From Oxalicibacterium solurbis (GTDB taxonomy: Bacteria > Pseudomonadota > Gammaproteobacteria > Burkholderiales > Burkholderiaceae_D), in assembly GCF_014635845.1 (NCBI RefSeq), contig NZ_BMDP01000001.1, forward strand, positions 1 through 64,000: a stretch of DNA of 64,000 nucleotides, given 5' to 3'. Shown piece by piece: positions 1-64,000 of this stretch. A program made the translations under genes and the position numbers. A model generated the notes under the pieces. It was not told the origin of the DNA, ran no database searches, and worked only from the letters and a program-made list of their open reading frames with translations. Positions within the stretch are counted from its first letter, which is position 1; the number at the start of each line of letters is the position of its first letter.

Positions 1-57
1 AAGCGAAAAGTTAAAACTCCTTTTTATTCATATAGTTATATGGAGTTTTGACAAATT
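1..57. other. AT-rich junction segment preceding a truncated TolC gene
   Basis: The first ~57 bases are strikingly AT-rich compared with everything to the right, and TolC-like coding sequence begins abruptly after them. The segment holds an 8-bp inverted repeat (AAAACTCC at 13-20, GGAGTTTT at 42-49) and a TTGACA hexamer at 48-53 pointing right. This could be the end of an insertion sequence or a recombination scar, but too little sequence is visible to name an element. Confidence 0.4.
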
Positions 58-480
58 TTGCACGAATCCCGGCCGAACCTCAGAACACGCAAGGCCGAAG
101 CGCTGTACATGCAGTCCGTGCATCGCACCGCCGAGACGGCGATTCGGGCCCGCTCCGAAGTGCGGGAAGCCTATCTCGCCTGGCGTACTGCCTACGATCT
201 GGCGCGACATTATCGAGACGAAGTGCTCCCGCTGCGCAAGCAAGTGTCCGACGACATGCTGCGACGCTACAACGGCATGCTGGCCAGCGTCTTCGACCTG
301 CTGGCCGACGCACGCCTGCAGATGCAGAGCGCCAGCGCATCGATAGACGCGCAACGCGATTACTGGCTGGCCGAAACCGATCTGCAGACGGCAATCAACG
401 GCAACGGCTCCGCGGGCACGGGCTTGCCGCCCATATCAACTGCATCGGCTGCACCGAACGCAGACAACCAAGAACATTGA
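58..480 (+). pseudogene. TolC-family outer-membrane efflux protein, 3' fragment
   Basis: This open frame of about 140 residues is the C-terminal part of a TolC/OEP-type outer-membrane channel subunit, the family that forms the exit duct of RND metal and drug exporters. The helical pattern ARSEVREAYLAW, then DEVLPLRKQV and RRYNGMLASVFDLL, is typical of the last coiled-coil hairpin of this family. Family members are normally 400-500 residues, so roughly two thirds are missing. The only possible start is a TTG at 58, immediately after an AT-rich junction, with no ribosome binding site and no signal peptide. The next gene, a multicopper oxidase, starts 12 bases after the stop, which suggests a former copper-resistance operon. 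The fragment is probably non-functional. If positions 1-57 were an assembly artefact, the intact gene could extend left of the window. Confidence 0.75.
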
Positions 481-492
481 CGAGGAACGAAC

Positions 493-1776
493 ATGGTTTC
501 ACGCAGACATTTCCTGGGCGGCGCAACCGCCCTGATCGGCGCCGGCTTTGTCAGCCGCGCGAATGCGGCCTCAATTCCCGAGGCGCAGATCGTCCAGCAC
601 GCACACACGATGCCGCCACCGGCACCGCCGAACGGCCGGCCGTTCAACCCGGTCGTGACGCTGAACGGCTGGAGTGCGCCGTGGCGCATGAAGAGCGGCT
701 GGAAGGAATTCCACCTGATCGCCGAGCCGGTGATCCGCGAGCTGGCACCCGGCATGAAAGCCACGCTGTGGGGCTACAACGGCTCCAGTCCTGGCCCGAC
801 GATCGAAGTGGTGGAGGACGACAAGGTGCGCATCTTCGTCACCAACAAGCTGCCCGAACACACCACCATCCACTGGCACGGCCAGCGCCTGCCGAACGGC
901 ATGGACGGCGTCGGCGGCGTCACGCAGCCGCAGATTCCGCCGGGCAAGACCTACGTCTACGAATTCGAGGCGAAGCGTCCCGGCACCTTCATGTATCACC
1001 CGCATGCCGATGAAGTCACGCAGATGGCAATGGGCATGATGGGCTTCTGGGTCACACACCCGAAAGACCCGCAGCAGCATCGCGTCGACCGCGACTTCGT
1101 CTTCCTGCTCAATGCCTACGATATCGAGCCTGGCAGCAGCACGCCGCGCGTCAACACGATGCTGGATTTCAACCTGTGGACCTGGAACAGCCGCGTCTTC
1201 CCCGGCATCGATCCCATCGTCTGCCGCCAGGGCGACCGCGTGCGTATCCGCTGCGGCAATCTCAGCATGACCAATCATCCGATTCACCTGCACGGCCATG
1301 AATTCGAAGTGACCGGCACCGATGGCGGCTGGGTACCGCCGACGGCACGCTGGCCGGAAGTCACGACCGACGTCGCCGTCGGGCAGATGCGCGCGATCGA
1401 ATTCGATGCAACGGAGTCGGGAGACTGGGCCTTCCACTGCCACAAGGGACATCACACGATGAATGCAATGGGGCACGATGTGCCGACGATGATCGGCGTC
1501 GACCAGCGCAGGATTGCCGAGAAGGTCGTGCGCATCATCCCGGACTACATGGCGATGGGAAGCAAGGGCATGGCTGACATGGGCACGATGCAGATGCCGG
1601 AAAACACGTTGCCCATGATGAGCGGCAACGGTCCGTTCGGGCCGATCGAAATGGGCGGCATGTTTACCATCGTCAAGATCAGGCCGGATCAGAAGCCCGG
1701 CGATTACAGCGATCCCGGCTGGTACAGGCATCCGAAGGGGAGTGTGGCTTATGCGTTGAATGGGAAAAAGGAATGA
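493..1776 (+). CDS. Tat-exported multicopper oxidase
   Basis: A 427-residue periplasmic multicopper oxidase, the family that oxidises Cu(I) or other substrates and reduces oxygen to water. The N-terminus carries a twin-arginine signal (SRRHFLGG, residues 3-10). All four copper-ligand blocks are visible: HWHG (127-130), HPH (169-171), HPIHLHGHEF (262-271) and HCHKGHHTMNAM (315-326), the last giving the type 1 Cys316 and axial Met326. Several Met-rich stretches follow (about 345-390: MAMGSKGMADMGTMQM), as in copper-tolerance oxidases of the CopA/CueO group. A GAGGAA ribosome binding site precedes the ATG. It lies 12 bp after the truncated TolC gene, consistent with a metal-efflux operon. Metal tolerance is inferred from family and context. 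The exact substrate cannot be told from sequence. Confidence 0.9.
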   Translation: MVSRRHFLGGATALIGAGFVSRANAASIPEAQIVQHAHTMPPPAPPNGRPFNPVVTLNGWSAPWRMKSGWKEFHLIAEPVIRELAPGMKATLWGYNGSSPGPTIEVVEDDKVRIFVTNKLPEHTTIHWHGQRLPNGMDGVGGVTQPQIPPGKTYVYEFEAKRPGTFMYHPHADEVTQMAMGMMGFWVTHPKDPQQHRVDRDFVFLLNAYDIEPGSSTPRVNTMLDFNLWTWNSRVFPGIDPIVCRQGDRVRIRCGNLSMTNHPIHLHGHEFEVTGTDGGWVPPTARWPEVTTDVAVGQMRAIEFDATESGDWAFHCHKGHHTMNAMGHDVPTMIGVDQRRIAEKVVRIIPDYMAMGSKGMADMGTMQMPENTLPMMSGNGPFGPIEMGGMFTIVKIRPDQKPGDYSDPGWYRHPKGSVAYALNGKKE

Positions 1777-2011
1777 GGGTTTCATTGCCGACGAGAAAAA
1801 TTGCTTTGCTCGTGACTTGATTTAACGTGCAACATCAACTATTCATTGATATTTATGTACATTTAAAAACAAACACTTGCGATGGAAAATTAAAGTGATT
1901 TTGATGAATATGTCACTGTAAATTTCCTACATGAATTGCCCGTGTTTTCCTATGCGCGATGCGGCGGACGATTGCTAGCATGAAGATACTCACCAGATTC
2001 AAGGAGCCATC

Positions 2012-2278
2012 ATGAGCAAAAGCACCATCGATCTCGACAACGATTTCGAACAGGATCGGGAATTGGGCGAAGGACATGACATTGATGCCCTGGGACCAAG
2101 CGATTCGTCGGACAGCGGCAGCGACATGGTCGGCACGCCGGGCCGCCATGGCGACACCGATGCGGCAGGAACCGGCGAACGTGCCAGCGTCGAGCGTAGC
2201 GACGTCAACACGGGCGTGCGCGACATCGACATCGACCGTATCGATCGCGGGCTGAACCCGGGCGATGTCGACGAATGA
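2012..2278 (+). CDS. small acidic hypothetical protein
   Basis: An 88-residue, very acidic, Asp/Gly/Ser-rich protein with no signal peptide, hydrophobic segment or cysteine, so probably soluble and disordered. It begins DLDNDFEQDRELGEGHDID and ends with repeated short DID/DRID units (about 71-88). An AAGGAG ribosome binding site lies just ahead of the ATG and a strong intrinsic terminator follows 21 bases after the stop, which supports a real monocistronic gene. I do not recognise a family, and function is unknown. Stress-related small acidic proteins look like this, but nothing here proves such a role. Confidence 0.65.
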   Translation: MSKSTIDLDNDFEQDRELGEGHDIDALGPSDSSDSGSDMVGTPGRHGDTDAAGTGERASVERSDVNTGVRDIDIDRIDRGLNPGDVDE

Positions 2279-2299
2279 TCTGCTGCCTCTCCATCCAGA

Positions 2300-2326
2300 A
2301 AGCCCGCTTCGGCGGGCTTTTTCTTT
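2300..2326 (+). terminator. Rho-independent terminator
   Basis: A perfect 8-bp stem (AAGCCCGC at 2300-2307, GCGGGCTT at 2312-2319) with a TTCG loop, followed by a T-rich run. It ends the small acidic gene. Confidence 0.9.
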
Positions 2327-2398
2327 GTCTGCATTTACTGTCCGGGGCGACCGGCGGCAGATATGCCAAGAGGCGGCTGCGAAGGCAATTCGCCTTAC

Positions 2399-2428
2399 TT
2401 GAAAACATGATTCCAGCCGGCATATAGT
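2399..2428 (+). promoter_or_regulatory. candidate sigma-70 promoter of fusA
   Basis: TTGAAA at 2399-2404 and TATAGT at 2423-2428 are separated by 18 bp, about 120 bp upstream of the EF-G start and downstream of the previous terminator. Identified by consensus only. Confidence 0.45.
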
Positions 2429-2545
2429 CGGCTCTCAACCATCTGTCGGACGAGAAAATCCCGCTTCGTATGCATTTCCGGCGAAAGCAGTAACATGCAA
2501 CACCTGCCGTCGCCGGCGCGAACCTTACTTTCGAAAGGTATAGTC

Positions 2546-4642
<2,097 letters not shown>

Positions 4643-4703
4643 CGGCCGCGGCCGGCGTACGGGTGAGGGATTGCATGGCTTCTGGCATCGGCCGGTTCCG
4701 AAC

Positions 4704-5330
4704 ATGAGCCATGCGCCCGGCTGGTACGAGCGGCACGTGCTGCCGTATCTGCTGGATGTCGCCTGCGGCATGGCGCCGATCGCGCGGCAGCGCGAACTGA
4801 TCGTGCCGCAGGCGGCGGGGCAGGTGCTGGAAATCGGCATCGGCACCGGCCTGAATCTGGCGTTCTACGACCGGGAGCGTATCGAAAAGCTGACCGGCGT
4901 CGATCCGGCCGCGCAGATGCACGCGCTGGCGCGGCGCCGCAGCCGGCGTGCCGATCTGCCGGTCGAACTGCTGCCGTTGTCGGCGGAACGCTTGCCGCTG
5001 CCGGACGCAAGCATCGACTGCATCGTCTGCACCTACACGCTCTGTTCGATTCCCGATCCGCTGGCGGCCCTGCACGAGATGCGCCGCGTGCTGCGTCCCG
5101 GCGGACGGTTGCTGTATGCGGAACACGGCCTTGCGCCGGATGCGCATGTGGCGCGCCATCAGGCGCGACTGGAGCCGTACTGGTCCAAAATCGCCGGCGG
5201 CTGCCACCTGACGCGCGACGTGCCGTCACTGCTGCGGCAGGCGGGTTTTGCGGTGAACGGCGAATCGGCGTATATCGCATGGCCTCGTTCGCTTTCGTAC
5301 AACTACTGGGGCGAGGCGACTGTTTCCTGA
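4704..5330 (+). CDS. class I SAM-dependent methyltransferase (UbiE/Methyltransf_11 type)
   Basis: A 208-residue soluble methyltransferase. The SAM-binding motif I VLEIGIGTGLNL lies near residues 43-54, the acidic residue of motif II follows (TGVDPA), and the post-motif region DCIVCTYTLCSIPDP and VLRPGGRLLY are typical of the methyltransferase-11 family acting on small molecules. The ATG at 4704 begins the recognisable protein; a longer open frame upstream overlaps fusA and is not credible. The ribosome binding site is weak and the gene starts 61 bp after fusA, so it may be co-transcribed. The substrate is unknown. Confidence 0.8.
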   Translation: MSHAPGWYERHVLPYLLDVACGMAPIARQRELIVPQAAGQVLEIGIGTGLNLAFYDRERIEKLTGVDPAAQMHALARRRSRRADLPVELLPLSAERLPLPDASIDCIVCTYTLCSIPDPLAALHEMRRVLRPGGRLLYAEHGLAPDAHVARHQARLEPYWSKIAGGCHLTRDVPSLLRQAGFAVNGESAYIAWPRSLSYNYWGEATVS

Positions 5331-5373
5331 TATTTCCCGGCTTTTCCTGAAGCGGTGAAAGCCGCGAACCGGA

Positions 5374-6582
5374 TTAGTCCGGTCCGGCCGAAGCGGAATG
5401 TTCCCTCACATGGCGCAAGGTGACCGCCGAGATCGCCCAGGCCGCAATCGCGCAAACGGCGATGCCGACCACCATCGGCCGCGCGGTGCCGTCGGCGAAC
5501 GGGCCGATCAGCGCAACCATGACGGCGCCTGTCACGAACTGCAGCGTTCCCATCAGTGCCGAAGCAGTGCCGGCAATCTCGCCGTGTTCTTCCAGCGCCA
5601 ACACGGCCGTGGTCGGCACCACCAGGCCGAGAAAACCGTAGCCGACGAACAGCATCGCCAGCATCACGTCCAGCCGCGTCACGCCGGCCAGATTCAGCAG
5701 CATCAACGCTGCCATCATGATGGTGAATCCGGTGACAGCAACTTTCACGACCGGCACCAGTCCGTAACGACGGCTCAAACGCCCGGTGAACTGCGATACG
5801 CCGATAAAGGAAGCCGCGTTCGCCGAAAACGCCAGACTGTATTCACGCGGCGACAATCCGTAATGGTTGATCAGCACGAACGACGAATTGGCCAGATAGG
5901 TGAAGAAGCTCGCCACGCCGAACGAGCCGATGAAGACCAGCCCCAGAAAATGCCAGTCGCGGCACAGGAAAAGATAGGCCTTCAGCGCACCGCCGACGTT
6001 GCTGCCGACGCGCTGCTCGGGCGTGCGCGTTTCCTGTTGACCGCTGGCGAGCAGGATCAGCGCCAGCGCGGCGGCAATGGCCACCGCCCAGAACACGCTG
6101 CGCCAGCCGCTCCATTCGATCAGAAAGCTGCCGGCCAGCGGCGCCAGGATGGGCGATACGCTGAACACCAGCATCAGCAGCGACATCAGCCGCGCCGCGT
6201 CATGGCCGGTATGCAGGTCACGCACGATCGCGCGCGGAATCACCATGCCGGCTGCCGCGCCCAGTCCCTGCAGAAAGCGCAGCACGATCAGCGTATGGAT
6301 ATTCGGCGCCAGCGCGCAGCCGACGCTGCAGACCGCAAACAGCAGCAATCCGAAATACAGCGGCGGCTTGCGGCCGACCATGTCCGAGATCGGGCCGTAC
6401 AGCAATTGGCCGATGCCGAGCGAAATGAAGAACGCCATCAGGCTGGCCTGCACGGCGTTGGCCGGCGCATCGAGGCTGGCGCCGATCGACGGCAACGCCG
6501 GCAGATACATGTCGATGGCGAACGGACCGATGGCCGACAGCAGACCGAGCACCAGCGCATTCTTGTAGAAACGGGAATTCAT
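5374..6582 (-). CDS. MFS multidrug exporter, Bcr/CflA family
   Basis: A 402-residue inner-membrane major facilitator with about twelve hydrophobic segments. The family signature of drug:proton antiporters 1 is clear: AIDMYLPALPSIG in helix 1, GQLLYGPISDMVGRKP in loop 2-3 (motif A), and LRFLQGLGAAAGMVIPRAIVRD at helix 4 (motifs B/C region). Length is normal for Bcr/CflA proteins, which export bicyclomycin, chloramphenicol and similar drugs. I place the start at 6582, where helix 1 begins directly. An extended frame to 6759 adds a non-conserved polar leader. The gene is convergent with the methyltransferase to its left. The substrate is not predictable. Confidence 0.88.
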   Translation of the reverse strand: MNSRFYKNALVLGLLSAIGPFAIDMYLPALPSIGASLDAPANAVQASLMAFFISLGIGQLLYGPISDMVGRKPPLYFGLLLFAVCSVGCALAPNIHTLIVLRFLQGLGAAAGMVIPRAIVRDLHTGHDAARLMSLLMLVFSVSPILAPLAGSFLIEWSGWRSVFWAVAIAAALALILLASGQQETRTPEQRVGSNVGGALKAYLFLCRDWHFLGLVFIGSFGVASFFTYLANSSFVLINHYGLSPREYSLAFSANAASFIGVSQFTGRLSRRYGLVPVVKVAVTGFTIMMAALMLLNLAGVTRLDVMLAMLFVGYGFLGLVVPTTAVLALEEHGEIAGTASALMGTLQFVTGAVMVALIGPFADGTARPMVVGIAVCAIAAWAISAVTLRHVREHSASAGPD

Positions 6583-6800
6583 GGAAAACCAGGGAAAAGA
6601 GACGGACGGGAGCAGAAGAGGGGACGCGAATCCTGAATCAGATTCGCCTCGCACATTCAAAAGAATATCGTCCCGTAGCATACCCGTCATGCGATAACGG
6701 CGGGAAGAACAAGACGAATTTTCCTGCAGCCAGTGGCAATCGACGTCATCTGCAGTCACGACCGGCGCAATCGCAATAACACGGCAGTATCTGTGTCCGG

Positions 6801-7361
6801 TTATTTGGATTTCGCTGCCGTGCCGGGAGGGAAGTCTGCGAACATGCCGTCCAGCGATTGCTCGAGCAATGCGTTGCCCTTGTCCGGATTCTCTGGCATC
6901 ACCGCGCGCGCCGTGCCGCGCCAGATCGCGCGCTTGCTGGCGGCATCGAACAGATCCACGACCAGCGTGCCGGTTTCATAGGTATCCACATAGGTGGTCG
7001 CCGTGCCGAAACCGGGCGTACGCCAGCCCCAGCCGGCGTACGGTCCGCCGTCATACATGGTCGTCAATGTCTGTTGCTGCTGCGTCGCCACATGCGCAAC
7101 GACGACGACTTCACCGTTCGTCACGCGGCGCCAGCCCTTTGCCTGCAGCCGGGCATCGATGCCGTCCATCAACCGTTGCCGCATCAGCGGTACGGGCACG
7201 TCGGGTTGCGTCTGCCAGCCATAGGTGTGGTAGCGCGAAAAATCGACGTTGCGATCGCTGTCCACATGGATCGTGGGCTTGGAGGCGCAGCCGGCCAGCA
7301 GCAGGACGGTGAAGCAGGCGGCGATGCCGGCCATGGCGCGTGGTTTCGGGATGGGGAGCAT
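6801..7361 (-). CDS. DUF4136 family lipoprotein
   Basis: A 186-residue outer-membrane or periplasmic lipoprotein. The N-terminus has a lipobox (LLLAGC, cysteine near residue 24) after a short hydrophobic signal. The body matches the DUF4136 pattern: FSRYHTYGW near the start, a central DARLQAKGWRR segment, and the late block TGTLVVDLFDAASKRAIWRG. An AGGAG ribosome binding site precedes the ATG at 7361. DUF4136 lipoproteins are common in envelopes of proteobacteria, but their function is not established. It lies downstream of an MltF-like transglycosylase on the same strand, 136 bp away. Confidence 0.85.
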   Translation of the reverse strand: MLPIPKPRAMAGIAACFTVLLLAGCASKPTIHVDSDRNVDFSRYHTYGWQTQPDVPVPLMRQRLMDGIDARLQAKGWRRVTNGEVVVVAHVATQQQQTLTTMYDGGPYAGWGWRTPGFGTATTYVDTYETGTLVVDLFDAASKRAIWRGTARAVMPENPDKGNALLEQSLDGMFADFPPGTAAKSK

Positions 7362-7497
7362 GTCGTTCTCCTGTGGTTGATGTCGTTGGCGACGAGCTGG
7401 CGTGCGGCGGCTGGGATTTCGGAATCTGTTCAGGACGATCAAGGCATTCTCCGCCGGCCTGCTCGTTGTCGTGCAGGCCGGATGCGCCACGGATGGC

Positions 7498-8952
7498 CTA
7501 ATTGTCGAGCCCCTCCCGCGCTTTCTGTTGCGCAGCCTGCGCATCCAGGATCAGCTTGTAGGCAACGTAGTACTTGTAAATGTTTCGTACATAGGTCGTG
7601 GTTTCTATACCGATTTTCTCGGCAACGACGATCTCGACGTTGTTGAACCATTTGTCCGGATCGAGCCCGCGCTTCGCCGCCAGCTTGCGCATCTTCGAAA
7701 TGTTGCCCGGCCCGGCGTTGTAGCTGGCGAAAGCGAACAGCGGCCGTTCCGTTTCGCTGAACTTGGCGTCGGGGAAATATCGCGTCATCAGCTGATCCAT
7801 GTACTTGGCACCGCCATGGATATTCGGTTCGATCTTGTGGATGTTGCCGACCCTGAGTTCCTTGCCGGTCGCCGGCATGATCTGCATGACGCCGATGGCG
7901 CCGACATGACTGCGCGCATTCTGGTCAAGCCGCGATTCCTGATATCCCTGCGCGGCCAGCATCAGGGGATCGAAACCATACTTGCCGCCGTATTCCTCGA
8001 ACAGCTCCAGCGTGCTTTCGAAGCGCTTCAGCTCGGCGTTGCCCGTGTTGTTCGAGATCTGCTTGATGCGTTTGTTGTAGCTGGCGATGCGGCTGTTGAT
8101 GCCGCCGGTCCTGACGACCTGCTTCTTGTAATAGTCGAGGATGGCGCCTTCCAGTTCGGGGCTTTTCTTGCGTATCGCCCATCCGGTATAGCCTTCGTTG
8201 CGCAGCACGATATCGTTGCGCACCTTGATCTTGGGCAGCACCTGCGCCCATATCTTCGCTTTCCATGCATCGACGACAGTGAAGGCAAGCTGGCCTGCAT
8301 TGAGCATTTCAAGGATGTCTTCGTCTTCAAGTTCGTCCGGCAGCGGCGTGATCTTCACCGGTGGCTTGCCGGCCGCCTTCAGGCGCTGGTTGAGCGCGAT
8401 CAGGCTCTGGTAATAGCTCGATGCCGGGCGGACGTGCACCGTCTGCCCGGACAGATCGTCGATGGTGGCGACGGCAGGGGATTTCGGCCCGGTAATCAGC
8501 AGTTCGGATGCCGGCAGTGCATCCTTGGGCGCCACGAAATCGACGACCTTCAACCGTCCGGGCGTGGCGGTCAGGTTGCCGGCCGCGATATCTCCCAGCC
8601 CCTGTTCAAGGCCGCTGAGCAGCTTGTCTCGCGTGGTCGGGATGATGTAGACGGTCAGCGGCCGGCGGCCGAGCCGCTTGGCATATTTCCTGTTGATATA
8701 CCGTTCGAAATCGCGGAGCAGGTCGGCGGCGACACCGCGTTCGTATCCCTTGTCGACGAAATAGAGCGTGCGGCTGTACGGTACCAGCGCGCGTATCATC
8801 CGGCGCTCCAGCATCTGATCGAAATCGCCTTTCCAGGGGCGGTTTTCCAGGCTTAACTGGCGCAGGTCGGGCGCTTCCTTCTTCTCCTGCGCAGCATTGG
8901 CGAGCGGAATCAGTGCAAAAAGCGAAGCAAGCAACAGGGTATGAAGTTTCAT
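7498..8952 (-). CDS. MltF-like membrane-bound lytic murein transglycosylase
   Basis: A 484-residue exported enzyme that cleaves peptidoglycan between MurNAc and GlcNAc with 1,6-anhydro product formation. A Sec signal occupies residues 1-20 (ending LANA). Next comes a periplasmic amino-acid-binding-type domain (SBP_bac_3, about 55-275), then a C-terminal SLT domain (about 318-440). The catalytic glutamate is Glu339 in GYQESRLDQ, followed by GAIGVMQIMP and the later ASYNAGPGN block. This two-domain order is that of MltF. A GAGGAAG ribosome binding site precedes the ATG at 8952. It likely acts in wall remodelling. MltF proteins are allosterically controlled by muropeptides bound to the N-terminal domain, but that is family knowledge. 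Confidence 0.9.
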   Translation of the reverse strand: MKLHTLLLASLFALIPLANAAQEKKEAPDLRQLSLENRPWKGDFDQMLERRMIRALVPYSRTLYFVDKGYERGVAADLLRDFERYINRKYAKRLGRRPLTVYIIPTTRDKLLSGLEQGLGDIAAGNLTATPGRLKVVDFVAPKDALPASELLITGPKSPAVATIDDLSGQTVHVRPASSYYQSLIALNQRLKAAGKPPVKITPLPDELEDEDILEMLNAGQLAFTVVDAWKAKIWAQVLPKIKVRNDIVLRNEGYTGWAIRKKSPELEGAILDYYKKQVVRTGGINSRIASYNKRIKQISNNTGNAELKRFESTLELFEEYGGKYGFDPLMLAAQGYQESRLDQNARSHVGAIGVMQIMPATGKELRVGNIHKIEPNIHGGAKYMDQLMTRYFPDAKFSETERPLFAFASYNAGPGNISKMRKLAAKRGLDPDKWFNNVEIVVAEKIGIETTTYVRNIYKYYVAYKLILDAQAAQQKAREGLDN

Positions 8953-9065
8953 CAGTCTTCCTCTCCGTGTCGTCCTGGCACAGAAACTTCGTGCAACCGA
9001 TTTAACCCAATCCGGCACACATGACACCTGTGTTATTAGATACGCAAAGAAGCGTCCTGTTCACG

Positions 9066-9614
9066 CTACTTCTCGATCTTGCTGATTTTATTGCCCTGGA
9101 TGCCCAGTCCCGCCATCAGTCCTTTCTGGCTGAAGATGAAGGCGTACACATCGTCGTTCATGGTCGTGGTGCTTGCACTTTTCGCCATGCCTTCATCCAT
9201 CACGACCACGCTGGGGCCGACGCCGACCTCGAAGCCGTCGCTCTTTTCCAGCGCCTGAAAAGCACTTTCGGTCATGAAAAACATCGCGTAGCCGTACCGC
9301 TGCGCGCCGATCTGCAGCCCGAAGGATGCGCCGGTGGTGTTGTAGTAGCCGACAACCTTGCCGTGCCGGATCAGCGCACCTTCGCCGTATTGGCCACCGA
9401 CGCCCAGGCCGGCCTTGGTCACCGAGGGAAACACGAGAATGGCAACTGCCTTGGCGCCCAGCTTTTTCGCCACCGGCACCTTGGCGTACAACGTCTTCAG
9501 CGCTTTTTGCGAAGTCTGCGCAAGCTGGGCGGCCGTTTCTGCCTGCGCCGGGGCAGCGCCAACACATCCGATAGCGATTACCAGAGCCAGGCAATGACGA
9601 ATCAACGGTTTCAT
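9066..9614 (-). CDS. YSC84/SYLF-domain exported protein
   Basis: A 182-residue exported protein with a Sec signal (ending APAQAE, about residue 26). The mature part is a SYLF/YSC84 lipid-binding domain: AKAVAILVFPSVTKAGLGVGGQ and GEGALIRHGKVVGYYNTTGAS are hallmark stretches, followed by MDEGMAKSASTTTMNDDVYAF. In bacteria these proteins are periplasmic or outer-membrane associated and of unknown exact role. The ATG at 9614 follows a GGAGG site; an in-frame upstream TTG/ATG would add only a few residues. The reading frame of a small upstream ORF overlaps the start by four bases. Confidence 0.88.
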   Translation of the reverse strand: MKPLIRHCLALVIAIGCVGAAPAQAETAAQLAQTSQKALKTLYAKVPVAKKLGAKAVAILVFPSVTKAGLGVGGQYGEGALIRHGKVVGYYNTTGASFGLQIGAQRYGYAMFFMTESAFQALEKSDGFEVGVGPSVVVMDEGMAKSASTTTMNDDVYAFIFSQKGLMAGLGIQGNKISKIEK

Positions 9615-9799
9615 GACGTACCTCCGCAACAATGATTCATTCGTTTACGACTACGCCGGCCTCGAAGCTGTCGATCATTTTCTGGCTTTGACCGGGTTGT
9701 TGCTTTGAAACTCTTCGCGATGTCAGTTAATGCCGAAGCAGAGAAAGCCACTGCGAACAATGCTGCAATAATTAAATAGCAGTTCTGCATCGTTTTCAT
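9611..9799 (-). CDS. possible small exported protein
   Basis: A 62-codon frame beginning MKTMQNCYLIIAALFAVAF, which looks like a cleavable signal ending SASA, with a GGAGAG ribosome binding site. The rest is basic and has no recognised family. The stop overlaps the YSC84 gene start (ATGA), which would allow translational coupling. The basic C-terminus reads through the ribosome binding site of the next gene, so this may be a decayed or spurious frame. Confidence 0.35.
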   Translation of the reverse strand: MKTMQNCYLIIAALFAVAFSASALTDIAKSFKATTRSKPENDRQLRGRRSRKRMNHCCGGTS

Positions 9800-9855
9800 G
9801 GCTTTCTCTCCTTCAGCGGGCGGTCACTTAATGGAATCCTCTTGCAGCATAAAGA

Positions 9856-11505
9856 TCAATTTCCGCTAGGAAGAGGAATCTCGAAGCCATCCTTTGAGAG
9901 CTGATCGCGGACAGTCTTCAGGCGTTGGTACGACGAGAGCGTCAGCGGTCCTGTATATACCTCGCTTTGCAGCTTGCGCGGCGGATACTTGATGTATGTC
10001 TTCATCTTTTCCCGGATGACGTTGTTAAAGGTGACCAGCATCCAGGTGCGCTCCGTGTAGTTATTCATGAAGATGTCGTAGCGTTCCTGCGGGTCCTGCC
10101 ACAAATCGAAAATCTGCGGCACAGCGGCGACATATTTTTCCGCTCCCTTCCAGCCAAGATTGCTATCGACCGCGAGCCCTCCGGTTGATTGGCCGTTATC
10201 GCCGCGCAAGTTGAAAACAGCCTTGTAATTACCGACGCGCACCGCGCCTGGCGTCAGTTCGTTTTCGGTGAAATAGAACCAGGCTTTGCGCTCCGATTTT
10301 CCAGTGCCGAAAAGTACGGGCGACATGTCGTAGCTGTCGAAAATGATGGGCTTGCCATCGCGATCATTGGTCGGCAGCTTCGCGCCAGAGACCTTGGCGA
10401 AAGTTGCCATCAGATCGAGTCCACCGAGAATGTCGTGGTTTTTCGCATGGCCTTTGATCTTGCCGGGCATCCAGGCGATGGCAGGGACCCGGTTGCCACC
10501 TTCACGCACAGTGCCTTTTGTGCCACGGAAAGGGGTGTATCCCGCATCAGGGTAAACATCCTGCCAGGCACCGTTGTCGGTGGTGTAGAAAACCAGTGTG
10601 TTCTTGTCCAGCCCCAACGCACGCAATTTATCCATGATGGCGCCGATGCGAGCGTCCAGCTCAACTACCGAGTCCGCATATTTCGATTTCGAGAGCGATT
10701 TGTGCTCGTATGCTGGATGCGGCATGTTCGGTTGATGCACTTTCATGAAGTTGACATTCATGAAGAAGGGCTTGTTCGATTTGGCTGCCTTATCCAGGTA
10801 TTCGAGCGCGGCTTTTTGAACATACCCGTCGAAATAGGGGATCCCTACAACGCCGTGAGGATACTCGGTGGATTTTTCATCCGGCTTGTCCACATACTGG
10901 CCGTTGATGGCGAAATCTTCGACTGCTTTTTCGCCCGCCTTGGCCGAAAGCGAACCTATGGTGACTTTTTTGAACATTGCCCGCAGATCTGGCGCCATGT
11001 CTGGAAACCAGGTCGGGTCGGCATAAGTATAGGCATTCAGGTGATAGAGGCCTACATAACGCATCTCATCGTAGCCTTGCGCATTGGGCAGTGCATAATC
11101 GGCTTCGCCCAGATGCCACTTGCCGGTGAAGAAAGTGCTGTAGCCAGCCGTCTTCAACACGGAAGCCAGTGTCCATTCGGCTTTCGGCAATCCTCCTCCC
11201 TGCCCCTGAAAGGCCACTGTTGTCATGCCGCTGCGATTGGGAATGCGTCCGGTCTGTATGGCAGCGCGGCCTGGCGTGCAACTGGCCTGTGCGTAAAAGG
11301 AAAAGAAAGTCATGCCTTCATCGGCCATGCGATCGATATTGGGAGTCGGCATGCCGCGGCCCGTACCGCCGCCATAAGGTCCGAGATCGCCATAGCCCGT
11401 GTCGTCCGAAACGATCAGAACGATATTGGGCTTGTTCTGCGCCTGGACCGACAGGGTGATCAAGCCCAGTGCAACCAGTGTGAAAATTCCGAGATATCTG
11501 CGCAT
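9856..11505 (-). CDS. periplasmic arylsulfatase (FGly-type)
   Basis: A 549-residue type I sulfatase that hydrolyses sulfate esters. A Sec signal ends near residue 23 (SVQAQ). Metal-binding aspartates are in SDDTGYGD (Asp34, Asp35), and the active-site signature C-T-P-G-R lies at 76-80, where Cys76 must be converted to formylglycine. A late metal-site block TTDNGAW and the C-terminal domain are present, so the enzyme looks complete. The cysteine-type site matches the formylglycine-generating enzyme encoded two genes upstream in the same operon, which gives a coherent activation pair. It is the last gene of the operon. The natural substrate is unknown; sulfate scavenging from aromatic or sugar sulfates is the usual role. 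Confidence 0.93.
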   Translation of the reverse strand: MRRYLGIFTLVALGLITLSVQAQNKPNIVLIVSDDTGYGDLGPYGGGTGRGMPTPNIDRMADEGMTFFSFYAQASCTPGRAAIQTGRIPNRSGMTTVAFQGQGGGLPKAEWTLASVLKTAGYSTFFTGKWHLGEADYALPNAQGYDEMRYVGLYHLNAYTYADPTWFPDMAPDLRAMFKKVTIGSLSAKAGEKAVEDFAINGQYVDKPDEKSTEYPHGVVGIPYFDGYVQKAALEYLDKAAKSNKPFFMNVNFMKVHQPNMPHPAYEHKSLSKSKYADSVVELDARIGAIMDKLRALGLDKNTLVFYTTDNGAWQDVYPDAGYTPFRGTKGTVREGGNRVPAIAWMPGKIKGHAKNHDILGGLDLMATFAKVSGAKLPTNDRDGKPIIFDSYDMSPVLFGTGKSERKAWFYFTENELTPGAVRVGNYKAVFNLRGDNGQSTGGLAVDSNLGWKGAEKYVAAVPQIFDLWQDPQERYDIFMNNYTERTWMLVTFNNVIREKMKTYIKYPPRKLQSEVYTGPLTLSSYQRLKTVRDQLSKDGFEIPLPSGN

Positions 11506-11534
11506 CGTCGTTCTCCTTGATTAAGTAAAGCCGA

Positions 11535-12548
11535 TTACTTGTCTTGCGGATAAATCTGCTTCCAGTCCTGCTTCATGCTGATGAGACTCCAACCACGTTG
11601 CGGGGCTTCGTCGAGGCCGCGCGCGAGCTTGCCGATGAATGATTTGCGGTCATAGGCATATTCACGTTCGCCATCGTCGTGATGGACGATCATGCCGAGA
11701 CGGGGGCCGTTGCCGGAGGTAACCCATTCAAGCATCTGGAAATCGCCGTCGGAATTGCCAAAGGCGGCGATGGGGCGGCGACCGATGTACTGGTTGATGG
11801 CGACAGGTTTGCCGGCCTTGTCATCGTTGAAATCCAGTTGGGGGATGCGCACGATGACCGGTTTGCCGTTGCGCAATTCGTATTTGGTCTTGATGGTCGA
11901 ACCGATCACCTGCTCGGGCGGGATGCCATAGGCTTTTTCCACCCAGGCACGCATGAATTCCACGCCGCCGCCGGAGACGATATAGGTCTTGAAGCCGTTG
12001 GCGCGCAGGTAAGCAAGCAGTTCCAGCATGGGCTGGTAGATCAATTCGTTGTAGGGACGCTTGTACTTCGGATGACGTGCCGTGGCCAGCCAGTCGAGCA
12101 CGATCTGCCGGAATTCGTCGGTGGTACTGCCGCTATGCGTGGCCATCACCAGCTCGAGCAATCCCTTTTCACCGCTGGCGACCACGGACTTCATGTCGCC
12201 TTCGAGAATACCCTTGAAGGGTTGCGTGGTTTTCCATTCAGGATGCCTGGGAGCCAGCGCTTTCACGCGATCGATGATGAATTGCGCCTGGAAGTAGATC
12301 GGCTGTTCCGACCAAAGCGTGCCGTCGTTGTCGAAGACCGCGATCCGCTCTGCCGGCGGGACATAATCCTTGCCGCCTTGTTCGGTGACTGCATCGACAA
12401 AGGCAATGATGCGTGCCCTTGCATGATTGTCGTTCCAGGAGGGGAGAGGATCGCGCGTTTGCGCCTGTGCATTCAAGGAGCACAAAGCCGCGAAGAGCAG
12501 GAGGGTATGAATGAATAGCGAGCGCGACAAGTATTTGGGTGAGATCAC
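11535..12548 (-). CDS. exported HAD-family phosphatase (paralogue 1)
   Basis: A 337-residue haloacid-dehalogenase-fold hydrolase with a Sec signal (cleavage near NAQAQ, residue 30). The nucleophile loop is FDNDGTLW (Asp73, Asp75), motif II/III candidates are SGGG (about 193-196) and the late acidic pair is GNSDGD. These place it among phosphoserine-phosphatase-like HAD enzymes exported to the periplasm. It sits between the formylglycine-generating enzyme and arylsulfatase genes with gaps of 21 and 29 bp. A close paralogue lies at 22819-23838, sharing DPLPSW, DNDGTLWSEQP and RPIAAFGNSDGD. The substrate is unknown; a link with sulfatase function is only by position. Confidence 0.85.
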   Translation of the reverse strand: MISPKYLSRSLFIHTLLLFAALCSLNAQAQTRDPLPSWNDNHARARIIAFVDAVTEQGGKDYVPPAERIAVFDNDGTLWSEQPIYFQAQFIIDRVKALAPRHPEWKTTQPFKGILEGDMKSVVASGEKGLLELVMATHSGSTTDEFRQIVLDWLATARHPKYKRPYNELIYQPMLELLAYLRANGFKTYIVSGGGVEFMRAWVEKAYGIPPEQVIGSTIKTKYELRNGKPVIVRIPQLDFNDDKAGKPVAINQYIGRRPIAAFGNSDGDFQMLEWVTSGNGPRLGMIVHHDDGEREYAYDRKSFIGKLARGLDEAPQRGWSLISMKQDWKQIYPQDK

Positions 12549-12569
12549 GGTAGTTTTCTCCTCTCGAGA

Positions 12570-13697
12570 CTACAGTGGAGCCGGGGCATCGCTTACCAGC
12601 CGGAAGCCGATATGCGACATGGGATTGAAGGGATCGGTGCCGCGTCGTGCACTCGGTCGATAGGAAAGGCAGTAATCGACGTTGCACAGGAAGGAGCCGC
12701 CGCGTGTGACGCGCTTGGGCGCATTGACGGGGACGCCGCGCTCATCCGGGTCATAGCTGGTATCCGGACCATGTGGATCGTCGATCACGCCATGGCCAGC
12801 CTGCTGCTTGAAATAGTCGGCGCCGTACCAGTCAGCCACCCACTGCCAGGCATTGCCCGTCATGTCGTAGAGGCCATAGCCGTTGGGCGGGAAGGTGCCG
12901 ACCGGTGACGTGCCTTCTGCACCGCCCGCCTTTGGACTGACCACAGGGAAGGGACGCGGCTTGTTTTCCCAGACGTTCGCCATGATTTTTCCTTGCGGCG
13001 CGAATTCGTCACCCCAGGCATAGGTCGCTTGCTCCAGCCCGCCACGTGCAGCGAACTCCCATTCGGCCTCGGTGGGGAGGCGTTTGTTGGCCCACTTGGC
13101 ATAGGCCAGCACATCCTCATAAGAGACCTGCACGACCGGGTGATTGTCCTTGCCCTCGATATTGCTGTCGGGACCTTGCGGATGACGCCAGTTCGCACCG
13201 GGAACGAACGCCCACCATTGCGAATAATCGGAGAGATTGACCTGCCGGTTGGTGCCGGTAAATACCATTGCTCCCGGCACCAACATACTGTCCGGGAATC
13301 TTGGCGTGCCAGGAGGTAGTTGCACACGCAGTGTTTCCCAATCCGGCTTGCGCTCGGCAGTCGTGGCATAACCGGTGGCTTTGACGAAGGCGGCAAACTG
13401 CGCATTGGTGACATGCGTGCGGTCCATCCAGAATCCGTGTACGCGTACCTTATGTGCAGGCCGCTCGTTCGGTTGGGCAAGCTTGTGGTCGCTGCCCATC
13501 AGGAATTCTCCGGTCGGCACCCATACCATGTTGCGCGGACCGTGCACGCCATCGCCTTCGATAATCACCGGCCTGGCAGGGGAGGCATTGACGCCGGGGA
13601 TCGATACGATACCGAACAGAATCAGGCCTGTGAAGACAAGCACCACGGACGAAACGCATATCGTGATCAGGAGGGATTTGGAAATGGATCTTGGCAT
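12570..13697 (-). CDS. formylglycine-generating enzyme (sulfatase activator)
   Basis: A 375-residue FGE/SUMF1-family protein that oxidises the sulfatase active-site cysteine to formylglycine using oxygen and copper. An N-terminal hydrophobic segment (about 8-31) indicates a membrane anchor or signal. The fold markers are MVWVPTGEFLMGS (57-69), HPVVQVSYEDVLAYAKW (186-202), LPTEAEWEFAARGG (207-220) and the C-terminal RGGSFLCNVDYC. The two catalytic cysteines are Cys338 and Cys343, with the same five-residue separation as in the human enzyme. This argues for true FGE activity rather than a generic SUMF1-fold protein. The periplasmic anchor is odd, because sulfatases are usually modified before or during export. 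Co-operonic with the arylsulfatase. Confidence 0.9.
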   Translation of the reverse strand: MPRSISKSLLITICVSSVVLVFTGLILFGIVSIPGVNASPARPVIIEGDGVHGPRNMVWVPTGEFLMGSDHKLAQPNERPAHKVRVHGFWMDRTHVTNAQFAAFVKATGYATTAERKPDWETLRVQLPPGTPRFPDSMLVPGAMVFTGTNRQVNLSDYSQWWAFVPGANWRHPQGPDSNIEGKDNHPVVQVSYEDVLAYAKWANKRLPTEAEWEFAARGGLEQATYAWGDEFAPQGKIMANVWENKPRPFPVVSPKAGGAEGTSPVGTFPPNGYGLYDMTGNAWQWVADWYGADYFKQQAGHGVIDDPHGPDTSYDPDERGVPVNAPKRVTRGGSFLCNVDYCLSYRPSARRGTDPFNPMSHIGFRLVSDAPAPL

Positions 13698-13806
13698 GAT
13701 GTGCGTTTTAAGTTCTCAAATTTATCGACGACGATGCGGTGTCCGTTCATGAAAAGTGCGCAACCGGATTGGCGGTTGCGCACATCGCATGTTTACGTCG
13801 TCACGA

Positions 13807-15783
13807 TTACGGCGTCACGATGTTGAACCAGAACTCGAAGTTGTCGAAGTAGGAGAGCATCTCCTTCAGTTTGGCTTCGCTACCGCTGATCTTGACGTCG
13901 CCAGACTTGATCGCGTCGTCCAGCGTGACTTTCTGAAGCATGATGTTGGTCAGCGCATCCTTGGAAAGGCTGATGTTGGCATCCGCGTTCTGCGCTCTCA
14001 CGCCTGCGGTGTGGTTGATGACGCCGTTTTCGAGTTCGACGTAATAGTTTTCCTTGCCGCCGATGTCAAAGTTGAGTCTGGCCGTGGCATTGCCGGCTTT
14101 CTCACGGTTCAGGCGTACCGACCAATAGTCGAAGATCATGTCCATCGTCATGGCCTTGACCGTATCCGGGCTGGCGGTGTTCGGCGTCGGCAGTTTGGCG
14201 ACGCCCTTGCGCAATTCCTGTGCGCCGCTCAGGTAGAAGTTGCGCCATGGGCCGGATTCGGCCTGATAACCCAACTGTTCGAGCGCATCGGCTTCGAGAT
14301 TGCGAGCCGCCTTGTTGTTCGGATCGGCGAACACGACGTGGTGAACCACTTGCGCCACCCAGCGGTATTCGCCCTTGTCGTAGGACTGCTTGGCCTTCTT
14401 CAGAACGGCATCGGCACCGCCCATGAATTCGACATATTTCTTGCTGGCCTGCACCGGTGCGAGTTCCTGCAGGGTAGCCGGGTTGCCGTCGAACCAGCCC
14501 AGATAAAGCACATAGGTGGCGGCGACGTCATGGTAGACCGAGCCGTAATAGCCACGGTTGGACCAGACATGCGCCAGGCTGTCCGGCAGCTTGAAGTCTT
14601 CGGCGATCTCACGCATGGTCTTGCCCTGGTTGGCCTGATGCAGCGTTTCGTCGTTGATGTAGCGATACAGATCGCGTTGCTTGCGCAGGAGATCGACGAC
14701 ATTCTTGTTGCCCCAGGTCGGCCAGTGATGCTGTGCGAAGATGACCTCGGCCTTGCTGCCCCACATCGTCAGCGCCTGATTCAGATATTTCGACCATGGC
14801 AGCGGTTCGCGAATCTTGGCGCCACGCAGCGAATAGGTGTTGTGCAGCGTGTGGGTCGCATCTTCGGCTGCCTGGATGGCTTTCTTCTCTTCGATGTACC
14901 AGAGCATTTCCGACGGTGCTTCCGAACCCGGTGCCATCATGAACTCGTAAGTCAGGCCGTCGATGCTTTCCTTCTGGCCGGTCTTGGTGATAAGGTTGGT
15001 CGGCTCGATCAGCGTGACGGTGCCGGCCGAGGTGGTGGTGCCCAGACCGGCGCCGACCTGGCCTTTTTCATCCGGGTTGAGCAGGTTGCCGTACATATAG
15101 CTGGCGCGGCGGCTCATGGCGTTACCGGCCATGATGTTTTCGGCCACGGCGGCCTCCATGAAACCATTCGGCGCATAGATCTTGATCTTGCCGGCCTTGA
15201 CGTCGGCTTCGTCGACGACGCCGCGCACGCCGCCGTAATGGTCAACGTGACTGTGCGTGTAGATGACGGCCTTGACCGGTTTCTTGCCGCGCTTGGCGTA
15301 ATAGAGATCGATGCCTACCTTGGCGGTTTCGGCAGAAACCAGCGGATCGACGATGGTGATGCCTTCCTTGCCCTCGATGATGGTCATGTTCGACAGATCG
15401 AGATTGCGTACCTGATAGATGCCGGGCACGACTTCGAACAGGCCGCTGATATTGATCAACTGCGAATTGCGCCACAGGCTGGGATTGACGGTGGCAGGTG
15501 CCGCCTTGTCGGTAACGAAACCATACTTCGCCGGGTCCCAGATCAGTTGGCCCGAATCTCCCTTGATCATTTCCTGCGGCAGGGGAGCCAACAATCCTCG
15601 GCGTGCATTGTCGAAGTCGGTCTTGTCGGAGAAGGGGAGTTCCTTCAGCAGCTTGTCGTTTGCAGCCTTGGTGGGCTGGGTCGCATCCTTGCGCATATCC
15701 TGCGCCTGGACAGGTGCAACAAGGCTGAGCGCCAGGAACCCGGAGAGCGCCAGAGTGGATAGATTGGAAACTGCTTTTTGCAT
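13807..15783 (-). CDS. type III linear alkylsulfatase (SdsA1/YjcS-like metallo-beta-lactamase fold)
   Basis: A 658-residue exported enzyme that hydrolyses alkyl sulfates such as dodecyl sulfate to the alcohol and sulfate. The Sec signal ends near residue 28 (VQAQD). The binuclear zinc motif THSHVDHYGG (His177, His179, Asp181, His182) is in the metallo-beta-lactamase domain. The characteristic alkylsulfatase segment AVAENIMAGNAMSRRASYMYG follows, then the dimerisation domain, and a C-terminal SCP2-like domain (about 535-658) that binds the hydrophobic chain. Length is normal. It is unrelated in mechanism to the FGly sulfatase in the same operon, so the operon combines two sulfatase classes. 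Sulfur or surfactant utilisation is the likely role. Confidence 0.92.
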   Translation of the reverse strand: MQKAVSNLSTLALSGFLALSLVAPVQAQDMRKDATQPTKAANDKLLKELPFSDKTDFDNARRGLLAPLPQEMIKGDSGQLIWDPAKYGFVTDKAAPATVNPSLWRNSQLINISGLFEVVPGIYQVRNLDLSNMTIIEGKEGITIVDPLVSAETAKVGIDLYYAKRGKKPVKAVIYTHSHVDHYGGVRGVVDEADVKAGKIKIYAPNGFMEAAVAENIMAGNAMSRRASYMYGNLLNPDEKGQVGAGLGTTTSAGTVTLIEPTNLITKTGQKESIDGLTYEFMMAPGSEAPSEMLWYIEEKKAIQAAEDATHTLHNTYSLRGAKIREPLPWSKYLNQALTMWGSKAEVIFAQHHWPTWGNKNVVDLLRKQRDLYRYINDETLHQANQGKTMREIAEDFKLPDSLAHVWSNRGYYGSVYHDVAATYVLYLGWFDGNPATLQELAPVQASKKYVEFMGGADAVLKKAKQSYDKGEYRWVAQVVHHVVFADPNNKAARNLEADALEQLGYQAESGPWRNFYLSGAQELRKGVAKLPTPNTASPDTVKAMTMDMIFDYWSVRLNREKAGNATARLNFDIGGKENYYVELENGVINHTAGVRAQNADANISLSKDALTNIMLQKVTLDDAIKSGDVKISGSEAKLKEMLSYFDNFEFWFNIVTP

Positions 15784-15834
15784 GTCATTCTCCTTGAGAT
15801 AAGAGCGTTACAAACAAACCTGATTCCTGCTGCG

Positions 15835-16635
15835 TCAGTTCATGAACTGCATGTTCAGCCCGAAGAAAATCTGCCATTCGGGTTGCCCCGAGCCTTTATC
15901 CCATGCCGAAAACTGCGGTTCGACGAAATAGTTGTAGACCGTCTTGCCTTTCTTCTCGACCTGGCCGATGCCGATGCCGAGCGGCACGCTGTAGTTGTCG
16001 TTTTCGATGTTGTAGACCCAGATCGGCGCAGCGCGCAGATAAGTGCCGCCGCCGAGCTGGTAGAAGGCGAAGGGCTGGAAGGCGGCGACATTCACGTCTT
16101 CACGGCTGTTCGTGCCGGCGAAGCTTTGCTGCCATGAAAGCAGATAGCCATACTGGAACTTGGCCGAACTGGCGTCGAACAGGACGTTGACGAGACCAGC
16201 CGACCATTTTTCGCTGCCGACTTCATCCTTGGATGCCGTGGGCGCGGTGATCTGCGGGCCGACGCCGAAACTGACGGCCGGGTTGCCGGTATCGATCAGA
16301 TAGGCGGCAAACAGGTTGAGATCGCCTATGCCGGTGGTGTGTCCGCCGGACGGCGGTACGGGATAGGTATTGACCGGCAGCGAAGCACGCAGCAGCCATT
16401 TGCTTTGGTTGACCGAGAAAGGCTTGGCAAAGCGCAGCCAGAACTGGTTGGCGTCGTCGTCCGTATCCGTCAGGTCACCGATGTAATAGTTTTGCAGATT
16501 GAATGCCGTCATGTTGGCCAACGGATTGTTGGCTTGCGCGGCATCCTGCGCATGTACAGGCGCCTGAGCCAATCCGGCAAGGAAGAGCATGCCGAAGAGG
16601 AGACGCAGACCGACGGATCGTGACGAGCTGTTCAT
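15835..16635 (-). CDS. outer-membrane beta-barrel protein, first gene of the sulfatase operon
   Basis: A 266-residue protein with a Sec signal (ending PVHAQ, about residue 30) and alternating polar/hydrophobic strands with a terminal aromatic-type residue pattern, typical of a small outer-membrane barrel. It resembles proteins annotated as transporter or neuromedin-U-like in proteobacteria. Such barrels often serve as uptake channels for hydrophobic or anionic substrates. As first gene of a sulfatase operon it may admit sulfate esters. An AGGAGG ribosome binding site precedes the ATG. An inverted repeat lies 26 bp upstream of the start. The family name and substrate are uncertain. Confidence 0.75.
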
Positions 16636-16660
16636 GCACAGGCCTCCTGATTTAATTTTA

Positions 16661-16676
16661 CATAATACAAATTATG
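16661..16676. promoter_or_regulatory. inverted repeat upstream of the sulfatase operon
   Basis: Perfect palindrome CATAAT-ACAA-ATTATG, 26 bp upstream of the first start codon of the sulfatase operon in an AT-rich stretch that also offers -10-like sequence. It is a plausible repressor operator. The regulator is not in the window. Confidence 0.4.
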
Positions 16677-16835
16677 CGAAATATTCATTGCACCTGACCG
16701 TATCCTCGATATCCACCGTAATGCCCCATGCCGCTATCCGAGCCTGGATATGCTTCGGGAATGTTGTTTGCATCTCCCTTGAGTAATTTGCGGTATTGCA
16801 TGCGGATACACGTGACCGACCTGGCGGATGGCGTC

Positions 16836-17192
16836 TTACTTCAGCTTCTGGCGCAGCTTCCATTTGCCGTCGACCTTGCAGAACACGGCTTCCGACGAGC
16901 TGTGCAAGGTCTGGTGGCGATTTTCGATGCGCGCCTGCCGGCATCCGGCTTGTCCTTTCGGATCGGGCGACGGCGTCACGCTTCCGCTGTTGCTGGCGGC
17001 CGGGTTTTCCCATTTGACCGGGACGCCGTCTTCGCCGCTGTCGAGCGCCTTCTGCAGCGTAGCCAAGGAGGTCTGCTGGTCTTCCTTGCTGAATTTCGTG
17101 ATGGGTTCGTCTTTGAGCCAGTGGAAATTGGATTGCGCCCAGCTGGCGGCGGCAACGCTGCCGAGAATGAGGAAAGCGGCGATCTTTTTCAC
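16836..17192 (-). CDS. small exported RT0821/Lpp0805-type surface-antigen-like protein
   Basis: A 118-residue exported protein with a Sec signal ending SWAQ (about residue 20). The mature part has the pattern of the 17-kDa-antigen-like family RT0821/Lpp0805: LQKALDSGEDGVPVKWENP followed by a Gly/Ser/Pro turn, then GQAGCRQARIENR and AVFCKVDGKWKL. The two cysteines probably form a disulfide in the periplasm. Function of the family is unknown. It is a separate transcription unit between the sulfatase operon and the MscS gene. Confidence 0.7.
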   Translation of the reverse strand: MKKIAAFLILGSVAAASWAQSNFHWLKDEPITKFSKEDQQTSLATLQKALDSGEDGVPVKWENPAASNSGSVTPSPDPKGQAGCRQARIENRHQTLHSSSEAVFCKVDGKWKLRQKLK

Positions 17193-17397
17193 AATTTCTC
17201 CTTTGTAAGAGTCATCTGCAAAGCTGCGAACCGTGGTTTCGGCCCTCTGTTGAAAACATACCGATTTTCATCCTGGTAAAGAATTGGTCGAAGGTGCAGA
17301 CTTGGTTGCCCTCGGAGACAGGTGGCTTGGTTTTTCTCCCTGTATTTCGGGATGCGATGCCGATGAAATGCCGGGCATCCGAAGCCCTATTCGCATA

Positions 17398-19110
17398 TCA
17401 GGAATCCTGTGCCGAGGGCTTTGCCGGATGCGGACGCCAATCCCCTTCCTTGATCACCTGCGGCTCGGGCGGATCCGACTCGTAATGCGGGGACATGATC
17501 TGGACGCCGTAGGTGTTGAACACGTCCTGTATATGCCCATGCAATGCAGTGAGTGCGCCTGAACGTGTCATGTCCGCATGCGGCTTCAGGCAGGCTACAA
17601 GCTTGTATTCGACGTAAAAATCGGACAAGGCGGTTTGCCGCACGAATGGTTGAGGTTGATCGGCGAAGTACGGTGTGCGTTTGACTGCTTCGAGCAGCAT
17701 GGCCTCGACCTGCCGCCACGGCGTGGTGTAGCCGATGGTCACGGTCGTATCGATAATGCATCCGCTGCCGGACGATGGACGGGAATAGTTGACGGTCGTG
17801 CTTTCCATCACGCTCTTGTTGGGCAGGATGATTTCCTGTTCCGTGCCTGTCCGCATGCGGGTCGTGAACATGCCGACATCGGTGATCACGCCTTCCGCTT
17901 CGCCGATGCGCACGTAATCGCCGGTCTTGAAGGCTTTGATGTACATCAGAATCAGGCCGCTCAGAGCTTGCCCGATGATGCTTGCGCCGCCCAATGAAAT
18001 CATCAGGCCGATCAGTACCGACAGTCCCTTGAAGGCCTCGGTCCCGGCGCCCGGCAGATAGGGATAAGCCATCACCAGCGCAAACGCGACGACGATGAAA
18101 TTGACGATGCGCTGCGTCGGCCGCACCGTATCCGTGCTCAGCCATGTGACTTCGATCTTCCCTGCTCCCACGCGCCGGAAGAATTCCGAGACGATGCGCA
18201 TGATCATGCGCGCGATCACCGCAATGATCGCGACCAGCACCAATCCTGGAACGGCAGCCACGCCCTGTCTTGCGGAATCGGCGAGCAGTTGCACCAGGCT
18301 GTCCTCGAATCCCTCGCCCCAGGGACGCGTATAAGGAAATTGCTCCAGCACAAAAATCAGCCAGGCGATGCCAAGAATGACAACCAGCATCCAGCCAAGC
18401 AGCCGCAACAGGCGCATGATGCTCACATGGATGAATCCCCGGTCCAGCCAGTCGAGCCGCCCGCCTGCCGTCTTCTGCAGTTGTGTCTGCCCGGCCATGG
18501 CAAGCTTGTGCATCCCGTATCTGTTTGCGCGGGCCAACAGCCACAGGATCGCTGCGAAGATCAGCGTTGCGGCCACCGACCGCAGGATGGCCATGCCGAT
18601 GTAGCGCATGGTCCGCTGTTCCTGCCATTCGGCCATGGCGTCATGCAATCGCTTTGCCGTTTCGCGCGCGACGATCTGCGTGGTTTCGCCGGCCTGCGGA
18701 TCGATATCGATGGGCGTGACGACGAATGCCGGTTTGCCGTCGAGCGTGATGCGGGTTGCGCGGCCATCCTCGATATCTTCGATCGCGATTTGCGGCACCT
18801 TTTTCGTGGCGCGCAGGACATCTTCGATGCGCTTTGTCGAATTCGCCACGCGCTCGGTTGCGCTCAAGCCGACGATCGGGCCTTTGAGAACGATGATCTT
18901 GCGGTTGGAAATGAGAAGCGGCATGGACTGCCGCATTTCCTGCGAGGAAGCAACTGCATCAGCTGCGAGCGCGTGCGAGGTTTCCTCCATGCCGTAGGCA
19001 TCGCCATGCGGCATGAACAATGCCAGGCAAAAGGTGAACGGCAAAACAAGGGACAGGAAAAACGATGAGACAAACAGCGGCAAGCGGTTTGTAATTTTTC
19101 CTCTATTCAT
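17398..19110 (-). CDS. MscS-family mechanosensitive channel with periplasmic N-terminal domain
   Basis: A 570-residue membrane protein. A signal-like segment occupies the N-terminus, then a soluble periplasmic domain (about 45-165), then several membrane helices (about 168-370). The last helix contains the glycine/alanine-rich pore motif, seen as ISLGGASIIGQALSGLILM, followed directly by the MscS beta domain (KTGDYVRIGEAEGVITDVG) and cytoplasmic cage (about 395-540). These channels release osmolytes under hypo-osmotic shock. The extra N-terminal domain is as in larger MscS paralogues. It lies on the same strand as neighbouring envelope genes, with 110 bp upstream of it free of genes. Confidence 0.9.
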   Translation of the reverse strand: MNRGKITNRLPLFVSSFFLSLVLPFTFCLALFMPHGDAYGMEETSHALAADAVASSQEMRQSMPLLISNRKIIVLKGPIVGLSATERVANSTKRIEDVLRATKKVPQIAIEDIEDGRATRITLDGKPAFVVTPIDIDPQAGETTQIVARETAKRLHDAMAEWQEQRTMRYIGMAILRSVAATLIFAAILWLLARANRYGMHKLAMAGQTQLQKTAGGRLDWLDRGFIHVSIMRLLRLLGWMLVVILGIAWLIFVLEQFPYTRPWGEGFEDSLVQLLADSARQGVAAVPGLVLVAIIAVIARMIMRIVSEFFRRVGAGKIEVTWLSTDTVRPTQRIVNFIVVAFALVMAYPYLPGAGTEAFKGLSVLIGLMISLGGASIIGQALSGLILMYIKAFKTGDYVRIGEAEGVITDVGMFTTRMRTGTEQEIILPNKSVMESTTVNYSRPSSGSGCIIDTTVTIGYTTPWRQVEAMLLEAVKRTPYFADQPQPFVRQTALSDFYVEYKLVACLKPHADMTRSGALTALHGHIQDVFNTYGVQIMSPHYESDPPEPQVIKEGDWRPHPAKPSAQDS

Positions 19111-19220
19111 TTCACCACCTCATGTAAACAGCTGGCGGTACGAGATCAACCTGTCACGGCATGCCGGCCGATCGACAGGCAATCGTCTGGCGTTGTCATG
19201 GATCGGTCTGAATCGTCATT

Positions 19221-20189
19221 TCAGTTGCCCTGCCCTTGCTGGCCGCTGCTTCCGTCAGGCTTCGCCGGCGTTACCTTGCTCCAGCCGGCATCGGGATCGA
19301 AGAGGCGCATGCGGCTTGCCACCGCCGCAGTATCGGGGCCGAGGTCTTGCTCGTAGAGCTGGGCGTCATGGCTGATGATGAAACTCTTCACGCCGGTTTC
19401 GCCATAGCGTACCGGCCACGCAACCAGTGCAAAACCACTGACCATGCGCCCCTGAATCATGTAGCCGTAGGCACCGCCCGGCGCATCCTTGCCCTGCGCC
19501 GCCAGTATCCGGTAGCGATAGCCGTGATAGCCCTCGCCCTGTGTGCGGGCATCGAACAGTGCACCCAGCGGACTTGGCTGTTCGTCCCCGCTTGCGGGCC
19601 AGTACAGTCCGTCATGCTTGCCGGGCGTGCTGCGGAATTTCTGCGCATACTGCAATACGCCGTCCGGCGTACGCGGGACGCTCGCGTATTCCTTCTGCGC
19701 ATCGTAATAGGCGAGTACCGACTGCATCGCGTTCAGTTCGTTGCGGCCGATACGCCGCGTGCGCATTTCGTCGCGCCCTGCTTTCGGATCGAATTGCCAG
19801 CCGTTGCCATGCCGGACGATGGGAATCGGCAGCGTCCAGCCCTCCTCTCCCACTTGCAGCCAGGCCTTGCCGGGCTTTTCTTCCACGATCCTGTGCGATT
19901 CGGCCCATGCTGCGAGGAAGACGTTGATGTCGTCACGATCGATATCCTGCGTCGGAACAAAGCGTTTCCAGTCTTTGCCGAGCACGGTCTGGAGACGATC
20001 CATATCGTTGCTCATGATCGTCTCGGTGAAGGTGTCGGCCGCCGTTTCGGCGGATGGATAGGTTTGTTGCGCCCCGGCCGGGAACGCCATCAGCATCAAC
20101 AGCACGCCGGCCGTCATCAGCAATGCGGTGAATGGCTGGAACCGGTCATGCCGCAGTGCGGCCTTTTGAATAGTCGTATCGATTCTCAT
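19221..20189 (-). CDS. DUF2950 family exported protein
   Basis: A 322-residue exported protein with a long signal segment (about residues 20-41, ending AGAQQ). Hallmarks of DUF2950 are seen: FVPTQDIDRDDINVFLAAW, GNGWQFDPKAGRDEMRTRRI, ELNAMQSVLAYYDAQKEYA, and the C-terminal GYMIQGRMVSGFALVAWPVRYG. Function of the family is unknown. It starts 11 bp after the DUF3300 stop and the two are almost certainly co-transcribed; DUF2950 and DUF3300 genes are frequent neighbours in other genomes (recalled, not searched). Confidence 0.88.
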   Translation of the reverse strand: MRIDTTIQKAALRHDRFQPFTALLMTAGVLLMLMAFPAGAQQTYPSAETAADTFTETIMSNDMDRLQTVLGKDWKRFVPTQDIDRDDINVFLAAWAESHRIVEEKPGKAWLQVGEEGWTLPIPIVRHGNGWQFDPKAGRDEMRTRRIGRNELNAMQSVLAYYDAQKEYASVPRTPDGVLQYAQKFRSTPGKHDGLYWPASGDEQPSPLGALFDARTQGEGYHGYRYRILAAQGKDAPGGAYGYMIQGRMVSGFALVAWPVRYGETGVKSFIISHDAQLYEQDLGPDTAAVASRMRLFDPDAGWSKVTPAKPDGSSGQQGQGN

Positions 20190-20200
20190 GCTCGCCGCTC

Positions 20201-21451
20201 CTAACGATGACGTCCGAATCCGCCGGCACGCGCGCCGCCTCTGCTCATTCCGCCGCCGCGCTGCGCCATCGACGCGCGGCTGGCATTGCCGCGATCGATC
20301 TGCTGGCGCATCTGGCGGCCGTTGCCGGCGCCGTGCAAGGCGTTGTCACCGGCTCCACGCATCTGCCCTTGCGATCGCACCGAATTGCCGGTCCGGTTGC
20401 GGCCGGTATCGCGTGCCGCATTCTGTGCAAGCTCGCGGGCTTTCGGATCGTTTTGCAGCTGCGCCCGCTCTCTTGCAGGATCCATGCCGCGCTGCTGCAG
20501 CGCGCCTTGCGCCTGCCGGCGCTGGGCGTCGCGCGCCTGGTCGCGTCCGCGGAAATCCGCGCGCTGGCTGGCGCCGGGTACGCTCTTTCCGTACTTCTGC
20601 CGGCTGGCCTGATCGCGGTAAGGCACACCGCGCCGGTTGGCGCTGTTGTGCTGGAACTTGGTCTGGTTGGCGCTGATCTTGTTGTGGACGTTGATGTTGT
20701 TGTACTTGTTGACGTTGATATCGATATCGCCGTGATGCCAGTCGCAATCGCTCCACAGCGATGCGACGATACCGACGCCGATACCGAACGCAATGCCCGA
20801 CGCCAGTGCCGCACCCGGATAGTAGGCAGGCGGCGGCGGGAAGTAGTACGGCGGATAGGCAGGATACGGCCACGCTCCGTAGACGACCGTCGGGTTGTAG
20901 GTCGGAACGTAGACGACTTCGGGATTGGCCGGCTCGATCTTGATCACCTGCGTGCTTTGCGACTGATCGACCACGACTTTCTGCTGCTCGCTGGATTTCA
21001 GGTTGCCGGCCTTCTGCGCCTGCGCGCGCAGGCGCTGGGCGGAATCCAGCACATCCTTCGACGAGGCAAGGAAGGCATCGCCCAGCTTTTGCACCCAGTC
21101 CGGCTTTTCACCCATCATCTGCAGCACCTGAGGAAACGCGACGATTGCCTTCACGCTCGGATCCCATTGCTGGCTGTCGACCGCCTTGACGGCATCGTCG
21201 CCTTTCATGCTCGAATGGGACTTGGACCATTTGGCGGCATCGGCCACATCGGCCGGATAGGTGGATGCCATCAACACCTGCGATAACAACGTATCGGGAT
21301 ACAGCGCAATCGGTGCCACCAGCTGATCGATCTGTTCCCTGGAGAACGGTTGCGATTCCTGCGCCGGCGCCATGACGGGAACGAGCGTGATCGTCAGCAT
21401 CGTGATGCCCGTTATGGCAATACGCAGGATGTTCAATACGGAATTACGCAT
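20201..21451 (-). CDS. DUF3300 family exported protein
   Basis: A 416-residue exported protein. After a signal (ending MAPAQE) comes the DUF3300 domain (about 35-270) with the highly typical stretch LVAPIALYPDTLLSQVLMA, then KAIVAFPQVLQMM and EVVYVPTYNPTVVYG followed by a Pro/Tyr-rich region. The tail from about residue 245 is an Arg/Gln/Gly/Asn-rich low-complexity segment (repeated QRG, RGG-like units), probably disordered and nucleic-acid or surface binding. The ATG at 21451 has a GGGAGG ribosome binding site. Function is unknown; the gene is paired with DUF2950. Confidence 0.88.
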   Translation of the reverse strand: MRNSVLNILRIAITGITMLTITLVPVMAPAQESQPFSREQIDQLVAPIALYPDTLLSQVLMASTYPADVADAAKWSKSHSSMKGDDAVKAVDSQQWDPSVKAIVAFPQVLQMMGEKPDWVQKLGDAFLASSKDVLDSAQRLRAQAQKAGNLKSSEQQKVVVDQSQSTQVIKIEPANPEVVYVPTYNPTVVYGAWPYPAYPPYYFPPPPAYYPGAALASGIAFGIGVGIVASLWSDCDWHHGDIDINVNKYNNINVHNKISANQTKFQHNSANRRGVPYRDQASRQKYGKSVPGASQRADFRGRDQARDAQRRQAQGALQQRGMDPARERAQLQNDPKARELAQNAARDTGRNRTGNSVRSQGQMRGAGDNALHGAGNGRQMRQQIDRGNASRASMAQRGGGMSRGGARAGGFGRHR

Positions 21452-21640
21452 GACGCCTCCCTGTTTGAAAAGCAGGTCGCAATAACCGGCAAACCGAATC
21501 CGCCCGCATCGCCTTGCTGTCGGCAAAGCCTGCGCCGTCGACAAGCTGCAGGAAATGTCCATCGGCCCGATCGCTTGTTTTCTGCATGAACCTGTTCAGC
21601 ATGAGTCGGCCTCCGTTCAAGTCCATATCCGCGATGATGC

Positions 21641-22651
21641 TTACTGCGATCCGAGCGGGATCAGCAACGAGACCCAGAGATTCCATCCCTCGGGACGGTT
21701 CTCTGCATCGAATTCGTAATAACCCTTGAGATTGACGTACCACTTCGCCTTGTCGACTGCGAAGAAATGGCCGATCTGCGGGCCGATTGCCGTGACACTG
21801 GATTTGTAGTCGCCCAGCCGCGCGCCGGAGCCGCTGTCGCCGCTCACCTGCTGGTAGAAATAGCCGACCAGGCCGACGTGCGTGCTTTCGGAAATGAAGC
21901 GTGAAGCGCCCCAATCCAGGTGGGCATCCACGCCGTTCTGGTAATCGGTATCGTCATTCTCGAAGTTGTAGGTAAAGCCGAGTACGGCCGAGAATTCGTT
22001 CTTCTTGTCGAAATAGGTGTATCCGCCACCACCGTCCAGGGACCAGTGATTGGTGCCGGGATTGATCAACCGCTCTTCCTTGTAGGCCCCGATCGGCGTG
22101 CCCAGCATGGTGTAGGCCATATAGTTGTGCACGCCCTTGTTCCATTTGACGATGCCCTGCGTATACAGATCGCTTCCTGCGGTGACGCTGTCGCTCTCCG
22201 AGCCTGACAGCGTTCCGCCGCGCGGCCCGGTCAACGTCGCATCGATGCCGGCATCCATCGACATGAGTGCACCGCCAACGCCGAGCGAAGCCTGCCCGCC
22301 CAGGAACGGTTTTTCGAACACATACGTCGGCAGCAGGAACAGCATGTCGACTTTCGCATCGAGGCCGGCTGTGATGCGCCCTCCGCGCTGAGTCGTCTTG
22401 TTGGCGCTCTGGTTGGCGGAGGCGTGGTAATACATCATCGGCAGCGACCAGCCGGGTGCGGATGGCAAGGCTGCAAAACTGCCGAACTGGCCTGGCAGCC
22501 AGAAACTGGTGCCGCCCTCGTCCGCCCATGCCACAGGTGCCATGGGCGCAGTCGCCATGCTGATCGCAGCCAGGGCAACCACAGCCTTGCCCATTCGATG
22601 CCGCAAGGAAAACGTCTGTACGCATTCCGCCATGACGAACGTATTCTCCAT
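21641..22651 (-). CDS. MetA-pathway phenol-degradation-type outer-membrane protein
   Basis: A 336-residue outer-membrane barrel candidate. The signal ends near VAWADE (about residue 44) and the mature start EGGTSFWLPGQFGSFAALP is characteristic of the Phenol_MetA_deg family (transporter-like barrels linked to uptake of aromatic or hydrophobic compounds). The end WNLWVSLLIPLGSQ fits a last beta strand. Starts at 22651 or 22633 are both possible. The neighbouring second HAD gene and the DUF3300/DUF2950 pair lie on the same strand. The substrate is not predictable. Confidence 0.82.
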   Translation of the reverse strand: MENTFVMAECVQTFSLRHRMGKAVVALAAISMATAPMAPVAWADEGGTSFWLPGQFGSFAALPSAPGWSLPMMYYHASANQSANKTTQRGGRITAGLDAKVDMLFLLPTYVFEKPFLGGQASLGVGGALMSMDAGIDATLTGPRGGTLSGSESDSVTAGSDLYTQGIVKWNKGVHNYMAYTMLGTPIGAYKEERLINPGTNHWSLDGGGGYTYFDKKNEFSAVLGFTYNFENDDTDYQNGVDAHLDWGASRFISESTHVGLVGYFYQQVSGDSGSGARLGDYKSSVTAIGPQIGHFFAVDKAKWYVNLKGYYEFDAENRPEGWNLWVSLLIPLGSQ

Positions 22652-22818
22652 TAAGCCGTGACTGCCAGATTATTCAAAAAGCCACACTGGCCATATCGGG
22701 CGCGCGGGCAATGCCGGATGCCCTTTGGGGCAAGGGAAAAGCTCGTGCAAATTCGCCGAAATCCTTCCTGTTCTTGCCGTGCCAGATATTGCGAGATGAT
22801 TGGATATGGCACATCACG

Positions 22819-23838
22819 TCATTCGAAGCGATAGATGCGCGACCAGTCGCGAGCCATATCGACGACCGTCCAGCCTTTCGCGTACGCTTCGTCCAGCGCC
22901 TTGTCCAGGAGGCCGATCGGCGAACCGCGGTCGTATGCCCATTCGCGCTGCCGATCGGTATGGTGGATCAGGCCCAGCAGGCGTGCGCCCTTTCCGCCGG
23001 CAGTCCATTGCAGCATCTGCAGATCGCCGTCGGAATTGCCGAATGCGGCGATGGGGCGTTGTCCGATATTGCGATAGATGCCCACCGGCTTGCCTGCGCC
23101 ATCGTCGATGAAATCCAGCTTCGGCAAACGGTTCAGCACCGGTTGACCATCCTTCATGGCGAATTCGACCTTGATGGAAGACCCGATCACATGTTCCGGC
23201 GGAATGTCGTATGCATGCCTGGCCCAGGCACGCATGAATTCGATGCCGCCGCCGGAAACGATGAAATTCTTGAACCAGTTTGCCTTGAAATACGCCAGCA
23301 ATTCGCGCATAGGCTGATACACCAGATCGGTATAGGGGCGATTGAAGCGTGGATGGCGTGCGAAATGGATCCAGTCATCGATCTTCCTGCCGTACTCTTC
23401 GGTGGTCATGCCGGCATTGGCGACGGCGAGCAGTTCGAGAGCAGGCTTCACGCCCTGTTTCACGATGGCGTTCACATCGCCCGTCATCAGTGCGTTGAAT
23501 ACCGGATCGTTTTTCCACTCCGGATGCCGAGGCGACGCCTCCTTCAACTGGGCAATCATGAAATACAGCTGAAAATAAAGCGGCTGTTCGCTCCACAGCG
23601 TGCCGTCGTTATCGAACACCGCAATGCGGTTTTCCGGTTCGACATATTCCTTGCTTTCGGTATTGGTGACGGTACCGACGAAATCCATGATCGCCTTTTT
23701 AGCCGTGCCATTGCGCCACGACGGCAGAGGATCATGGGGCGCCGCCTGTGCAAACGGCAACGTGGTGGCCAATGGTGCTGCAGCGGCAGCCAGCATGAAT
23801 CGCCGCCGTCCGATCAGAAGTTTTCCCGGCTTTTCCAT
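22819..23838 (-). CDS. exported HAD-family phosphatase (paralogue 2, Tat signal)
   Basis: A 339-residue HAD hydrolase closely related to the protein at 11535-12548. The export signal differs: a twin-arginine motif (GRRRFMLAAAAAP, residues 10-22) replaces a Sec signal. The nucleophile loop FDNDGTLW (Asp76, Asp78), SGGGIEFMRAW and GNSDGDLQML are intact. The ATG at 23838 has a strong AGGAGG site; a longer frame to 24066 overlaps the next gene and is not credible. Use of Tat implies folding or cofactor loading in the cytoplasm. Substrate unknown. Confidence 0.87.
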   Translation of the reverse strand: MEKPGKLLIGRRRFMLAAAAAPLATTLPFAQAAPHDPLPSWRNGTAKKAIMDFVGTVTNTESKEYVEPENRIAVFDNDGTLWSEQPLYFQLYFMIAQLKEASPRHPEWKNDPVFNALMTGDVNAIVKQGVKPALELLAVANAGMTTEEYGRKIDDWIHFARHPRFNRPYTDLVYQPMRELLAYFKANWFKNFIVSGGGIEFMRAWARHAYDIPPEHVIGSSIKVEFAMKDGQPVLNRLPKLDFIDDGAGKPVGIYRNIGQRPIAAFGNSDGDLQMLQWTAGGKGARLLGLIHHTDRQREWAYDRGSPIGLLDKALDEAYAKGWTVVDMARDWSRIYRFE

Positions 23839-23887
23839 TTTTTTTCCTCCTTTTGCTGCACAGCCGACATTTGCCACGCCGCTTCGT

Positions 23888-24304
23888 TTATGGCTGCGTT
23901 CCCTTTTCCCTGCGTGCGATGCAATACCGTGCAATACGTGTCGCCGGCCCGCGCAGCAGCAAGTACGGCAGGAACGCCAGACAAATGACGATGACGATTG
24001 CCTCGCCGATATAGAACGTATGCAGCGTCTTGACCTGATACAGCACTTCCATCGCCATACCGGCAATGAGAATGCGTGCGGTTGCCTTGATGCCTTCGTG
24101 CAGATGCGTCTTTCGCTTGCCAGAAGTGCTCAGAATGGTCCATAGATACGGCGCCCGGCCGCTATGCGCATCCCGAATCCCATCGATGATCGCAACGACG
24201 GCCGCTGTCAGCGGCTGCAGGATGAAGCGAACGCCATAAGGGCCATTGGGGCGCGACATCAGGTCGTCCCAGAAACGCAGAAAAATGTCGTGCAGTTCGG
24301 GCAT
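23888..24304 (-). CDS. hypothetical inner-membrane protein
   Basis: A 138-residue protein with probably three membrane segments (about 28-42, 75-90 and 97-117) and polar charged loops. The N-terminus ELHDIFLRFWDDLMSRPNGP is cytoplasmic-looking and the C-terminus is basic (ARREKG). I do not recognise a named family. It precedes the Tat-exported HAD gene by about 50 bp on the same strand and may be co-transcribed. Confidence 0.65.
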   Translation of the reverse strand: MPELHDIFLRFWDDLMSRPNGPYGVRFILQPLTAAVVAIIDGIRDAHSGRAPYLWTILSTSGKRKTHLHEGIKATARILIAGMAMEVLYQVKTLHTFYIGEAIVIVICLAFLPYLLLRGPATRIARYCIARREKGTQP

Positions 24305-24386
24305 GAGAATCTCCTCGCCGGCGTGCGGTACTGCTTGATTCCAATTGGTGCGATCGGCGCAACCTGGTTCTGCTGCGCGCTTTTTG

Positions 24387-25580
24387 CTAGAAAAGAAGAT
24401 GGATCAGCTTGTCGACTACGATGTCCACGGGGATCGTCATCAATGCCACCAGCATGAACGGCAACAGGGCCGCAATCGTCATCAGCATCACGCTCTTCAG
24501 ATGCAGCGGCAGCAGATGAATATCATGGGAGCGGTCGACGATCTGGTACAGGTCGGCAGCCGCCGAAAAATCGGGCTGTTCCAGGACCTTGCTGTCGAGC
24601 GGCTGCATTCGGTTCAGCCACTTGCGCTCGAAATCCCGGCCGAAATGGTCGGCCAGTATGCCGTACTCTATCGTGCCGATTCGCCAGGCATGCAGCAGAT
24701 GCGGTGTGAAGACCAGCAGCGGCAGATTCAGCAGCACGACCACGCCGGCCGCAAAGCCAAGCGCGAAGACATACTGCGTACCCAGGCTTGCGCCATGGAG
24801 GAGGGCATTGCCGACATGCCCTGCTCCCAGCACGCCCAGTGCGCAGGCAAGCAGCGCAAAGACATGCGACGAATAACCGAGAAAGCCGAGCCCGGCAGCA
24901 CCGTCCGGATGCACGGCCACCAGCCGCAGATTCATGCGCGACATCTTCCACAAAAAACGCGTCCACACCAGCAAGCGCCACAACCAGCCGAGCATCGATG
25001 CGAGCAGCAGCGGCAGGCTGACAAGCAAGACCCACCAGCCGGCCGGCGTCATTTTCTTGAGTGCAGGATCGTAGACCCAGCCGGGCAACGCGGTGATCGA
25101 GATATGCCGATAGGCGGTCAATATCAGAACGTAGGCAGCAATAACGATGGCCGCTTCCATCCAGACTGAATTGAGAATGCGCCGGGTCGACGATGTAATG
25201 TGCGTAAACAGCGGACGATCGGCCGGCGAGACAAGGCCTGCTCGCCAGAAATTTTCTGCCAATGTGCTCAAACGCGGCAGGCAGGAAGCCTCGGCAACGG
25301 CCAGAAGTGGCAGTGCGACCAGATAGCGTGCATGGGCGTTGAAGTCGGAGAGGAATGAGTCGACCGCAGCCCAGCCATCCAGTGTGCTGAGGAGCAGGAT
25401 CGGCATCCATGTCAGCAGCACCAGGGTACCCATGCGCCCCAGCGTATTGAGTCGCATCGGTGCGGCAAGGCCGATTCGGAATTGCGTGCCTAGCAGCGGT
25501 CCGCCGACAAAAATCGGGGCGTCGCCGGCCGCAGCATGAGGCCTGGAAGTACTTCTTCCGCTTGAAGTGCTGGCAGTCAT
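24387..25580 (-). CDS. hypothetical polytopic membrane protein
   Basis: A 397-residue protein with about six to seven hydrophobic segments (about 47-66, 85-100, 136-156, 175-195, 235-255, 260-285 and 370-390) linked by loops with conserved-looking aromatics and arginines. The ATG at 25580 follows a GGAGGT site and is preferred over an upstream in-frame ATG at 25595. No transporter motif, kinase motif or cofactor site was recognised. It is upstream of the small membrane protein at 23888-24304 with an 82-bp gap. Function unknown. Confidence 0.7.
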   Translation of the reverse strand: MTASTSSGRSTSRPHAAAGDAPIFVGGPLLGTQFRIGLAAPMRLNTLGRMGTLVLLTWMPILLLSTLDGWAAVDSFLSDFNAHARYLVALPLLAVAEASCLPRLSTLAENFWRAGLVSPADRPLFTHITSSTRRILNSVWMEAAIVIAAYVLILTAYRHISITALPGWVYDPALKKMTPAGWWVLLVSLPLLLASMLGWLWRLLVWTRFLWKMSRMNLRLVAVHPDGAAGLGFLGYSSHVFALLACALGVLGAGHVGNALLHGASLGTQYVFALGFAAGVVVLLNLPLLVFTPHLLHAWRIGTIEYGILADHFGRDFERKWLNRMQPLDSKVLEQPDFSAAADLYQIVDRSHDIHLLPLHLKSVMLMTIAALLPFMLVALMTIPVDIVVDKLIHLLF

Positions 25581-25809
25581 CGGCTTGACCTCCATGCAGG
25601 AAGGTATGGGAAAAGCGGCGAACAAGCGTAACGACGATCGCGATACGGCCGTACCTGCCTGCCAGCGTTCGGTGCGAATCGGCAAGCCGCCTTCTCGCGT
25701 ATGTGCCCGACTTCCGATGCAGCAAAAGCTGCAACCATGCACAAGAAAGCGGCCCGGCCTTATTCAGGCATTGCGCTCCGCATATCGCGCGAAACGGAAC
25801 GCATTGCCT

Positions 25810-26433
25810 TTATCGCGATGGCGCAGCCTCGACGGACAAGGCCTCGCCTTCCTGCAGCAGCGCCTCTACCTGATCACCCTTCTTGACCTTGGCCAGTATC
25901 TGCTGATCGCGCACGCGCAAGGTACGCGATTCATGCACGCCGCGTAGCGTGACTGTGCCGGCCTTGCGATCGACATCCGTCACATCGGCAACGATGCGCG
26001 TATCGCGCGAGGCTGCAATGCCCGGCTTCGCGCCCAACGGGGCCAGCGTGGTCTGCTCCTTCACGGAGCGCTCGCGTATGCCTTTTCCGTCGACTTTTTT
26101 CAGAGAAAGAACCAGCGTTTCGCCTTGCCGCAGCACGATCTGATCGCCGACCTGGATCTGGTCGAAATTGCGGACCCGCTCGTCGACCGGTATCGTCACT
26201 TCATCGCCCTCTGCGCGCTTGACGGTGATTTCGCGACGTTCGCGATTGACGCCGGTAATCGTTGCGCGCCCGACCGATACTGCGGCGGCACCCAGTTTCC
26301 CCGATTGCTTGCCCACGACCATCGCACCCTCCACCGTTGCCGGGCGGTCTTGCGCAATCGCGGCCCCCTGCAGAAGGAGTAGGGACGCAGTCAGGGAAAC
26401 GGTCAGTGTCATTCCGGCGGTTCGCATAGGCAT
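25810..26433 (-). CDS. exported hypothetical protein with two beta-rich repeats
   Basis: A 207-residue exported protein with a Sec signal ending GAAIAQ (about residue 27). Two similar beta-rich units can be seen: ATITGVNRERREITVKRAEG...VGDQIVLRQGE and ADVTDVDRKAGTVTLRGVHE...KGDQVEALLQEG. Each looks like a small barrel of the DUF5666 type, where a turn follows a V-x-x-x-x-R/T-V strand pair. An AGGAG ribosome binding site precedes the ATG. Function unknown. The repeat relationship is my reading and unverified. Confidence 0.65.
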   Translation of the reverse strand: MPMRTAGMTLTVSLTASLLLLQGAAIAQDRPATVEGAMVVGKQSGKLGAAAVSVGRATITGVNRERREITVKRAEGDEVTIPVDERVRNFDQIQVGDQIVLRQGETLVLSLKKVDGKGIRERSVKEQTTLAPLGAKPGIAASRDTRIVADVTDVDRKAGTVTLRGVHESRTLRVRDQQILAKVKKGDQVEALLQEGEALSVEAAPSR

Positions 26434-26564
26434 GGCAATTCTCCTCGTTGGATAAAAATGTGCCGTCGACGGCCTTCGCCGTCTTTTCGGTATCGCCATC
26501 ATGGATGCCGACAATGCCCTTGCCCATTGGCCGATGGTGTGCTCTCGCCTGCCCTTTGAGGCAA

Positions 26565-27728
26565 TCAGAATGCCTCGCCGACATACAAATAGACGGCGTG
26601 ATCGTCCCTCGTCACCGCCACATCCAGGCTGACATTGACCTTGTAATCCTTGCTGGCCTGCCAGCGCAGACCGGCGCCGATGGACGGCAGGATCTTCTCG
26701 TCGGGAAGATCGGAGAGCGAGGAACCGATGCTGCCCATGCCGGCAAATGCCACGCCGCCCCAGCGCGGGGCAAGACGCCAGCGCATTTCCATTTGCGCAG
26801 CCAGCATTGCGCGGTCGCGGTACTGGCCGGTGGTATAGCCGCGCAAATCGTTGTTCCTGCCGTACATGCACAGATCGGAAAACGGGACGTTTCCGGAAAC
26901 GGTGCAGCCGGCTACCCGTGCGGCCAGAACCCTGTCTGCCGCCATCGGCCAGTAGCGATTCCACGAAGCGGAGAACTGCCGGAAGGAAACGTCGCTGCCC
27001 AGCCCCTCTGTATAAAAATTCAGGTTGGCCTTGGCCGACACGCCGCGCGTCGGATAGAAGTTGTCGTCGCGCGAATCGTATTCCAGCGCCGGCCCGATGG
27101 AGACGGTACGGCGCTGCAGATCTACCTCTGGAATCACTGCTCCCAGCGCCAACGCCTGCGACAAGTCGAATTTGCTGCGCAGGTACATGTTCTGGTAACG
27201 CAAGCCGAGAAACCAGTGCGTACCGACCTCATACAAGGCTTGCACGAATCCGCCGGTGCCAGTTTGCTCAAGCGGGATCGATGTGCCGCGCTCGCCGGCG
27301 TCGGCACCGATGCCATAGAACTTCAGATCGAGATTCGCATGCCCGAGGGCGGCCAGCAGGCGCAGGCGGCTGTTCATCAGGTTGGCCTGCTGCACGATGC
27401 CGGTGGCGCGGCTGTCGCCTGCCCGCATGACGCCGATGCCGCTCACCCAGGGCTGGCGGCTCTGGTTGGGGTTGTACAGTGCCAGACCTACCAGCGTCGC
27501 ACCGGAGCCGATTGCAGGATTGGATTGCGGGATGGGAAGGAAAACGTAATTTACCTTGCCGTCTTTATGGCGGGACAATTCTTCCGCATGTTCGGTGCCG
27601 TCTGTCATGTCCCGGGTCGTATCCCATGTTTCCGATTGGCCAAGACATGCGGCGGGAAACAGCAGAAAAGCCAGCGCGACAAACACGGACGCAGCGCCGT
27701 GCAGGGTGAAGGCCGCTGTCATCGCCAC
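26565..27728 (-). CDS. BamA/TamA-type surface antigen barrel protein
   Basis: A 387-residue outer-membrane protein with a signal (ending AACLGQ, about residue 31) and a C-terminal bacterial surface antigen (D15-type) barrel. The stretch EYDSRDDNFYPTRG is a typical barrel-strand signature, and NNDLRGYTTGQYRD is the loop 6-like RGY motif region (canonical VRGF/Y). No POTRA repeats precede the barrel, so it is not BamA itself but one of the short patatin-less family members. The protein ends YVGEAF, an aromatic terminus suited to BAM insertion. Function unknown. Confidence 0.82.
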   Translation of the reverse strand: MAMTAAFTLHGAASVFVALAFLLFPAACLGQSETWDTTRDMTDGTEHAEELSRHKDGKVNYVFLPIPQSNPAIGSGATLVGLALYNPNQSRQPWVSGIGVMRAGDSRATGIVQQANLMNSRLRLLAALGHANLDLKFYGIGADAGERGTSIPLEQTGTGGFVQALYEVGTHWFLGLRYQNMYLRSKFDLSQALALGAVIPEVDLQRRTVSIGPALEYDSRDDNFYPTRGVSAKANLNFYTEGLGSDVSFRQFSASWNRYWPMAADRVLAARVAGCTVSGNVPFSDLCMYGRNNDLRGYTTGQYRDRAMLAAQMEMRWRLAPRWGGVAFAGMGSIGSSLSDLPDEKILPSIGAGLRWQASKDYKVNVSLDVAVTRDDHAVYLYVGEAF

Positions 27729-28133
27729 GTTGCCGGGAATTCAGCAGAACCATGCAAGATTGCACCAACCCGGCGACCGATCCAGGGATGCACATATCGG
27801 CATCGGCACGAACAGGCGTACTGCAGCACCAGACAGAGATGGAAAGGACATGCGAACCTCGCGCAAGATGAACATGCACAGCATGAAGAAAAACGCGGAA
27901 ACGGGCATCTGTCCGTGAGGGTAGGCACAGATGCCCGCAAGGGCATGCCCGGCATCCTGCCTCCATGTGCAAAACCTGTTGCCCCTTCGGCCAATAGGCA
28001 AAACCGAGGCGACCGTTCACTCTTGCGGTGCGATCCATCGATATCGGAAGATACGGACGGAACCGCCGCTTGCATCAAGCATCACATCACGATCCGCATC
28101 ACAACGTGTATTGCAACTTCTCGGAGCATTGGC
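27729..28133. other. 405-bp intergenic region between divergent genes
   Basis: No credible gene was found. The region separates the minus-strand barrel gene from the plus-strand receiver gene and so must hold both promoters. Its clearest structure is the 11-bp hairpin listed separately. Confidence 0.6.
27902..27937. repeat. 11-bp perfect inverted repeat
   Basis: CGGGCATCTGT (27902-27912) pairs with ACAGATGCCCG (27927-27937) around a 14-base loop. There is no T run on either side, so it is not a simple terminator. It could be an operator or a structured leader. Confidence 0.6.
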
Positions 28134-28517
28134 ATGACAGAGTCCGACAAGTCATGGCGCATTGCAGTCGTCGAAGATGACGATGGCTTGCGTGCCGCGA
28201 TTCTGCGCATGCTCGCCGCTTGCGGCTGGGAAGGAAGCGGTTTTCCAGCCGCGGAAGACTTTCTCGGCTCGGAGGCGCGGCATCAGGCCGACTGCATGGT
28301 GCTGGATCTCTATCTGCCCGGCATATCGGGTTTTGCACTGTTGGAAAAAATCCGCAAGCAAGACATACAAACGCCGGCCATTCTGATTACCGCGCAGGAC
28401 GATGCAAGAATCGGCAAACGCGTGGAACAGGCCGGAGCAAGCTATTTGCAAAAACCGTTCAGCGGCGACCTGCTGGCAGCGACGATCCGCATGTGCATGC
28501 ATGCACAGCGTAAATGA
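28134..28517 (+). CDS. stand-alone CheY-like response regulator receiver
   Basis: A 127-residue single receiver domain with no output domain. The acidic pocket is EDD (14-16), the phospho-acceptor is Asp58 in VLDLYLPG, and the conserved lysine is Lys107 in QKPF. A GGAG ribosome binding site lies before the ATG at 28134. It precedes a FixJ-type regulator and a sensor kinase on the same strand, so it is likely a phosphate sink or intermediate of that pathway. Partner assignment is by position only. Confidence 0.88.
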   Translation: MTESDKSWRIAVVEDDDGLRAAILRMLAACGWEGSGFPAAEDFLGSEARHQADCMVLDLYLPGISGFALLEKIRKQDIQTPAILITAQDDARIGKRVEQAGASYLQKPFSGDLLAATIRMCMHAQRK

Positions 28518-28587
28518 TGCAATGCATGGGATTGGTTCGGTGCATACACAGTCAATACCGCATCATCAAACAGCGTTCTTTGCGCTC

Positions 28588-28607
28588 GTGTAGGAATTGA
28601 CTTACAC
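28588..28607. promoter_or_regulatory. inverted repeat upstream of the FixJ-type regulator
   Basis: GTGTA and TACAC arms are separated by 10 bp (28588-28607), inside the 287-bp gap between the two regulator genes. Its geometry suits a dimeric DNA-binding protein such as the FixJ-type regulator itself. Unproven. Confidence 0.3.
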
Positions 28608-28804
28608 AACCACTCCGCATCACATTTTCCCTCTGAAAAATGTAAAAAAGTGTTGCAAGCGGCAAGTTTCAAATTTAGTATTTCCATTCACCAAGGTCGT
28701 CCCGGCAACATGGTTTGCGTTGCCAATGACCATTGTCGAACGGATGTTTGCCCGGACGACAATGAATATCCGGTTATCTGCAGTCAGTTGGCATGGAGAA
28801 TGTC

Positions 28805-29479
28805 ATGAACCAAGCTGCTTTACGGGAATTCAACCAACAACCGGTCATCCGCCTGGTCGATGACGATGTTTCCTTCCGACGCGCCATTCAACGGGTGCTC
28901 CAGACTTCCGGCTATCTTGTAGAAGACTACGGCTCCGTCGGCGACATGCTGCTCGCAGGCGTAGGCAATTATCACGGCTGCCTCATTCTCGACATCCACA
29001 TGCCCGGTCCCAGCGGACTGGATTTGCAGGACATGCTCAAGGCGCATGCGAACTCGCTGCCCGTGATCTTCGTAACGGGCGAAGCAACCGTACGCGAATC
29101 CGTCCGCGCGATGAAGGCCGGTGCCGCGGACTTCCTGCTCAAGCCGATCGAAGCCGAAACATTGCTGGCCGCGGTAGACAAAACCCTGCAAGAAGCATCC
29201 AGCTGCAGACAGCAGAATGAACAATTCTCTTCTTTGCGGACGCGTTATGCATCCCTCAGTTCCCGTGAAAAGGAAATTGTGAATATGGTTGGCAACGGCA
29301 TGCTGAACAAGCAAATCAGCGCAGCACTCAATGTGGCGGAACGTACCGTGAAAGCGCACCGTGCCAGAGCCATGGAGAAAATGGAAGTCCGTACGCTGGC
29401 GGAACTGGTCCGCTCCATGGAGCAGCTCTACCGTCACAATACCGAACGCGAGACGATCTCTCACCTGGAGGCGGTATAG
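28805..29479 (+). CDS. FixJ/NarL-type response regulator
   Basis: A 224-residue two-domain regulator. The receiver (about 12-130) has VDDD (18-21), phospho-acceptor Asp63 in ILDIHMPGPSG, and the lysine in LLKPIE. The output is a LuxR-type helix-turn-helix (about 155-215: LSSREKEIVNMVGNGMLNKQ, then VAERTVKAHRARAMEKM). The receiver style, with GEATVRESVRAMKAGAADFL, is that of FixJ. The ATG at 28805 is chosen for its GGAGA site; an in-frame ATG 12 bases upstream is possible. The sensor kinase gene starts six bases after its stop, so the two are an operon. Confidence 0.92.
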   Translation: MNQAALREFNQQPVIRLVDDDVSFRRAIQRVLQTSGYLVEDYGSVGDMLLAGVGNYHGCLILDIHMPGPSGLDLQDMLKAHANSLPVIFVTGEATVRESVRAMKAGAADFLLKPIEAETLLAAVDKTLQEASSCRQQNEQFSSLRTRYASLSSREKEIVNMVGNGMLNKQISAALNVAERTVKAHRARAMEKMEVRTLAELVRSMEQLYRHNTERETISHLEAV

Positions 29480-29485
29480 CATAGC

Positions 29486-31402
29486 GTGCGCCCGATCCTG
29501 ACGGAGGCGCGAAAACGATGCGCGGGAAGCGGATTTTGCCGGCTGCTGCTGTCATGCGCTGCGCTCTCGTACATCATGATTTCTTTCCATTGTGTTCCCG
29601 CATACGCACATGAGGTGCGCACCGGTCACGATGACCGCAAGACCATCCTGCTGCTGAACCCGTCCGATACGCTATCCGTAGACATCCATGTAACGGACCG
29701 TGCGATGTTCGATGTTTTCAAGAAGTCGCCTCAGCAGATATCCATTCTTTCCGAGAATGTGATGCCGCAGACGGAACCGGCAGGAGAGCTGGAACGCGAT
29801 ACGGTTGCGCTATTGGAAAAAAAATATCGCGGCATCGATATCGATCTTGTCATGGCACGTGGAGAAACGGCGGTCGCCTTCATGGAACGATATGGAAATC
29901 GCATCTGGCCCGGCGTATCCGCGATGTATTTTTCCGTATCGGACATGTCGCCCTATTTCTATCGCCACCCTGCCGGCATGAGCGGCATCTTCATCGGCCA
30001 TGATTCGGCAGGCAATCTCGATCTGATCCGGCGTTTGCAGCCGCAAGTCAGGCACATTATTCAGATCGTCGATACACAAATTCCCGACGCAATACGCAGC
30101 ATGCAAGCCACGATGGCCAAGGCAGTTGCAGCATCAAAGCAGGATATCCGCGTAAATACCGTACAACAGATGGAGCTATCTACTCTTTTTCAGAAAACCA
30201 ACCATCTTCCCGAAAACGTTGCACTGCTGGCCATTGCGATCGACGACAAGCACAGTGGAATATTTCACGCCAATGGCAATGCCATTCATGCGCTGTCAAC
30301 CGACTTCAACGCCCCCTTGTACGGCATGCAGCAAAGTTTCCTCGGAAATGGCATCGTCGGCGGGAAAATGGTCGACTTGGCCGCACATGGCAAACAGGCG
30401 GCAGAAATGGCCATGACGCTTTTGATGCATCCTGAAGCCAAACCGCAATTCGCAACAACTATCGAATCATATTGCGCCATCGACGACAGGCAGTTTCATC
30501 GATGGAACATGAATGCCGATGCACTGAACAACCGTTGCAACCGGCTGTTTCATGCACCGTCGTTCTGGGAGCTACATGGCCGGCAAATCGTCATTGCCGT
30601 CATATTGGCAGCTCTGGTCCTGTTGCTTCTGCTTGCTTTCGAACTGCAACGCAGGAAACGCATTCGCGCCGACGAAGAAGCGACACGCCACAAGGTTGCA
30701 TTGGTACACGCTGCCAGATTGAGCAGCGTCGGCGAACTGACCGCATCCATCGTGCATGAAATCAATCAACCCTTGGGTGCGATCCTGGCCAACGTCAGTG
30801 CCGCCAGCATGATGCTGTCGCAGCATACTTTCACCGAAACGGAATTGAAGGCGATTCTCACAGACATCCGCGAAGACAATCTGCGCGCCAGCGAAACCAT
30901 CAAAAAGCTGCGGGCACTGCTTAGCAAGCATTCATTGGAAGTAAAACCGATTTCATTGAATGAGATAGTCGAAACCAGCCGCAGCCTGCTCGGCAACCTT
31001 GCGATCCGCCACCACGCCACATTGCAGATTCATCTGCAGGACGGCTTGCCCTCCGTCCTCGGAGACTGCACGCACTTGCAGCAGGTCATGATCAATCTCG
31101 TATCCAACGGCATGGAATCCATGGACGAATTGCCGCCTGAACAACGTGTCCTGCGCATTCGAACGGAAGTCAACGAGGCCGGGCATGTCGTATTGACGGT
31201 TGCCGATTTCGGAGCGGGGATTGCCACCGATGCCCTTGACAAGATTTTCGATTCCTTCTTCACGACAAAGGAAGAAGGCATGGGAATGGGGCTGGCTATC
31301 GTCAAAACGATCGTCGAGATGCATCACGGCACGATAACCGCCTCGAACAGCCCTTATGGTGGCGCTGTTTTCAGGGTGGTGATTCCGGCGATTTTGTCGT
31401 AA
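29486..31402 (+). CDS. sensor histidine kinase with ABC-substrate-binding-like periplasmic sensor
   Basis: A 638-residue inner-membrane kinase starting with GTG. A hydrophobic signal-anchor (about 18-41) leads into a periplasmic domain (about 50-345) like the ABC_sub_bind family (TILLLNPS, then MYFSVSDMSPYF and GIFIGHDSAGNLDL). A membrane helix follows (about 366-386). The cytoplasmic part has the dimerisation box SIVHEINQPLGAI with phosphorylated His424, then the ATPase with N box INLVSNGMES (536-545), G1 DFGAGI and G2 GMGMGLAI. It should phosphorylate the FixJ-type regulator encoded just upstream. The ligand is probably a small molecule bound like a transport substrate. An alternative start is the in-frame ATG at residue 31, but that would shorten the signal. 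Confidence 0.9.
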   Translation: MRPILTEARKRCAGSGFCRLLLSCAALSYIMISFHCVPAYAHEVRTGHDDRKTILLLNPSDTLSVDIHVTDRAMFDVFKKSPQQISILSENVMPQTEPAGELERDTVALLEKKYRGIDIDLVMARGETAVAFMERYGNRIWPGVSAMYFSVSDMSPYFYRHPAGMSGIFIGHDSAGNLDLIRRLQPQVRHIIQIVDTQIPDAIRSMQATMAKAVAASKQDIRVNTVQQMELSTLFQKTNHLPENVALLAIAIDDKHSGIFHANGNAIHALSTDFNAPLYGMQQSFLGNGIVGGKMVDLAAHGKQAAEMAMTLLMHPEAKPQFATTIESYCAIDDRQFHRWNMNADALNNRCNRLFHAPSFWELHGRQIVIAVILAALVLLLLLAFELQRRKRIRADEEATRHKVALVHAARLSSVGELTASIVHEINQPLGAILANVSAASMMLSQHTFTETELKAILTDIREDNLRASETIKKLRALLSKHSLEVKPISLNEIVETSRSLLGNLAIRHHATLQIHLQDGLPSVLGDCTHLQQVMINLVSNGMESMDELPPEQRVLRIRTEVNEAGHVVLTVADFGAGIATDALDKIFDSFFTTKEEGMGMGLAIVKTIVEMHHGTITASNSPYGGAVFRVVIPAILS

Positions 31403-31415
31403 CGGAAATTATTTG

Positions 31416-31431
31416 ATGCAGTCCCCTGCAT
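31416..31431. terminator. weak hairpin between convergent kinase and eCIS cargo genes
   Basis: ATGCAG-TCCC-CTGCAT is a perfect 6-bp stem with a 4-base loop in the 69-bp space between convergent genes. T and A runs on both sides are modest, so it may serve as a weak bidirectional terminator. Confidence 0.35.
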
Positions 31432-31471
31432 GCGTATATGCACCATCTTAATTTTCTTCACCCACGAAAAA

Positions 31472-34400
31472 CTATTGTTCATCGATATCGATAACTGGTG
31501 AATTTTTACCTGGTATTGTTTGAGGATCACTCGTCACCCTGAAGGTCGTCCCTGGAAGAAAAATGACTTCCGCGACACGTGGCGCAACAGTTGTATCTCT
31601 GACGTCATTTCTCTCGTTGACGGAAACTGAATCTGCAATTTTTCCATGCTGAGATTGAATGCGCAAAATTACTCCGGTGCGAAAAGCCGTATACCACTTG
31701 CTCTGATCCACCCCGCCAACAGTGGAAATGCCACGCGCCAACTTGACGTATCCATTAGCATGCGTGTCCAGGCTTGAGGTGCTCATGAATTTATTAAGCG
31801 TGAAAGTCGTATTGCGATCGTATCCGGAAATATTGCCAATCAAGGAAGTAATTGCCTCGCCGCGCCATGCAATGCCATTGTATTCAGGCAATTGATGCAT
31901 GGCCTCCAATGTAAACTCGTTGTGACGAACCGCCTCTTTGTAAAGTTCATCAGCAGTAATCGTTGAATGCAGACCGAGAACCTTGACCATATGGCGCTCT
32001 GCAAATGAAAGTGCTTTCCACGCATTTGTTTCTTCAAGGGTCAATCCCGGAACTGGCAATTGCATCTTGGCGATGAGTGTAGGGTGTTTTTGAGCTGTAC
32101 TCATCATTGCTTTTATTTTTATCAGTGCCTCGAACTTGCTATCGTTGGCAACAATATTTTGGATGGCATAGGCTGTTGTGGTGTAGGCCGTGACGTTGCG
32201 AAGAAGTTTCGGTTTTTCAGATGAATTGTATGTGCCGATATCCATGCCAAGCTGATTCTCGAGCAAGGTGTTATGTTGCGTTTGCCGATTCAAACTGCCG
32301 ATAATCGGTGAATAAAGCGCTAACCGATTGTTGTCCATATCGGTGTGATACTCGACCTCGTCCGGGAACAAATGCAGGTATCCGGCTTCCAGGCAAACGT
32401 GAGTGCGCAAATCCGCTTCCGTAAGCGGGCGAATGCTGCGATACGATTTCGGCCCTGGTATGTATTCGCAACCATAGGTTTTCGCAACGGCCATGATTTC
32501 ATGGAAGCTGTGATCTTTCGACGTCAACATCCATCCGAGCAGTGCCAGCCGGAAATCGTACCGATCCGTCGGATTGCCGAGGAAATTCAAAGCTTGATAC
32601 ATCCGGTCGGTTGTGCCTGACGGTCCTGTCATCACAGGCATCTTCAATACGTTAAGCGCTTCGTTTGTCCAATCGTTATTCAGATTTGGCTTGTAGCGGG
32701 CGCTCCCCTCTTCCCACGGAAGCTTGGCATTGCTCTGGAACGCGCCCATATTGTCGAATCTGGGTGCGTGCTCTTCCATCAGGAAGTCTTTTTCACGCTG
32801 ACTCAATCGGGCATCGAGTGCCCCGGAAAGAAGATCATCATTGCTTCGGTGCGTAGATGAATAAACCTTTTCCAGTTGTTTCTGAAGACGTTCTACCAGC
32901 ACACGTTTCTTGAGCTTGTCATTTGCCCTGACCTTGTTTACCGTAGCCAGTAGCCGATCGTCTGCCGGGTCATGAAAATTTCCCGACCAGGCTGTCGCCA
33001 GAACACGCAGTTCATGCAATGCCCTGATTTTTTCCTTTTTCCCAACCGCTTCCTGAATTTCGCCCATTTTCTCCAGAACGGCCTGATATGCCTCATTTCC
33101 GCCGGCCTCGCCAAGGAATTCGTTCTGTTCGCCGATGAGTGCCCCGCGATCGAGCGCAAACAAATCATGCGCCAAACCATCGAAAGCATTATCCGGAACA
33201 TGCGCAAGATCGTCATCGCCTCCCTCTTCCGTCACTCGTAACGATGGCGGCAACAAGAGGGTAGATGTTTGTACTGCCTGTAATATCTCCCCCATTTTGG
33301 TGTTCGCCTGACCGTGGATGCTGCGAAAATCGGACAGAATTCCTGTTTCTTTCGTATTGTCTTTCAACCATTGCCAGGTGTATTTCCTGATATCCGCCAG
33401 ATTCTTCAGCACGACGGCCTGGGTAGAACCATTTCCTCTATTGGTCTGCAAATCATGCAATGCCGTCTTGATCTTCAGATAGGTACTCGTACCAAATGTA
33501 TTGCCGAGAAAAGCATTGTGTTCACCTACAAGATCCCCTTCCACCATCGTCAACTGATTCAATCCTTCGATCGACAATGCGTTCAATTTCGCGTTGTCTC
33601 TCATATCAAGCGCTTCTTCTCTTGGCTGTTTGCTGCTGGAAATTGACTGGCCCTGATATAGCGCATCGTCCTTGTCGCGGGTCTTGAAATCCCCGGGAGC
33701 GACATACAGATCCTTCATCTTTCCGGAAAAAGGAACCAGGTCGTAATAGGAGCCTGTAATTTGCTCCTTGCGTGTTCCGATTGCCGTTCCATCATTCGCA
33801 TCGAGGCCGCGGCCCTGTAAATCCAGCTTGGCGCCATCCCAGTTATCTGCCCATTCGCCGACACCGTTAATGCGATCCGACAGCATCTTCTTGAACGGAC
33901 CGAGTGATGCGTTATAGAAGCCTGTCATCTTTTCCCGCAGGTTGCCATTGTCGATGGCATCCAATACACGATTGGCGTCTTTCCCCACATTACCGGGATA
34001 ACGCGGATCGTCTCCACCGAATACCCGACCGGCATTGCCGGAAGGTGCGTCGACGTTCATTGCCTGCTTCATCTTGGCGATTGCCTGCGTCGCTGCGTGC
34101 TCCGCATGCGGCTCCGTGAAGCAGTATTTTCCGAGGCGGTCTTCATAGGCTTCCGCCAAGGGCATATAGGCATACTGGCGCACCCTGCTTTTCGCCTGCA
34201 CGGTGGGCAGCGATTGCTGTCGTCGCAATAACTGGACAGCCGTCGTCGACTTCCCTGCCAAAAGCGCTTTCTCGCCCATGACATCCGCCTCGTGCTCAAG
34301 GCCACTGTCGTCATTGATATCGATGCCGCGCATTTGCCGCATGGAAGGAACGCGGCCCTGCTTCTGTTGAACGACGTGCCAGGCTTCATGCGGCAAATGC

Positions 34401-34759
34401 CTCTCCTGACCCGGCCCAAGGTAAATATCGCTTCCTTGCGCATAAGCATATGCCTGCAGTTGTGCCGGCGCGCTGGAGTTGTAATGAACCTTGACATCGT
34501 CCATTGACATGCCCGACATGGATTCGATACCGCTCCTGAGCTGGCGAGGCAGGCCGTTATCGGATGACGGTAGAGAAACTGCCTGAAAATGAGGAAATTC
34601 CCGAGCACTTCCCGCGGAAATTTCATTTAATCTTCGCTGGGCAATCGCTTGTACGCGATTGTCGACGAACATCGCCTGCGCAGCAGAAGAACCAATTTTT
34701 TCGTCTTCCTCGATTGACTTGTTTTGTTTGACCGGCTCATTCGCAATAGATTGTTTCAT
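31472..34759 (-). CDS. eCIS cargo: DUF4157 protein with C-terminal ADP-ribosyltransferase-like domain
   Basis: A 1095-residue putative toxin, last gene of the eCIS operon. Numbering is from the ATG at 34759, which overlaps the upstream stop (TGATG) and has an AGGAG site; a GTG at 34762 is an alternative. The DUF4157 domain (about 70-160), the hallmark of eCIS cargo, contains LPHEAWHVVQQKQGRVPS with the HExxH motif (His124, Glu125, His128) and EHEAD near 155-159. Two similar units lie at about 405-440 (GDLVGEHNAFLGN) and 535-572 (GALIGEQNEFLGE). The C-terminus (about 950-1078) has the arrangement of an R-S-E ADP-ribosyltransferase: AWRGE (Arg966), FMSTSS (993-996), and AEVIFLPGTTFRV with Glu1064. 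The residue two before Glu1064 is Val, not Glu/Gln as in the usual ExE. No signal peptide. Base composition is clearly more AT-rich than the machine genes. The target is unknown. Confidence 0.85.
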   Translation of the reverse strand: MKQSIANEPVKQNKSIEEDEKIGSSAAQAMFVDNRVQAIAQRRLNEISAGSAREFPHFQAVSLPSSDNGLPRQLRSGIESMSGMSMDDVKVHYNSSAPAQLQAYAYAQGSDIYLGPGQERHLPHEAWHVVQQKQGRVPSMRQMRGIDINDDSGLEHEADVMGEKALLAGKSTTAVQLLRRQQSLPTVQAKSRVRQYAYMPLAEAYEDRLGKYCFTEPHAEHAATQAIAKMKQAMNVDAPSGNAGRVFGGDDPRYPGNVGKDANRVLDAIDNGNLREKMTGFYNASLGPFKKMLSDRINGVGEWADNWDGAKLDLQGRGLDANDGTAIGTRKEQITGSYYDLVPFSGKMKDLYVAPGDFKTRDKDDALYQGQSISSSKQPREEALDMRDNAKLNALSIEGLNQLTMVEGDLVGEHNAFLGNTFGTSTYLKIKTALHDLQTNRGNGSTQAVVLKNLADIRKYTWQWLKDNTKETGILSDFRSIHGQANTKMGEILQAVQTSTLLLPPSLRVTEEGGDDDLAHVPDNAFDGLAHDLFALDRGALIGEQNEFLGEAGGNEAYQAVLEKMGEIQEAVGKKEKIRALHELRVLATAWSGNFHDPADDRLLATVNKVRANDKLKKRVLVERLQKQLEKVYSSTHRSNDDLLSGALDARLSQREKDFLMEEHAPRFDNMGAFQSNAKLPWEEGSARYKPNLNNDWTNEALNVLKMPVMTGPSGTTDRMYQALNFLGNPTDRYDFRLALLGWMLTSKDHSFHEIMAVAKTYGCEYIPGPKSYRSIRPLTEADLRTHVCLEAGYLHLFPDEVEYHTDMDNNRLALYSPIIGSLNRQTQHNTLLENQLGMDIGTYNSSEKPKLLRNVTAYTTTAYAIQNIVANDSKFEALIKIKAMMSTAQKHPTLIAKMQLPVPGLTLEETNAWKALSFAERHMVKVLGLHSTITADELYKEAVRHNEFTLEAMHQLPEYNGIAWRGEAITSLIGNISGYDRNTTFTLNKFMSTSSLDTHANGYVKLARGISTVGGVDQSKWYTAFRTGVILRIQSQHGKIADSVSVNERNDVRDTTVAPRVAEVIFLPGTTFRVTSDPQTIPGKNSPVIDIDEQ

Positions 34760-35379
34760 CACGCCTCTCCTTCATTGCGATACATGAAAATCGTAAAGTC
34801 ATCTTCCAGATAACCATCGATCAGTTCCACGCGGGGCGCCAGCATTCGGCAAAAGGAAAGAACTTTTTTTCTGTCATGGCCGATCAGCAATGGATGTTCG
34901 GGGAAACGCTCGGTATCCAGCATGTTGAACGCCAATGCGTAACGTGCATTCGCATACAAGCGCGCAATCAGCTCGTAATGAAAATACGGGTTCATGCAGC
35001 GGTACCCCATCGCACCGCAGGCAAATACGACATCCACCTTCGGCAATTCGGCAGTGGCGAAATCGCTCTGATAGAACGCCGTCGCCGGATGATGGCGATA
35101 GCGTCGATGCGCCTCTTCGATGAATTCCGGCATCTGGTCGATGCCGATGTATTCGAATTGGCTGACGTACCGATCCAGATACGCCTTCAGATCGCCATAC
35201 CCACAGCCCGCATCGAGAATGGAACTGCCTTCCAGCGCTCCGACCTGGGCCAGCACTGCATAGCGCGCCTGCTGGCTGTGCTCGCCGCGCCAGCCCAGCA
35301 CCTTCACATCGCCCGGCATGTGTTCCGCGATGCGATGCCGGTGGTAATGCATGACGGTGGCTTTTTCGATCAGGTTCAT
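34759..35379 (-). CDS. class I SAM-dependent methyltransferase in the eCIS operon
   Basis: A 206-residue methyltransferase. Motif I is SILDAGCGYGDL (about 53-64), the acidic end of strand 2 is YIGIDQM, and the central segment PKVDVVFACGAMGYRCMN fits the family. It is translationally coupled to the cargo gene (TGATG overlap) and starts 12 bp after the membrane protein gene. It lacks a DUF4157 or signal, so it is probably cytosolic. It may modify the cargo or machine, or be cargo itself; neither is shown. Methyltransferases are not part of the core Afp/PVC set. Confidence 0.82.
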   Translation of the reverse strand: MNLIEKATVMHYHRHRIAEHMPGDVKVLGWRGEHSQQARYAVLAQVGALEGSSILDAGCGYGDLKAYLDRYVSQFEYIGIDQMPEFIEEAHRRYRHHPATAFYQSDFATAELPKVDVVFACGAMGYRCMNPYFHYELIARLYANARYALAFNMLDTERFPEHPLLIGHDRKKVLSFCRMLAPRVELIDGYLEDDFTIFMYRNEGEA

Positions 35380-35391
35380 CGCATGTTTCCC

Positions 35392-38280
35392 TCAGGGCTT
35401 GCTCGCGTTCATCTTGCGGTTCATGTAGCGCCACGCGACGAAGCCGAGCATCAGCGCGAACAGGCCGATGAACGGCCAGTTGCCTCGCGAGATTTGCTCC
35501 AGATACGGATCGCAGGAGAGCAGCGGCATGCCAAGCGCGAACGGGGGGACGACGGCGGCCAGCAGGTACAGCAGGTAGCGGCGCTCGATTGCCGCGCGAC
35601 AACGGCAATTCCATAGATACAATCCACCGATCAGCAAGGCGATGCCGAAGGACACATTCCATGCGGTACGGAACAGCCATCGATTCGGACAGACGATGCG
35701 ACAGACCAGCAGATCGGGATCGCCCCCCGGTTTCAGGTAATGCTGCAGCAAGGTTTGATCGACGCTGTTCGTCGGCGCAGCCGCATCGGCCGCCGCCGTC
35801 GCATTCCGGTAGGACAATGGCCACAGGCCGATGCCGCCGAAGTTGTCCTTCAAATAGATCACGTCGTCCTCTAACTGCTGCCAGCTACGGCCGTCGAATT
35901 CGATGACGGGCACGATCTGGCGCAGTAGTTTTTCGCGGGCTGCACCATGCAGCGCGTTCTCGATATCGAGCCGCAGCTGCTTTTTCGATTCGGAAGTCGG
36001 CTCTTCCAGAAAGACAAGAAAATGCGGTCTCGAACGTATCTGCGCGGTGCTCCATGACCACCCTTCCGGTTCGGTGCCGGCGATCCTGTCGATCAGGCTG
36101 ACCAGGTGTTCCGGCGTATAAATGCCTTTGCCTGCAAGCATCGCCGAGCGCGGCAGCAGCAGATTGATGCCATGTGATTGCTGCTTGCTGCCCAGTTTCG
36201 ACAACAGGCGATCGATGAACTGTTCGAACAGCGTGACGGATTGCGTATCGGTCGGATAGTTGTCGAAGTACAGTGTGACGCCGTCGCCCTGCACGGGAGC
36301 GGTGGCGCCGAGCGACAGATAGGGAATGATGCGCGAGACGGGATCGGTCAGACGCGTGTTGAGAAAGCTGGCGACGTTGTCGGCCAGGGCATCGAATCCC
36401 CGTCGACGTTCCGCTTCGCCGAGGCTGGCCCAGACGTTCCAGTCGTGCTTGTAGAGAACCCAGTCGACCCGCGTGCGATGTTTGTGCGCCGCAGCGACGA
36501 ACTGCGTATCGAGCATGCCGTCCGCACGTTCGCCGTCCGGGCGCTCGTTCAGATGAACCAGATTGCCGCGTTCATCGAACGACAGGCCGACATAGCCGGC
36601 GCGCGACAGCAGGCTGAAATCGAGCTGCTGCTTGCCGCCGGCCAGCCAGAACGGATAAAAACCGTAGACAGTGCCGGCCAGTTCGTCGAGCACGCAGCCG
36701 CAATTGCCGCCATTCCAGTCGACAGGCACGGCCGGGTCGAACAGCGGCGTCTTGCGTGCCTGCGATTCGATTGACGGCTGATACATCGCATCGACCTTGT
36801 CGACCGCGGCCGCCGCTTCTTTCAGTTGTGCGTCCGAACATGGCGTCGTCAACGTGCGGTACTTGTCCAGCGTCGCGTACAGGTCCGACGGCAGAGTGTC
36901 CTTGAGCCCGGCAAAGGTCTCCGCCGGCAGCGCATGATCCGGCAACTGCGTCCGCTGGTAATCGGAACGGTTCAGCGGACAGACACCGATGCCGTCGCCA
37001 AGCGTCGCGCGTACTGCCTTGTCAAACAGATCCTGGCGCGGGTAATCGATGCCTTGCAGATTCTGCAGCATCGTGATGACCGGGGCCGGCAGCGTCGTCA
37101 TGCGCGGATCGGCCTGTACCTGTTGCAGCACATCGCCTGTGATTGCATAGCTGAACTGGCCGGGTGCATCCGGATCTTCGATGCGAGCATATTGTTCGAC
37201 GACGGGCAGCAGCCATTGATCCTGCCCGGGAGCGCTCTCCTTCAACGCATCGCGCACCGCGTTCGACAGCAATTGCCGGTTGACGTAGGTTTCTTCCTGC
37301 AGCACCGCGAGTTCGGCGACAGCCTTTCCTTTCGCCGCCAGCGTCTTCAGGTCGGCTTCGTCCAGCCGGTAGGTGTGGATGACCCAGTTGCGCCAGCTTT
37401 CCGTCAGGTTTGCACGGCCTGTCGGCGCACCGTCGGTGCGATACATGTTCAGCAGCGCGATCACCTGCTGTGCCGAACCGGACAGGCGCATCCGATACAG
37501 CTCGCTGCGCAACGGCTGCGGCTTGCGGTCGATCCAGCGCGCGAGGTCGTCGCTCAGCAGCGTCGATTTCCAGTCGGGATAGACCTTGGCAATCGCGGCG
37601 AAGTGCACTAGCGCTTCGATGGTGTCGTCGGACAGTTGCCCGCGCGGCGCCTCGATGCGGAAATCCTTCAGAAAGCGGTTGAGCCACGACAACGTGATCG
37701 GCCCGACGATGGAATCCGATAGCGGATTGCCGTTCCAGTCGTATTCCTTCATGAACTCCGGCTGGCCCTTGTAGATTTCGAACAGCGCCTGCTGGATACG
37801 GCGCTGGTTGGCGGCGCTCAGGCGGTTGAAGTCTTCCACCGTCAGCGGCTGCGAGGTGCGTGCCGGCAAGCGGCTGTGTGCGGTGCGCGTAGCAGCCTGT
37901 GCTGCCGGTTGCGTAGCTGCTGGCTGTGCAGACGCAGGTGACGATATCGATGCTGATGTCGATGCCGGTTCTTGCGGTGACGTTGCCTGCGATGCCGCCT
38001 TCGTTTCCGGGGTTTTAATCTCGGGCTTGTCCGTTGCGACGGCAGCAGCGGTTCCGGCATCTGCCTTTGCTTCCGATGGCACTTGTACTTTTTCCGGTTC
38101 AGCCGGTTCGCTGGCAGCGGCAGGCGTATCGTCCTTTACTTTTTCAGCAGACGCCTTCGTCGTTGCCGGCACGGAAGGTGCCTGTTTTCCGGCGACCGGT
38201 TCGCCATTCGCATGCAGCGCAACCAGCAGCATCATGCCAGCCAGCGCTATTGAACATCCCCGTCGTCTTGCGACCTGCAT
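35392..38280 (-). CDS. large membrane-anchored protein with PG-binding-like and GH18-like regions, eCIS-associated
   Basis: A 962-residue protein exported by a signal (1-26). A Pro/Ala/Ser/Thr-rich linker spans about 28-145. A peptidoglycan-binding-like unit follows (about 147-230: NPLSDSIVGPITLSWLNRF). Region 536-825 reads like a glycoside hydrolase 18 barrel: VYGFYPFWLAGG (strand 1), GDGVTLYFDNYP (665-676, where GH18 enzymes have DGxDxDxE), and NFGGIGLWPLSY (813-824, like the GG-x-x-x-W end strand). The catalytic acid/base Glu appears replaced, so it may be a binding pseudoenzyme. Three membrane helices end the protein (about 874-892, 902-922, 935-951). The start ATG overlaps the ATPase stop (TAATG). 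It could anchor or release the particle at the wall. Fold reading is mine and unverified. Confidence 0.7.
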   Translation of the reverse strand: MQVARRRGCSIALAGMMLLVALHANGEPVAGKQAPSVPATTKASAEKVKDDTPAAASEPAEPEKVQVPSEAKADAGTAAAVATDKPEIKTPETKAASQATSPQEPASTSASISSPASAQPAATQPAAQAATRTAHSRLPARTSQPLTVEDFNRLSAANQRRIQQALFEIYKGQPEFMKEYDWNGNPLSDSIVGPITLSWLNRFLKDFRIEAPRGQLSDDTIEALVHFAAIAKVYPDWKSTLLSDDLARWIDRKPQPLRSELYRMRLSGSAQQVIALLNMYRTDGAPTGRANLTESWRNWVIHTYRLDEADLKTLAAKGKAVAELAVLQEETYVNRQLLSNAVRDALKESAPGQDQWLLPVVEQYARIEDPDAPGQFSYAITGDVLQQVQADPRMTTLPAPVITMLQNLQGIDYPRQDLFDKAVRATLGDGIGVCPLNRSDYQRTQLPDHALPAETFAGLKDTLPSDLYATLDKYRTLTTPCSDAQLKEAAAAVDKVDAMYQPSIESQARKTPLFDPAVPVDWNGGNCGCVLDELAGTVYGFYPFWLAGGKQQLDFSLLSRAGYVGLSFDERGNLVHLNERPDGERADGMLDTQFVAAAHKHRTRVDWVLYKHDWNVWASLGEAERRRGFDALADNVASFLNTRLTDPVSRIIPYLSLGATAPVQGDGVTLYFDNYPTDTQSVTLFEQFIDRLLSKLGSKQQSHGINLLLPRSAMLAGKGIYTPEHLVSLIDRIAGTEPEGWSWSTAQIRSRPHFLVFLEEPTSESKKQLRLDIENALHGAAREKLLRQIVPVIEFDGRSWQQLEDDVIYLKDNFGGIGLWPLSYRNATAAADAAAPTNSVDQTLLQHYLKPGGDPDLLVCRIVCPNRWLFRTAWNVSFGIALLIGGLYLWNCRCRAAIERRYLLYLLAAVVPPFALGMPLLSCDPYLEQISRGNWPFIGLFALMLGFVAWRYMNRKMNASKP

Positions 38281-39662
38281 TACAGCATCCTCCCCTCTTT
38301 GACGAGTTCCCGGCCGATGCCCTGTATCAGGTCGGCCTGGGTGATCGTGTCGCGTTTTTCCCGGATGGCGCGGATCGCGGCATAGCGCGCGACGTTGGTC
38401 AGCGCGCCGCCGGACAGTTCGTGTTCATCGGCCAGCCGTGCCAGATCGACGTCGGCCGCCAGCCGGCGACTGTCCGGAAACAGGCCCTGCCATAGCCGCA
38501 GCCGCTGCACCGCGTCCGGCATCGGGAAATAGATCGATGCCTGGAAACGCCGCGCGAAGGCGTCGTCGATGTTCGCCTTCAGGTTGGTCGCCAGAATCAC
38601 CAGCCCTGGAAAATCCTCGACGCGTTGCAGCAGATAGGAAATCTCCTGGTTCGCATGGCGATCGTTGGAATTGCCGGCCTGCGTGCGCTTGCCGAACAAC
38701 GCATCGGCTTCGTCGAAGAACAGGATCCAGTTCTTGTTCTGGGCCTGATCGAATACGCTGGCCATGTTCTTTTCCGTCTCGCCGATGTATTTGGAAACGA
38801 TCATCGACAGATCGATGCGATAGACATCGACACCGGCTGCCGCGCCGATCAACGTCGCCGTCAGCGTCTTGCCGGTGCCGGGCGGACCATGGAACAGGCA
38901 GCGATAGCCGGGCTTTACGCTGCGCTCCAATCCCCAGTCCTGCATCAGCGCACCGGTGTGCTTCAGCCAGACGCCGATGTTGTCGATCTCGTCCATCACT
39001 TCCGGATGCAGCACCAGATCGCTCCAATTCAACTTGCTGACAATGCGCTTGGCCGGAAAATCGCTGCTGAAATCCGGCTTGTGGAAATGCCCGGTCGTGA
39101 AACGGTTCAGATATTCGCTCGTGACGGTCAGCGCGGCACTGAAGAACGGTTCGTCAGGCTGGCGGTTGCTGATCCTGCAAATGCCGGCCTTGATCAGCGG
39201 ATGATCGTCCTCGAACAGGCGCATGACGGCGAAGCGGTGCGCCAGATCGTTGCCGGCCAGCAGAAAGGCCGCCGTCTCGCAAGTCGGCAGATGGCCGCCG
39301 TGCGTTTTGCCGGTCCAGCCGCCGAACTCGGTGAAGTTGCGACCGATGCCGCTATTTTTCGTGAACAGCGGATCGAGTACCTGCGGACGGATGTGCGGCA
39401 TCATCGCCAGCATCAGCACGAGGCGCGCATTGAAATCGGTTTCCAGTTCGTGCTCGCGCAACACGCGCGCGTATTCCGAATCGACAGAATCGCCCTGCTG
39501 CAGATCGGGCGCCGGGATGTCGCGGATATCGATCAGTTCGACATCCTTCGCCTCGAAATGCAGGTTGAAGCGCGCATCCATCACACGGGAAAACCAGGCG
39601 ATTTCCCGTTCCAGTACGCGCGCGTTGTTGTCGGCCATATGCATGTTGTGTTTGTTCTCCAT
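38280..39662 (-). CDS. eCIS AAA+ ATPase (Afp15-like)
   Basis: A 460-residue AAA+ ATPase, a conserved member of Afp/PVC-type loci. Walker A is GPPGTGKT (259-266), Walker B ILFFDEADALFG (313-324), and the C-terminal lid has FARRFQASIYFP with the arginine finger. The N-terminal 200 residues form a separate helical domain typical of this ATPase. Afp15/Pvc15 is thought to help assemble the particle or load cargo. It starts 7 bp after the tape measure stop and overlaps the membrane protein start by one base. Confidence 0.92.
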   Translation of the reverse strand: MENKHNMHMADNNARVLEREIAWFSRVMDARFNLHFEAKDVELIDIRDIPAPDLQQGDSVDSEYARVLREHELETDFNARLVLMLAMMPHIRPQVLDPLFTKNSGIGRNFTEFGGWTGKTHGGHLPTCETAAFLLAGNDLAHRFAVMRLFEDDHPLIKAGICRISNRQPDEPFFSAALTVTSEYLNRFTTGHFHKPDFSSDFPAKRIVSKLNWSDLVLHPEVMDEIDNIGVWLKHTGALMQDWGLERSVKPGYRCLFHGPPGTGKTLTATLIGAAAGVDVYRIDLSMIVSKYIGETEKNMASVFDQAQNKNWILFFDEADALFGKRTQAGNSNDRHANQEISYLLQRVEDFPGLVILATNLKANIDDAFARRFQASIYFPMPDAVQRLRLWQGLFPDSRRLAADVDLARLADEHELSGGALTNVARYAAIRAIREKRDTITQADLIQGIGRELVKEGRML

Positions 39663-39669
39663 TGCTCGA

Positions 39670-42600
39670 TCAGCGCCAGTCCACGCGCAACAGGGTCGGC
39701 ATCCAGCTGTGCCGGATCATCGAAAAGCTCCACGGCAGCCGGTCGAGCAGCATGTCGTAGGCGCGCCGTTCTACCTGCAGGTGCCAGCCGTCTTCCTGTC
39801 GCCGCAGCCAGCCGGTGCGCTGCAGGAAGGACACGCGCAAACCGTCGATCGACGTGCTGCCCAGCGCGCCCCAGTTGGCTATCAATCCTGTCAACAGCGA
39901 TTCGACGGTTTCCCGTTCGTGATCGGTGATGTCGATTCCGGCAGCGATCGGCGTGCCGGTTTTCACGCCGCACAGCAGCTTGTTCAATACCAACTGGTAT
40001 TCCGGCGTCGCGGTGCGCTCATCGACCATGAACTGCAGTAGATGCACGGCACGTTCCGCCGCCTTGGGATCGACGAATCTGCCTTGCTCCGTCAGCTTCA
40101 GCAGCGAGAACAGATGCGGGATATACGGCGCGGCCAGCACCATGCCGGCGTTGGGGATGTGGATTTCCTGTTCGGGGCGGTTGCGTCGGTCGTCTTCCGT
40201 TTCCTGCGTATCGTCGCTGGAAGCAGTTCGGGTGCGTCGGGCTTTCGTGCCGCCGCTTGCCAATGGCGATGCGGCATCAGAGGCAAAAGAGAATGGCGCG
40301 GAAGCTGAGGCGGTCGTTTGCCGGCGGCTGTTTTCATCAATGCCGGCAACATTGGTGCGGGGTGAAGGAATGGCCGGCATCGGTTGGCGGATGGCTGCAA
40401 GCAGCGCGTCGGCATGCGCCGAGCCGGTTGCTTCGATCAGATGTCGTGCCAGATCGGAGGCATATTCGCTGTCGTCGCTATTGCCTTTTCCTGTCGCTGC
40501 ACGATGCAGAAGATGCTGCCATTTTGCCGTGCGTAACCGAGATGAAGATAACGCGCCATCGATAGCAAAGAGTGAATCCTCTACCCAGTCTGCACGGAAT
40601 CGTTTCGACGCATGCCTCACATCGATAGCCGCCAGGGTCTCGGCCAGCAATGCCTCCGGCACCGCGATGGCAAACACGCCGGCCATGCGCATGTCCTGCA
40701 AGGCTGCGCGCAGTGCTGCTCGCGCCGCCGGTGCATGATCGGACAAGCCGGTACGCAGCCAGTGATGCAAGGATCGCTGGGCATCGATATCGTTTTCCGT
40801 GGCAGCCAACAGCGCAGGTAACGTAGTAGCTTGCCACGCCGGTGCTTCCTTCTGTTCGCGCTGCACATCGTTCCGTGCTTCAGCAGGTGGCATGGAAGAT
40901 TGCGGCTCGCTGGAATGCGTATGAGCAGTGTGCCCTTGCAGCATGTTCAGCAAGGCGAGACGACAGGATTCGTTATTTCTTGTTGCCACCCCGGCCTTGT
41001 TGTCCAGCGTGGCTAGCATGGACTCAGTCTCTGAAGCGGAAAAGCGGTTTCGCATCCATGCGATCAACAGGCTGCGCCATATTTCGCGCGTGAAGATTTT
41101 TCCTGGGGCCGGCAGTTTTTCCGTCCGTAAGGCATCCCAGATCGTCTGCATGGCTTCGGGAAATCTGGTGGCTGTTTCCAGTATCAGTTTTTGTAGCGCT
41201 TCAGTCTCTTCGTCGTCCGATACAGCCAGTGTCTGGTACAGGCGCGACGGCTGCGACGCGTTGTGATTGTGCGTCGCCTGCTGGATACGTTCTTTCCCAT
41301 CGGACACCAATGTCCCATGCCGGCTTTCTGCAGATGGATTGCCGGCGTCCATATCGACAGGTCCCGGTTGGGACTTTCTCTCTGCGTCACCGGTTTTCGT
41401 TGCTTTCACTTCCACCGTTGCCACGCCTTCGTCGTTAGCCATGTTGGCTGAAACGCGCGCTTTCTGAGAGGCCAATGCATCGAGATCAACCGCTTCCCCA
41501 CGCAGCAAGGCCGCCAGCACGCCACGGTAATAGGCGGAACGATCGACCGCATGTCTGGCATGCGAGGCGATCGCATCCAGGAATGCCGTCTGCATGTCGG
41601 TCAACGTCGTGCCGCCATCGGCAATCGCCTGCGGCAGCAGCACGGCATACAGACTTTCGTCATAGGCGAGTCGATCCACGGATGGCGGCTCCGAACGCAG
41701 AGCGCGTATCAACTGGCGCAACAGCAAGGGAAAATCCACCTGCAGGATGCCGGCATCGTCCACAGCTTGCGGTGTCAGCGCCACGTTGCCGAGCAAGGCA
41801 TCGTGCAATTGCCGGGTTCGCCGATAAGCCTGTTCCAGTGTCGCGTTCTCCGACGTATTGTTCTGTTCCACCGACGCGATGGCGTCCTGCAGGATGGCAT
41901 CGGTTCGCTGCTTCAGTGCGTTCGCATAGGTCGTTGCATCGAAGGTCTGCGTCGCCATTGGCAATTGCTGCCATGTCGCTTCCCAGAGCGATTTCCGTGC
42001 CGCTGTGCCTTCTGTTTCAGTCAAGACATGCAGGCGCTTCTGCTGTTCGGAAAGCAGCGCCAAGGCACGCGGTTCCAGTAGCATCAACAGATCAGTCAGC
42101 ATGGTTTCCGGGAAGCCGCGTACCAGGCGTTCGAGAACGCCAGCCATCTGCATGTAATGGCGGACAGCCTGTGCGATCAATTCAGGCTGCTGTTGCAACA
42201 GCCTGCGCCAGTCAGTTTGCAGGCCTGCGGCATCGCCAGTGAGCAGAGCCTTGGCGAGACGATGGCGCAGATTGGTTTCGGTTTCGACGGAAGCGGAACT
42301 GTCGGGAGCATGCTCGATGGCATCGGCGGAAATGCGTTCCTCGGACTGCCACGCATCTGCAATCTGCATCATGGAATCGACAATGACGGCGATGTCCGGC
42401 GATTCATGCTGATCGTCGGCATCGGCAAGTGCATCGGGTGCGTTCAACGGTTCTGCAGGCTGATTTGGTATTGCCCCTGCAGCATCGCTCTGCTGTCGTC
42501 TGTTGTCAGGGAGATGCATTTTCTGACGTTCTTCGTTCTGCAATGACGTATTGCGCGATGCGATTTCAGCGGTTTTACTTTGCGGGGACTGAACTGCAAA

Positions 42601-44667
42601 ATGAGAGCGATCGTTCAGTTCGACAAGCGGTTCGTCTATGTCATGCCCCATGCCTCGGCCAGTTTTAGGATAAGTGATATCTGCTTGCATGGCTGCTGCA
42701 TTGCGTTCGCTGAACAAATCGACACTGGATTGGAGAGACTCATTTTTCCTCGCATCCGATAGCTGCATGGACCGATCTGCAGCCTCGTTCGTTGCATTAC
42801 GGGATAGAGGCGGCACATGATTCTGATGTGACGATGAACGTTTGTCGGGCTGCGATATTCCTTTCGATTCCGAAGCGGTGTTTGCATTTGCATCAGATCG
42901 GAACGATTGATCGTTTTCGATACCGGAAACGGCATCATCATTTCCATTGCGGGAAATTTCTGTCGTCTGCATTTCGCGTTCCAGTAAAACAGCCAATGCA
43001 AGCCGCCAGTATTCATGTTCCAGCACATCTTCAGCGTTTGCGTTTGCTTCCGCTTCTCCCTCTTCTTTTTTCTCTCCTGCAACGGTCCTTCCATCCATCG
43101 TGCCGATTGGCTGCATGGCAGCAGGCGCAATCGAATCCTTCTGCTCCCTGTCAGAAGACGTACCGGCTGACGTTGCCGATGCTTCTCTGGCAATTCGACC
43201 GAATAGCACTTCCTGCAAGACGCCTGATGCCGCCACCGGCAAGCGGGACATCTTCTCGCCGATCTCCCGCGACAGGGATTCTGCGTTGAGAACTGGATGA
43301 ACGATGTCTCTGTTCATCGCGTCGCTAGAACTCGCCGGTTGCCGCAATCGATTCGCCATCATCTTCACGTCCTGTCGAGCATGGCGGATCGCCGCGAACA
43401 ATGGAGCCGACGTCTTCAATGCATCCAGCACAGCCACGAATAGCGAAGCGATCAATCGTCGTTCAAGTATTCCGGACCATTCATCCGCATCCGGATCAAT
43501 GGTCCGTTCTGTCACGGATACGCCCATGCGCATATCGGGTCGCATGTTCGACACGGCTTTGTACAGGGCGCGCAGGAAATGTCCGGCTTGCGGTTGCAGC
43601 ACGCCGATCAGTTTGGCGAGCAAGGATGCAGGCAAGTTCTCTGCCATCTTTTCCGCTATCCCATGCCTGCCTGCAACGGCATGCAAGGCCGAGCGGATCG
43701 CATCGCCCTCGCCCTTCTCCAGCAGACGGGAAAGCGTCGCGGCATCGCCTGCCATGCATGCCTGTAACAATTGGCGATGCAAGATGTCGGCATTTGCCGT
43801 TGCCCTGTCGTCATGCGGCGATGCCGGAGCAGTTTGTTGCGGCATATCGCTTGTCGATGCCTGTGCCGCAACATCTGTCGCAATCTCTGCCGCAATGCCT
43901 TCCCGTTTTTCCGTGACAACCGCAATACCGACAGGCTCGGCTTCAATCCGGGCCGCAGCCATCAATGCATTTTGTACATCCCGCCCATCCAGCAGCGCAT
44001 CGATAGCCGCGCGCCAAAGCTGGAGGCGAAGCGCTTCTTTCGGTATCGGCGGCAGCGGCTTGCCGGGACGGCTCAACCTTCGATCAATTAGCGTGGCGAC
44101 ATCGACCTCCGGCTGCAAAATGTTCGCAAACCGCTGCAGCGACGACACCGGAAACTGCGCGACTAGCCGTGCAACGGCCTGCATTCTCTTCGCGGATAGC
44201 CGCAGCAAGGCATGCAATCCGGCCGGATTCGCATCCAGTACCTGATCCAGCAGGCGCTGATGGCTGCCGGCATCGGCAATGTCTTCCTGCACCGTCAGCA
44301 CGCCGTTGGTCAGGAAATCCGCCAGCCGTTCGATCGCGCGGCGCGCATGCGGTACCAGCGCGACCTCTCCCTTCTCGCCGCTGGCAAGCTGCGCCTGCCG
44401 ATGCTGCAGCAGGTCCGCCAGCTGGCGTTCGACGCGCCGCGTCATTTCCTCCTGAAAATCGTCGAGCGGAATATCGCCCAGATCGAGTTCGACTTGCGGC
44501 AGCACCAGCACACCGTCGCGATGGCTGTGCCTGTCCAGCACGGATGCGATGGCCGGCAGCAGTCTTGCCGACAGGTAGGAACGCCATTCGTCGTCGCGCG
44601 GACCAGCATCCGCGTCGAACGCGATATCGAGCACCATGTCGTCGATCACGTGGCTGGCCATGTTCAT
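39670..44667 (-). CDS. eCIS tape measure protein (CIS_TMP family, Afp14-like), very long
   Basis: A 1665-residue protein. The N-terminus (HVIDDMVLDIAFDADAG, then VLPQVELDLGDI) and the C-terminus (GMVLAAPYIPHLFSLLKL, KLLCGVKTGTPI, LRVSFLQRTGWL, LDRLPWSFSMIRHSWMP) match the contractile-injection-system tape measure family, whose length sets the tube length. Between them are at least three helical repeats, each ending in a similar block (ANILQPEVD, IGVLQPQAG, LMLLEPRAL), and a long Ser/Asn/Gln/Glu-rich stretch (about 550-760) likely disordered. The start is the ATG at 44667, which overlaps the upstream stop (ATGA). The size suggests a long particle. No membrane segments were seen. Confidence 0.88.
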   Translation of the reverse strand: MNMASHVIDDMVLDIAFDADAGPRDDEWRSYLSARLLPAIASVLDRHSHRDGVLVLPQVELDLGDIPLDDFQEEMTRRVERQLADLLQHRQAQLASGEKGEVALVPHARRAIERLADFLTNGVLTVQEDIADAGSHQRLLDQVLDANPAGLHALLRLSAKRMQAVARLVAQFPVSSLQRFANILQPEVDVATLIDRRLSRPGKPLPPIPKEALRLQLWRAAIDALLDGRDVQNALMAAARIEAEPVGIAVVTEKREGIAAEIATDVAAQASTSDMPQQTAPASPHDDRATANADILHRQLLQACMAGDAATLSRLLEKGEGDAIRSALHAVAGRHGIAEKMAENLPASLLAKLIGVLQPQAGHFLRALYKAVSNMRPDMRMGVSVTERTIDPDADEWSGILERRLIASLFVAVLDALKTSAPLFAAIRHARQDVKMMANRLRQPASSSDAMNRDIVHPVLNAESLSREIGEKMSRLPVAASGVLQEVLFGRIAREASATSAGTSSDREQKDSIAPAAMQPIGTMDGRTVAGEKKEEGEAEANANAEDVLEHEYWRLALAVLLEREMQTTEISRNGNDDAVSGIENDQSFRSDANANTASESKGISQPDKRSSSHQNHVPPLSRNATNEAADRSMQLSDARKNESLQSSVDLFSERNAAAMQADITYPKTGRGMGHDIDEPLVELNDRSHFAVQSPQSKTAEIASRNTSLQNEERQKMHLPDNRRQQSDAAGAIPNQPAEPLNAPDALADADDQHESPDIAVIVDSMMQIADAWQSEERISADAIEHAPDSSASVETETNLRHRLAKALLTGDAAGLQTDWRRLLQQQPELIAQAVRHYMQMAGVLERLVRGFPETMLTDLLMLLEPRALALLSEQQKRLHVLTETEGTAARKSLWEATWQQLPMATQTFDATTYANALKQRTDAILQDAIASVEQNNTSENATLEQAYRRTRQLHDALLGNVALTPQAVDDAGILQVDFPLLLRQLIRALRSEPPSVDRLAYDESLYAVLLPQAIADGGTTLTDMQTAFLDAIASHARHAVDRSAYYRGVLAALLRGEAVDLDALASQKARVSANMANDEGVATVEVKATKTGDAERKSQPGPVDMDAGNPSAESRHGTLVSDGKERIQQATHNHNASQPSRLYQTLAVSDDEETEALQKLILETATRFPEAMQTIWDALRTEKLPAPGKIFTREIWRSLLIAWMRNRFSASETESMLATLDNKAGVATRNNESCRLALLNMLQGHTAHTHSSEPQSSMPPAEARNDVQREQKEAPAWQATTLPALLAATENDIDAQRSLHHWLRTGLSDHAPAARAALRAALQDMRMAGVFAIAVPEALLAETLAAIDVRHASKRFRADWVEDSLFAIDGALSSSRLRTAKWQHLLHRAATGKGNSDDSEYASDLARHLIEATGSAHADALLAAIRQPMPAIPSPRTNVAGIDENSRRQTTASASAPFSFASDAASPLASGGTKARRTRTASSDDTQETEDDRRNRPEQEIHIPNAGMVLAAPYIPHLFSLLKLTEQGRFVDPKAAERAVHLLQFMVDERTATPEYQLVLNKLLCGVKTGTPIAAGIDITDHERETVESLLTGLIANWGALGSTSIDGLRVSFLQRTGWLRRQEDGWHLQVERRAYDMLLDRLPWSFSMIRHSWMPTLLRVDWR

Positions 44668-47171
44668 ACCCAGTAATCGCGTTCGGTCCGCACATGCCGG
44701 CGCAGGAAGGCACGCAATGCGGCGGAAGCGGTATCGATGGTCGCGTCGTCCTGCTGCGGCGAACGCAGAGCATGCAGCCAGCCATGCAGCCGCGATTCGA
44801 AATCGCACAGTTGCACATGGTCGAGCCAGTAGAACTCCGGCAGCAGGTGCGCCGGCGCGTTCATGCAGACGGTTTCCTCGGCCAGCTTGCGGAACTCACT
44901 GTCATGGAAGCGCGCAGTCCAGCCGGGGAACACGACGCTGATGCGATGCGTGAAGAAATCGCTGTCAGCTTCGGACAGGGATGCGTCGGCAGGTGCACCG
45001 CGCGGCCGCAGCAGAACGTGCTCCACGATATGCAATCCTTCGCTGGCGGCGTTCAGCGCGGTCAGTTCGCGGCTCATCTGCCAGGCGCAGCGTTTGGCTT
45101 TTTCGTAATCCGGCGCGGTTGCCAGCAGCCACGGCCTGGCGTCCCGGTGCGGCTTGAAGCAGACGGCGATGCGCTGCCCCTCCTCTGGAATCAGCACGTA
45201 ATTGCCGGTATCGATGCCGTGGCGAAAAACCGATTCGCCGAGCACGATGCCGTTGAATAGTGACGATGTCTCCTCGTTTTCCGCGAACGACGGATCGATG
45301 CGCGGAACCGGCCGCGCATCGCGGCTTTCGTTCAGCTGTTTGGTCGAGCGGTCGAACACCTTGTCCGGCAGCAGGCGCAGATTGCGCTGCTGCAGCACCT
45401 GGCCGAGCCGGCGGAAACGGCCGACTTCCTCGATGCCGAGCAGCACGCCAACCTTGCGCTGCAGGCCGGCGATGTTGTCGGACTCCCATGCGGGGCGCAG
45501 ATAGTCGAAGCCGGTCGCACGGCGCGCGCTGATATCGACGATGTTCTTCAGGAAGGCGAGTTTCTTTTCTGCCAGCCACCACGGCCGTTGCGCCTCGCTT
45601 TCATAGCTGAAGCGGTTCAGCGATTTCTGTGTGAACTGTTCGCCGTAGATCGCCAGCATGTAATCCAGCGCGCGACTGCGGCGGTCGGCCGCATTGTCAT
45701 GCTGGCGGCGCACGGCGGCCAGCGCTTCCGTGGTATGCGCACGATCCTGCGCATACAGCGCTTCGATGCCGGACAGGCTGTCGTTGCCGATGTATTGCGT
45801 GAAGTACGATTGCCGCATGCCGTCTTCGATCGAGAACATACGGCGCATTTCCTGCAGGTTCTGCAGGTAGTCGGCCATCAGCTGTTCCGGCAGATACAGA
45901 TAGGCTTTCAGCTGCGCGGCTTCGGCCTTGCGCCTTGCGGGAGCGGAATCCGGCACGCCGTGGCGATTGATGCCGTAGATCGCCGGGAAGTGATGCTGGA
46001 CCGAATAATAGTCGGCCAGATCGCGCCGCTGCCCTTCCGGCACAGGGATGAATTGCGAAAAGGTCTGTCGGCTGTTGCGGAAGGCGCGGAAGCCGAACTG
46101 CAGCTGCACCAGTTCGTCCCTGGCTTCGCTCAGCAGATCGGTCCGGCGTTCCTTGCGCAGCCGGCGAGCTTCGTCGTCTTCCGGCGCCAGCGCGGCACCG
46201 GCATTGCGGCCGAATACCAGATGCAGCAGATCCTGATCCGCATTGGCGGGAAACTGCAGGCGTGGACAGACGGAGGCGGACGGATCGAAGGACAGCGATT
46301 CCGCCGGCTGCCCCTGCGCATCGACCAGTCCGAGTTCATGCACTTGCCGCACACCGTCGATCTGCTGGATCAGGCCGATCAGATCGACCAGCGTCACCGT
46401 CCGCTGCGCGGACGAAATGCGCTCGTCGTCGATATGGCCGTGGCGCGTCAGCGGACCGAGAAACAGTTTGTCCAGATCGACGCCGGCGGCGAACACGTCT
46501 TCGTAACGATGCACGTAGAAACCGGACGAGATGCAGCGTTCGCAGGCGAAGAAGATACGCGCATAGACTTCGGCCGGATTGCAGAAGCCTTCGAGTTCGA
46601 TTTCGCCGGTCAGGAAATACGGCGCAGTATCGACGATGACGACGTCTTCCAGATCCTCGCCGAGGTTGCGGTGTGCAGAATAAGTTGCACGGATGCGCTG
46701 CCGCACTGCTTCGCGCTGGGCGTCGGAGGCTGGTTGCGTGAACGTTTCGTCCAGCAGCACGCGTAGCGTATACAGCCCGCGCGGACGTTTGCCGTCGGCC
46801 GGCAAGCGTTCCAGCCACAAATCGTCGATCTGCGGTACCGCGTCGTAGATGATCTTGCGGTAGTCGTTTTCGGTGATCGGCTGCACCGGCAGGATGTCTT
46901 CCGGCATGTACAGCCCCTGCGCCGCGTAATCGATGCGGCCGTCCGGCCCGGTCAGGTAGTCCTGCGGCTCGAAGCCGGAGCGATAGGCCAGATCGGTCAG
47001 GCCGTAGCACAGCTGTTCGAGGATGGTGACGCCGGGATCGTGCAGGTTGTAGTCGGTCCAGGTTTCGCCGCACAGCTGCTGCAGTAGTGCAATGCCGGTC
47101 GCGCGCAACGCATCGAAATCCAGTCCGTCGGAATCGGGCTGGCGTCGGGCGATGGTGCCGGCGTTCGTCAT
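44664..47171 (-). CDS. eCIS baseplate J-like protein 2 (Afp12-like)
   Basis: An 835-residue baseplate wedge protein. The N-terminal signature TDYNLHDPGVTILEQLCYGL, followed by LAYRSGF, is characteristic of Afp12-type proteins in CIS loci, and length fits (700-1000). In Afp/PVC this protein pairs with Afp11 to form the baseplate wedges around the spike. The chosen ATG at 47171 removes a 13-residue non-conserved leader. The stop overlaps the tape measure start by four bases, and the small gene at 47188 ends 16 bp upstream. No enzymatic motif is seen. Confidence 0.88.
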   Translation of the reverse strand: MTNAGTIARRQPDSDGLDFDALRATGIALLQQLCGETWTDYNLHDPGVTILEQLCYGLTDLAYRSGFEPQDYLTGPDGRIDYAAQGLYMPEDILPVQPITENDYRKIIYDAVPQIDDLWLERLPADGKRPRGLYTLRVLLDETFTQPASDAQREAVRQRIRATYSAHRNLGEDLEDVVIVDTAPYFLTGEIELEGFCNPAEVYARIFFACERCISSGFYVHRYEDVFAAGVDLDKLFLGPLTRHGHIDDERISSAQRTVTLVDLIGLIQQIDGVRQVHELGLVDAQGQPAESLSFDPSASVCPRLQFPANADQDLLHLVFGRNAGAALAPEDDEARRLRKERRTDLLSEARDELVQLQFGFRAFRNSRQTFSQFIPVPEGQRRDLADYYSVQHHFPAIYGINRHGVPDSAPARRKAEAAQLKAYLYLPEQLMADYLQNLQEMRRMFSIEDGMRQSYFTQYIGNDSLSGIEALYAQDRAHTTEALAAVRRQHDNAADRRSRALDYMLAIYGEQFTQKSLNRFSYESEAQRPWWLAEKKLAFLKNIVDISARRATGFDYLRPAWESDNIAGLQRKVGVLLGIEEVGRFRRLGQVLQQRNLRLLPDKVFDRSTKQLNESRDARPVPRIDPSFAENEETSSLFNGIVLGESVFRHGIDTGNYVLIPEEGQRIAVCFKPHRDARPWLLATAPDYEKAKRCAWQMSRELTALNAASEGLHIVEHVLLRPRGAPADASLSEADSDFFTHRISVVFPGWTARFHDSEFRKLAEETVCMNAPAHLLPEFYWLDHVQLCDFESRLHGWLHALRSPQQDDATIDTASAALRAFLRRHVRTERDYWV

Positions 47172-47187
47172 GCGTGCTCGAGACGAA

Positions 47188-47478
47188 TCAGTCCGCCGCG
47201 CAAGCGGCATCCTGCTGCTGCCGGATCTGCGCGTTCAGGTCCGCGATCAATCCGCAGACGCGATCGAAGGGCAATGCGCCGAGCGCACGCACGGCCAGCG
47301 CCAGTTCGGCGGCGTTCATCGTGTAGTCGCGCCGACCGCCATCGCCACCGGCAAAGCCGTTGGCCTGCCGGTTCAGGCTGGCAACCAGCGCGAACACGTC
47401 CTTGAACGGCCGCTCGGCCAGCGCCTGCACGATCAGGCTGCCCTCGTCCGCCGTCAGCGCGACGGCATAGGTTTTCAT
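47188..47478 (-). CDS. small protein of the eCIS operon
   Basis: A 96-residue soluble protein without signal or membrane segment. It contains two similar helical motifs, ALTADEGSLIVQALAERPFKDVFALVASLNRQ and LAVRALGALPFDRVCGLIADLNAQ (each reads A-L-x-x-x-P-F-x-x-V-x-x-L-I/V-x-x-L-N), so it may be a duplicated helical hairpin. The ATG overlaps the upstream stop (ATGA at 47475-47478). I do not recognise the family. It may be a chaperone or fibre accessory, given its place after the putative fibre. Confidence 0.7.
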   Translation of the reverse strand: MKTYAVALTADEGSLIVQALAERPFKDVFALVASLNRQANGFAGGDGGRRDYTMNAAELALAVRALGALPFDRVCGLIADLNAQIRQQQDAACAAD

Positions 47479-48272
47479 CGGCCTCCCTTCTGGCCGGGCT
47501 TGAGCAGGCAATCGTCCATGAAGGGATCGGGCCACAGGCCGGTCAGGTAATACTTGATCCAGACGCCTTCGCCATAGCCGCAGCCGACGCGCATCTGCAG
47601 CTTGTATTCGTTGTTCGGCCCGGCTTCCTGCCAGCGCAGTTCGATGCGGCAGCAGCGCGAGCTGAAGTGCGCCTGGTGGTAGGTAATGTGCCCCTTGCCG
47701 TTGAAGGCATTGACGGCGAACGCATGCATCAGCGCGTAGCGGCCGCTGCCGCGCTTGCCGACGCCGGCCATGATCTCGAATGCCTGGCAGCCTTCGAGCA
47801 CGCCGGTGATGTCGTGCCATTCGCTGTCGGCCGGCACCGGCAGTTCACCCTTGCGGCCGATGCGCCCCCACGAGGCGACGGTGCCGGCGACGTCCAGCGC
47901 ATGCTCGGGCTTTTCCTTGTTGAGACCGAGCCCGAAGCGCGGCGGCCGGTCGGTCGGTGCGCCGTCTTCGTCCGGCATGCGGCGCAGCGCGAAAGCCGGC
48001 GCGCCCTGCTTGTCGGTGATCAGCAGATTGCGTTCGGCGGACGGATCAAGCTGGATGGACCATAGCGGGCTTTGCACGTCGATGTCGTGATAGAAGCTGA
48101 GCAGCCGGCCGCCGCCCAGCTGCGTGACCTTGAAGCCGTCGGCGCGCGTCTTCTCGAAACCATCGTCGAGCATGTTCAGCGTCGAATCGATCAGGTCGGC
48201 GAAGCCGGCCGCATCCGGCATTCGGCCTTCGATGAACTTGTCCTTCAGCGTTTTCCTGTTCTGCTGGCCCAT
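47475..48272 (-). CDS. putative eCIS tail fibre/adhesin
   Basis: A 265-residue protein. The N-terminal part (RKTLKDKFIEGRMPDAAGF and LIDSTLNMLDDGFEKT) looks like the attachment segment of baseplate-bound fibres. The middle carries GLGLNKEKPEHALDVAGTVASWG, a pattern shared with phage fibre heads. The C-terminal half (DITGVLEGCQAFEIMAGVG, YALMHAFAVNAFNGKGHITYH) is a beta-rich region I recall from proteins in CIS loci of other bacteria, but cannot name. It sits between the two J-like proteins, where Afp13-type fibres may occur. It starts two bases after the upstream stop. Receptor specificity is unknown. Confidence 0.6.
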   Translation of the reverse strand: MGQQNRKTLKDKFIEGRMPDAAGFADLIDSTLNMLDDGFEKTRADGFKVTQLGGGRLLSFYHDIDVQSPLWSIQLDPSAERNLLITDKQGAPAFALRRMPDEDGAPTDRPPRFGLGLNKEKPEHALDVAGTVASWGRIGRKGELPVPADSEWHDITGVLEGCQAFEIMAGVGKRGSGRYALMHAFAVNAFNGKGHITYHQAHFSSRCCRIELRWQEAGPNNEYKLQMRVGCGYGEGVWIKYYLTGLWPDPFMDDCLLKPGQKGGR

Positions 48273-48274
48273 CG

Positions 48275-51200
48275 CTATTCTTCCGTTCCAATGATGAATG
48301 TGGTGCCGACTTCCAGCGCCGCGAGACCGGCCGCCTTCGGATCGCGCGGCAACAGATCGTCGCCGATCGCGATCGCGTGGCGCTGCAGCGGCACTGCGAT
48401 GCTCCACGGGTAATCGGGCGCGATGTCCCGGTTACGGCGCGCGCCGCCGGCCTTGTGCGCGGCGGTATCCAGCAGGCCGTAACGTTCGCCGCCATCCGGC
48501 GAGATGCGCAGCATCGAAAAGCCGGTGACGAATTCGACGTAATCCAGCCCGAGAATGAAGGCTTCGACGTCATGCTGGCGCACGCGCCAGCCGAAGTGCA
48601 CCGAATACCCGCCGCCGCCCCATGGCGACAGAAAGCGCGAAATGTCGCGGTTCAGCTGCTTGACGTAATAGCCGCCGCCGAAGCCTTTCTTGAACTTGAC
48701 GGTGCAGCGCACCTGCAGGTGTTCATAGACCGGATTGCGCACGTCGATCTGCGCCCATGGCGACGCGAGGCCGGCGACGTACTGCCGCACCTCGCCGATC
48801 AGGTGGCCGTCCAGCGTCGGCATGTGGCCGCTGCCGATGTCGGCCGGCAGCTGCGGCAGCGCGACGATCAGCACGTGGCCGGGCGCGATCCAGCGCTGCG
48901 GATCCGCATCCATCCGCATGTTCGCGAAACACTTGACCTTGTAGATCTCGGGGAATTTTTCGAGGATCAGCGTCTGGTAATCGTACGGCGAGACGGCGCG
49001 GTTCTTGTGGCGCAGGCGGCCGCTGATGCGCGTGCGCAGCTGTTCGCGCGTTTCCGCCGGTGCGCCGCCGAACGAGGCGACCGGCTGCACGATCCTGCCA
49101 AGGCCGGCAATGGTCTTGCGGCTGCGCTGGATCGCGCCGACCGGCAGCGGCGCATCGGAGGTCGAATAGCCATTGCCGCCGCCGTCTGAATCGCTGCCGC
49201 GCACACGGCTGACCTGCAGCCCGTTCGTATAGACCGCATACAGACTGCAGACCTTGTTCAGATCGTATTCGGCCGACAGCCTCAGCCAGTACAGGCCGCG
49301 CGGCATCACGGTGCCATCGTTGTCGATGTCCGGCGGCAGTTCGAGCGAGACGATGCCGGACACCATGAAGCCGTGCGTCGTATCGGACACCACGCGATTG
49401 CCGAATGGAATCCAGTGGTTGCCGGACAGGTAGGCCCAGTGCAGCGACGGTCCGGCCGGATTATCGCAAGGCAGCGAATCCGGATGCAGATGAAACAGCA
49501 GGCTCACGATCTGGCCGTCGGCGGTGCCGGACAGTCCGATGTACAGATTGCCGGAATCGTCGAAGTGCGGCAGCAGCGTCGCATGGCCGCGCCGCATGCC
49601 GGCCAGGCTTTCCCAGCCGAGCGGATGCAGGTGGAACATGCGGTCGCCCGTCACGTCGCGCCCGTTCGTGTGCGCCAGATCGAGATGCGCGAACGCCGTG
49701 TAGCTGAACGAAATCGCGTTGATCAATGGCGTGTACGGCGGATTGGGCAGCGGCTCGTGGCGCTTCAGTTTCTTCTCGACGGCGTTGCGCCCCAGCGCTT
49801 CGGCCAGCGCGACCGGATATTCCTTATGGCCGAATGCAAACTCCGGGCTGTTCAGCGTCAGCTTGAAGAAACCGTTTTTCGCCAGCGGACCGTAGGCGAA
49901 TGCGGCATCGGGCGGCACCTGGTCGGCCGGCCGCGCATGGTGGATCACCTGCGCGAACGACAGCGTACGCTGCGTGCGGATCGCTTCCAGATCGCGCTCG
50001 TCGTCCCAGCGGTCGAACAGCACGACGTCCGGCTGCCTGCGGATATCGGCCGGCAGCCATTTGCCGTCGGCCAGCACGCTGGCTGCGGCCGTCACCGCCG
50101 CGCCTTCCCTGTAGCCGTAGCCGGCATACCAGTCGCGAAATCCGCCGTGACCGGTCGGCAACCCGCCCCATTCGACCTCGATCTCGAAACTGCCGAGCCG
50201 CTTGCCGGCGGTTTCCGCGCTGCCGACGATGAAATACGAACCCAATGCCGGAATCGGACCGAACGGCTGGAACGGCGCTGCCGGTGACAGCTGGCCGACA
50301 TTGTTGAACAACGCCAGTTGCTTGCAGCCTTCGGCACCGACGTCGATCGCGATCTTGCGCAGCGGCAGGCGATCCAGCACGCCGTACGGATACATGTAGT
50401 CGGCGTGCAGTTGGAAGCGCACCATCGGCAGCGCGGTTTCGTAGCGTTCGCCGTGCACGGCCGGCACGTAGGGTGTGACCGCCGGCGCGTCGGCTGCCAG
50501 TTCGAAATCGATCACCAGGGTATGCGGCGCGCAGCGAATATCGAAATTGCGATCGACGCCCTGGCACAGCGGAATGTATTCGGTGACGGCATGCCAGCCC
50601 TGCTCGCAGGTGACGGCGACCGTGAACATGCGGCGGAACACACGGAAGAACGCATCCTCGATCGACACCTGCCGCTGTTCTGCATCCTGCTGTCTGCCAT
50701 TGATCGCTTCGGCCAGTGTCGCCACGCGTTGCGCGAACAGGTCTTCGCCGTTCGCGCCTTCCTCGAAGGACAGCGTGATGCGAATGCGGCGCTTGCCCTC
50801 GCGCAGCAGAAGCACCCGGCTGGCGATCGCGAAGCCCAGCCGCGCTTCCGGCAGGAACATCGCATCGCGCGCGGCTTTCGGCGCTCCCAGCAGCGGCTGC
50901 GGAAACAGCTTTTCCGGATCGGTGACGACTTCCGCAGGCACGTCGATGCTGTTCAGATAGCAGCCGGTGGCGTATTGCCGCTCCCTGTCGTCGTCTGCCG
51001 GTTCCTGCAGCGCATTCTCCGGTGCGCTGTTCGCATCGCGGTCGAAGTACAGCGTGTGCAGCGCTTTCACCTGCAGATCGCCGACCAGCAGCGGCGATTC
51101 GCTGGCGAAGACGATCTCGCGCTTGGTTGCATCCGGCCCCGCGCTGAACTCGGTGCCGGGCGCAATCGGGATGTCGCGCCCCGGCAGGCTGGGCTGCAGC

Positions 51201-52126
51201 ACCAGGCAGGCCTTGTCGGCGCGCGCCGGCCGCGGCTTCGCCAGCAGCACCTTGTCGTAGTAGAAATCCAGATGCCGATGCGTGAAGCGGTTCAGGCGTT
51301 CCTGCAAATGCGGATACAGTTGCGCAAAGGCGATCAGCATGCCGATCGATGGGTCGTGCCGCCGGTTGGCCAGCGATGCCGGCAGCAGACGCGCCGCGCC
51401 CTTCTGCAGCATGTCGATCGCTTTCAGGAAGGCATAGAAGTTGGTGCGGAACGAAAAGGCCATGCGGGCTTCGCCGCCCGTGCCATTTTTTCCGTTCGCC
51501 ACGCTGTCGCCACGCATGGCCGGATCGAACGCCATCATGGCCGGTTCGGCTTCCTGCGTTTGCGCTGCAGAGACATCGGCATCGGCCTCGCCGCATGCCT
51601 GCTGCAGCCGCTCGAACTCGCCCTGCAGCCGGCTCGCCATGCTGGACAGCAGGCCGTAGAGATCGCGTCCGGCCGGTGTCTGCGACGAGCGCAGCGCGGT
51701 GAACCAGCGATCGATCAGCGCGGCGAGCCTGTAGGCCGGCAGTTCGTCGAGTGCGACGTCGCGTGTCAGCCGGCGCGGATCGCTGCCGGTATCGCTCCAC
51801 ATCTGCTCGAAGGCGGCCGCGTAACCGTCCAGATCAATGGACAGGATGTCGGCGATGATCATCGTCTCGTCGGCGGAGAAATACGCTTCCCAGGTACCGT
51901 CGTCCCGGTTGCGTTCGTCGCGAAAGCGCACACCGGCCGCATAGCGGCTCATCATCGCCAGCAGATCGGTCAGCTTGGTCTCATCGACGTTGAAATAGCC
52001 GTCGCGCAGCGCCGGCTGTGCGCGCTGCTGCTGGCTGATGCCATCGCTGACGATGGGCCGCCTGATCGTGCCGGTGCGGCGTGACGAGCGGCTTGAGGCG
52101 TGGCGGGATACGGGATGCGCAGTCAT
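48275..52126 (-). CDS. eCIS baseplate J-like protein 1 (Afp11-like)
   Basis: A very large (1283-residue) baseplate protein. The middle and C-terminal parts show the Baseplate_J pattern (PAETREQLRTRISGRLRHKN, then RAVSPYDYQTLILEKFPEI, a hallmark of putative baseplate assembly proteins) and the end has the wedge domain VKFKKGFGGGYYVKQLNRD. The N-terminus contains a Ser/Arg-rich leader then TKLTDLLAMMSRYAAGVRF. The ATG at 52126 is preferred; a GTG at 52135 directly follows the gp25 stop and would add three residues. Afp11 proteins contact sheath and spike in the baseplate. Confidence 0.88.
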   Translation of the reverse strand: MTAHPVSRHASSRSSRRTGTIRRPIVSDGISQQQRAQPALRDGYFNVDETKLTDLLAMMSRYAAGVRFRDERNRDDGTWEAYFSADETMIIADILSIDLDGYAAAFEQMWSDTGSDPRRLTRDVALDELPAYRLAALIDRWFTALRSSQTPAGRDLYGLLSSMASRLQGEFERLQQACGEADADVSAAQTQEAEPAMMAFDPAMRGDSVANGKNGTGGEARMAFSFRTNFYAFLKAIDMLQKGAARLLPASLANRRHDPSIGMLIAFAQLYPHLQERLNRFTHRHLDFYYDKVLLAKPRPARADKACLVLQPSLPGRDIPIAPGTEFSAGPDATKREIVFASESPLLVGDLQVKALHTLYFDRDANSAPENALQEPADDDRERQYATGCYLNSIDVPAEVVTDPEKLFPQPLLGAPKAARDAMFLPEARLGFAIASRVLLLREGKRRIRITLSFEEGANGEDLFAQRVATLAEAINGRQQDAEQRQVSIEDAFFRVFRRMFTVAVTCEQGWHAVTEYIPLCQGVDRNFDIRCAPHTLVIDFELAADAPAVTPYVPAVHGERYETALPMVRFQLHADYMYPYGVLDRLPLRKIAIDVGAEGCKQLALFNNVGQLSPAAPFQPFGPIPALGSYFIVGSAETAGKRLGSFEIEVEWGGLPTGHGGFRDWYAGYGYREGAAVTAAASVLADGKWLPADIRRQPDVVLFDRWDDERDLEAIRTQRTLSFAQVIHHARPADQVPPDAAFAYGPLAKNGFFKLTLNSPEFAFGHKEYPVALAEALGRNAVEKKLKRHEPLPNPPYTPLINAISFSYTAFAHLDLAHTNGRDVTGDRMFHLHPLGWESLAGMRRGHATLLPHFDDSGNLYIGLSGTADGQIVSLLFHLHPDSLPCDNPAGPSLHWAYLSGNHWIPFGNRVVSDTTHGFMVSGIVSLELPPDIDNDGTVMPRGLYWLRLSAEYDLNKVCSLYAVYTNGLQVSRVRGSDSDGGGNGYSTSDAPLPVGAIQRSRKTIAGLGRIVQPVASFGGAPAETREQLRTRISGRLRHKNRAVSPYDYQTLILEKFPEIYKVKCFANMRMDADPQRWIAPGHVLIVALPQLPADIGSGHMPTLDGHLIGEVRQYVAGLASPWAQIDVRNPVYEHLQVRCTVKFKKGFGGGYYVKQLNRDISRFLSPWGGGGYSVHFGWRVRQHDVEAFILGLDYVEFVTGFSMLRISPDGGERYGLLDTAAHKAGGARRNRDIAPDYPWSIAVPLQRHAIAIGDDLLPRDPKAAGLAALEVGTTFIIGTEE

Positions 52127-52135
52127 GGGCGGCAC

Positions 52136-52567
52136 TCAACTCCGGACATGCGTGCCCTCCATGAAATAGAAGGGATAGACGATGTTGCTGCGCGTATTGG
52201 TCGAACGCACGCGATAGACGATGTCGATCGTCAGCAGCCCTTCCTCGATGCGGTCGTCGGCGATGTCGATGCGCTCGACGGTGATGCGCGGTTCGAAGAA
52301 CAGAATCGCGCGCTCGATCAGGTCGCGAATTTCGGTCAGCGTGCTTTCGGTGACGTTGTCGAACACCAGCGTCTTCAGGCCGCAGCCGTAGGCCGGCTGC
52401 ATCACGCGCTCGCCCGGTGCGGTGGACATCAGGATCAGCAGGCTTTCGCGAATGTCGTCCTCGCCCGACACCGTATCCAGCGCACCGCCGCCGTCGCGTC
52501 CGGTGTGCTTGTGGAAGCGCGGCGGGAAGCTCCAGCCGGTACCGAGGAAGGATTGATCGACTGCCAT
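52136..52567 (-). CDS. eCIS gp25-like baseplate protein (Afp9-like)
   Basis: A 143-residue protein with the gp25/W family pattern: LGTGWSFPPRF at the start, then EDDIRESLLILMSTAPGERV and QPAYGCGLKTLVFDN, the typical EPR-like region where the phage T4 gp25 motif lies. Gp25 homologues initiate sheath assembly on the baseplate in phages, T6SS and eCIS. The gene sits between PAAR (upstream, 12 bp) and J-like protein 1 (downstream). Size is normal. Confidence 0.92.
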   Translation of the reverse strand: MAVDQSFLGTGWSFPPRFHKHTGRDGGGALDTVSGEDDIRESLLILMSTAPGERVMQPAYGCGLKTLVFDNVTESTLTEIRDLIERAILFFEPRITVERIDIADDRIEEGLLTIDIVYRVRSTNTRSNIVYPFYFMEGTHVRS

Positions 52568-52579
52568 CGTCCGCTTCCC

Positions 52580-52882
52580 TCAACCGCCGATCATCACGGT
52601 CGGATAACCGATGGCGATGTTGCCGCCATGCGCCGTCGTGTCGCCCATGCGTGCGGCCGGCTTGCCGCCGATCATCACGGTGGCCGAACCCTTGACGATG
52701 CTGTCCGGCGGGCCGACGCAGACGCAGCTGTCGCCGACCACGGCGGCCGGCAGATTGCCGATCAGCACCTGCGGCACGCAAGGACCGATGATCGGCCCGC
52801 CGACGTGCGGAATCGGTGCCGGAAATGCAGGCGTCTGCATCGGGCAGACATGCATGTCGGTAATGCGGGCGGCGGGCGGCAT
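52580..52882 (-). CDS. PAAR-domain spike tip (Afp10-like)
   Basis: A 100-residue PAAR-repeat protein that caps the central spike. It shows the PAAR signatures PAARITDMHVCP at the N-terminus, then VLIGNLPAAVVGDSCVC and KPAARMGDTTAHGG, with histidine and cysteine residues likely to hold a metal at the tip. No effector domain is fused to it. The gene lies between the VgrG-like spike and gp25-like genes, the usual order in Afp-type loci. Confidence 0.92.
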   Translation of the reverse strand: MPPAARITDMHVCPMQTPAFPAPIPHVGGPIIGPCVPQVLIGNLPAAVVGDSCVCVGPPDSIVKGSATVMIGGKPAARMGDTTAHGGNIAIGYPTVMIGG

Positions 52883-52899
52883 CGTTTTCTCTCCTGCGC

Positions 52900-54693
52900 T
52901 CAGTTGATCATGACCATCGCGCCCTTGACCGTGGTCTGGCCGGACGCGGACAGTTCCGCCGACGCCGCGCCTTTGGCGACGAAGCCGACGTTGGCGTTGT
53001 TGTTGATGTTCAGCCCCTGGCTCTTGATGTCGGCCTGGGACGTACTTTCGATGTTGCCGGTGGCGGTGATCGTGACCTTGCCCTTGGCATTCATCACGAT
53101 GTCCTTCGCGCTATCGAGGTAGATGCCGTCCGGCTTCAGTTCCAGCGTGTTGCCGTTCTGGTCCGACAGCAGGATGGACTTGGCATCGTCGCTGATGACG
53201 ATCTTGTTGGCGGCCGGCGTGGTCAGCGTGATGATCTTCTTGTCGTCGTCGAATTCGCACTTGAGCATGCTGCGCGTGACGATCGCCTTGAAATTGTTTT
53301 CCGCCGCCGGTTCGTAGGCCGGCTTGCGGCTGCTGCTGTACAGGCTGCCGAGAATGACAGGATGCGACGGATCGTCGTTGAAGTAACCGAGCACGACTTC
53401 GTCGCCGATTTCCGGCAGGAAGAAGGAACCGAAACCGCTGGACGCATAGAAACCGGCCAGCCGCGCCCACACGCCGTCGGTCTCGGGCTGCATCACCGGC
53501 GTCGATACCTGGATCTTGTACTGCCCGTCCGGATCGGCATCGAGCTTCATCACGACACCGATCTGCAGGCCCTGCACACCCGGCGCGAGGCCGGCCGCCG
53601 GCGGCGCGATCACGTCGTCCTGCTGCTCGACGAACCAGCGGTGCGGCATGCCGAACTCGACTTCGGTGACCCAGTTGCCGTTTTCGATATCGTGGTTGAC
53701 GGCGCTGACGAAGACGTTGCCGCTGAAACGCGCGCCGACGCCCTTGATCTCGATCAGAGCGCCCGGCAGCGCCAGCGCGCTACCCTGGAATTTCATGCGG
53801 CCGCGGATGCGCGACAGCCCGGCCTTCAACTGCTGGCCATCGGCCCAGGCCTGCAGCGATCCGGTATCGAGCGGCACGGCAGTCTGCAGGTTGAAATTGG
53901 CGAGGCCGATCACGCCGGCCAGCGTCGCGCTGTCCAGATTGCCCTGTGCATTCAGCGTCTTCGGCGAAGCGGTCGTCTGCGCCACGGCCTGCGTGGACAG
54001 GTCCCATGTCGTGCCCTGCACCGACGTCAATTGCGTGCGCGCATCGATGTCGGCGTGGAACTCCATCAGATCCATGCCGTAGGTGACCGTCAGTACCGCC
54101 GAGCCGCTGACGGCTGGCGGCTGCACGGTGACCTTGGCGGCATCCACCGTCACCAGCATGCCGTTGACCTCGGCACGCGCGACCATGTAATCCCAGTCGG
54201 TGCAGTAGTACTGCACCAGTTCCTTGTGCTGCACCGAGGTCGCCGTCACATCGGCCGACAGGCCGCTGCAGTTGCCGATCAGCTTGCTGATGATGTCGCT
54301 GTCAAGCTGGTCGACGTAGTTGGCATTCTTGCGTCCTATCGTCATGCCGACCGCCTTGTCGCGGCATTCGACGATCAGGCGCGAATGGTTGGCGCCGGTG
54401 ATCTTGATGCTGTGGCGGATGATGACGCCTTCGAAAATCGACGTCTCGGTCGAGCCATAGCCAGCGCTGACGACAATGGCTGCGCCCGGCACGAAATCGG
54501 CGGCGTCGCTCTGCGGGAATTCGGCGTTCGGCATGTCGCCGTCGCGGATGACGATGCGCGCCATCGATACCTTGTTGACGCTCTTGTTGATGCTGACCGA
54601 TTCGATGCCGATGGTGGTCGCCAGCGGACTGCCGTTGCTGGTGATCGTCAGCTTGAGAACGTCGGAACTGCCGACTGCCGGGGAATCTGCCAT
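52900..54693 (-). CDS. eCIS VgrG-like spike protein (Afp8-like)
   Basis: A 597-residue spike. The N-terminal part is gp27-like (phage late control D type: VECRDKAVGMTIGRKNANY, and FEGVIIRHSIKI), the central OB-fold gp5/base V region contains GVMKLDADPDGQYKIQVSTP and LPEIGDEVVLGYFNDDPSHP, a strong signature shared with VgrG, and the end is a beta-helix of short repeats (about 470-597) for the needle. No C-terminal effector extension. Neighbours are PAAR downstream and the LysM protein upstream. Confidence 0.92.
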   Translation of the reverse strand: MADSPAVGSSDVLKLTITSNGSPLATTIGIESVSINKSVNKVSMARIVIRDGDMPNAEFPQSDAADFVPGAAIVVSAGYGSTETSIFEGVIIRHSIKITGANHSRLIVECRDKAVGMTIGRKNANYVDQLDSDIISKLIGNCSGLSADVTATSVQHKELVQYYCTDWDYMVARAEVNGMLVTVDAAKVTVQPPAVSGSAVLTVTYGMDLMEFHADIDARTQLTSVQGTTWDLSTQAVAQTTASPKTLNAQGNLDSATLAGVIGLANFNLQTAVPLDTGSLQAWADGQQLKAGLSRIRGRMKFQGSALALPGALIEIKGVGARFSGNVFVSAVNHDIENGNWVTEVEFGMPHRWFVEQQDDVIAPPAAGLAPGVQGLQIGVVMKLDADPDGQYKIQVSTPVMQPETDGVWARLAGFYASSGFGSFFLPEIGDEVVLGYFNDDPSHPVILGSLYSSSRKPAYEPAAENNFKAIVTRSMLKCEFDDDKKIITLTTPAANKIVISDDAKSILLSDQNGNTLELKPDGIYLDSAKDIVMNAKGKVTITATGNIESTSQADIKSQGLNINNNANVGFVAKGAASAELSASGQTTVKGAMVMIN

Positions 54694-54706
54694 ATCTTTC
54701 CCCGAA

Positions 54707-55399
54707 TCACGCCAGCGGCGGAAAACGCAGCACCGTTCCCGGACGCAGGTCGCGGAAATTGGTGATGCCGTTGAGGCGTGCCACCTGCGGGTAGTAGCCG
54801 CTGTCCTTGTAGATGCGGTAGCACAGCAGCGGCAGCGTATCGCCGGCCTTGACCTCGACCAGGTGCGTCAGGTCCGGCGACGACGGATTGGCCTTCAGCA
54901 TCGCTTCCTGTTCGCTCATCCAGCCGACGAAGGTGATCTGCACCTTGGCGCGCAGCGGCGCACCGCTCGGCTTGAACAGCGTGTAGTCGACGCCGATCGA
55001 TTCGGCGCGGCAGAAGAAAATCAGGCTGCCCCACAGCAGGCGCACGTAGTTCGGCTCGTGGCTCTTGCCGACATACTTGTAGATGACGGTCATCAGCTTA
55101 TCGACCATCGTCTTGACGTCGCTCATGCCGATCAGCGAAACGACACCGGTGCCGTCGAGGATGATGTCCTGCAGCGTGACCTTTTCCGGACACATGCCGT
55201 TGAAACGCGGCGTGGCGCCGGCCTGGCCGATCGTTTTCTTCTTGTTGTATTCGATTGCACGCTGGTGCTTGTAGCTGGACGGATTGATCAAGACCTCGAA
55301 TGCCGTCTGCGAATTGTCGACCGCGATATTGCCGGCCTCGTCCACCGTGCAGGCGGAGATGGTCAGCTTCTTCTTCAGTCCGGTGCTGATTCCTGGCAT
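54707..55399 (-). CDS. eCIS LysM-containing baseplate hub protein (Afp7-like)
   Basis: A 230-residue protein with an N-terminal region (FEVLINPSSYKHQRAIEYNK) found in Afp7-type proteins and a C-terminal LysM-like motif (VEVKAGDTLPLLCYRIYKDSGYY, then LNGITNFRDLRPGTVLRFP). In phage and eCIS structures this protein links the inner tube to the spike hub. Its ATG overlaps the DUF5908 stop (TGATG), so the two are translationally coupled. Confidence 0.9.
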   Translation of the reverse strand: MPGISTGLKKKLTISACTVDEAGNIAVDNSQTAFEVLINPSSYKHQRAIEYNKKKTIGQAGATPRFNGMCPEKVTLQDIILDGTGVVSLIGMSDVKTMVDKLMTVIYKYVGKSHEPNYVRLLWGSLIFFCRAESIGVDYTLFKPSGAPLRAKVQITFVGWMSEQEAMLKANPSSPDLTHLVEVKAGDTLPLLCYRIYKDSGYYPQVARLNGITNFRDLRPGTVLRFPPLA

Positions 55400-55572
55400 C
55401 AGCGTTCACCCCGCTGCGCGAGGATGTCCAGCACCAGCTCGCGGCATTGCGCGAGGATGTCTTCGTGCATTTCCGCGCGCTGTTCATCGGAATCGCCGCC
55501 GCCCTCGCCGCCGGTGGCGCAGCGCTGGACGACATTGGACTTGATCAGCAATTGCCTGATTTCGATGGACAT
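55399..55572 (-). CDS. DUF5908-type mini-protein of the eCIS operon
   Basis: A 57-residue protein beginning MSIEIRQLLIKSNVVQ, the pattern of DUF5908 (family recalled from CIS loci), with a Gly/Asp/Ser-rich middle (about 20-31) and a helical end (HEDILAQCRELVLDILAQRG). It lies between the second tube gene and the LysM gene, the position of Afp6-like small proteins in eCIS loci. The stop is overlapped by the LysM start. It has no independent annotation by length and is easily missed. Function unknown; possibly a tube-hub adaptor. Confidence 0.75.
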   Translation of the reverse strand: MSIEIRQLLIKSNVVQRCATGGEGGGDSDEQRAEMHEDILAQCRELVLDILAQRGER

Positions 55573-55579
55573 GGCGGAT

Positions 55580-56056
55580 TCAGATGAGCCGGTTGGAATA
55601 CGTGTAACTTAACGCGATCTTCTCGATCGCGACTTCGTTCTTGGTCGAGCCGAAGCCTTCCACTTCCCACTTGACGGGAAAGGCGTTGGCGAAGGTCCAG
55701 GCGCGGATCGGCACCTGGTTTTCATCCATCAGGTAGACGGCAATCGGCATCGGCACGATGGGCACGGCGAAATCCATCTCGAACACCGAACGGCACCAGA
55801 TCACCAGCGGCGACGTGGCCGACGCGATGCCGCGCTTGAGTTCCAGCAACGGATGCTTGACGGCCTTGGGCAACTGCAGCTGATAGCGGTTCTCGCCGCC
55901 TTCGGTGACGGTTTCGGTTTCCAGTTCCGAGGTGATGCCCGACACTTCCTGGAAGGAGGTGTCGGACATGCCCATCGTGGCGGAAAACACCACCTTGAAA
56001 TAGAAGGCGGACGGCGGATAGCCGCCCTTCCCGACCAGCGCGTTGGCGTCCGGCAT
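55580..56056 (-). CDS. eCIS inner tube protein 2 (Afp5-like)
   Basis: A 158-residue tube protein of the gp19/Hcp-like family (YFKVVFSATMGMSDTSFQEVSG, then PLLELKRGIASAT, and the last strand KWEVEGFGSTKNEVAIEKI). It differs from the adjacent tube protein and carries a short extra N-terminus (PDANALVGKGGYPPSAFYF). In Afp loci the second tube paralogue sits at the baseplate as initiator. Gap to the first tube gene is 34 bp. Confidence 0.9.
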   Translation of the reverse strand: MPDANALVGKGGYPPSAFYFKVVFSATMGMSDTSFQEVSGITSELETETVTEGGENRYQLQLPKAVKHPLLELKRGIASATSPLVIWCRSVFEMDFAVPIVPMPIAVYLMDENQVPIRAWTFANAFPVKWEVEGFGSTKNEVAIEKIALSYTYSNRLI

Positions 56057-56090
56057 GGTGTTTTACTCCGTGCGATCCGGCTTGCGCCGG

Positions 56091-56549
56091 TCAGCCGTTG
56101 GCGATGGTCAGGCCCTCGTGGACGATCTCGATGGTCTCGATCGCGACTTCGTTGCCTTCCGCCTTCAGGTCGGTGCCGGTGATCTTGGTCGGCCAGGCGT
56201 TCGCCAGCGTCCACACCATCGTCGGCGCGCCGGTTTCGTCGAGCAGGCTGATCGTGACCGGCACGCGCTTGATCGTGTTCATCTTGATCTGGTTGAACCA
56301 GTCCCAGAACTTGTTGTCGCCCTTGAAGACGCCCTTCTTCATCGTGACGTTGCCGACCTTCTTCAGGCCCGGCATCTTGATGACCGAGAATTCCGGGCTG
56401 TCGCCGTGGCGATACTTGATTTCTTCGGACTGAATGTCCAGTCCGGTAATTTCCTGGAAGGACATGACCTGCGAATCCCACTTCACCTGGAAGTAGAACT
56501 TCGGCATCGGCCATACACTGGTGGATTGTTTCGAACCGTCGTCTGCCAT
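56091..56549 (-). CDS. eCIS inner tube protein 1 (Afp1-like)
   Basis: A 152-residue gp19-type tube subunit (PKFYFQVKWDSQVMSFQEITG, LKKVGNVTMKKGVFKGDN, and the last strand GTDLKAEGNEVAIETIEI). It is likely the main subunit of the inner tube through which cargo passes. A GAGGT ribosome binding site precedes the ATG. It follows the sheath gene by 45 bp. Confidence 0.92.
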   Translation of the reverse strand: MADDGSKQSTSVWPMPKFYFQVKWDSQVMSFQEITGLDIQSEEIKYRHGDSPEFSVIKMPGLKKVGNVTMKKGVFKGDNKFWDWFNQIKMNTIKRVPVTISLLDETGAPTMVWTLANAWPTKITGTDLKAEGNEVAIETIEIVHEGLTIANG

Positions 56550-56594
56550 TACTTACCTCTGTCTGAATAGTTTTGATCGAATGGAATAAGCGGA

Positions 56595-58163
56595 TCAGGA
56601 CTTCTGCATCTGCTGCTGGAAGGTGATCTCGATGAATTCGGCCGGGCGGCTGATCGCGACCAGCACGGTCACGCGCAACATGCCTTCGAGGATGTCTTCC
56701 GGCGTCATCGTCTCGCCGAGGCCGACGAACACGGCGAACGCATCGTCCGGGCTGGCGCCGGCCAGGCCGCCGCGCTTCCAGATGCCGGTCAGGAAGTTGC
56801 GGATCATGCCCTTGATCGTGACCCAGGTGTTGGCCACGTTCGGCTCGAACACATAGGCCTTGGATGCCAGCTTGATCGATTCTTCCAGCATGATCATCGT
56901 GCGGCGCACGTTGATGTAGCGCCAGTCGAGGCTGTTGCCGTCCAGCGTGCGGGCGCCCCAGACCAGCGTGCCTTCGCCAATGAAAGTGCGGATCGCGTTG
57001 ATCGACTTGCCGGCGGTCGTCACGTTCAGGTCTTCCTGTTCGGCGTGCGTGATGTTGACGGTCGGGGCCGATACCGAATTCAGGCTGACGTTGGCCGGTG
57101 CCTTCCACACGCCGCGCTGGTTGTCGGTCGCCGTGTAGACGCCGGCCATGGCGGCGGCCGGCGGCAGCAGGTTCAGGCGGCGCTTGATGACGTCGAGGAT
57201 GACGTTGAACACCGGGCTGATCGCAACCAGTGTCTTGTTCAGGAAGATCTTCTTCGTCGCGACGACATCCGGCGTCAGCGACGCATCCTTGTCCCAGGCA
57301 TTGCCGATATCGGCGATCGCGTTGAAGGCAGCCACGCGCTTCGGGTCCTTCTTGTCGTCGTCGGTCAGCGCGTCGGCGAACTGCAGTTCGGTCTTCAGCA
57401 GCGCCTGCAGGTCCGGCAGGTTCGTGATGTTTTCGTAGCCGAGCGAGCGCTCCTGCACGATGGTCGTGTTGACCCACGGGTAGTAGGCCGCGCCAAAATC
57501 GAGGTTGTTGATGCCCAGCGCATCGCGGAATGCGTTGATGCAGTCGCCCGAAGGATCGGTACGCTCCTTGTAGCCGTCGTGGATGTCGAGGATCGCAAAA
57601 CGGTTGCGCATCGTCTCGCCGCAGTGGCGCAGCATCGCCTGCTGTACCGAGGTGCAGTTGTCCTTGTCGAGCAGCATGGCTTCAGGAATCACGACCATCG
57701 TCGGTTCCTGCTCCTTCTTCAGCAGATCGACACCGGCCGTCAGCTTTTCCGCATCGATATCGTCCGCATAGCTGCCGACGGAAACGATGTAGCACGGGCC
57801 GCCGCCGTTCTGGAAGAACAGCATCATGCTGTAGTACAACAGGTATTTGCCGGTATCCTGCGTCAGCATGTAAGGCTTGACTTCCTTCGGATTCGAGTTC
57901 GGTGTGACGAGGTCGAAATCCTTGTCGGTCTTGTCGTCCTTCGGCGCGATCGTGAACTGCGCGTGCGGTGCATAGCCGTAATAGCTGTGGAACTCGGCCA
58001 TCGACGAGATGCGCCACGGCTTGTTGGACAGCGAGGTTCCCTTGTTGTCCGCCATCTCGGTGTAACCGACGAAAGCCGGCACCGCGGTCGCCACCTCGAC
58101 CACGGAATTCGGGAATGCGTTCTTTTCAACGATATAGACGCCAGGCGTCTTGTATTGCCCCAT
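56595..58163 (-). CDS. eCIS contractile sheath protein
   Basis: A 522-residue tail sheath protein. The N-terminus GQYKTPGVYIVEKNAFPNS is typical (handshake strand), followed by ATAVPAFVGYTEMA, and the C-terminal domain has NAIRTFIGEGTLVWGARTLD, then DWRYINVRRTMIMLEESI and LRVTVLVAISRPAEFIEITF, the sheath C-terminal signature. Contraction of this sheath drives the tube. A GAGGAGG ribosome binding site precedes the ATG. Only one sheath gene is present; AFP has three. Confidence 0.95.
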   Translation of the reverse strand: MGQYKTPGVYIVEKNAFPNSVVEVATAVPAFVGYTEMADNKGTSLSNKPWRISSMAEFHSYYGYAPHAQFTIAPKDDKTDKDFDLVTPNSNPKEVKPYMLTQDTGKYLLYYSMMLFFQNGGGPCYIVSVGSYADDIDAEKLTAGVDLLKKEQEPTMVVIPEAMLLDKDNCTSVQQAMLRHCGETMRNRFAILDIHDGYKERTDPSGDCINAFRDALGINNLDFGAAYYPWVNTTIVQERSLGYENITNLPDLQALLKTELQFADALTDDDKKDPKRVAAFNAIADIGNAWDKDASLTPDVVATKKIFLNKTLVAISPVFNVILDVIKRRLNLLPPAAAMAGVYTATDNQRGVWKAPANVSLNSVSAPTVNITHAEQEDLNVTTAGKSINAIRTFIGEGTLVWGARTLDGNSLDWRYINVRRTMIMLEESIKLASKAYVFEPNVANTWVTIKGMIRNFLTGIWKRGGLAGASPDDAFAVFVGLGETMTPEDILEGMLRVTVLVAISRPAEFIEITFQQQMQKS

Positions 58164-58185
58164 ACAACCTCCTCAAGTTAGCTGA

Positions 58186-59022
58186 TTAGCCGATATACAT
58201 TTCCGAGACCAGTGCTGCCTTGCCATCGATCGTTTCCATCCCGATGCGGTTGACCGATGCATTGGGCAGGCGCTTGACGACGACTTTTTCACCGAAGGTG
58301 CCGCGCTCCTTCAGTTGAAACCGCTGAGTGTGACGTTCCTGCATCGGGATCGCCTTGCCGGAACGGAACACGTGCGACGGCCGGCCGCGCAGGCGTTCGG
58401 TGCCGGCCTGCGTGAAATCTTCCCTGCCGTCCAGATCGACGATCGCCAGTTCGCGCGACGACAGATCGCCATCGATGTAGTACTTCCAGTAGCTGCTGCG
58501 GGCGGCGAATCGCAGCGAATAGTCGGCGACGTCCCGCAGATCGCCGTCGCCGACGGCGAACGTGACGACGAAAGCCGGCCGTGCCAGCAGGGCCGCGCGA
58601 TCGACGATGCCGGCCAATTCCGGCGATGCGACATCCTGCAGATCGCTCTCGCCCGCGCATTCCGCTGCATGCAGCCGGCCGCGGCCGTCTTCGCCAGGCA
58701 CGGCACGGCGGCTGTCGAAGACGAGCAGGCGCTGCGCATCGGCGACCGGCGCCGCCGTGTACTGGACGAAATGTGGATCGCTGCTGCAGGCGATGAAGGA
58801 CAGCGCAATGGCCTGCGCACCCGTTTCGCTGCGCAGGTCCGCCAGCCTGTCTTCGTCGCAGAAGATGCCGAGGCCGCCATCTGTGTTGCGGATCACCAGC
58901 TGGGCATTGCGGACGGCGCGTGCAGTCTGTCCTGCCGCCACGAAGCCGAGATGACGGCAAATGCCATCGGCGAAGAAATCGTGCGCGACGGCGAGTCGGA
59001 ACAGCGGTACATAGCTTCCCAT
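58186..59022 (-). CDS. conserved eCIS-associated protein of unknown function
   Basis: A 278-residue soluble protein. The N-terminus (SYVPLFRLAVAHDFFADG, then CRHLGFVAAGQTARAVRN) and the pattern SSDPHFVQYTAAP resemble an unnamed family I recall next to the DUF4255 gene in other eCIS loci. No signal, membrane segment or catalytic motif was recognised. It lies between the cap and sheath genes with gaps of 13 and 22 bp. A role in assembly is likely by position only. Confidence 0.7.
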   Translation of the reverse strand: MGSYVPLFRLAVAHDFFADGICRHLGFVAAGQTARAVRNAQLVIRNTDGGLGIFCDEDRLADLRSETGAQAIALSFIACSSDPHFVQYTAAPVADAQRLLVFDSRRAVPGEDGRGRLHAAECAGESDLQDVASPELAGIVDRAALLARPAFVVTFAVGDGDLRDVADYSLRFAARSSYWKYYIDGDLSSRELAIVDLDGREDFTQAGTERLRGRPSHVFRSGKAIPMQERHTQRFQLKERGTFGEKVVVKRLPNASVNRIGMETIDGKAALVSEMYIG

Positions 59023-59035
59023 TCGTGCCTCGCCG

Positions 59036-59608
59036 TCATTCCTGATGCGTCGCCACGCGCGGCGCGCGCAACGTCGGCACCTGATCGACAGCCATGGCGC
59101 TGTCGATCGTGATCATGCGGACCTTGTAGAGCACCGACGGCAGATACTTGCCGCTCAGCAGGCCCCAGACGTTGTTGAGGTCCTGGATCTTCAGGTTTTC
59201 CAGATCGAGGATCAGGCGTTCGATGCGCGGATCGAGGTCCGGCGTCGATTGATGGTCGAATACCGCCTGCCGCTGGAAAAAGGAGATCGCGCTGGAAATC
59301 AGCTTCAGCGCTTCGGGATAGCTGGTGCCGTTGAAATTGGCGGCGACCATCACGTACAGATTGAGGAACAGCGGCTGCGCGCCGACGGCGATACGCCCGC
59401 TACCGGCCTGGCTGGACTGATGCTGCGGCACCGTGTCCTTCTCGATGTTCGCCACCAGCATGACGAGCTTGTTGCTGACATTGGGAGCGACGCTGCCGTT
59501 CGGCTCGACGATGTTGGAGACGACGACGATATCCTCGGCCAGGCTGTATTCGCGTTTGAGCGACTGGTTCAACTGGCTGGCGAGATGGGCAAGGGCCGCA
59601 TTGATCAT
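59036..59608 (-). CDS. eCIS tail cap/terminator, DUF4255 (Afp16-like)
   Basis: A 190-residue DUF4255/Pvc16-type protein, first gene of the operon. The family N-terminus is INAALAHLASQLNQSLKR, then EDIVVVSNIVEPNGSVAP and NKLVMLVANIEKD, with LNLYVMVAANFNG in the core. Afp16 caps the tube and fixes its length. The ATG at 59608 is chosen because family members start at this point; a longer TTG start at 59632 has no ribosome binding site. Its 5' leader would be ~107 nt if the candidate promoter is right. Confidence 0.9.
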   Translation of the reverse strand: MINAALAHLASQLNQSLKREYSLAEDIVVVSNIVEPNGSVAPNVSNKLVMLVANIEKDTVPQHQSSQAGSGRIAVGAQPLFLNLYVMVAANFNGTSYPEALKLISSAISFFQRQAVFDHQSTPDLDPRIERLILDLENLKIQDLNNVWGLLSGKYLPSVLYKVRMITIDSAMAVDQVPTLRAPRVATHQE

Positions 59609-59721
59609 GCACATCCCATCGGCGTTGGACAAGCAGAAGAACAGCGACGTATGCGCTTTTCTGCCTCCAACCGAGCCGTATCCCTTGCCACCATGAAAGT
59701 TCCCCTGCCGAAACAGGTGAA

Positions 59722-59751
59722 GTTATACGGTCTCGTGCTGTCAGTCGTCAC
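59722..59751 (-). promoter_or_regulatory. candidate LuxR-dependent promoter of the eCIS operon
   Basis: On the minus strand TATAAC (59727-59722) can serve as -10. The -35 position, 18 bp upstream, is the poor hexamer GTGACG (59751-59746), which overlaps the edge of the lux box. A start site near 59715 would place the lux box centre near -44, the arrangement for LuxR-activated promoters. Consensus reading only. Confidence 0.5.
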
Positions 59752-59771
59752 CTGTCAAAAATGACAGGTGA
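59748..59771. promoter_or_regulatory. lux box (perfect palindrome)
   Basis: ACCTGTCAAAAATGACAGGT at 59750-59769 is a perfect 20-bp dyad, extended by TC/GA to 24 bp. It has the ACCTGN/NCAGGT ends and length of lux/tra boxes, to which quorum-sensing LuxR proteins bind. It lies between the eCIS operon and a divergent luxR-type gene. Extra half sites occur at 59738-59743 (CTGTCA) and 59713-59720 (ACAGGTGA). Confidence 0.8.
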
Positions 59772-59818
59772 TCTCTTGCGGATTCTGCGATAAAAAGGCG
59801 ATCTGGCCGAGGGGCTAT

Positions 59819-59834
59819 TCCCATGAATATGGGA
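59819..59834. repeat. 16-bp inverted repeat near the luxR-type gene
   Basis: TCCCAT-GAAT-ATGGGA, a perfect 6-bp dyad about 127 bp upstream of the luxR-type start. It may be an operator of another regulator. Unassigned. Confidence 0.35.
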
Positions 59835-59960
59835 TGTATATGATGTGACAACCTTACGATAATCGACGCAGTAAATTTCCCGTCGGAATGTTTAGGTTCT
59901 TTGAAATGATGAAAATCCCACGGGAAGCTACCGGTGCTCGGCATACCAACAGGACTGATC

Positions 59961-60719
59961 ATGGCACGCAATGATTCCGGTGCTCGCCTGTCCGATGTCG
60001 AGATCGCCGAAATTTCCAAGACCAGGCGCTGGGCCGACCTCACCTGCTCGCTCGAACGCTTACTACCGCGCTTCGGCTATTGCAGGTTCATGCAATTCAT
60101 TCTCTTCACACAGGCCGACGGCAAGATACTCAGCCATGCGCACGGTACGCTGGAACCTTCGTTTGACGTCATTTTTCGGGAAAGTTCCGCAAGCCGCCGA
60201 GATCCGAATTCCATTCATGCCAACGGCACCAATGTGCCCATCGAGTGGACAATCGAACAGATGTGCATCAAGGGAAACAGCCGGCTCTACGATGCATTGA
60301 TGAGCGCGGGCATTCATGGCGGCATCAGCATCTGCAGCCGCAGCGCACAGGCCGTCAGCCGCATCGACTTCTATCGCGAGAAGCCCGCAACCGCATCGAT
60401 GGCGGAACAGGCCGATCTGTTGATGCTGGCGTCTTATACGCATCAGTCGGCGGAATATCTGCTACGCCAGCAAGTGTGCGGCAAGGCTGTCGGTGACAAA
60501 ACTTCTGCTTCCGCACTGTCGGAACGCGAAGTCGAGTGCCTCGGCTGGAGTGCCAACGGCAAGACCAGCGCCGAGATCGGCATGATCCTCGGCATCTCGC
60601 AACGCACCGTCTATTTCCACCTGCGCAGCGTGTCGTCCAAGCTCGGCGTCTACGGCACACGACATGCGATCAGCAAGGCCGTGATGATGGGCATCGTCGC
60701 ACCACGCCATAACGCCTGA
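59961..60719 (+). CDS. LuxR-family quorum-sensing-type regulator, divergent from the eCIS operon
   Basis: A 252-residue regulator with an autoinducer-binding domain (about 20-165) and a C-terminal LuxR helix-turn-helix (about 186-243: LSEREVECLGWSANGKTSAE, then SQRTVYFHLRSVSSKLG). Against TraR numbering the ligand residues align without gaps: Asp70=Asp81, Pro71=Pro82 and Trp85=Trp96 are kept, but Trp57=Phe68 and Tyr61=Phe72. The HTH invariants Glu, Leu, Gly are at 190, 194 and 200. The ATG at 59961 has an AGGA site; a TTG/ATG at 59934 is less likely. No luxI-type synthase is in the window, so it is a LuxR solo here. It probably controls the eCIS operon through the lux box. Confidence 0.9.
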   Translation: MARNDSGARLSDVEIAEISKTRRWADLTCSLERLLPRFGYCRFMQFILFTQADGKILSHAHGTLEPSFDVIFRESSASRRDPNSIHANGTNVPIEWTIEQMCIKGNSRLYDALMSAGIHGGISICSRSAQAVSRIDFYREKPATASMAEQADLLMLASYTHQSAEYLLRQQVCGKAVGDKTSASALSEREVECLGWSANGKTSAEIGMILGISQRTVYFHLRSVSSKLGVYGTRHAISKAVMMGIVAPRHNA

Positions 60720-61031
60720 GCCGTTTTTCCTTTATCGACGTACGACAGGCCTGCTACATGCGCGATGCATGCATAGATATGAAATATGGCGAGGCAAATT
60801 GCAGCAAGGCGGCAACCGGCGTAATCGCAACCATGCCGTGGTCACATGCAGGCACGGCATAGCGTTGCTCCACTGCGGCCGGCCGCCATCTTGCATTTCT
60901 GCAAATCTCCGCAGCGAACGATCATTCTGCCGATCAGTCACATGATCATCCGCGCTATTCCGATCACGGTCGCATCAAGCAAGTGCGCATCGGGGAATGT
61001 TCCGCCGGCAATTCCATACAAGGAGACTGAC
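60720..61031. other. 312-bp intergenic region
   Basis: No credible gene was found between the luxR-type gene and the VOC-family gene. It holds an 8-bp hairpin (ATGCCGTG at 60833-60840, CACGGCAT at 60853-60860) without a T run, and near its end an AAGGAG site for the next gene. Confidence 0.6.
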
Positions 61032-61409
61032 ATGTTCAACAACAAGGATGCGATCGCGATGATCGCAGTCAGGGATATGCAGGTCGCAGCGAAATTTTAC
61101 GAAACCGTACTCGGCTTGCAAAAGGAATCGACCATAGATAAAGAAGTCATTACCTACCGCAGCGGCAACACGAGAATCAACGTCTACCAGTCACAATATG
61201 CCGGTACCAACAAGGCGACGACGCTGATATGGAATGTCGGTGACGATATCGACGCTATTGCCCGCATGCTGAAGAACAAGGGGATAGCCTTTGAACATTA
61301 CGATCTGCCAGGTTTGACGTTAGAGAACGATCTTTACGTCGGCGATGGCATGAAGGTCGCATGGTTCAAGGATCCGGACGGCAATATACTTAGCATCGTC
61401 TCCGGTTAG
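61032..61409 (+). CDS. VOC-superfamily (glyoxalase/bleomycin-resistance-like) protein
   Basis: A 125-residue single-module VOC protein. The start MIAVRDMQVAAKFYETVLGL is the classic beta-alpha-beta entry (first metal-ligand position lacks His), followed by ATTLIWNVGDD and the ending VAWFKDPDGNILSI, typical of the family. Single modules dimerise and act in ring cleavage, isomerisation, glyoxal detoxification or drug binding. The ATG at 61032 has AAGGAG. The specific reaction cannot be assigned. Confidence 0.87.
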   Translation: MFNNKDAIAMIAVRDMQVAAKFYETVLGLQKESTIDKEVITYRSGNTRINVYQSQYAGTNKATTLIWNVGDDIDAIARMLKNKGIAFEHYDLPGLTLENDLYVGDGMKVAWFKDPDGNILSIVSG

Positions 61410-61417
61410 TCGAACAT

Positions 61418-61774
61418 CTATCCGAACAGCCAGCCGGCGCCCAGCAACAACGATGCAGCGGCTGCGATCTTGCCGCCGATGACGACGCGGTGCGGCGCAT
61501 AGCTGAGCAACAGCACCAGTATCAGCGCCGCAGCCGTCAGCGTGCCCAGGCACAGCACCGGGCCGATGGTCCAGCCTTCCAGTGCTACGCAGACGGCGAA
61601 GGCCGCCAGCAAAGCCAGCGTTCCCATTGCGCGAAACAATTGGCGCACGGCCATGCTCGGTTCCTTGCCGCGGCCGTGGATATCCGAATAGTGGCGATCC
61701 ATTGCCAGGCTGAGCGCAGTCCAGCCGCAGCAAGCCAGCATGAGTCCGGTGACGAATCCGATGAAAGCGCTCAT
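61418..61774 (-). CDS. DUF3325 inner-membrane protein
   Basis: A 118-residue protein with about four hydrophobic segments, matching DUF3325 (GFVTGLMLACCGWTALSLAM start, and RAMGTLALLAAFAVCVALEG). These small proteins follow PepSY genes in iron-siderophore uptake operons of proteobacteria. Its ATG overlaps the PepSY stop (ATGA), so it is translationally coupled. Confidence 0.85.
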   Translation of the reverse strand: MSAFIGFVTGLMLACCGWTALSLAMDRHYSDIHGRGKEPSMAVRQLFRAMGTLALLAAFAVCVALEGWTIGPVLCLGTLTAAALILVLLLSYAPHRVVIGGKIAAAASLLLGAGWLFG

Positions 61775-63381
61775 GTCGCCTCCGGCATCAGTTTTTCATC
61801 GGCTGCTGGTCTCTTCAAAGGCTTCTTCTGCACACCGTGCTTACCGCCCTTCAGCCGCCATGCCGCATACGCGAAGCAGCAACCCAACAGCAGTGCCATC
61901 AGGTCGAAACCGGCGAATACCGCCGGACCGTGCAGCAGCGTCACGCCCAGATGCAGATTGGTGGTGAATGCGTTCAATACTGGCAGCGACATGAACAGGA
62001 AACCGCCGAACGCCAGCAGCCATTGCCACATGCGGCGCGACGGCCTTATATGCGCGCAGGCCAGCGCAACGCCCCATGCGATGAAGAAGCAGCGCGCTTC
62101 GATATCGATGCGATTTTCGAGTCCAACCGGCAGCAGCCGGTTCGCCCAGAAATAGGCGGCGAAAGCGATCGGCAGGCCGGCGATCACGCCGATGTTCATG
62201 CCTTCCACCAGCCGCAGGCCGAAGGTAGGACGTGCGCCGGCCGCGATCGCCTTCGCCTGTCCCTGCCGTTTCTTCACGGCCCACAGCAAGGCACCGGTCG
62301 CCACCATCGCGCATCCTGCGAGCCCGCACAGGAAGAACAGGAAGCGCAGCAACGGATCGGAGAAATGCGCCATGTGCAGGCCATACAGCACGCCGCGCGT
62401 TTCCGCCGCACCGCTGACCGAATCGCCATGCGATGCAATCAGCTCACCGCTGGTGCCGTTGAACTGCATGGACGGACGCAAATAGGACAGATGTCTGTAG
62501 TACTGGCGCGTGACGGAAACCGTCGCATTGGCATCGCCCGGATGATTGATGGTGATGGAAGCGGCCGCGCCCTGCCATTGCTGCTCTGCCCGCTCCACGA
62601 TCGGCGCGATTGGCGTGAGTGCCGCCGGCCTGCCGGCAGCCGGCCCGTTCTGCGCAGACGGGAAGACGTCGGCGAAGAATGCCTGCTGATCGCCTTTGTA
62701 GACCGTTTCCACACCGCTCGGCATGTACATGAACATCAGCGTGATCAATCCCGTATAGGTGATCATCAGGTGATACGGCAAGGCCAGCACGCCGAGCGCA
62801 TTGTGCGCATCGAGCCACGATCGCTGTCCCTTCTTCGGACGAAACGTGAAGAAATCCTTGAAGATGCGCTTGTGCGTGATGACGCCGGTGACGATCGCAA
62901 CCAGCATGAACATCGCGCAGAAACCGACGATCCAGCGAGCCCAGCGCACAGGAATGTAATGCAGGTCGAAATGCAAGCGATAGAGGAATTCGCCGCCGCG
63001 CGTTTCGCGTACCGACGGCATCGCGGCACCGGTGGCAGGATCGAGCAGCATGCTCTGGAAGCGGGCCGGCTTTTCTCCCGGCACGGCGCGCGGAATCCAG
63101 CCGATGCGCATCGTCGGCGTGCGGTCGTCCGGCAGTGAAATGAACCAGCGCGTCGCATCCGGCGCCTGCTGCTCCAGTGCACGTACGGCATTTTGCGCAG
63201 CCTGCACGTTGCCGACCGGCGCCGCGGTGGCAGCCTGCAATTCCGGTTTCATCCATGATGAAATCTCGTCGCGGTAATAGGACGACGTGCCGGCCGCGAA
63301 TATCAAAAACAATATCCAGCACACCAGCAGGCCGGACCAGGTATGCAGCCACGCCATCGACTGGCGGAATCCTTCCTTCAT
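61771..63381 (-). CDS. PepSY-associated membrane protein (iron-uptake type)
   Basis: A 536-residue inner-membrane protein of the PepSY_TM family. The start SMAWLHTWSGLLVCWILFL holds the conserved histidine of helix 1, and the middle has LHFDLHYIP, then SWLDAHNALGVLALPYHLMI and a periplasmic PepSY part (about 240-320). Further helices follow to the C-terminus. Family members are linked to reduction or handling of ferric siderophores in the periplasm. It overlaps both neighbours by four bases. The upstream Fur box supports iron control. Confidence 0.9.
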   Translation of the reverse strand: MKEGFRQSMAWLHTWSGLLVCWILFLIFAAGTSSYYRDEISSWMKPELQAATAAPVGNVQAAQNAVRALEQQAPDATRWFISLPDDRTPTMRIGWIPRAVPGEKPARFQSMLLDPATGAAMPSVRETRGGEFLYRLHFDLHYIPVRWARWIVGFCAMFMLVAIVTGVITHKRIFKDFFTFRPKKGQRSWLDAHNALGVLALPYHLMITYTGLITLMFMYMPSGVETVYKGDQQAFFADVFPSAQNGPAAGRPAALTPIAPIVERAEQQWQGAAASITINHPGDANATVSVTRQYYRHLSYLRPSMQFNGTSGELIASHGDSVSGAAETRGVLYGLHMAHFSDPLLRFLFFLCGLAGCAMVATGALLWAVKKRQGQAKAIAAGARPTFGLRLVEGMNIGVIAGLPIAFAAYFWANRLLPVGLENRIDIEARCFFIAWGVALACAHIRPSRRMWQWLLAFGGFLFMSLPVLNAFTTNLHLGVTLLHGPAVFAGFDLMALLLGCCFAYAAWRLKGGKHGVQKKPLKRPAADEKLMPEAT

Positions 63382-63662
63382 GCCCCGCTCCGCAATGCCA
63401 TCAGCAACAGGCCCAACACGGCTGCAGGCGCAACGAGGCCAACCCAGGCACGCCATGCGGTTTTCGCAGCGAAGACCCAGATCGTCGCGCAGGTGTAGAC
63501 CGTGAACGACAGCATCGTCGCCGTCAGCACGGCATCCGCTTTTGCCAACGGCAGCCCCAATGCCAGCACGGCAGTGGACAGCGCAGCGACCACATAGCCG
63601 CCGCCGATGGCCGCCATTGCACGTGCCGCCACCCCAAATTTGTATTGCAATTCTTCTTTCAT
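63378..63662 (-). CDS. DUF3649 inner-membrane protein
   Basis: A 94-residue small membrane protein of the DUF3649 family (RAMAAIGGGYVVAALSTAVL, then AVLTATMLSFTVYTCATIWV). It is first gene of the DUF3649-PepSY-DUF3325 operon. The ribosome binding site is weak. The start at 63662 follows a Fur box by 72 bp. The longer frame to 63872 overlaps the Fur box and is not credible. Confidence 0.85.
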   Translation of the reverse strand: MKEELQYKFGVAARAMAAIGGGYVVAALSTAVLALGLPLAKADAVLTATMLSFTVYTCATIWVFAAKTAWRAWVGLVAPAAVLGLLLMALRSGA

Positions 63663-63733
63663 CGTTCGGTACCGACGGATTAACTGTGTTGCCTGCCGCT
63701 GCTGCCGTTCCGGGGTAAATCGGATAACAGCGC

Positions 63734-63752
63734 AATAATGAGAATAATTATC
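63734..63752. promoter_or_regulatory. Fur box
   Basis: AATAATGAGAATAATTATC matches the 19-bp Fur consensus GATAATGATAATCATTATC at 16 of 19 positions. It lies 72 bp upstream of the DUF3649 start, inside an AT-rich promoter region. Predicts iron repression of the operon. Confidence 0.8.
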
Positions 63753-63830
63753 GTTTGCATTGTATTGAAAAAGCCGCGGCAAGGCAATCGACACGCTGCA
63801 GCAGCTTGGAATTCCCATGCAACGCACAAA

Positions 63831-63855
63831 AGAAAAGCGGCGCATTTGCGCCGCT
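63831..63855 (-). terminator. Rho-independent terminator of the CobW-type gene
   Basis: AGCGGCGC (63836-63843) and GCGCCGCT (63848-63855) form an 8-bp stem with a 4-base loop. Read on the minus strand it ends in TTTTCTTTT. Confidence 0.85.
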
Positions 63856-63872
63856 CGATCAGTTGCCCGCAA

Positions 63873-64000
63873 TTACCATGGAAAGGGATCGTGATATTCC
63901 TGCCAGGCTTGCGGCCCCTGCTCCATTTCCTCGTCGGTCAACAGGCAATCGTCCAGCATGCAGCGCAGCGCCGCCTCATCCATGCCGATACCGATCAACA
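63873..64000 (-). CDS. CobW/ZigA-type GTP-binding protein, 3' end
   Basis: Only the last 42 codons are in the window. They read IGIGMDEAALRCMLDDCLLT and end EYHDPFPW, the typical end of the CobW C-terminal domain in zinc-responsive G3E GTPases, which act as metallochaperones under zinc or metal stress. The start is beyond the right edge. Its terminator follows 18 bases after the stop. Confidence 0.75.
   Translation of the reverse strand, partial: LIGIGMDEAALRCMLDDCLLTDEEMEQGPQAWQEYHDPFPW

Follow-up and report, generated by a model that had tools for sequence, protein, structure and literature searches.

A candidate lux-type operator between a LuxR solo gene and a divergent eCIS operon in Oxalicibacterium solurbis

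The 64-kb stretch of Oxalicibacterium solurbis DNA analysed here (hereafter the window) carries a cluster of genes for sheath, tube, baseplate, spike, tape measure, ATPase and Pvc16-type proteins, which identifies it as that of an eCIS, a phage-tail-like injection particle. All identified eCIS genes lie on the minus strand. The first encodes a protein with a Pvc16 N-terminal domain (59036..59608; PF14065, 122.6 bits), for which the ATG at 59608 was chosen by inspection, and the second operon ORF (58186..59022) has no family match. A perfect inverted repeat with 10-bp arms, GATCGACAGCCATGGCGCTGTCGATC, is present inside the Pvc16-type gene at 59083-59108. Pfam searches assigned the remaining genes to a sheath protein (56595..58163; PF17482 and PF04984), a tail tube protein (55580..56056; PF06841), a CIS tube protein (54707..55399; PF19266, with a weak LysM match below cut-off), a VgrG-like spike (52900..54693), a gp25-like baseplate wedge (52136..52567; PF04965), a baseplate J-like protein (48275..52135; PF04865), a tape measure protein (39670..44808; PF19268, 365 bits) and an AAA ATPase (38280..39662; PF00004). 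The far end of the cluster is marked by a gene for an eCIS_core-domain protein (31472..34762; PF13699), which presumably is still reached by the operon transcript. This protein has 1,096 aa and is encoded in a low-GC stretch (~50%).

The start codon of the Pvc16-type gene (ATG 59608, minus strand) and that of a divergent luxR-family gene (ATG 59961, plus strand) enclose a 352-bp gap. It contains a dyad of lux-box form, TCACCTGTCA-AAAA-TGACAGGTGA, at 59748..59771 (core 59750-59769, assigned to no strand), and the eCIS genes lie downstream of it. The preliminary description had placed a 20-bp dyad of lux form between a LuxR-family gene and the divergent eCIS operon; the gene calls and Pfam matches agree with this, and its coordinates and letters are right. 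The core reads ACCTGTCAAAAATGACAGGT, with perfect arms and an asymmetric central AAAA, so that 16 of its 20 positions are symmetric. Two further pairs outside the core lengthen the arms from 8 to 10 bp, and the full dyad reads TC-ACCTGTCA-AAAA-TGACAGGT-GA (10+4+10). The dyad conforms to N2CT-N12-AGN2 over about 20 bp, the consensus that a passage of PMC9040856 gives for LuxR homologues, with the centre lying 38-45 bp upstream of transcription starts. It resembles the lux box at luxI of V. fischeri, given in a passage of PMC4444344 as ACCTGTAGGATCGTACAGGT, in being a 20-bp box whose outer twelve bases, ACCTGT...ACAGGT, are identical.

The length of the arms by itself is unremarkable, and what is remarkable is the form and place of the dyad. 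Perfect arms of at least 10 bp (spacer of at most 10) occur at five places in the window and in 8 of 2,000 dinucleotide-shuffled versions of the 352-bp gap, as would be expected if the dyad were a chance palindrome or a functionless remnant. We consider this extremely improbable, since a CT-N12-AG dyad with 8/8 pairs appeared in 0 of 1,000 shuffles of the gap, and the identity to a lux box, the location between luxR and the operon, and the spacing to a -10 hexamer make the joint chance very small. The pattern ACCTG-N10-CAGGT occurs once in the window, compared with 28 occurrences of CTG-N10-CAG. Across the 3.04-Mb genome, the exact 16-base pattern is a single copy. With up to 3 mismatches, 7 sites were found versus 5 for the reversed control; the runner-up, with 2 mismatches, falls within a 215-aa ORF, and the remaining five have 3 mismatches. 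These counts indicate one site, with no sign of a wider regulon in this genome.

On the eCIS side, a -10-like hexamer, TATAAC (59722..59727, minus strand), lies 22 nt from the box and would form the eCIS promoter. It is the only hexamer between the box and the eCIS start codon that passed our -10 filter, which required at least 4/6 matches with A at position 2 and a pyrimidine at position 6. For a transcription start 4-8 nt past this hexamer, the box centre is predicted at -41.5 to -45.5, which would nearly or fully fit the 38-45 bp consensus and agrees with the earlier proposal of a TATAAC -10 with the box centred near -44. The -35 had been called poor; it is weak, though not absent, as a -35-like GTGACG (4/6; 59746..59751, minus strand) stands at 18-nt spacing and overlaps the box edge by 2 bp. 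A sigma-70 consensus scan of 59560-60020 found no promoter. A gap of 22 nt is also what we counted between ACCTGTAGGATCGTACAGGT and TATAGT in a primer carrying a luxI-derived promoter, as printed in a passage of PMC3547951. The predicted layout supports placement of the box for class-II activation of the eCIS operon.

Two half sites accompany the dyad, as had been described, and they differ in weight. The 8-mer ACAGGTGA near the inferred eCIS start (59713..59720, plus strand) is a direct repeat of the right arm and is present in 1.1% of 2,000 shuffles. The other, CTGTCA (59738..59743, plus strand), is a weak half site that could be due to chance, since it arises in 15% of 2,000 shuffles. The two copies of ACAGGTGA, at 59713-59720 and 59764-59771, are 51 bp apart, or about five helical turns, and the first may offer a second contact for the regulator. 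Such a contact at the inferred start could allow LuxR on the box to repress the eCIS operon, or to silence it until ligand arrives, and a passage of PMC4444344 describes that LuxR can repress when its box lies between -35 and -10. We regard repression as quite improbable here: the box lies upstream of the -35 and overlaps it, rather than sitting between -35 and -10, and there is no strong -35, so no constitutive promoter worth repressing.

The luxR side of the box carries a possible extended -10, TGC-GATAAA (59786..59794, plus strand), whose hexamer is 19 nt from the box, and a second -10-like hexamer, TAAAAA, at a gap of 21 nt. They make autoregulation from the same box plausible, and the box may act on luxR in addition to the eCIS operon, or in place of it. 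The match scores are 4/6 on this side versus 5/6 on the eCIS side.

The luxR gene (59961..60719, plus strand) encodes a protein of 252 aa with the two domains of LuxR-type receptors, an autoinducer-binding domain and a C-terminal GerE HTH (58 bits), by which we would class it as a ligand-gated activator. The autoinducer-binding match is marginal (PF03472, 21.8 bits against a cut-off of 23, and 23.1 bits, above cut-off, in another search), and profile alignment is the basis of the fold assignment. Built from the window protein and 24 relatives (25 sequences), a profile aligns with LasR over almost its entire length (E 2.3e-49) and also matches RhlR, QscR, CviR, SdiA and TraR, and 24 of its 25 members match PF03472 at E 0.01. 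By this profile the regulator is homologous over nearly its full length to LuxR proteins of the LasR/RhlR/QscR/SdiA type. It is the sole PF03472 match found in the genome. Scanning genome contigs with a ten-LuxR alignment gave 169 relatives, and the best 80 of the 169 were taken on. Reading assigned 18 of these 80 (L131-L148) to the same subfamily; most others were HTH-only matches. In plasmids, tblastn returned 366 records with distant LuxRs (26-31% identity among the matches listed) and 6 with distant Pvc16, and no relative emerged from IMG/VR when the LuxR or the Pvc16 protein was used as a single query. In the 12 other genomes of the genus, the regulator gave HTH-region matches only (10) or none (2), and among the 13 genomes of the genus searched, the Pvc16 gene was found in the host genome only. 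This distribution suggests that the cluster and the regulator were acquired.

The nearest relatives found among 392 family genomes belong to Collimonas, Janthinobacterium sp. CG3, Massilia and Pseudoduganella. Those of the Collimonas genus (14 genomes, 7 named Collimonas and the rest placed in the same genus) are 40-43% identical over the full length and share the recognition helix SQRTVYFH. At one such locus (L105, 5747-10298), the luxR relative is preceded by histidine kinase and response regulator genes, and the three are divergent from an alpha-hydroxyketone autoinducer synthase gene (NF005526, 561.8 bits). Both upstream ORFs are arranged likewise in 8 of the 14 Collimonas-genus maps and were called differently in the others; the other copies are among L103-L116. 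The Collimonas-genus relative thus appears as a LuxR protein attached to an Lqs/Jqs-type system. Its gene differs from the window luxR in being last in its operon, with no box beside it and no eCIS genes nearby.

The box type itself recurs in other genomes. The exact 16-base motif is present on 41 IMG/VR contigs and lies directly between luxR and luxI on two of them, L222 (7081-8499) and L230 (4697-6116), whose luxI products score 65.6 and 61 bits with Autoind_synth. On the other 39 contigs, a search of the stretch examined gave no regulator relative at E 0.001. One ORF of L222 shows weak similarity to the gp25 protein of the eCIS (E 0.00024), which makes a prophage-borne quorum-sensing pair possible. 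In the Collimonas genus, the one-mismatch form AACTGTCAAGGTTGACAGGT stands between luxR and luxI in G060 (by coordinates) and in G908 (locus L255), where the luxI-like ORF was identified by eye alone. When up to 2 mismatches are allowed, the 14 genomes hold 128 motif copies (2 to 13 each), against 7 of the reversed pattern. The exact motif in two luxR-box-luxI pairs and this enrichment lead us to regard the window dyad, judged by its letters, as a genuine lux-type box.

The inner TGTCA-N4-TGACA is a generic shape, and FNR-type sites have the same 5-4-5 spacing. The dyad could on that ground be an operator for another regulator encoded elsewhere, for instance of the CRP/FNR type or a TetR/GntR-like protein. 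We find this improbable: the outer ACCTG...CAGGT is carried by the luxR-luxI pairs, a LuxR gene is adjacent, and the genome has a single close site where a global regulator should have many.

Sixteen box loci of the Collimonas genus were fetched, and a -10 hexamer (at least 5/6) lies 21 nt from the box in nine of them, a gap comparable to the 22 nt in the window, and in at most three at any other gap between 0 and 79 nt; the nine represent two sequence types in related copies and do not count as nine independent cases. In these nine (L253, L256, L257, L260, L262-L266), the box and -10 are followed by a putative transcript of about 75-80 nt that ends in a GC stem and T run, and both sequence types have CU-rich stretches. 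An Rfam search of the L253, L256 and L263 transcripts gave no match. The nine loci look like small RNAs driven by a lux box. As a point against the adjacent LuxR as reader of the window box, none of the Collimonas-genus boxes lies near the genus's relative of the window regulator, and the protein that reads them may be the canonical LuxR of the luxR-luxI pair instead of that relative. Among the matches listed by a search that took in no more than six candidates from each genome, G976 (86% complete), a genome with boxes, shows no regulator relative. Conversely, G826 has 12 boxes and no LuxI match, and the only matches listed for it by that search are two copies of the regulator relative.

The recognition helix of the window regulator has an arginine, R215. 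LuxR proteins beside CTG-type boxes also carry arginine at this position, in SERTV (L222 and L230) or DRTV (the Collimonas-genus luxR-luxI pair), whereas beside CTA-type boxes the residue is A in L128 and L130, N in L140 and L143, and H in L142/L144, where the site is a half site only. R215 fits a CTG-type box, and the window pair obeys this arginine rule, which rests on few lineages, with L127 and L129 (dyads, no LuxR by text search) unscored. The relatives at L145-L148 have arginine and no dyad. In three subfamily lineages, AACTATCA dyads or half sites stand 93-188 bp upstream of the called luxR starts. A degenerate motif chosen after seeing the relatives would be circular as a test, so the CT-N12-AG shuffle test was used instead. 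By that test, upstream dyads stand out in 2 of 12 relatives (7 and 16 of 1,000 shuffles), and the L142/L144 half site is not above chance (290 and 300 of 1,000). Together, the arginine rule and the relatives' upstream sites favour the adjacent LuxR as the protein that would read the box.

The AACTATCA sites support autoregulation, and the three lineages have no eCIS genes in the stretch examined. With the -10-like hexamers at 19 and 21 nt, they could mean that the box serves mainly rightward autoregulation of luxR, from TGC-GATAAA or TAAAAA, and that the eCIS operon is regulated separately. As the main role this is unlikely: the eCIS side has the better -10, its gap is that of a luxI-type promoter, and TATAAC is the sole filter-passing hexamer on the way to the eCIS start. 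The two functions can, moreover, coexist.

We found no orthologue of the eCIS-luxR arrangement, and the window box consequently has no phylogenetic footprint. Of 24 further genomes that encode a Pvc16 homologue, 0/24 show an Autoind_bind match on the contig of that gene; from -400 to +80 of these Pvc16 loci, a CT-N12-AG dyad of at least 7 pairs was found in 0/24, and one locus has two of 6 pairs. Likewise, a search for six eCIS genes in the stretch examined around the 80 luxR relatives found none of the six at any of the 80 loci. In 5 of the 24 Pvc16 loci (L055, L056, L058-L060), a weakly similar LuxR-type HTH protein is encoded upstream (E 0.0009-0.0033). This fits the published association of GerE genes with eCIS loci, which adjoin 25.8% of them according to a passage of PMC8213781 that is repeated in PMC12961389.

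A passage of PMC4414361 gives the pocket motif of AHL sensors as WYDPWG (W57, Y61, D70, P71, W85 and G113). Mapped through LasR from the profile and subfamily alignments, with W57, Y61 and G113 in TraR numbering, the regulator reads FFDPWR (F68, F72, D81, P82, W96, R134). The D, P and W shared with proteins of the LasR/RhlR/QscR/SdiA type are kept, whereas F68, F72 and R134 take the place of W57, Y61 and G113, so that 3 of the 6 AHL residues are replaced. F is found at position 72 in 17 of 18 subfamily rows, and R134, D136 and Y138 in 18 of 18. In the three LuxRs that belong to luxR-luxI pairs, W, Y, D, P and W are all conserved; G is kept only in the Collimonas-genus protein, and those of L222 and L230 have Y at this position.

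A search for a LuxI-type synthase (PF00765) found none in the host genome and matched 12 of 17 other genomes, 11 of them over cut-off. It supplied the positive genomes for an earlier LuxI search that was uninformative, as its control matched 0 of 14 genomes. An orthologue of the alpha-hydroxyketone synthase (CqsA/LqsA type) was not found in the host genome either; the best match scores 78 bits at 26% identity, versus 923.6 bits for the query itself and 621.5 for G962. The FFDPWR pocket and the lack of a detected synthase of either kind argue that the regulator is a LuxR solo and probably not an AHL sensor. It is a solo by the definition in the part of PMC4414361 cited above. Strict quorum sensing by a self-made AHL was rejected, as no LuxI was found and the WYDPWG motif is not kept. 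The preliminary description had proposed quorum sensing or another diffusible signal; quorum sensing is unsupported for the same reasons, and a small-molecule signal is the probable trigger of particle production. More tentatively, and with somewhat less than even confidence, we suggest a non-AHL solo, from a subfamily found in the Collimonas alpha-hydroxyketone operon, that was captured as an eCIS switch and would respond to a foreign or host-derived small molecule (eavesdropping) rather than to the cell's own quorum.

The luxR gene of V. fischeri is divergent, as the regulator gene is here; unlike in V. fischeri, no luxI was found, the target is an eCIS operon and the pocket residues of the regulator differ. 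A parallel is offered by LuxRs described in a passage of PMC4414361, which lack LuxI, have a substituted WYDPWG motif (TYDQCS or TYDQYI) and each activate one operon. The window LuxR shares the lack of LuxI and the substitution and differs in the residues, FFDPWR, and in the eCIS target. For eCIS clusters, SCO4263, a LuxR-type gene, is reported in a passage of PMC8505568 to regulate the particle genes of Streptomyces coelicolor. Both SCO4263 and the GerE-eCIS regulators of PMC8213781 resemble the present case in having a LuxR-type HTH gene beside an eCIS cluster, and the relevant passages, unlike our locus, mention no autoinducer domain and no lux box. The earlier remark that signal control is rarely shown for eCIS needs qualifying in the light of these passages, with GerE genes beside a quarter of loci and SCO4263 reported as a regulator. 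A literature search, with most subscription papers outside its reach, returned no report of a lux box or of an autoinducer-domain LuxR solo controlling an eCIS. The parts appear to be known and their pairing new, namely a lux box and a LuxR solo at an eCIS, with a candidate operator defined at the level of bases.

From what can be read in the DNA (the box, its uniqueness, the promoter spacing, the regulator family and the lack of a detected synthase), we infer, and hold to be likely, that the dyad is the operator of the adjacent LuxR solo, whose ligand-dependent dimer would activate the eCIS operon and probably its own gene too. The dimer would be folded or activated by a small ligand not made with the cell's own LuxI, would bind at 59748-59771, and would recruit RNA polymerase to the TATAAC promoter, which has no good -35, to transcribe the eCIS operon. 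The same box would probably drive luxR (59961-60719) through the weaker promoter on its other side. As the genome holds no other close match to the box and no other detected protein with an autoinducer-type domain, the pair has the look of a dedicated switch of one regulator and one site, which would couple particle production to an outside or metabolic signal. The LuxR solos of this subfamily are marked by an xFDPWR pocket and by the signatures RIDFY and VYGTRHAISRA. The signals that turn on eCIS particles are described as unknown in passages of PMC8213781 and PMC12961389. With a candidate operator, regulator and promoter defined to the base, the trigger of this eCIS may be searched for with a simple reporter.
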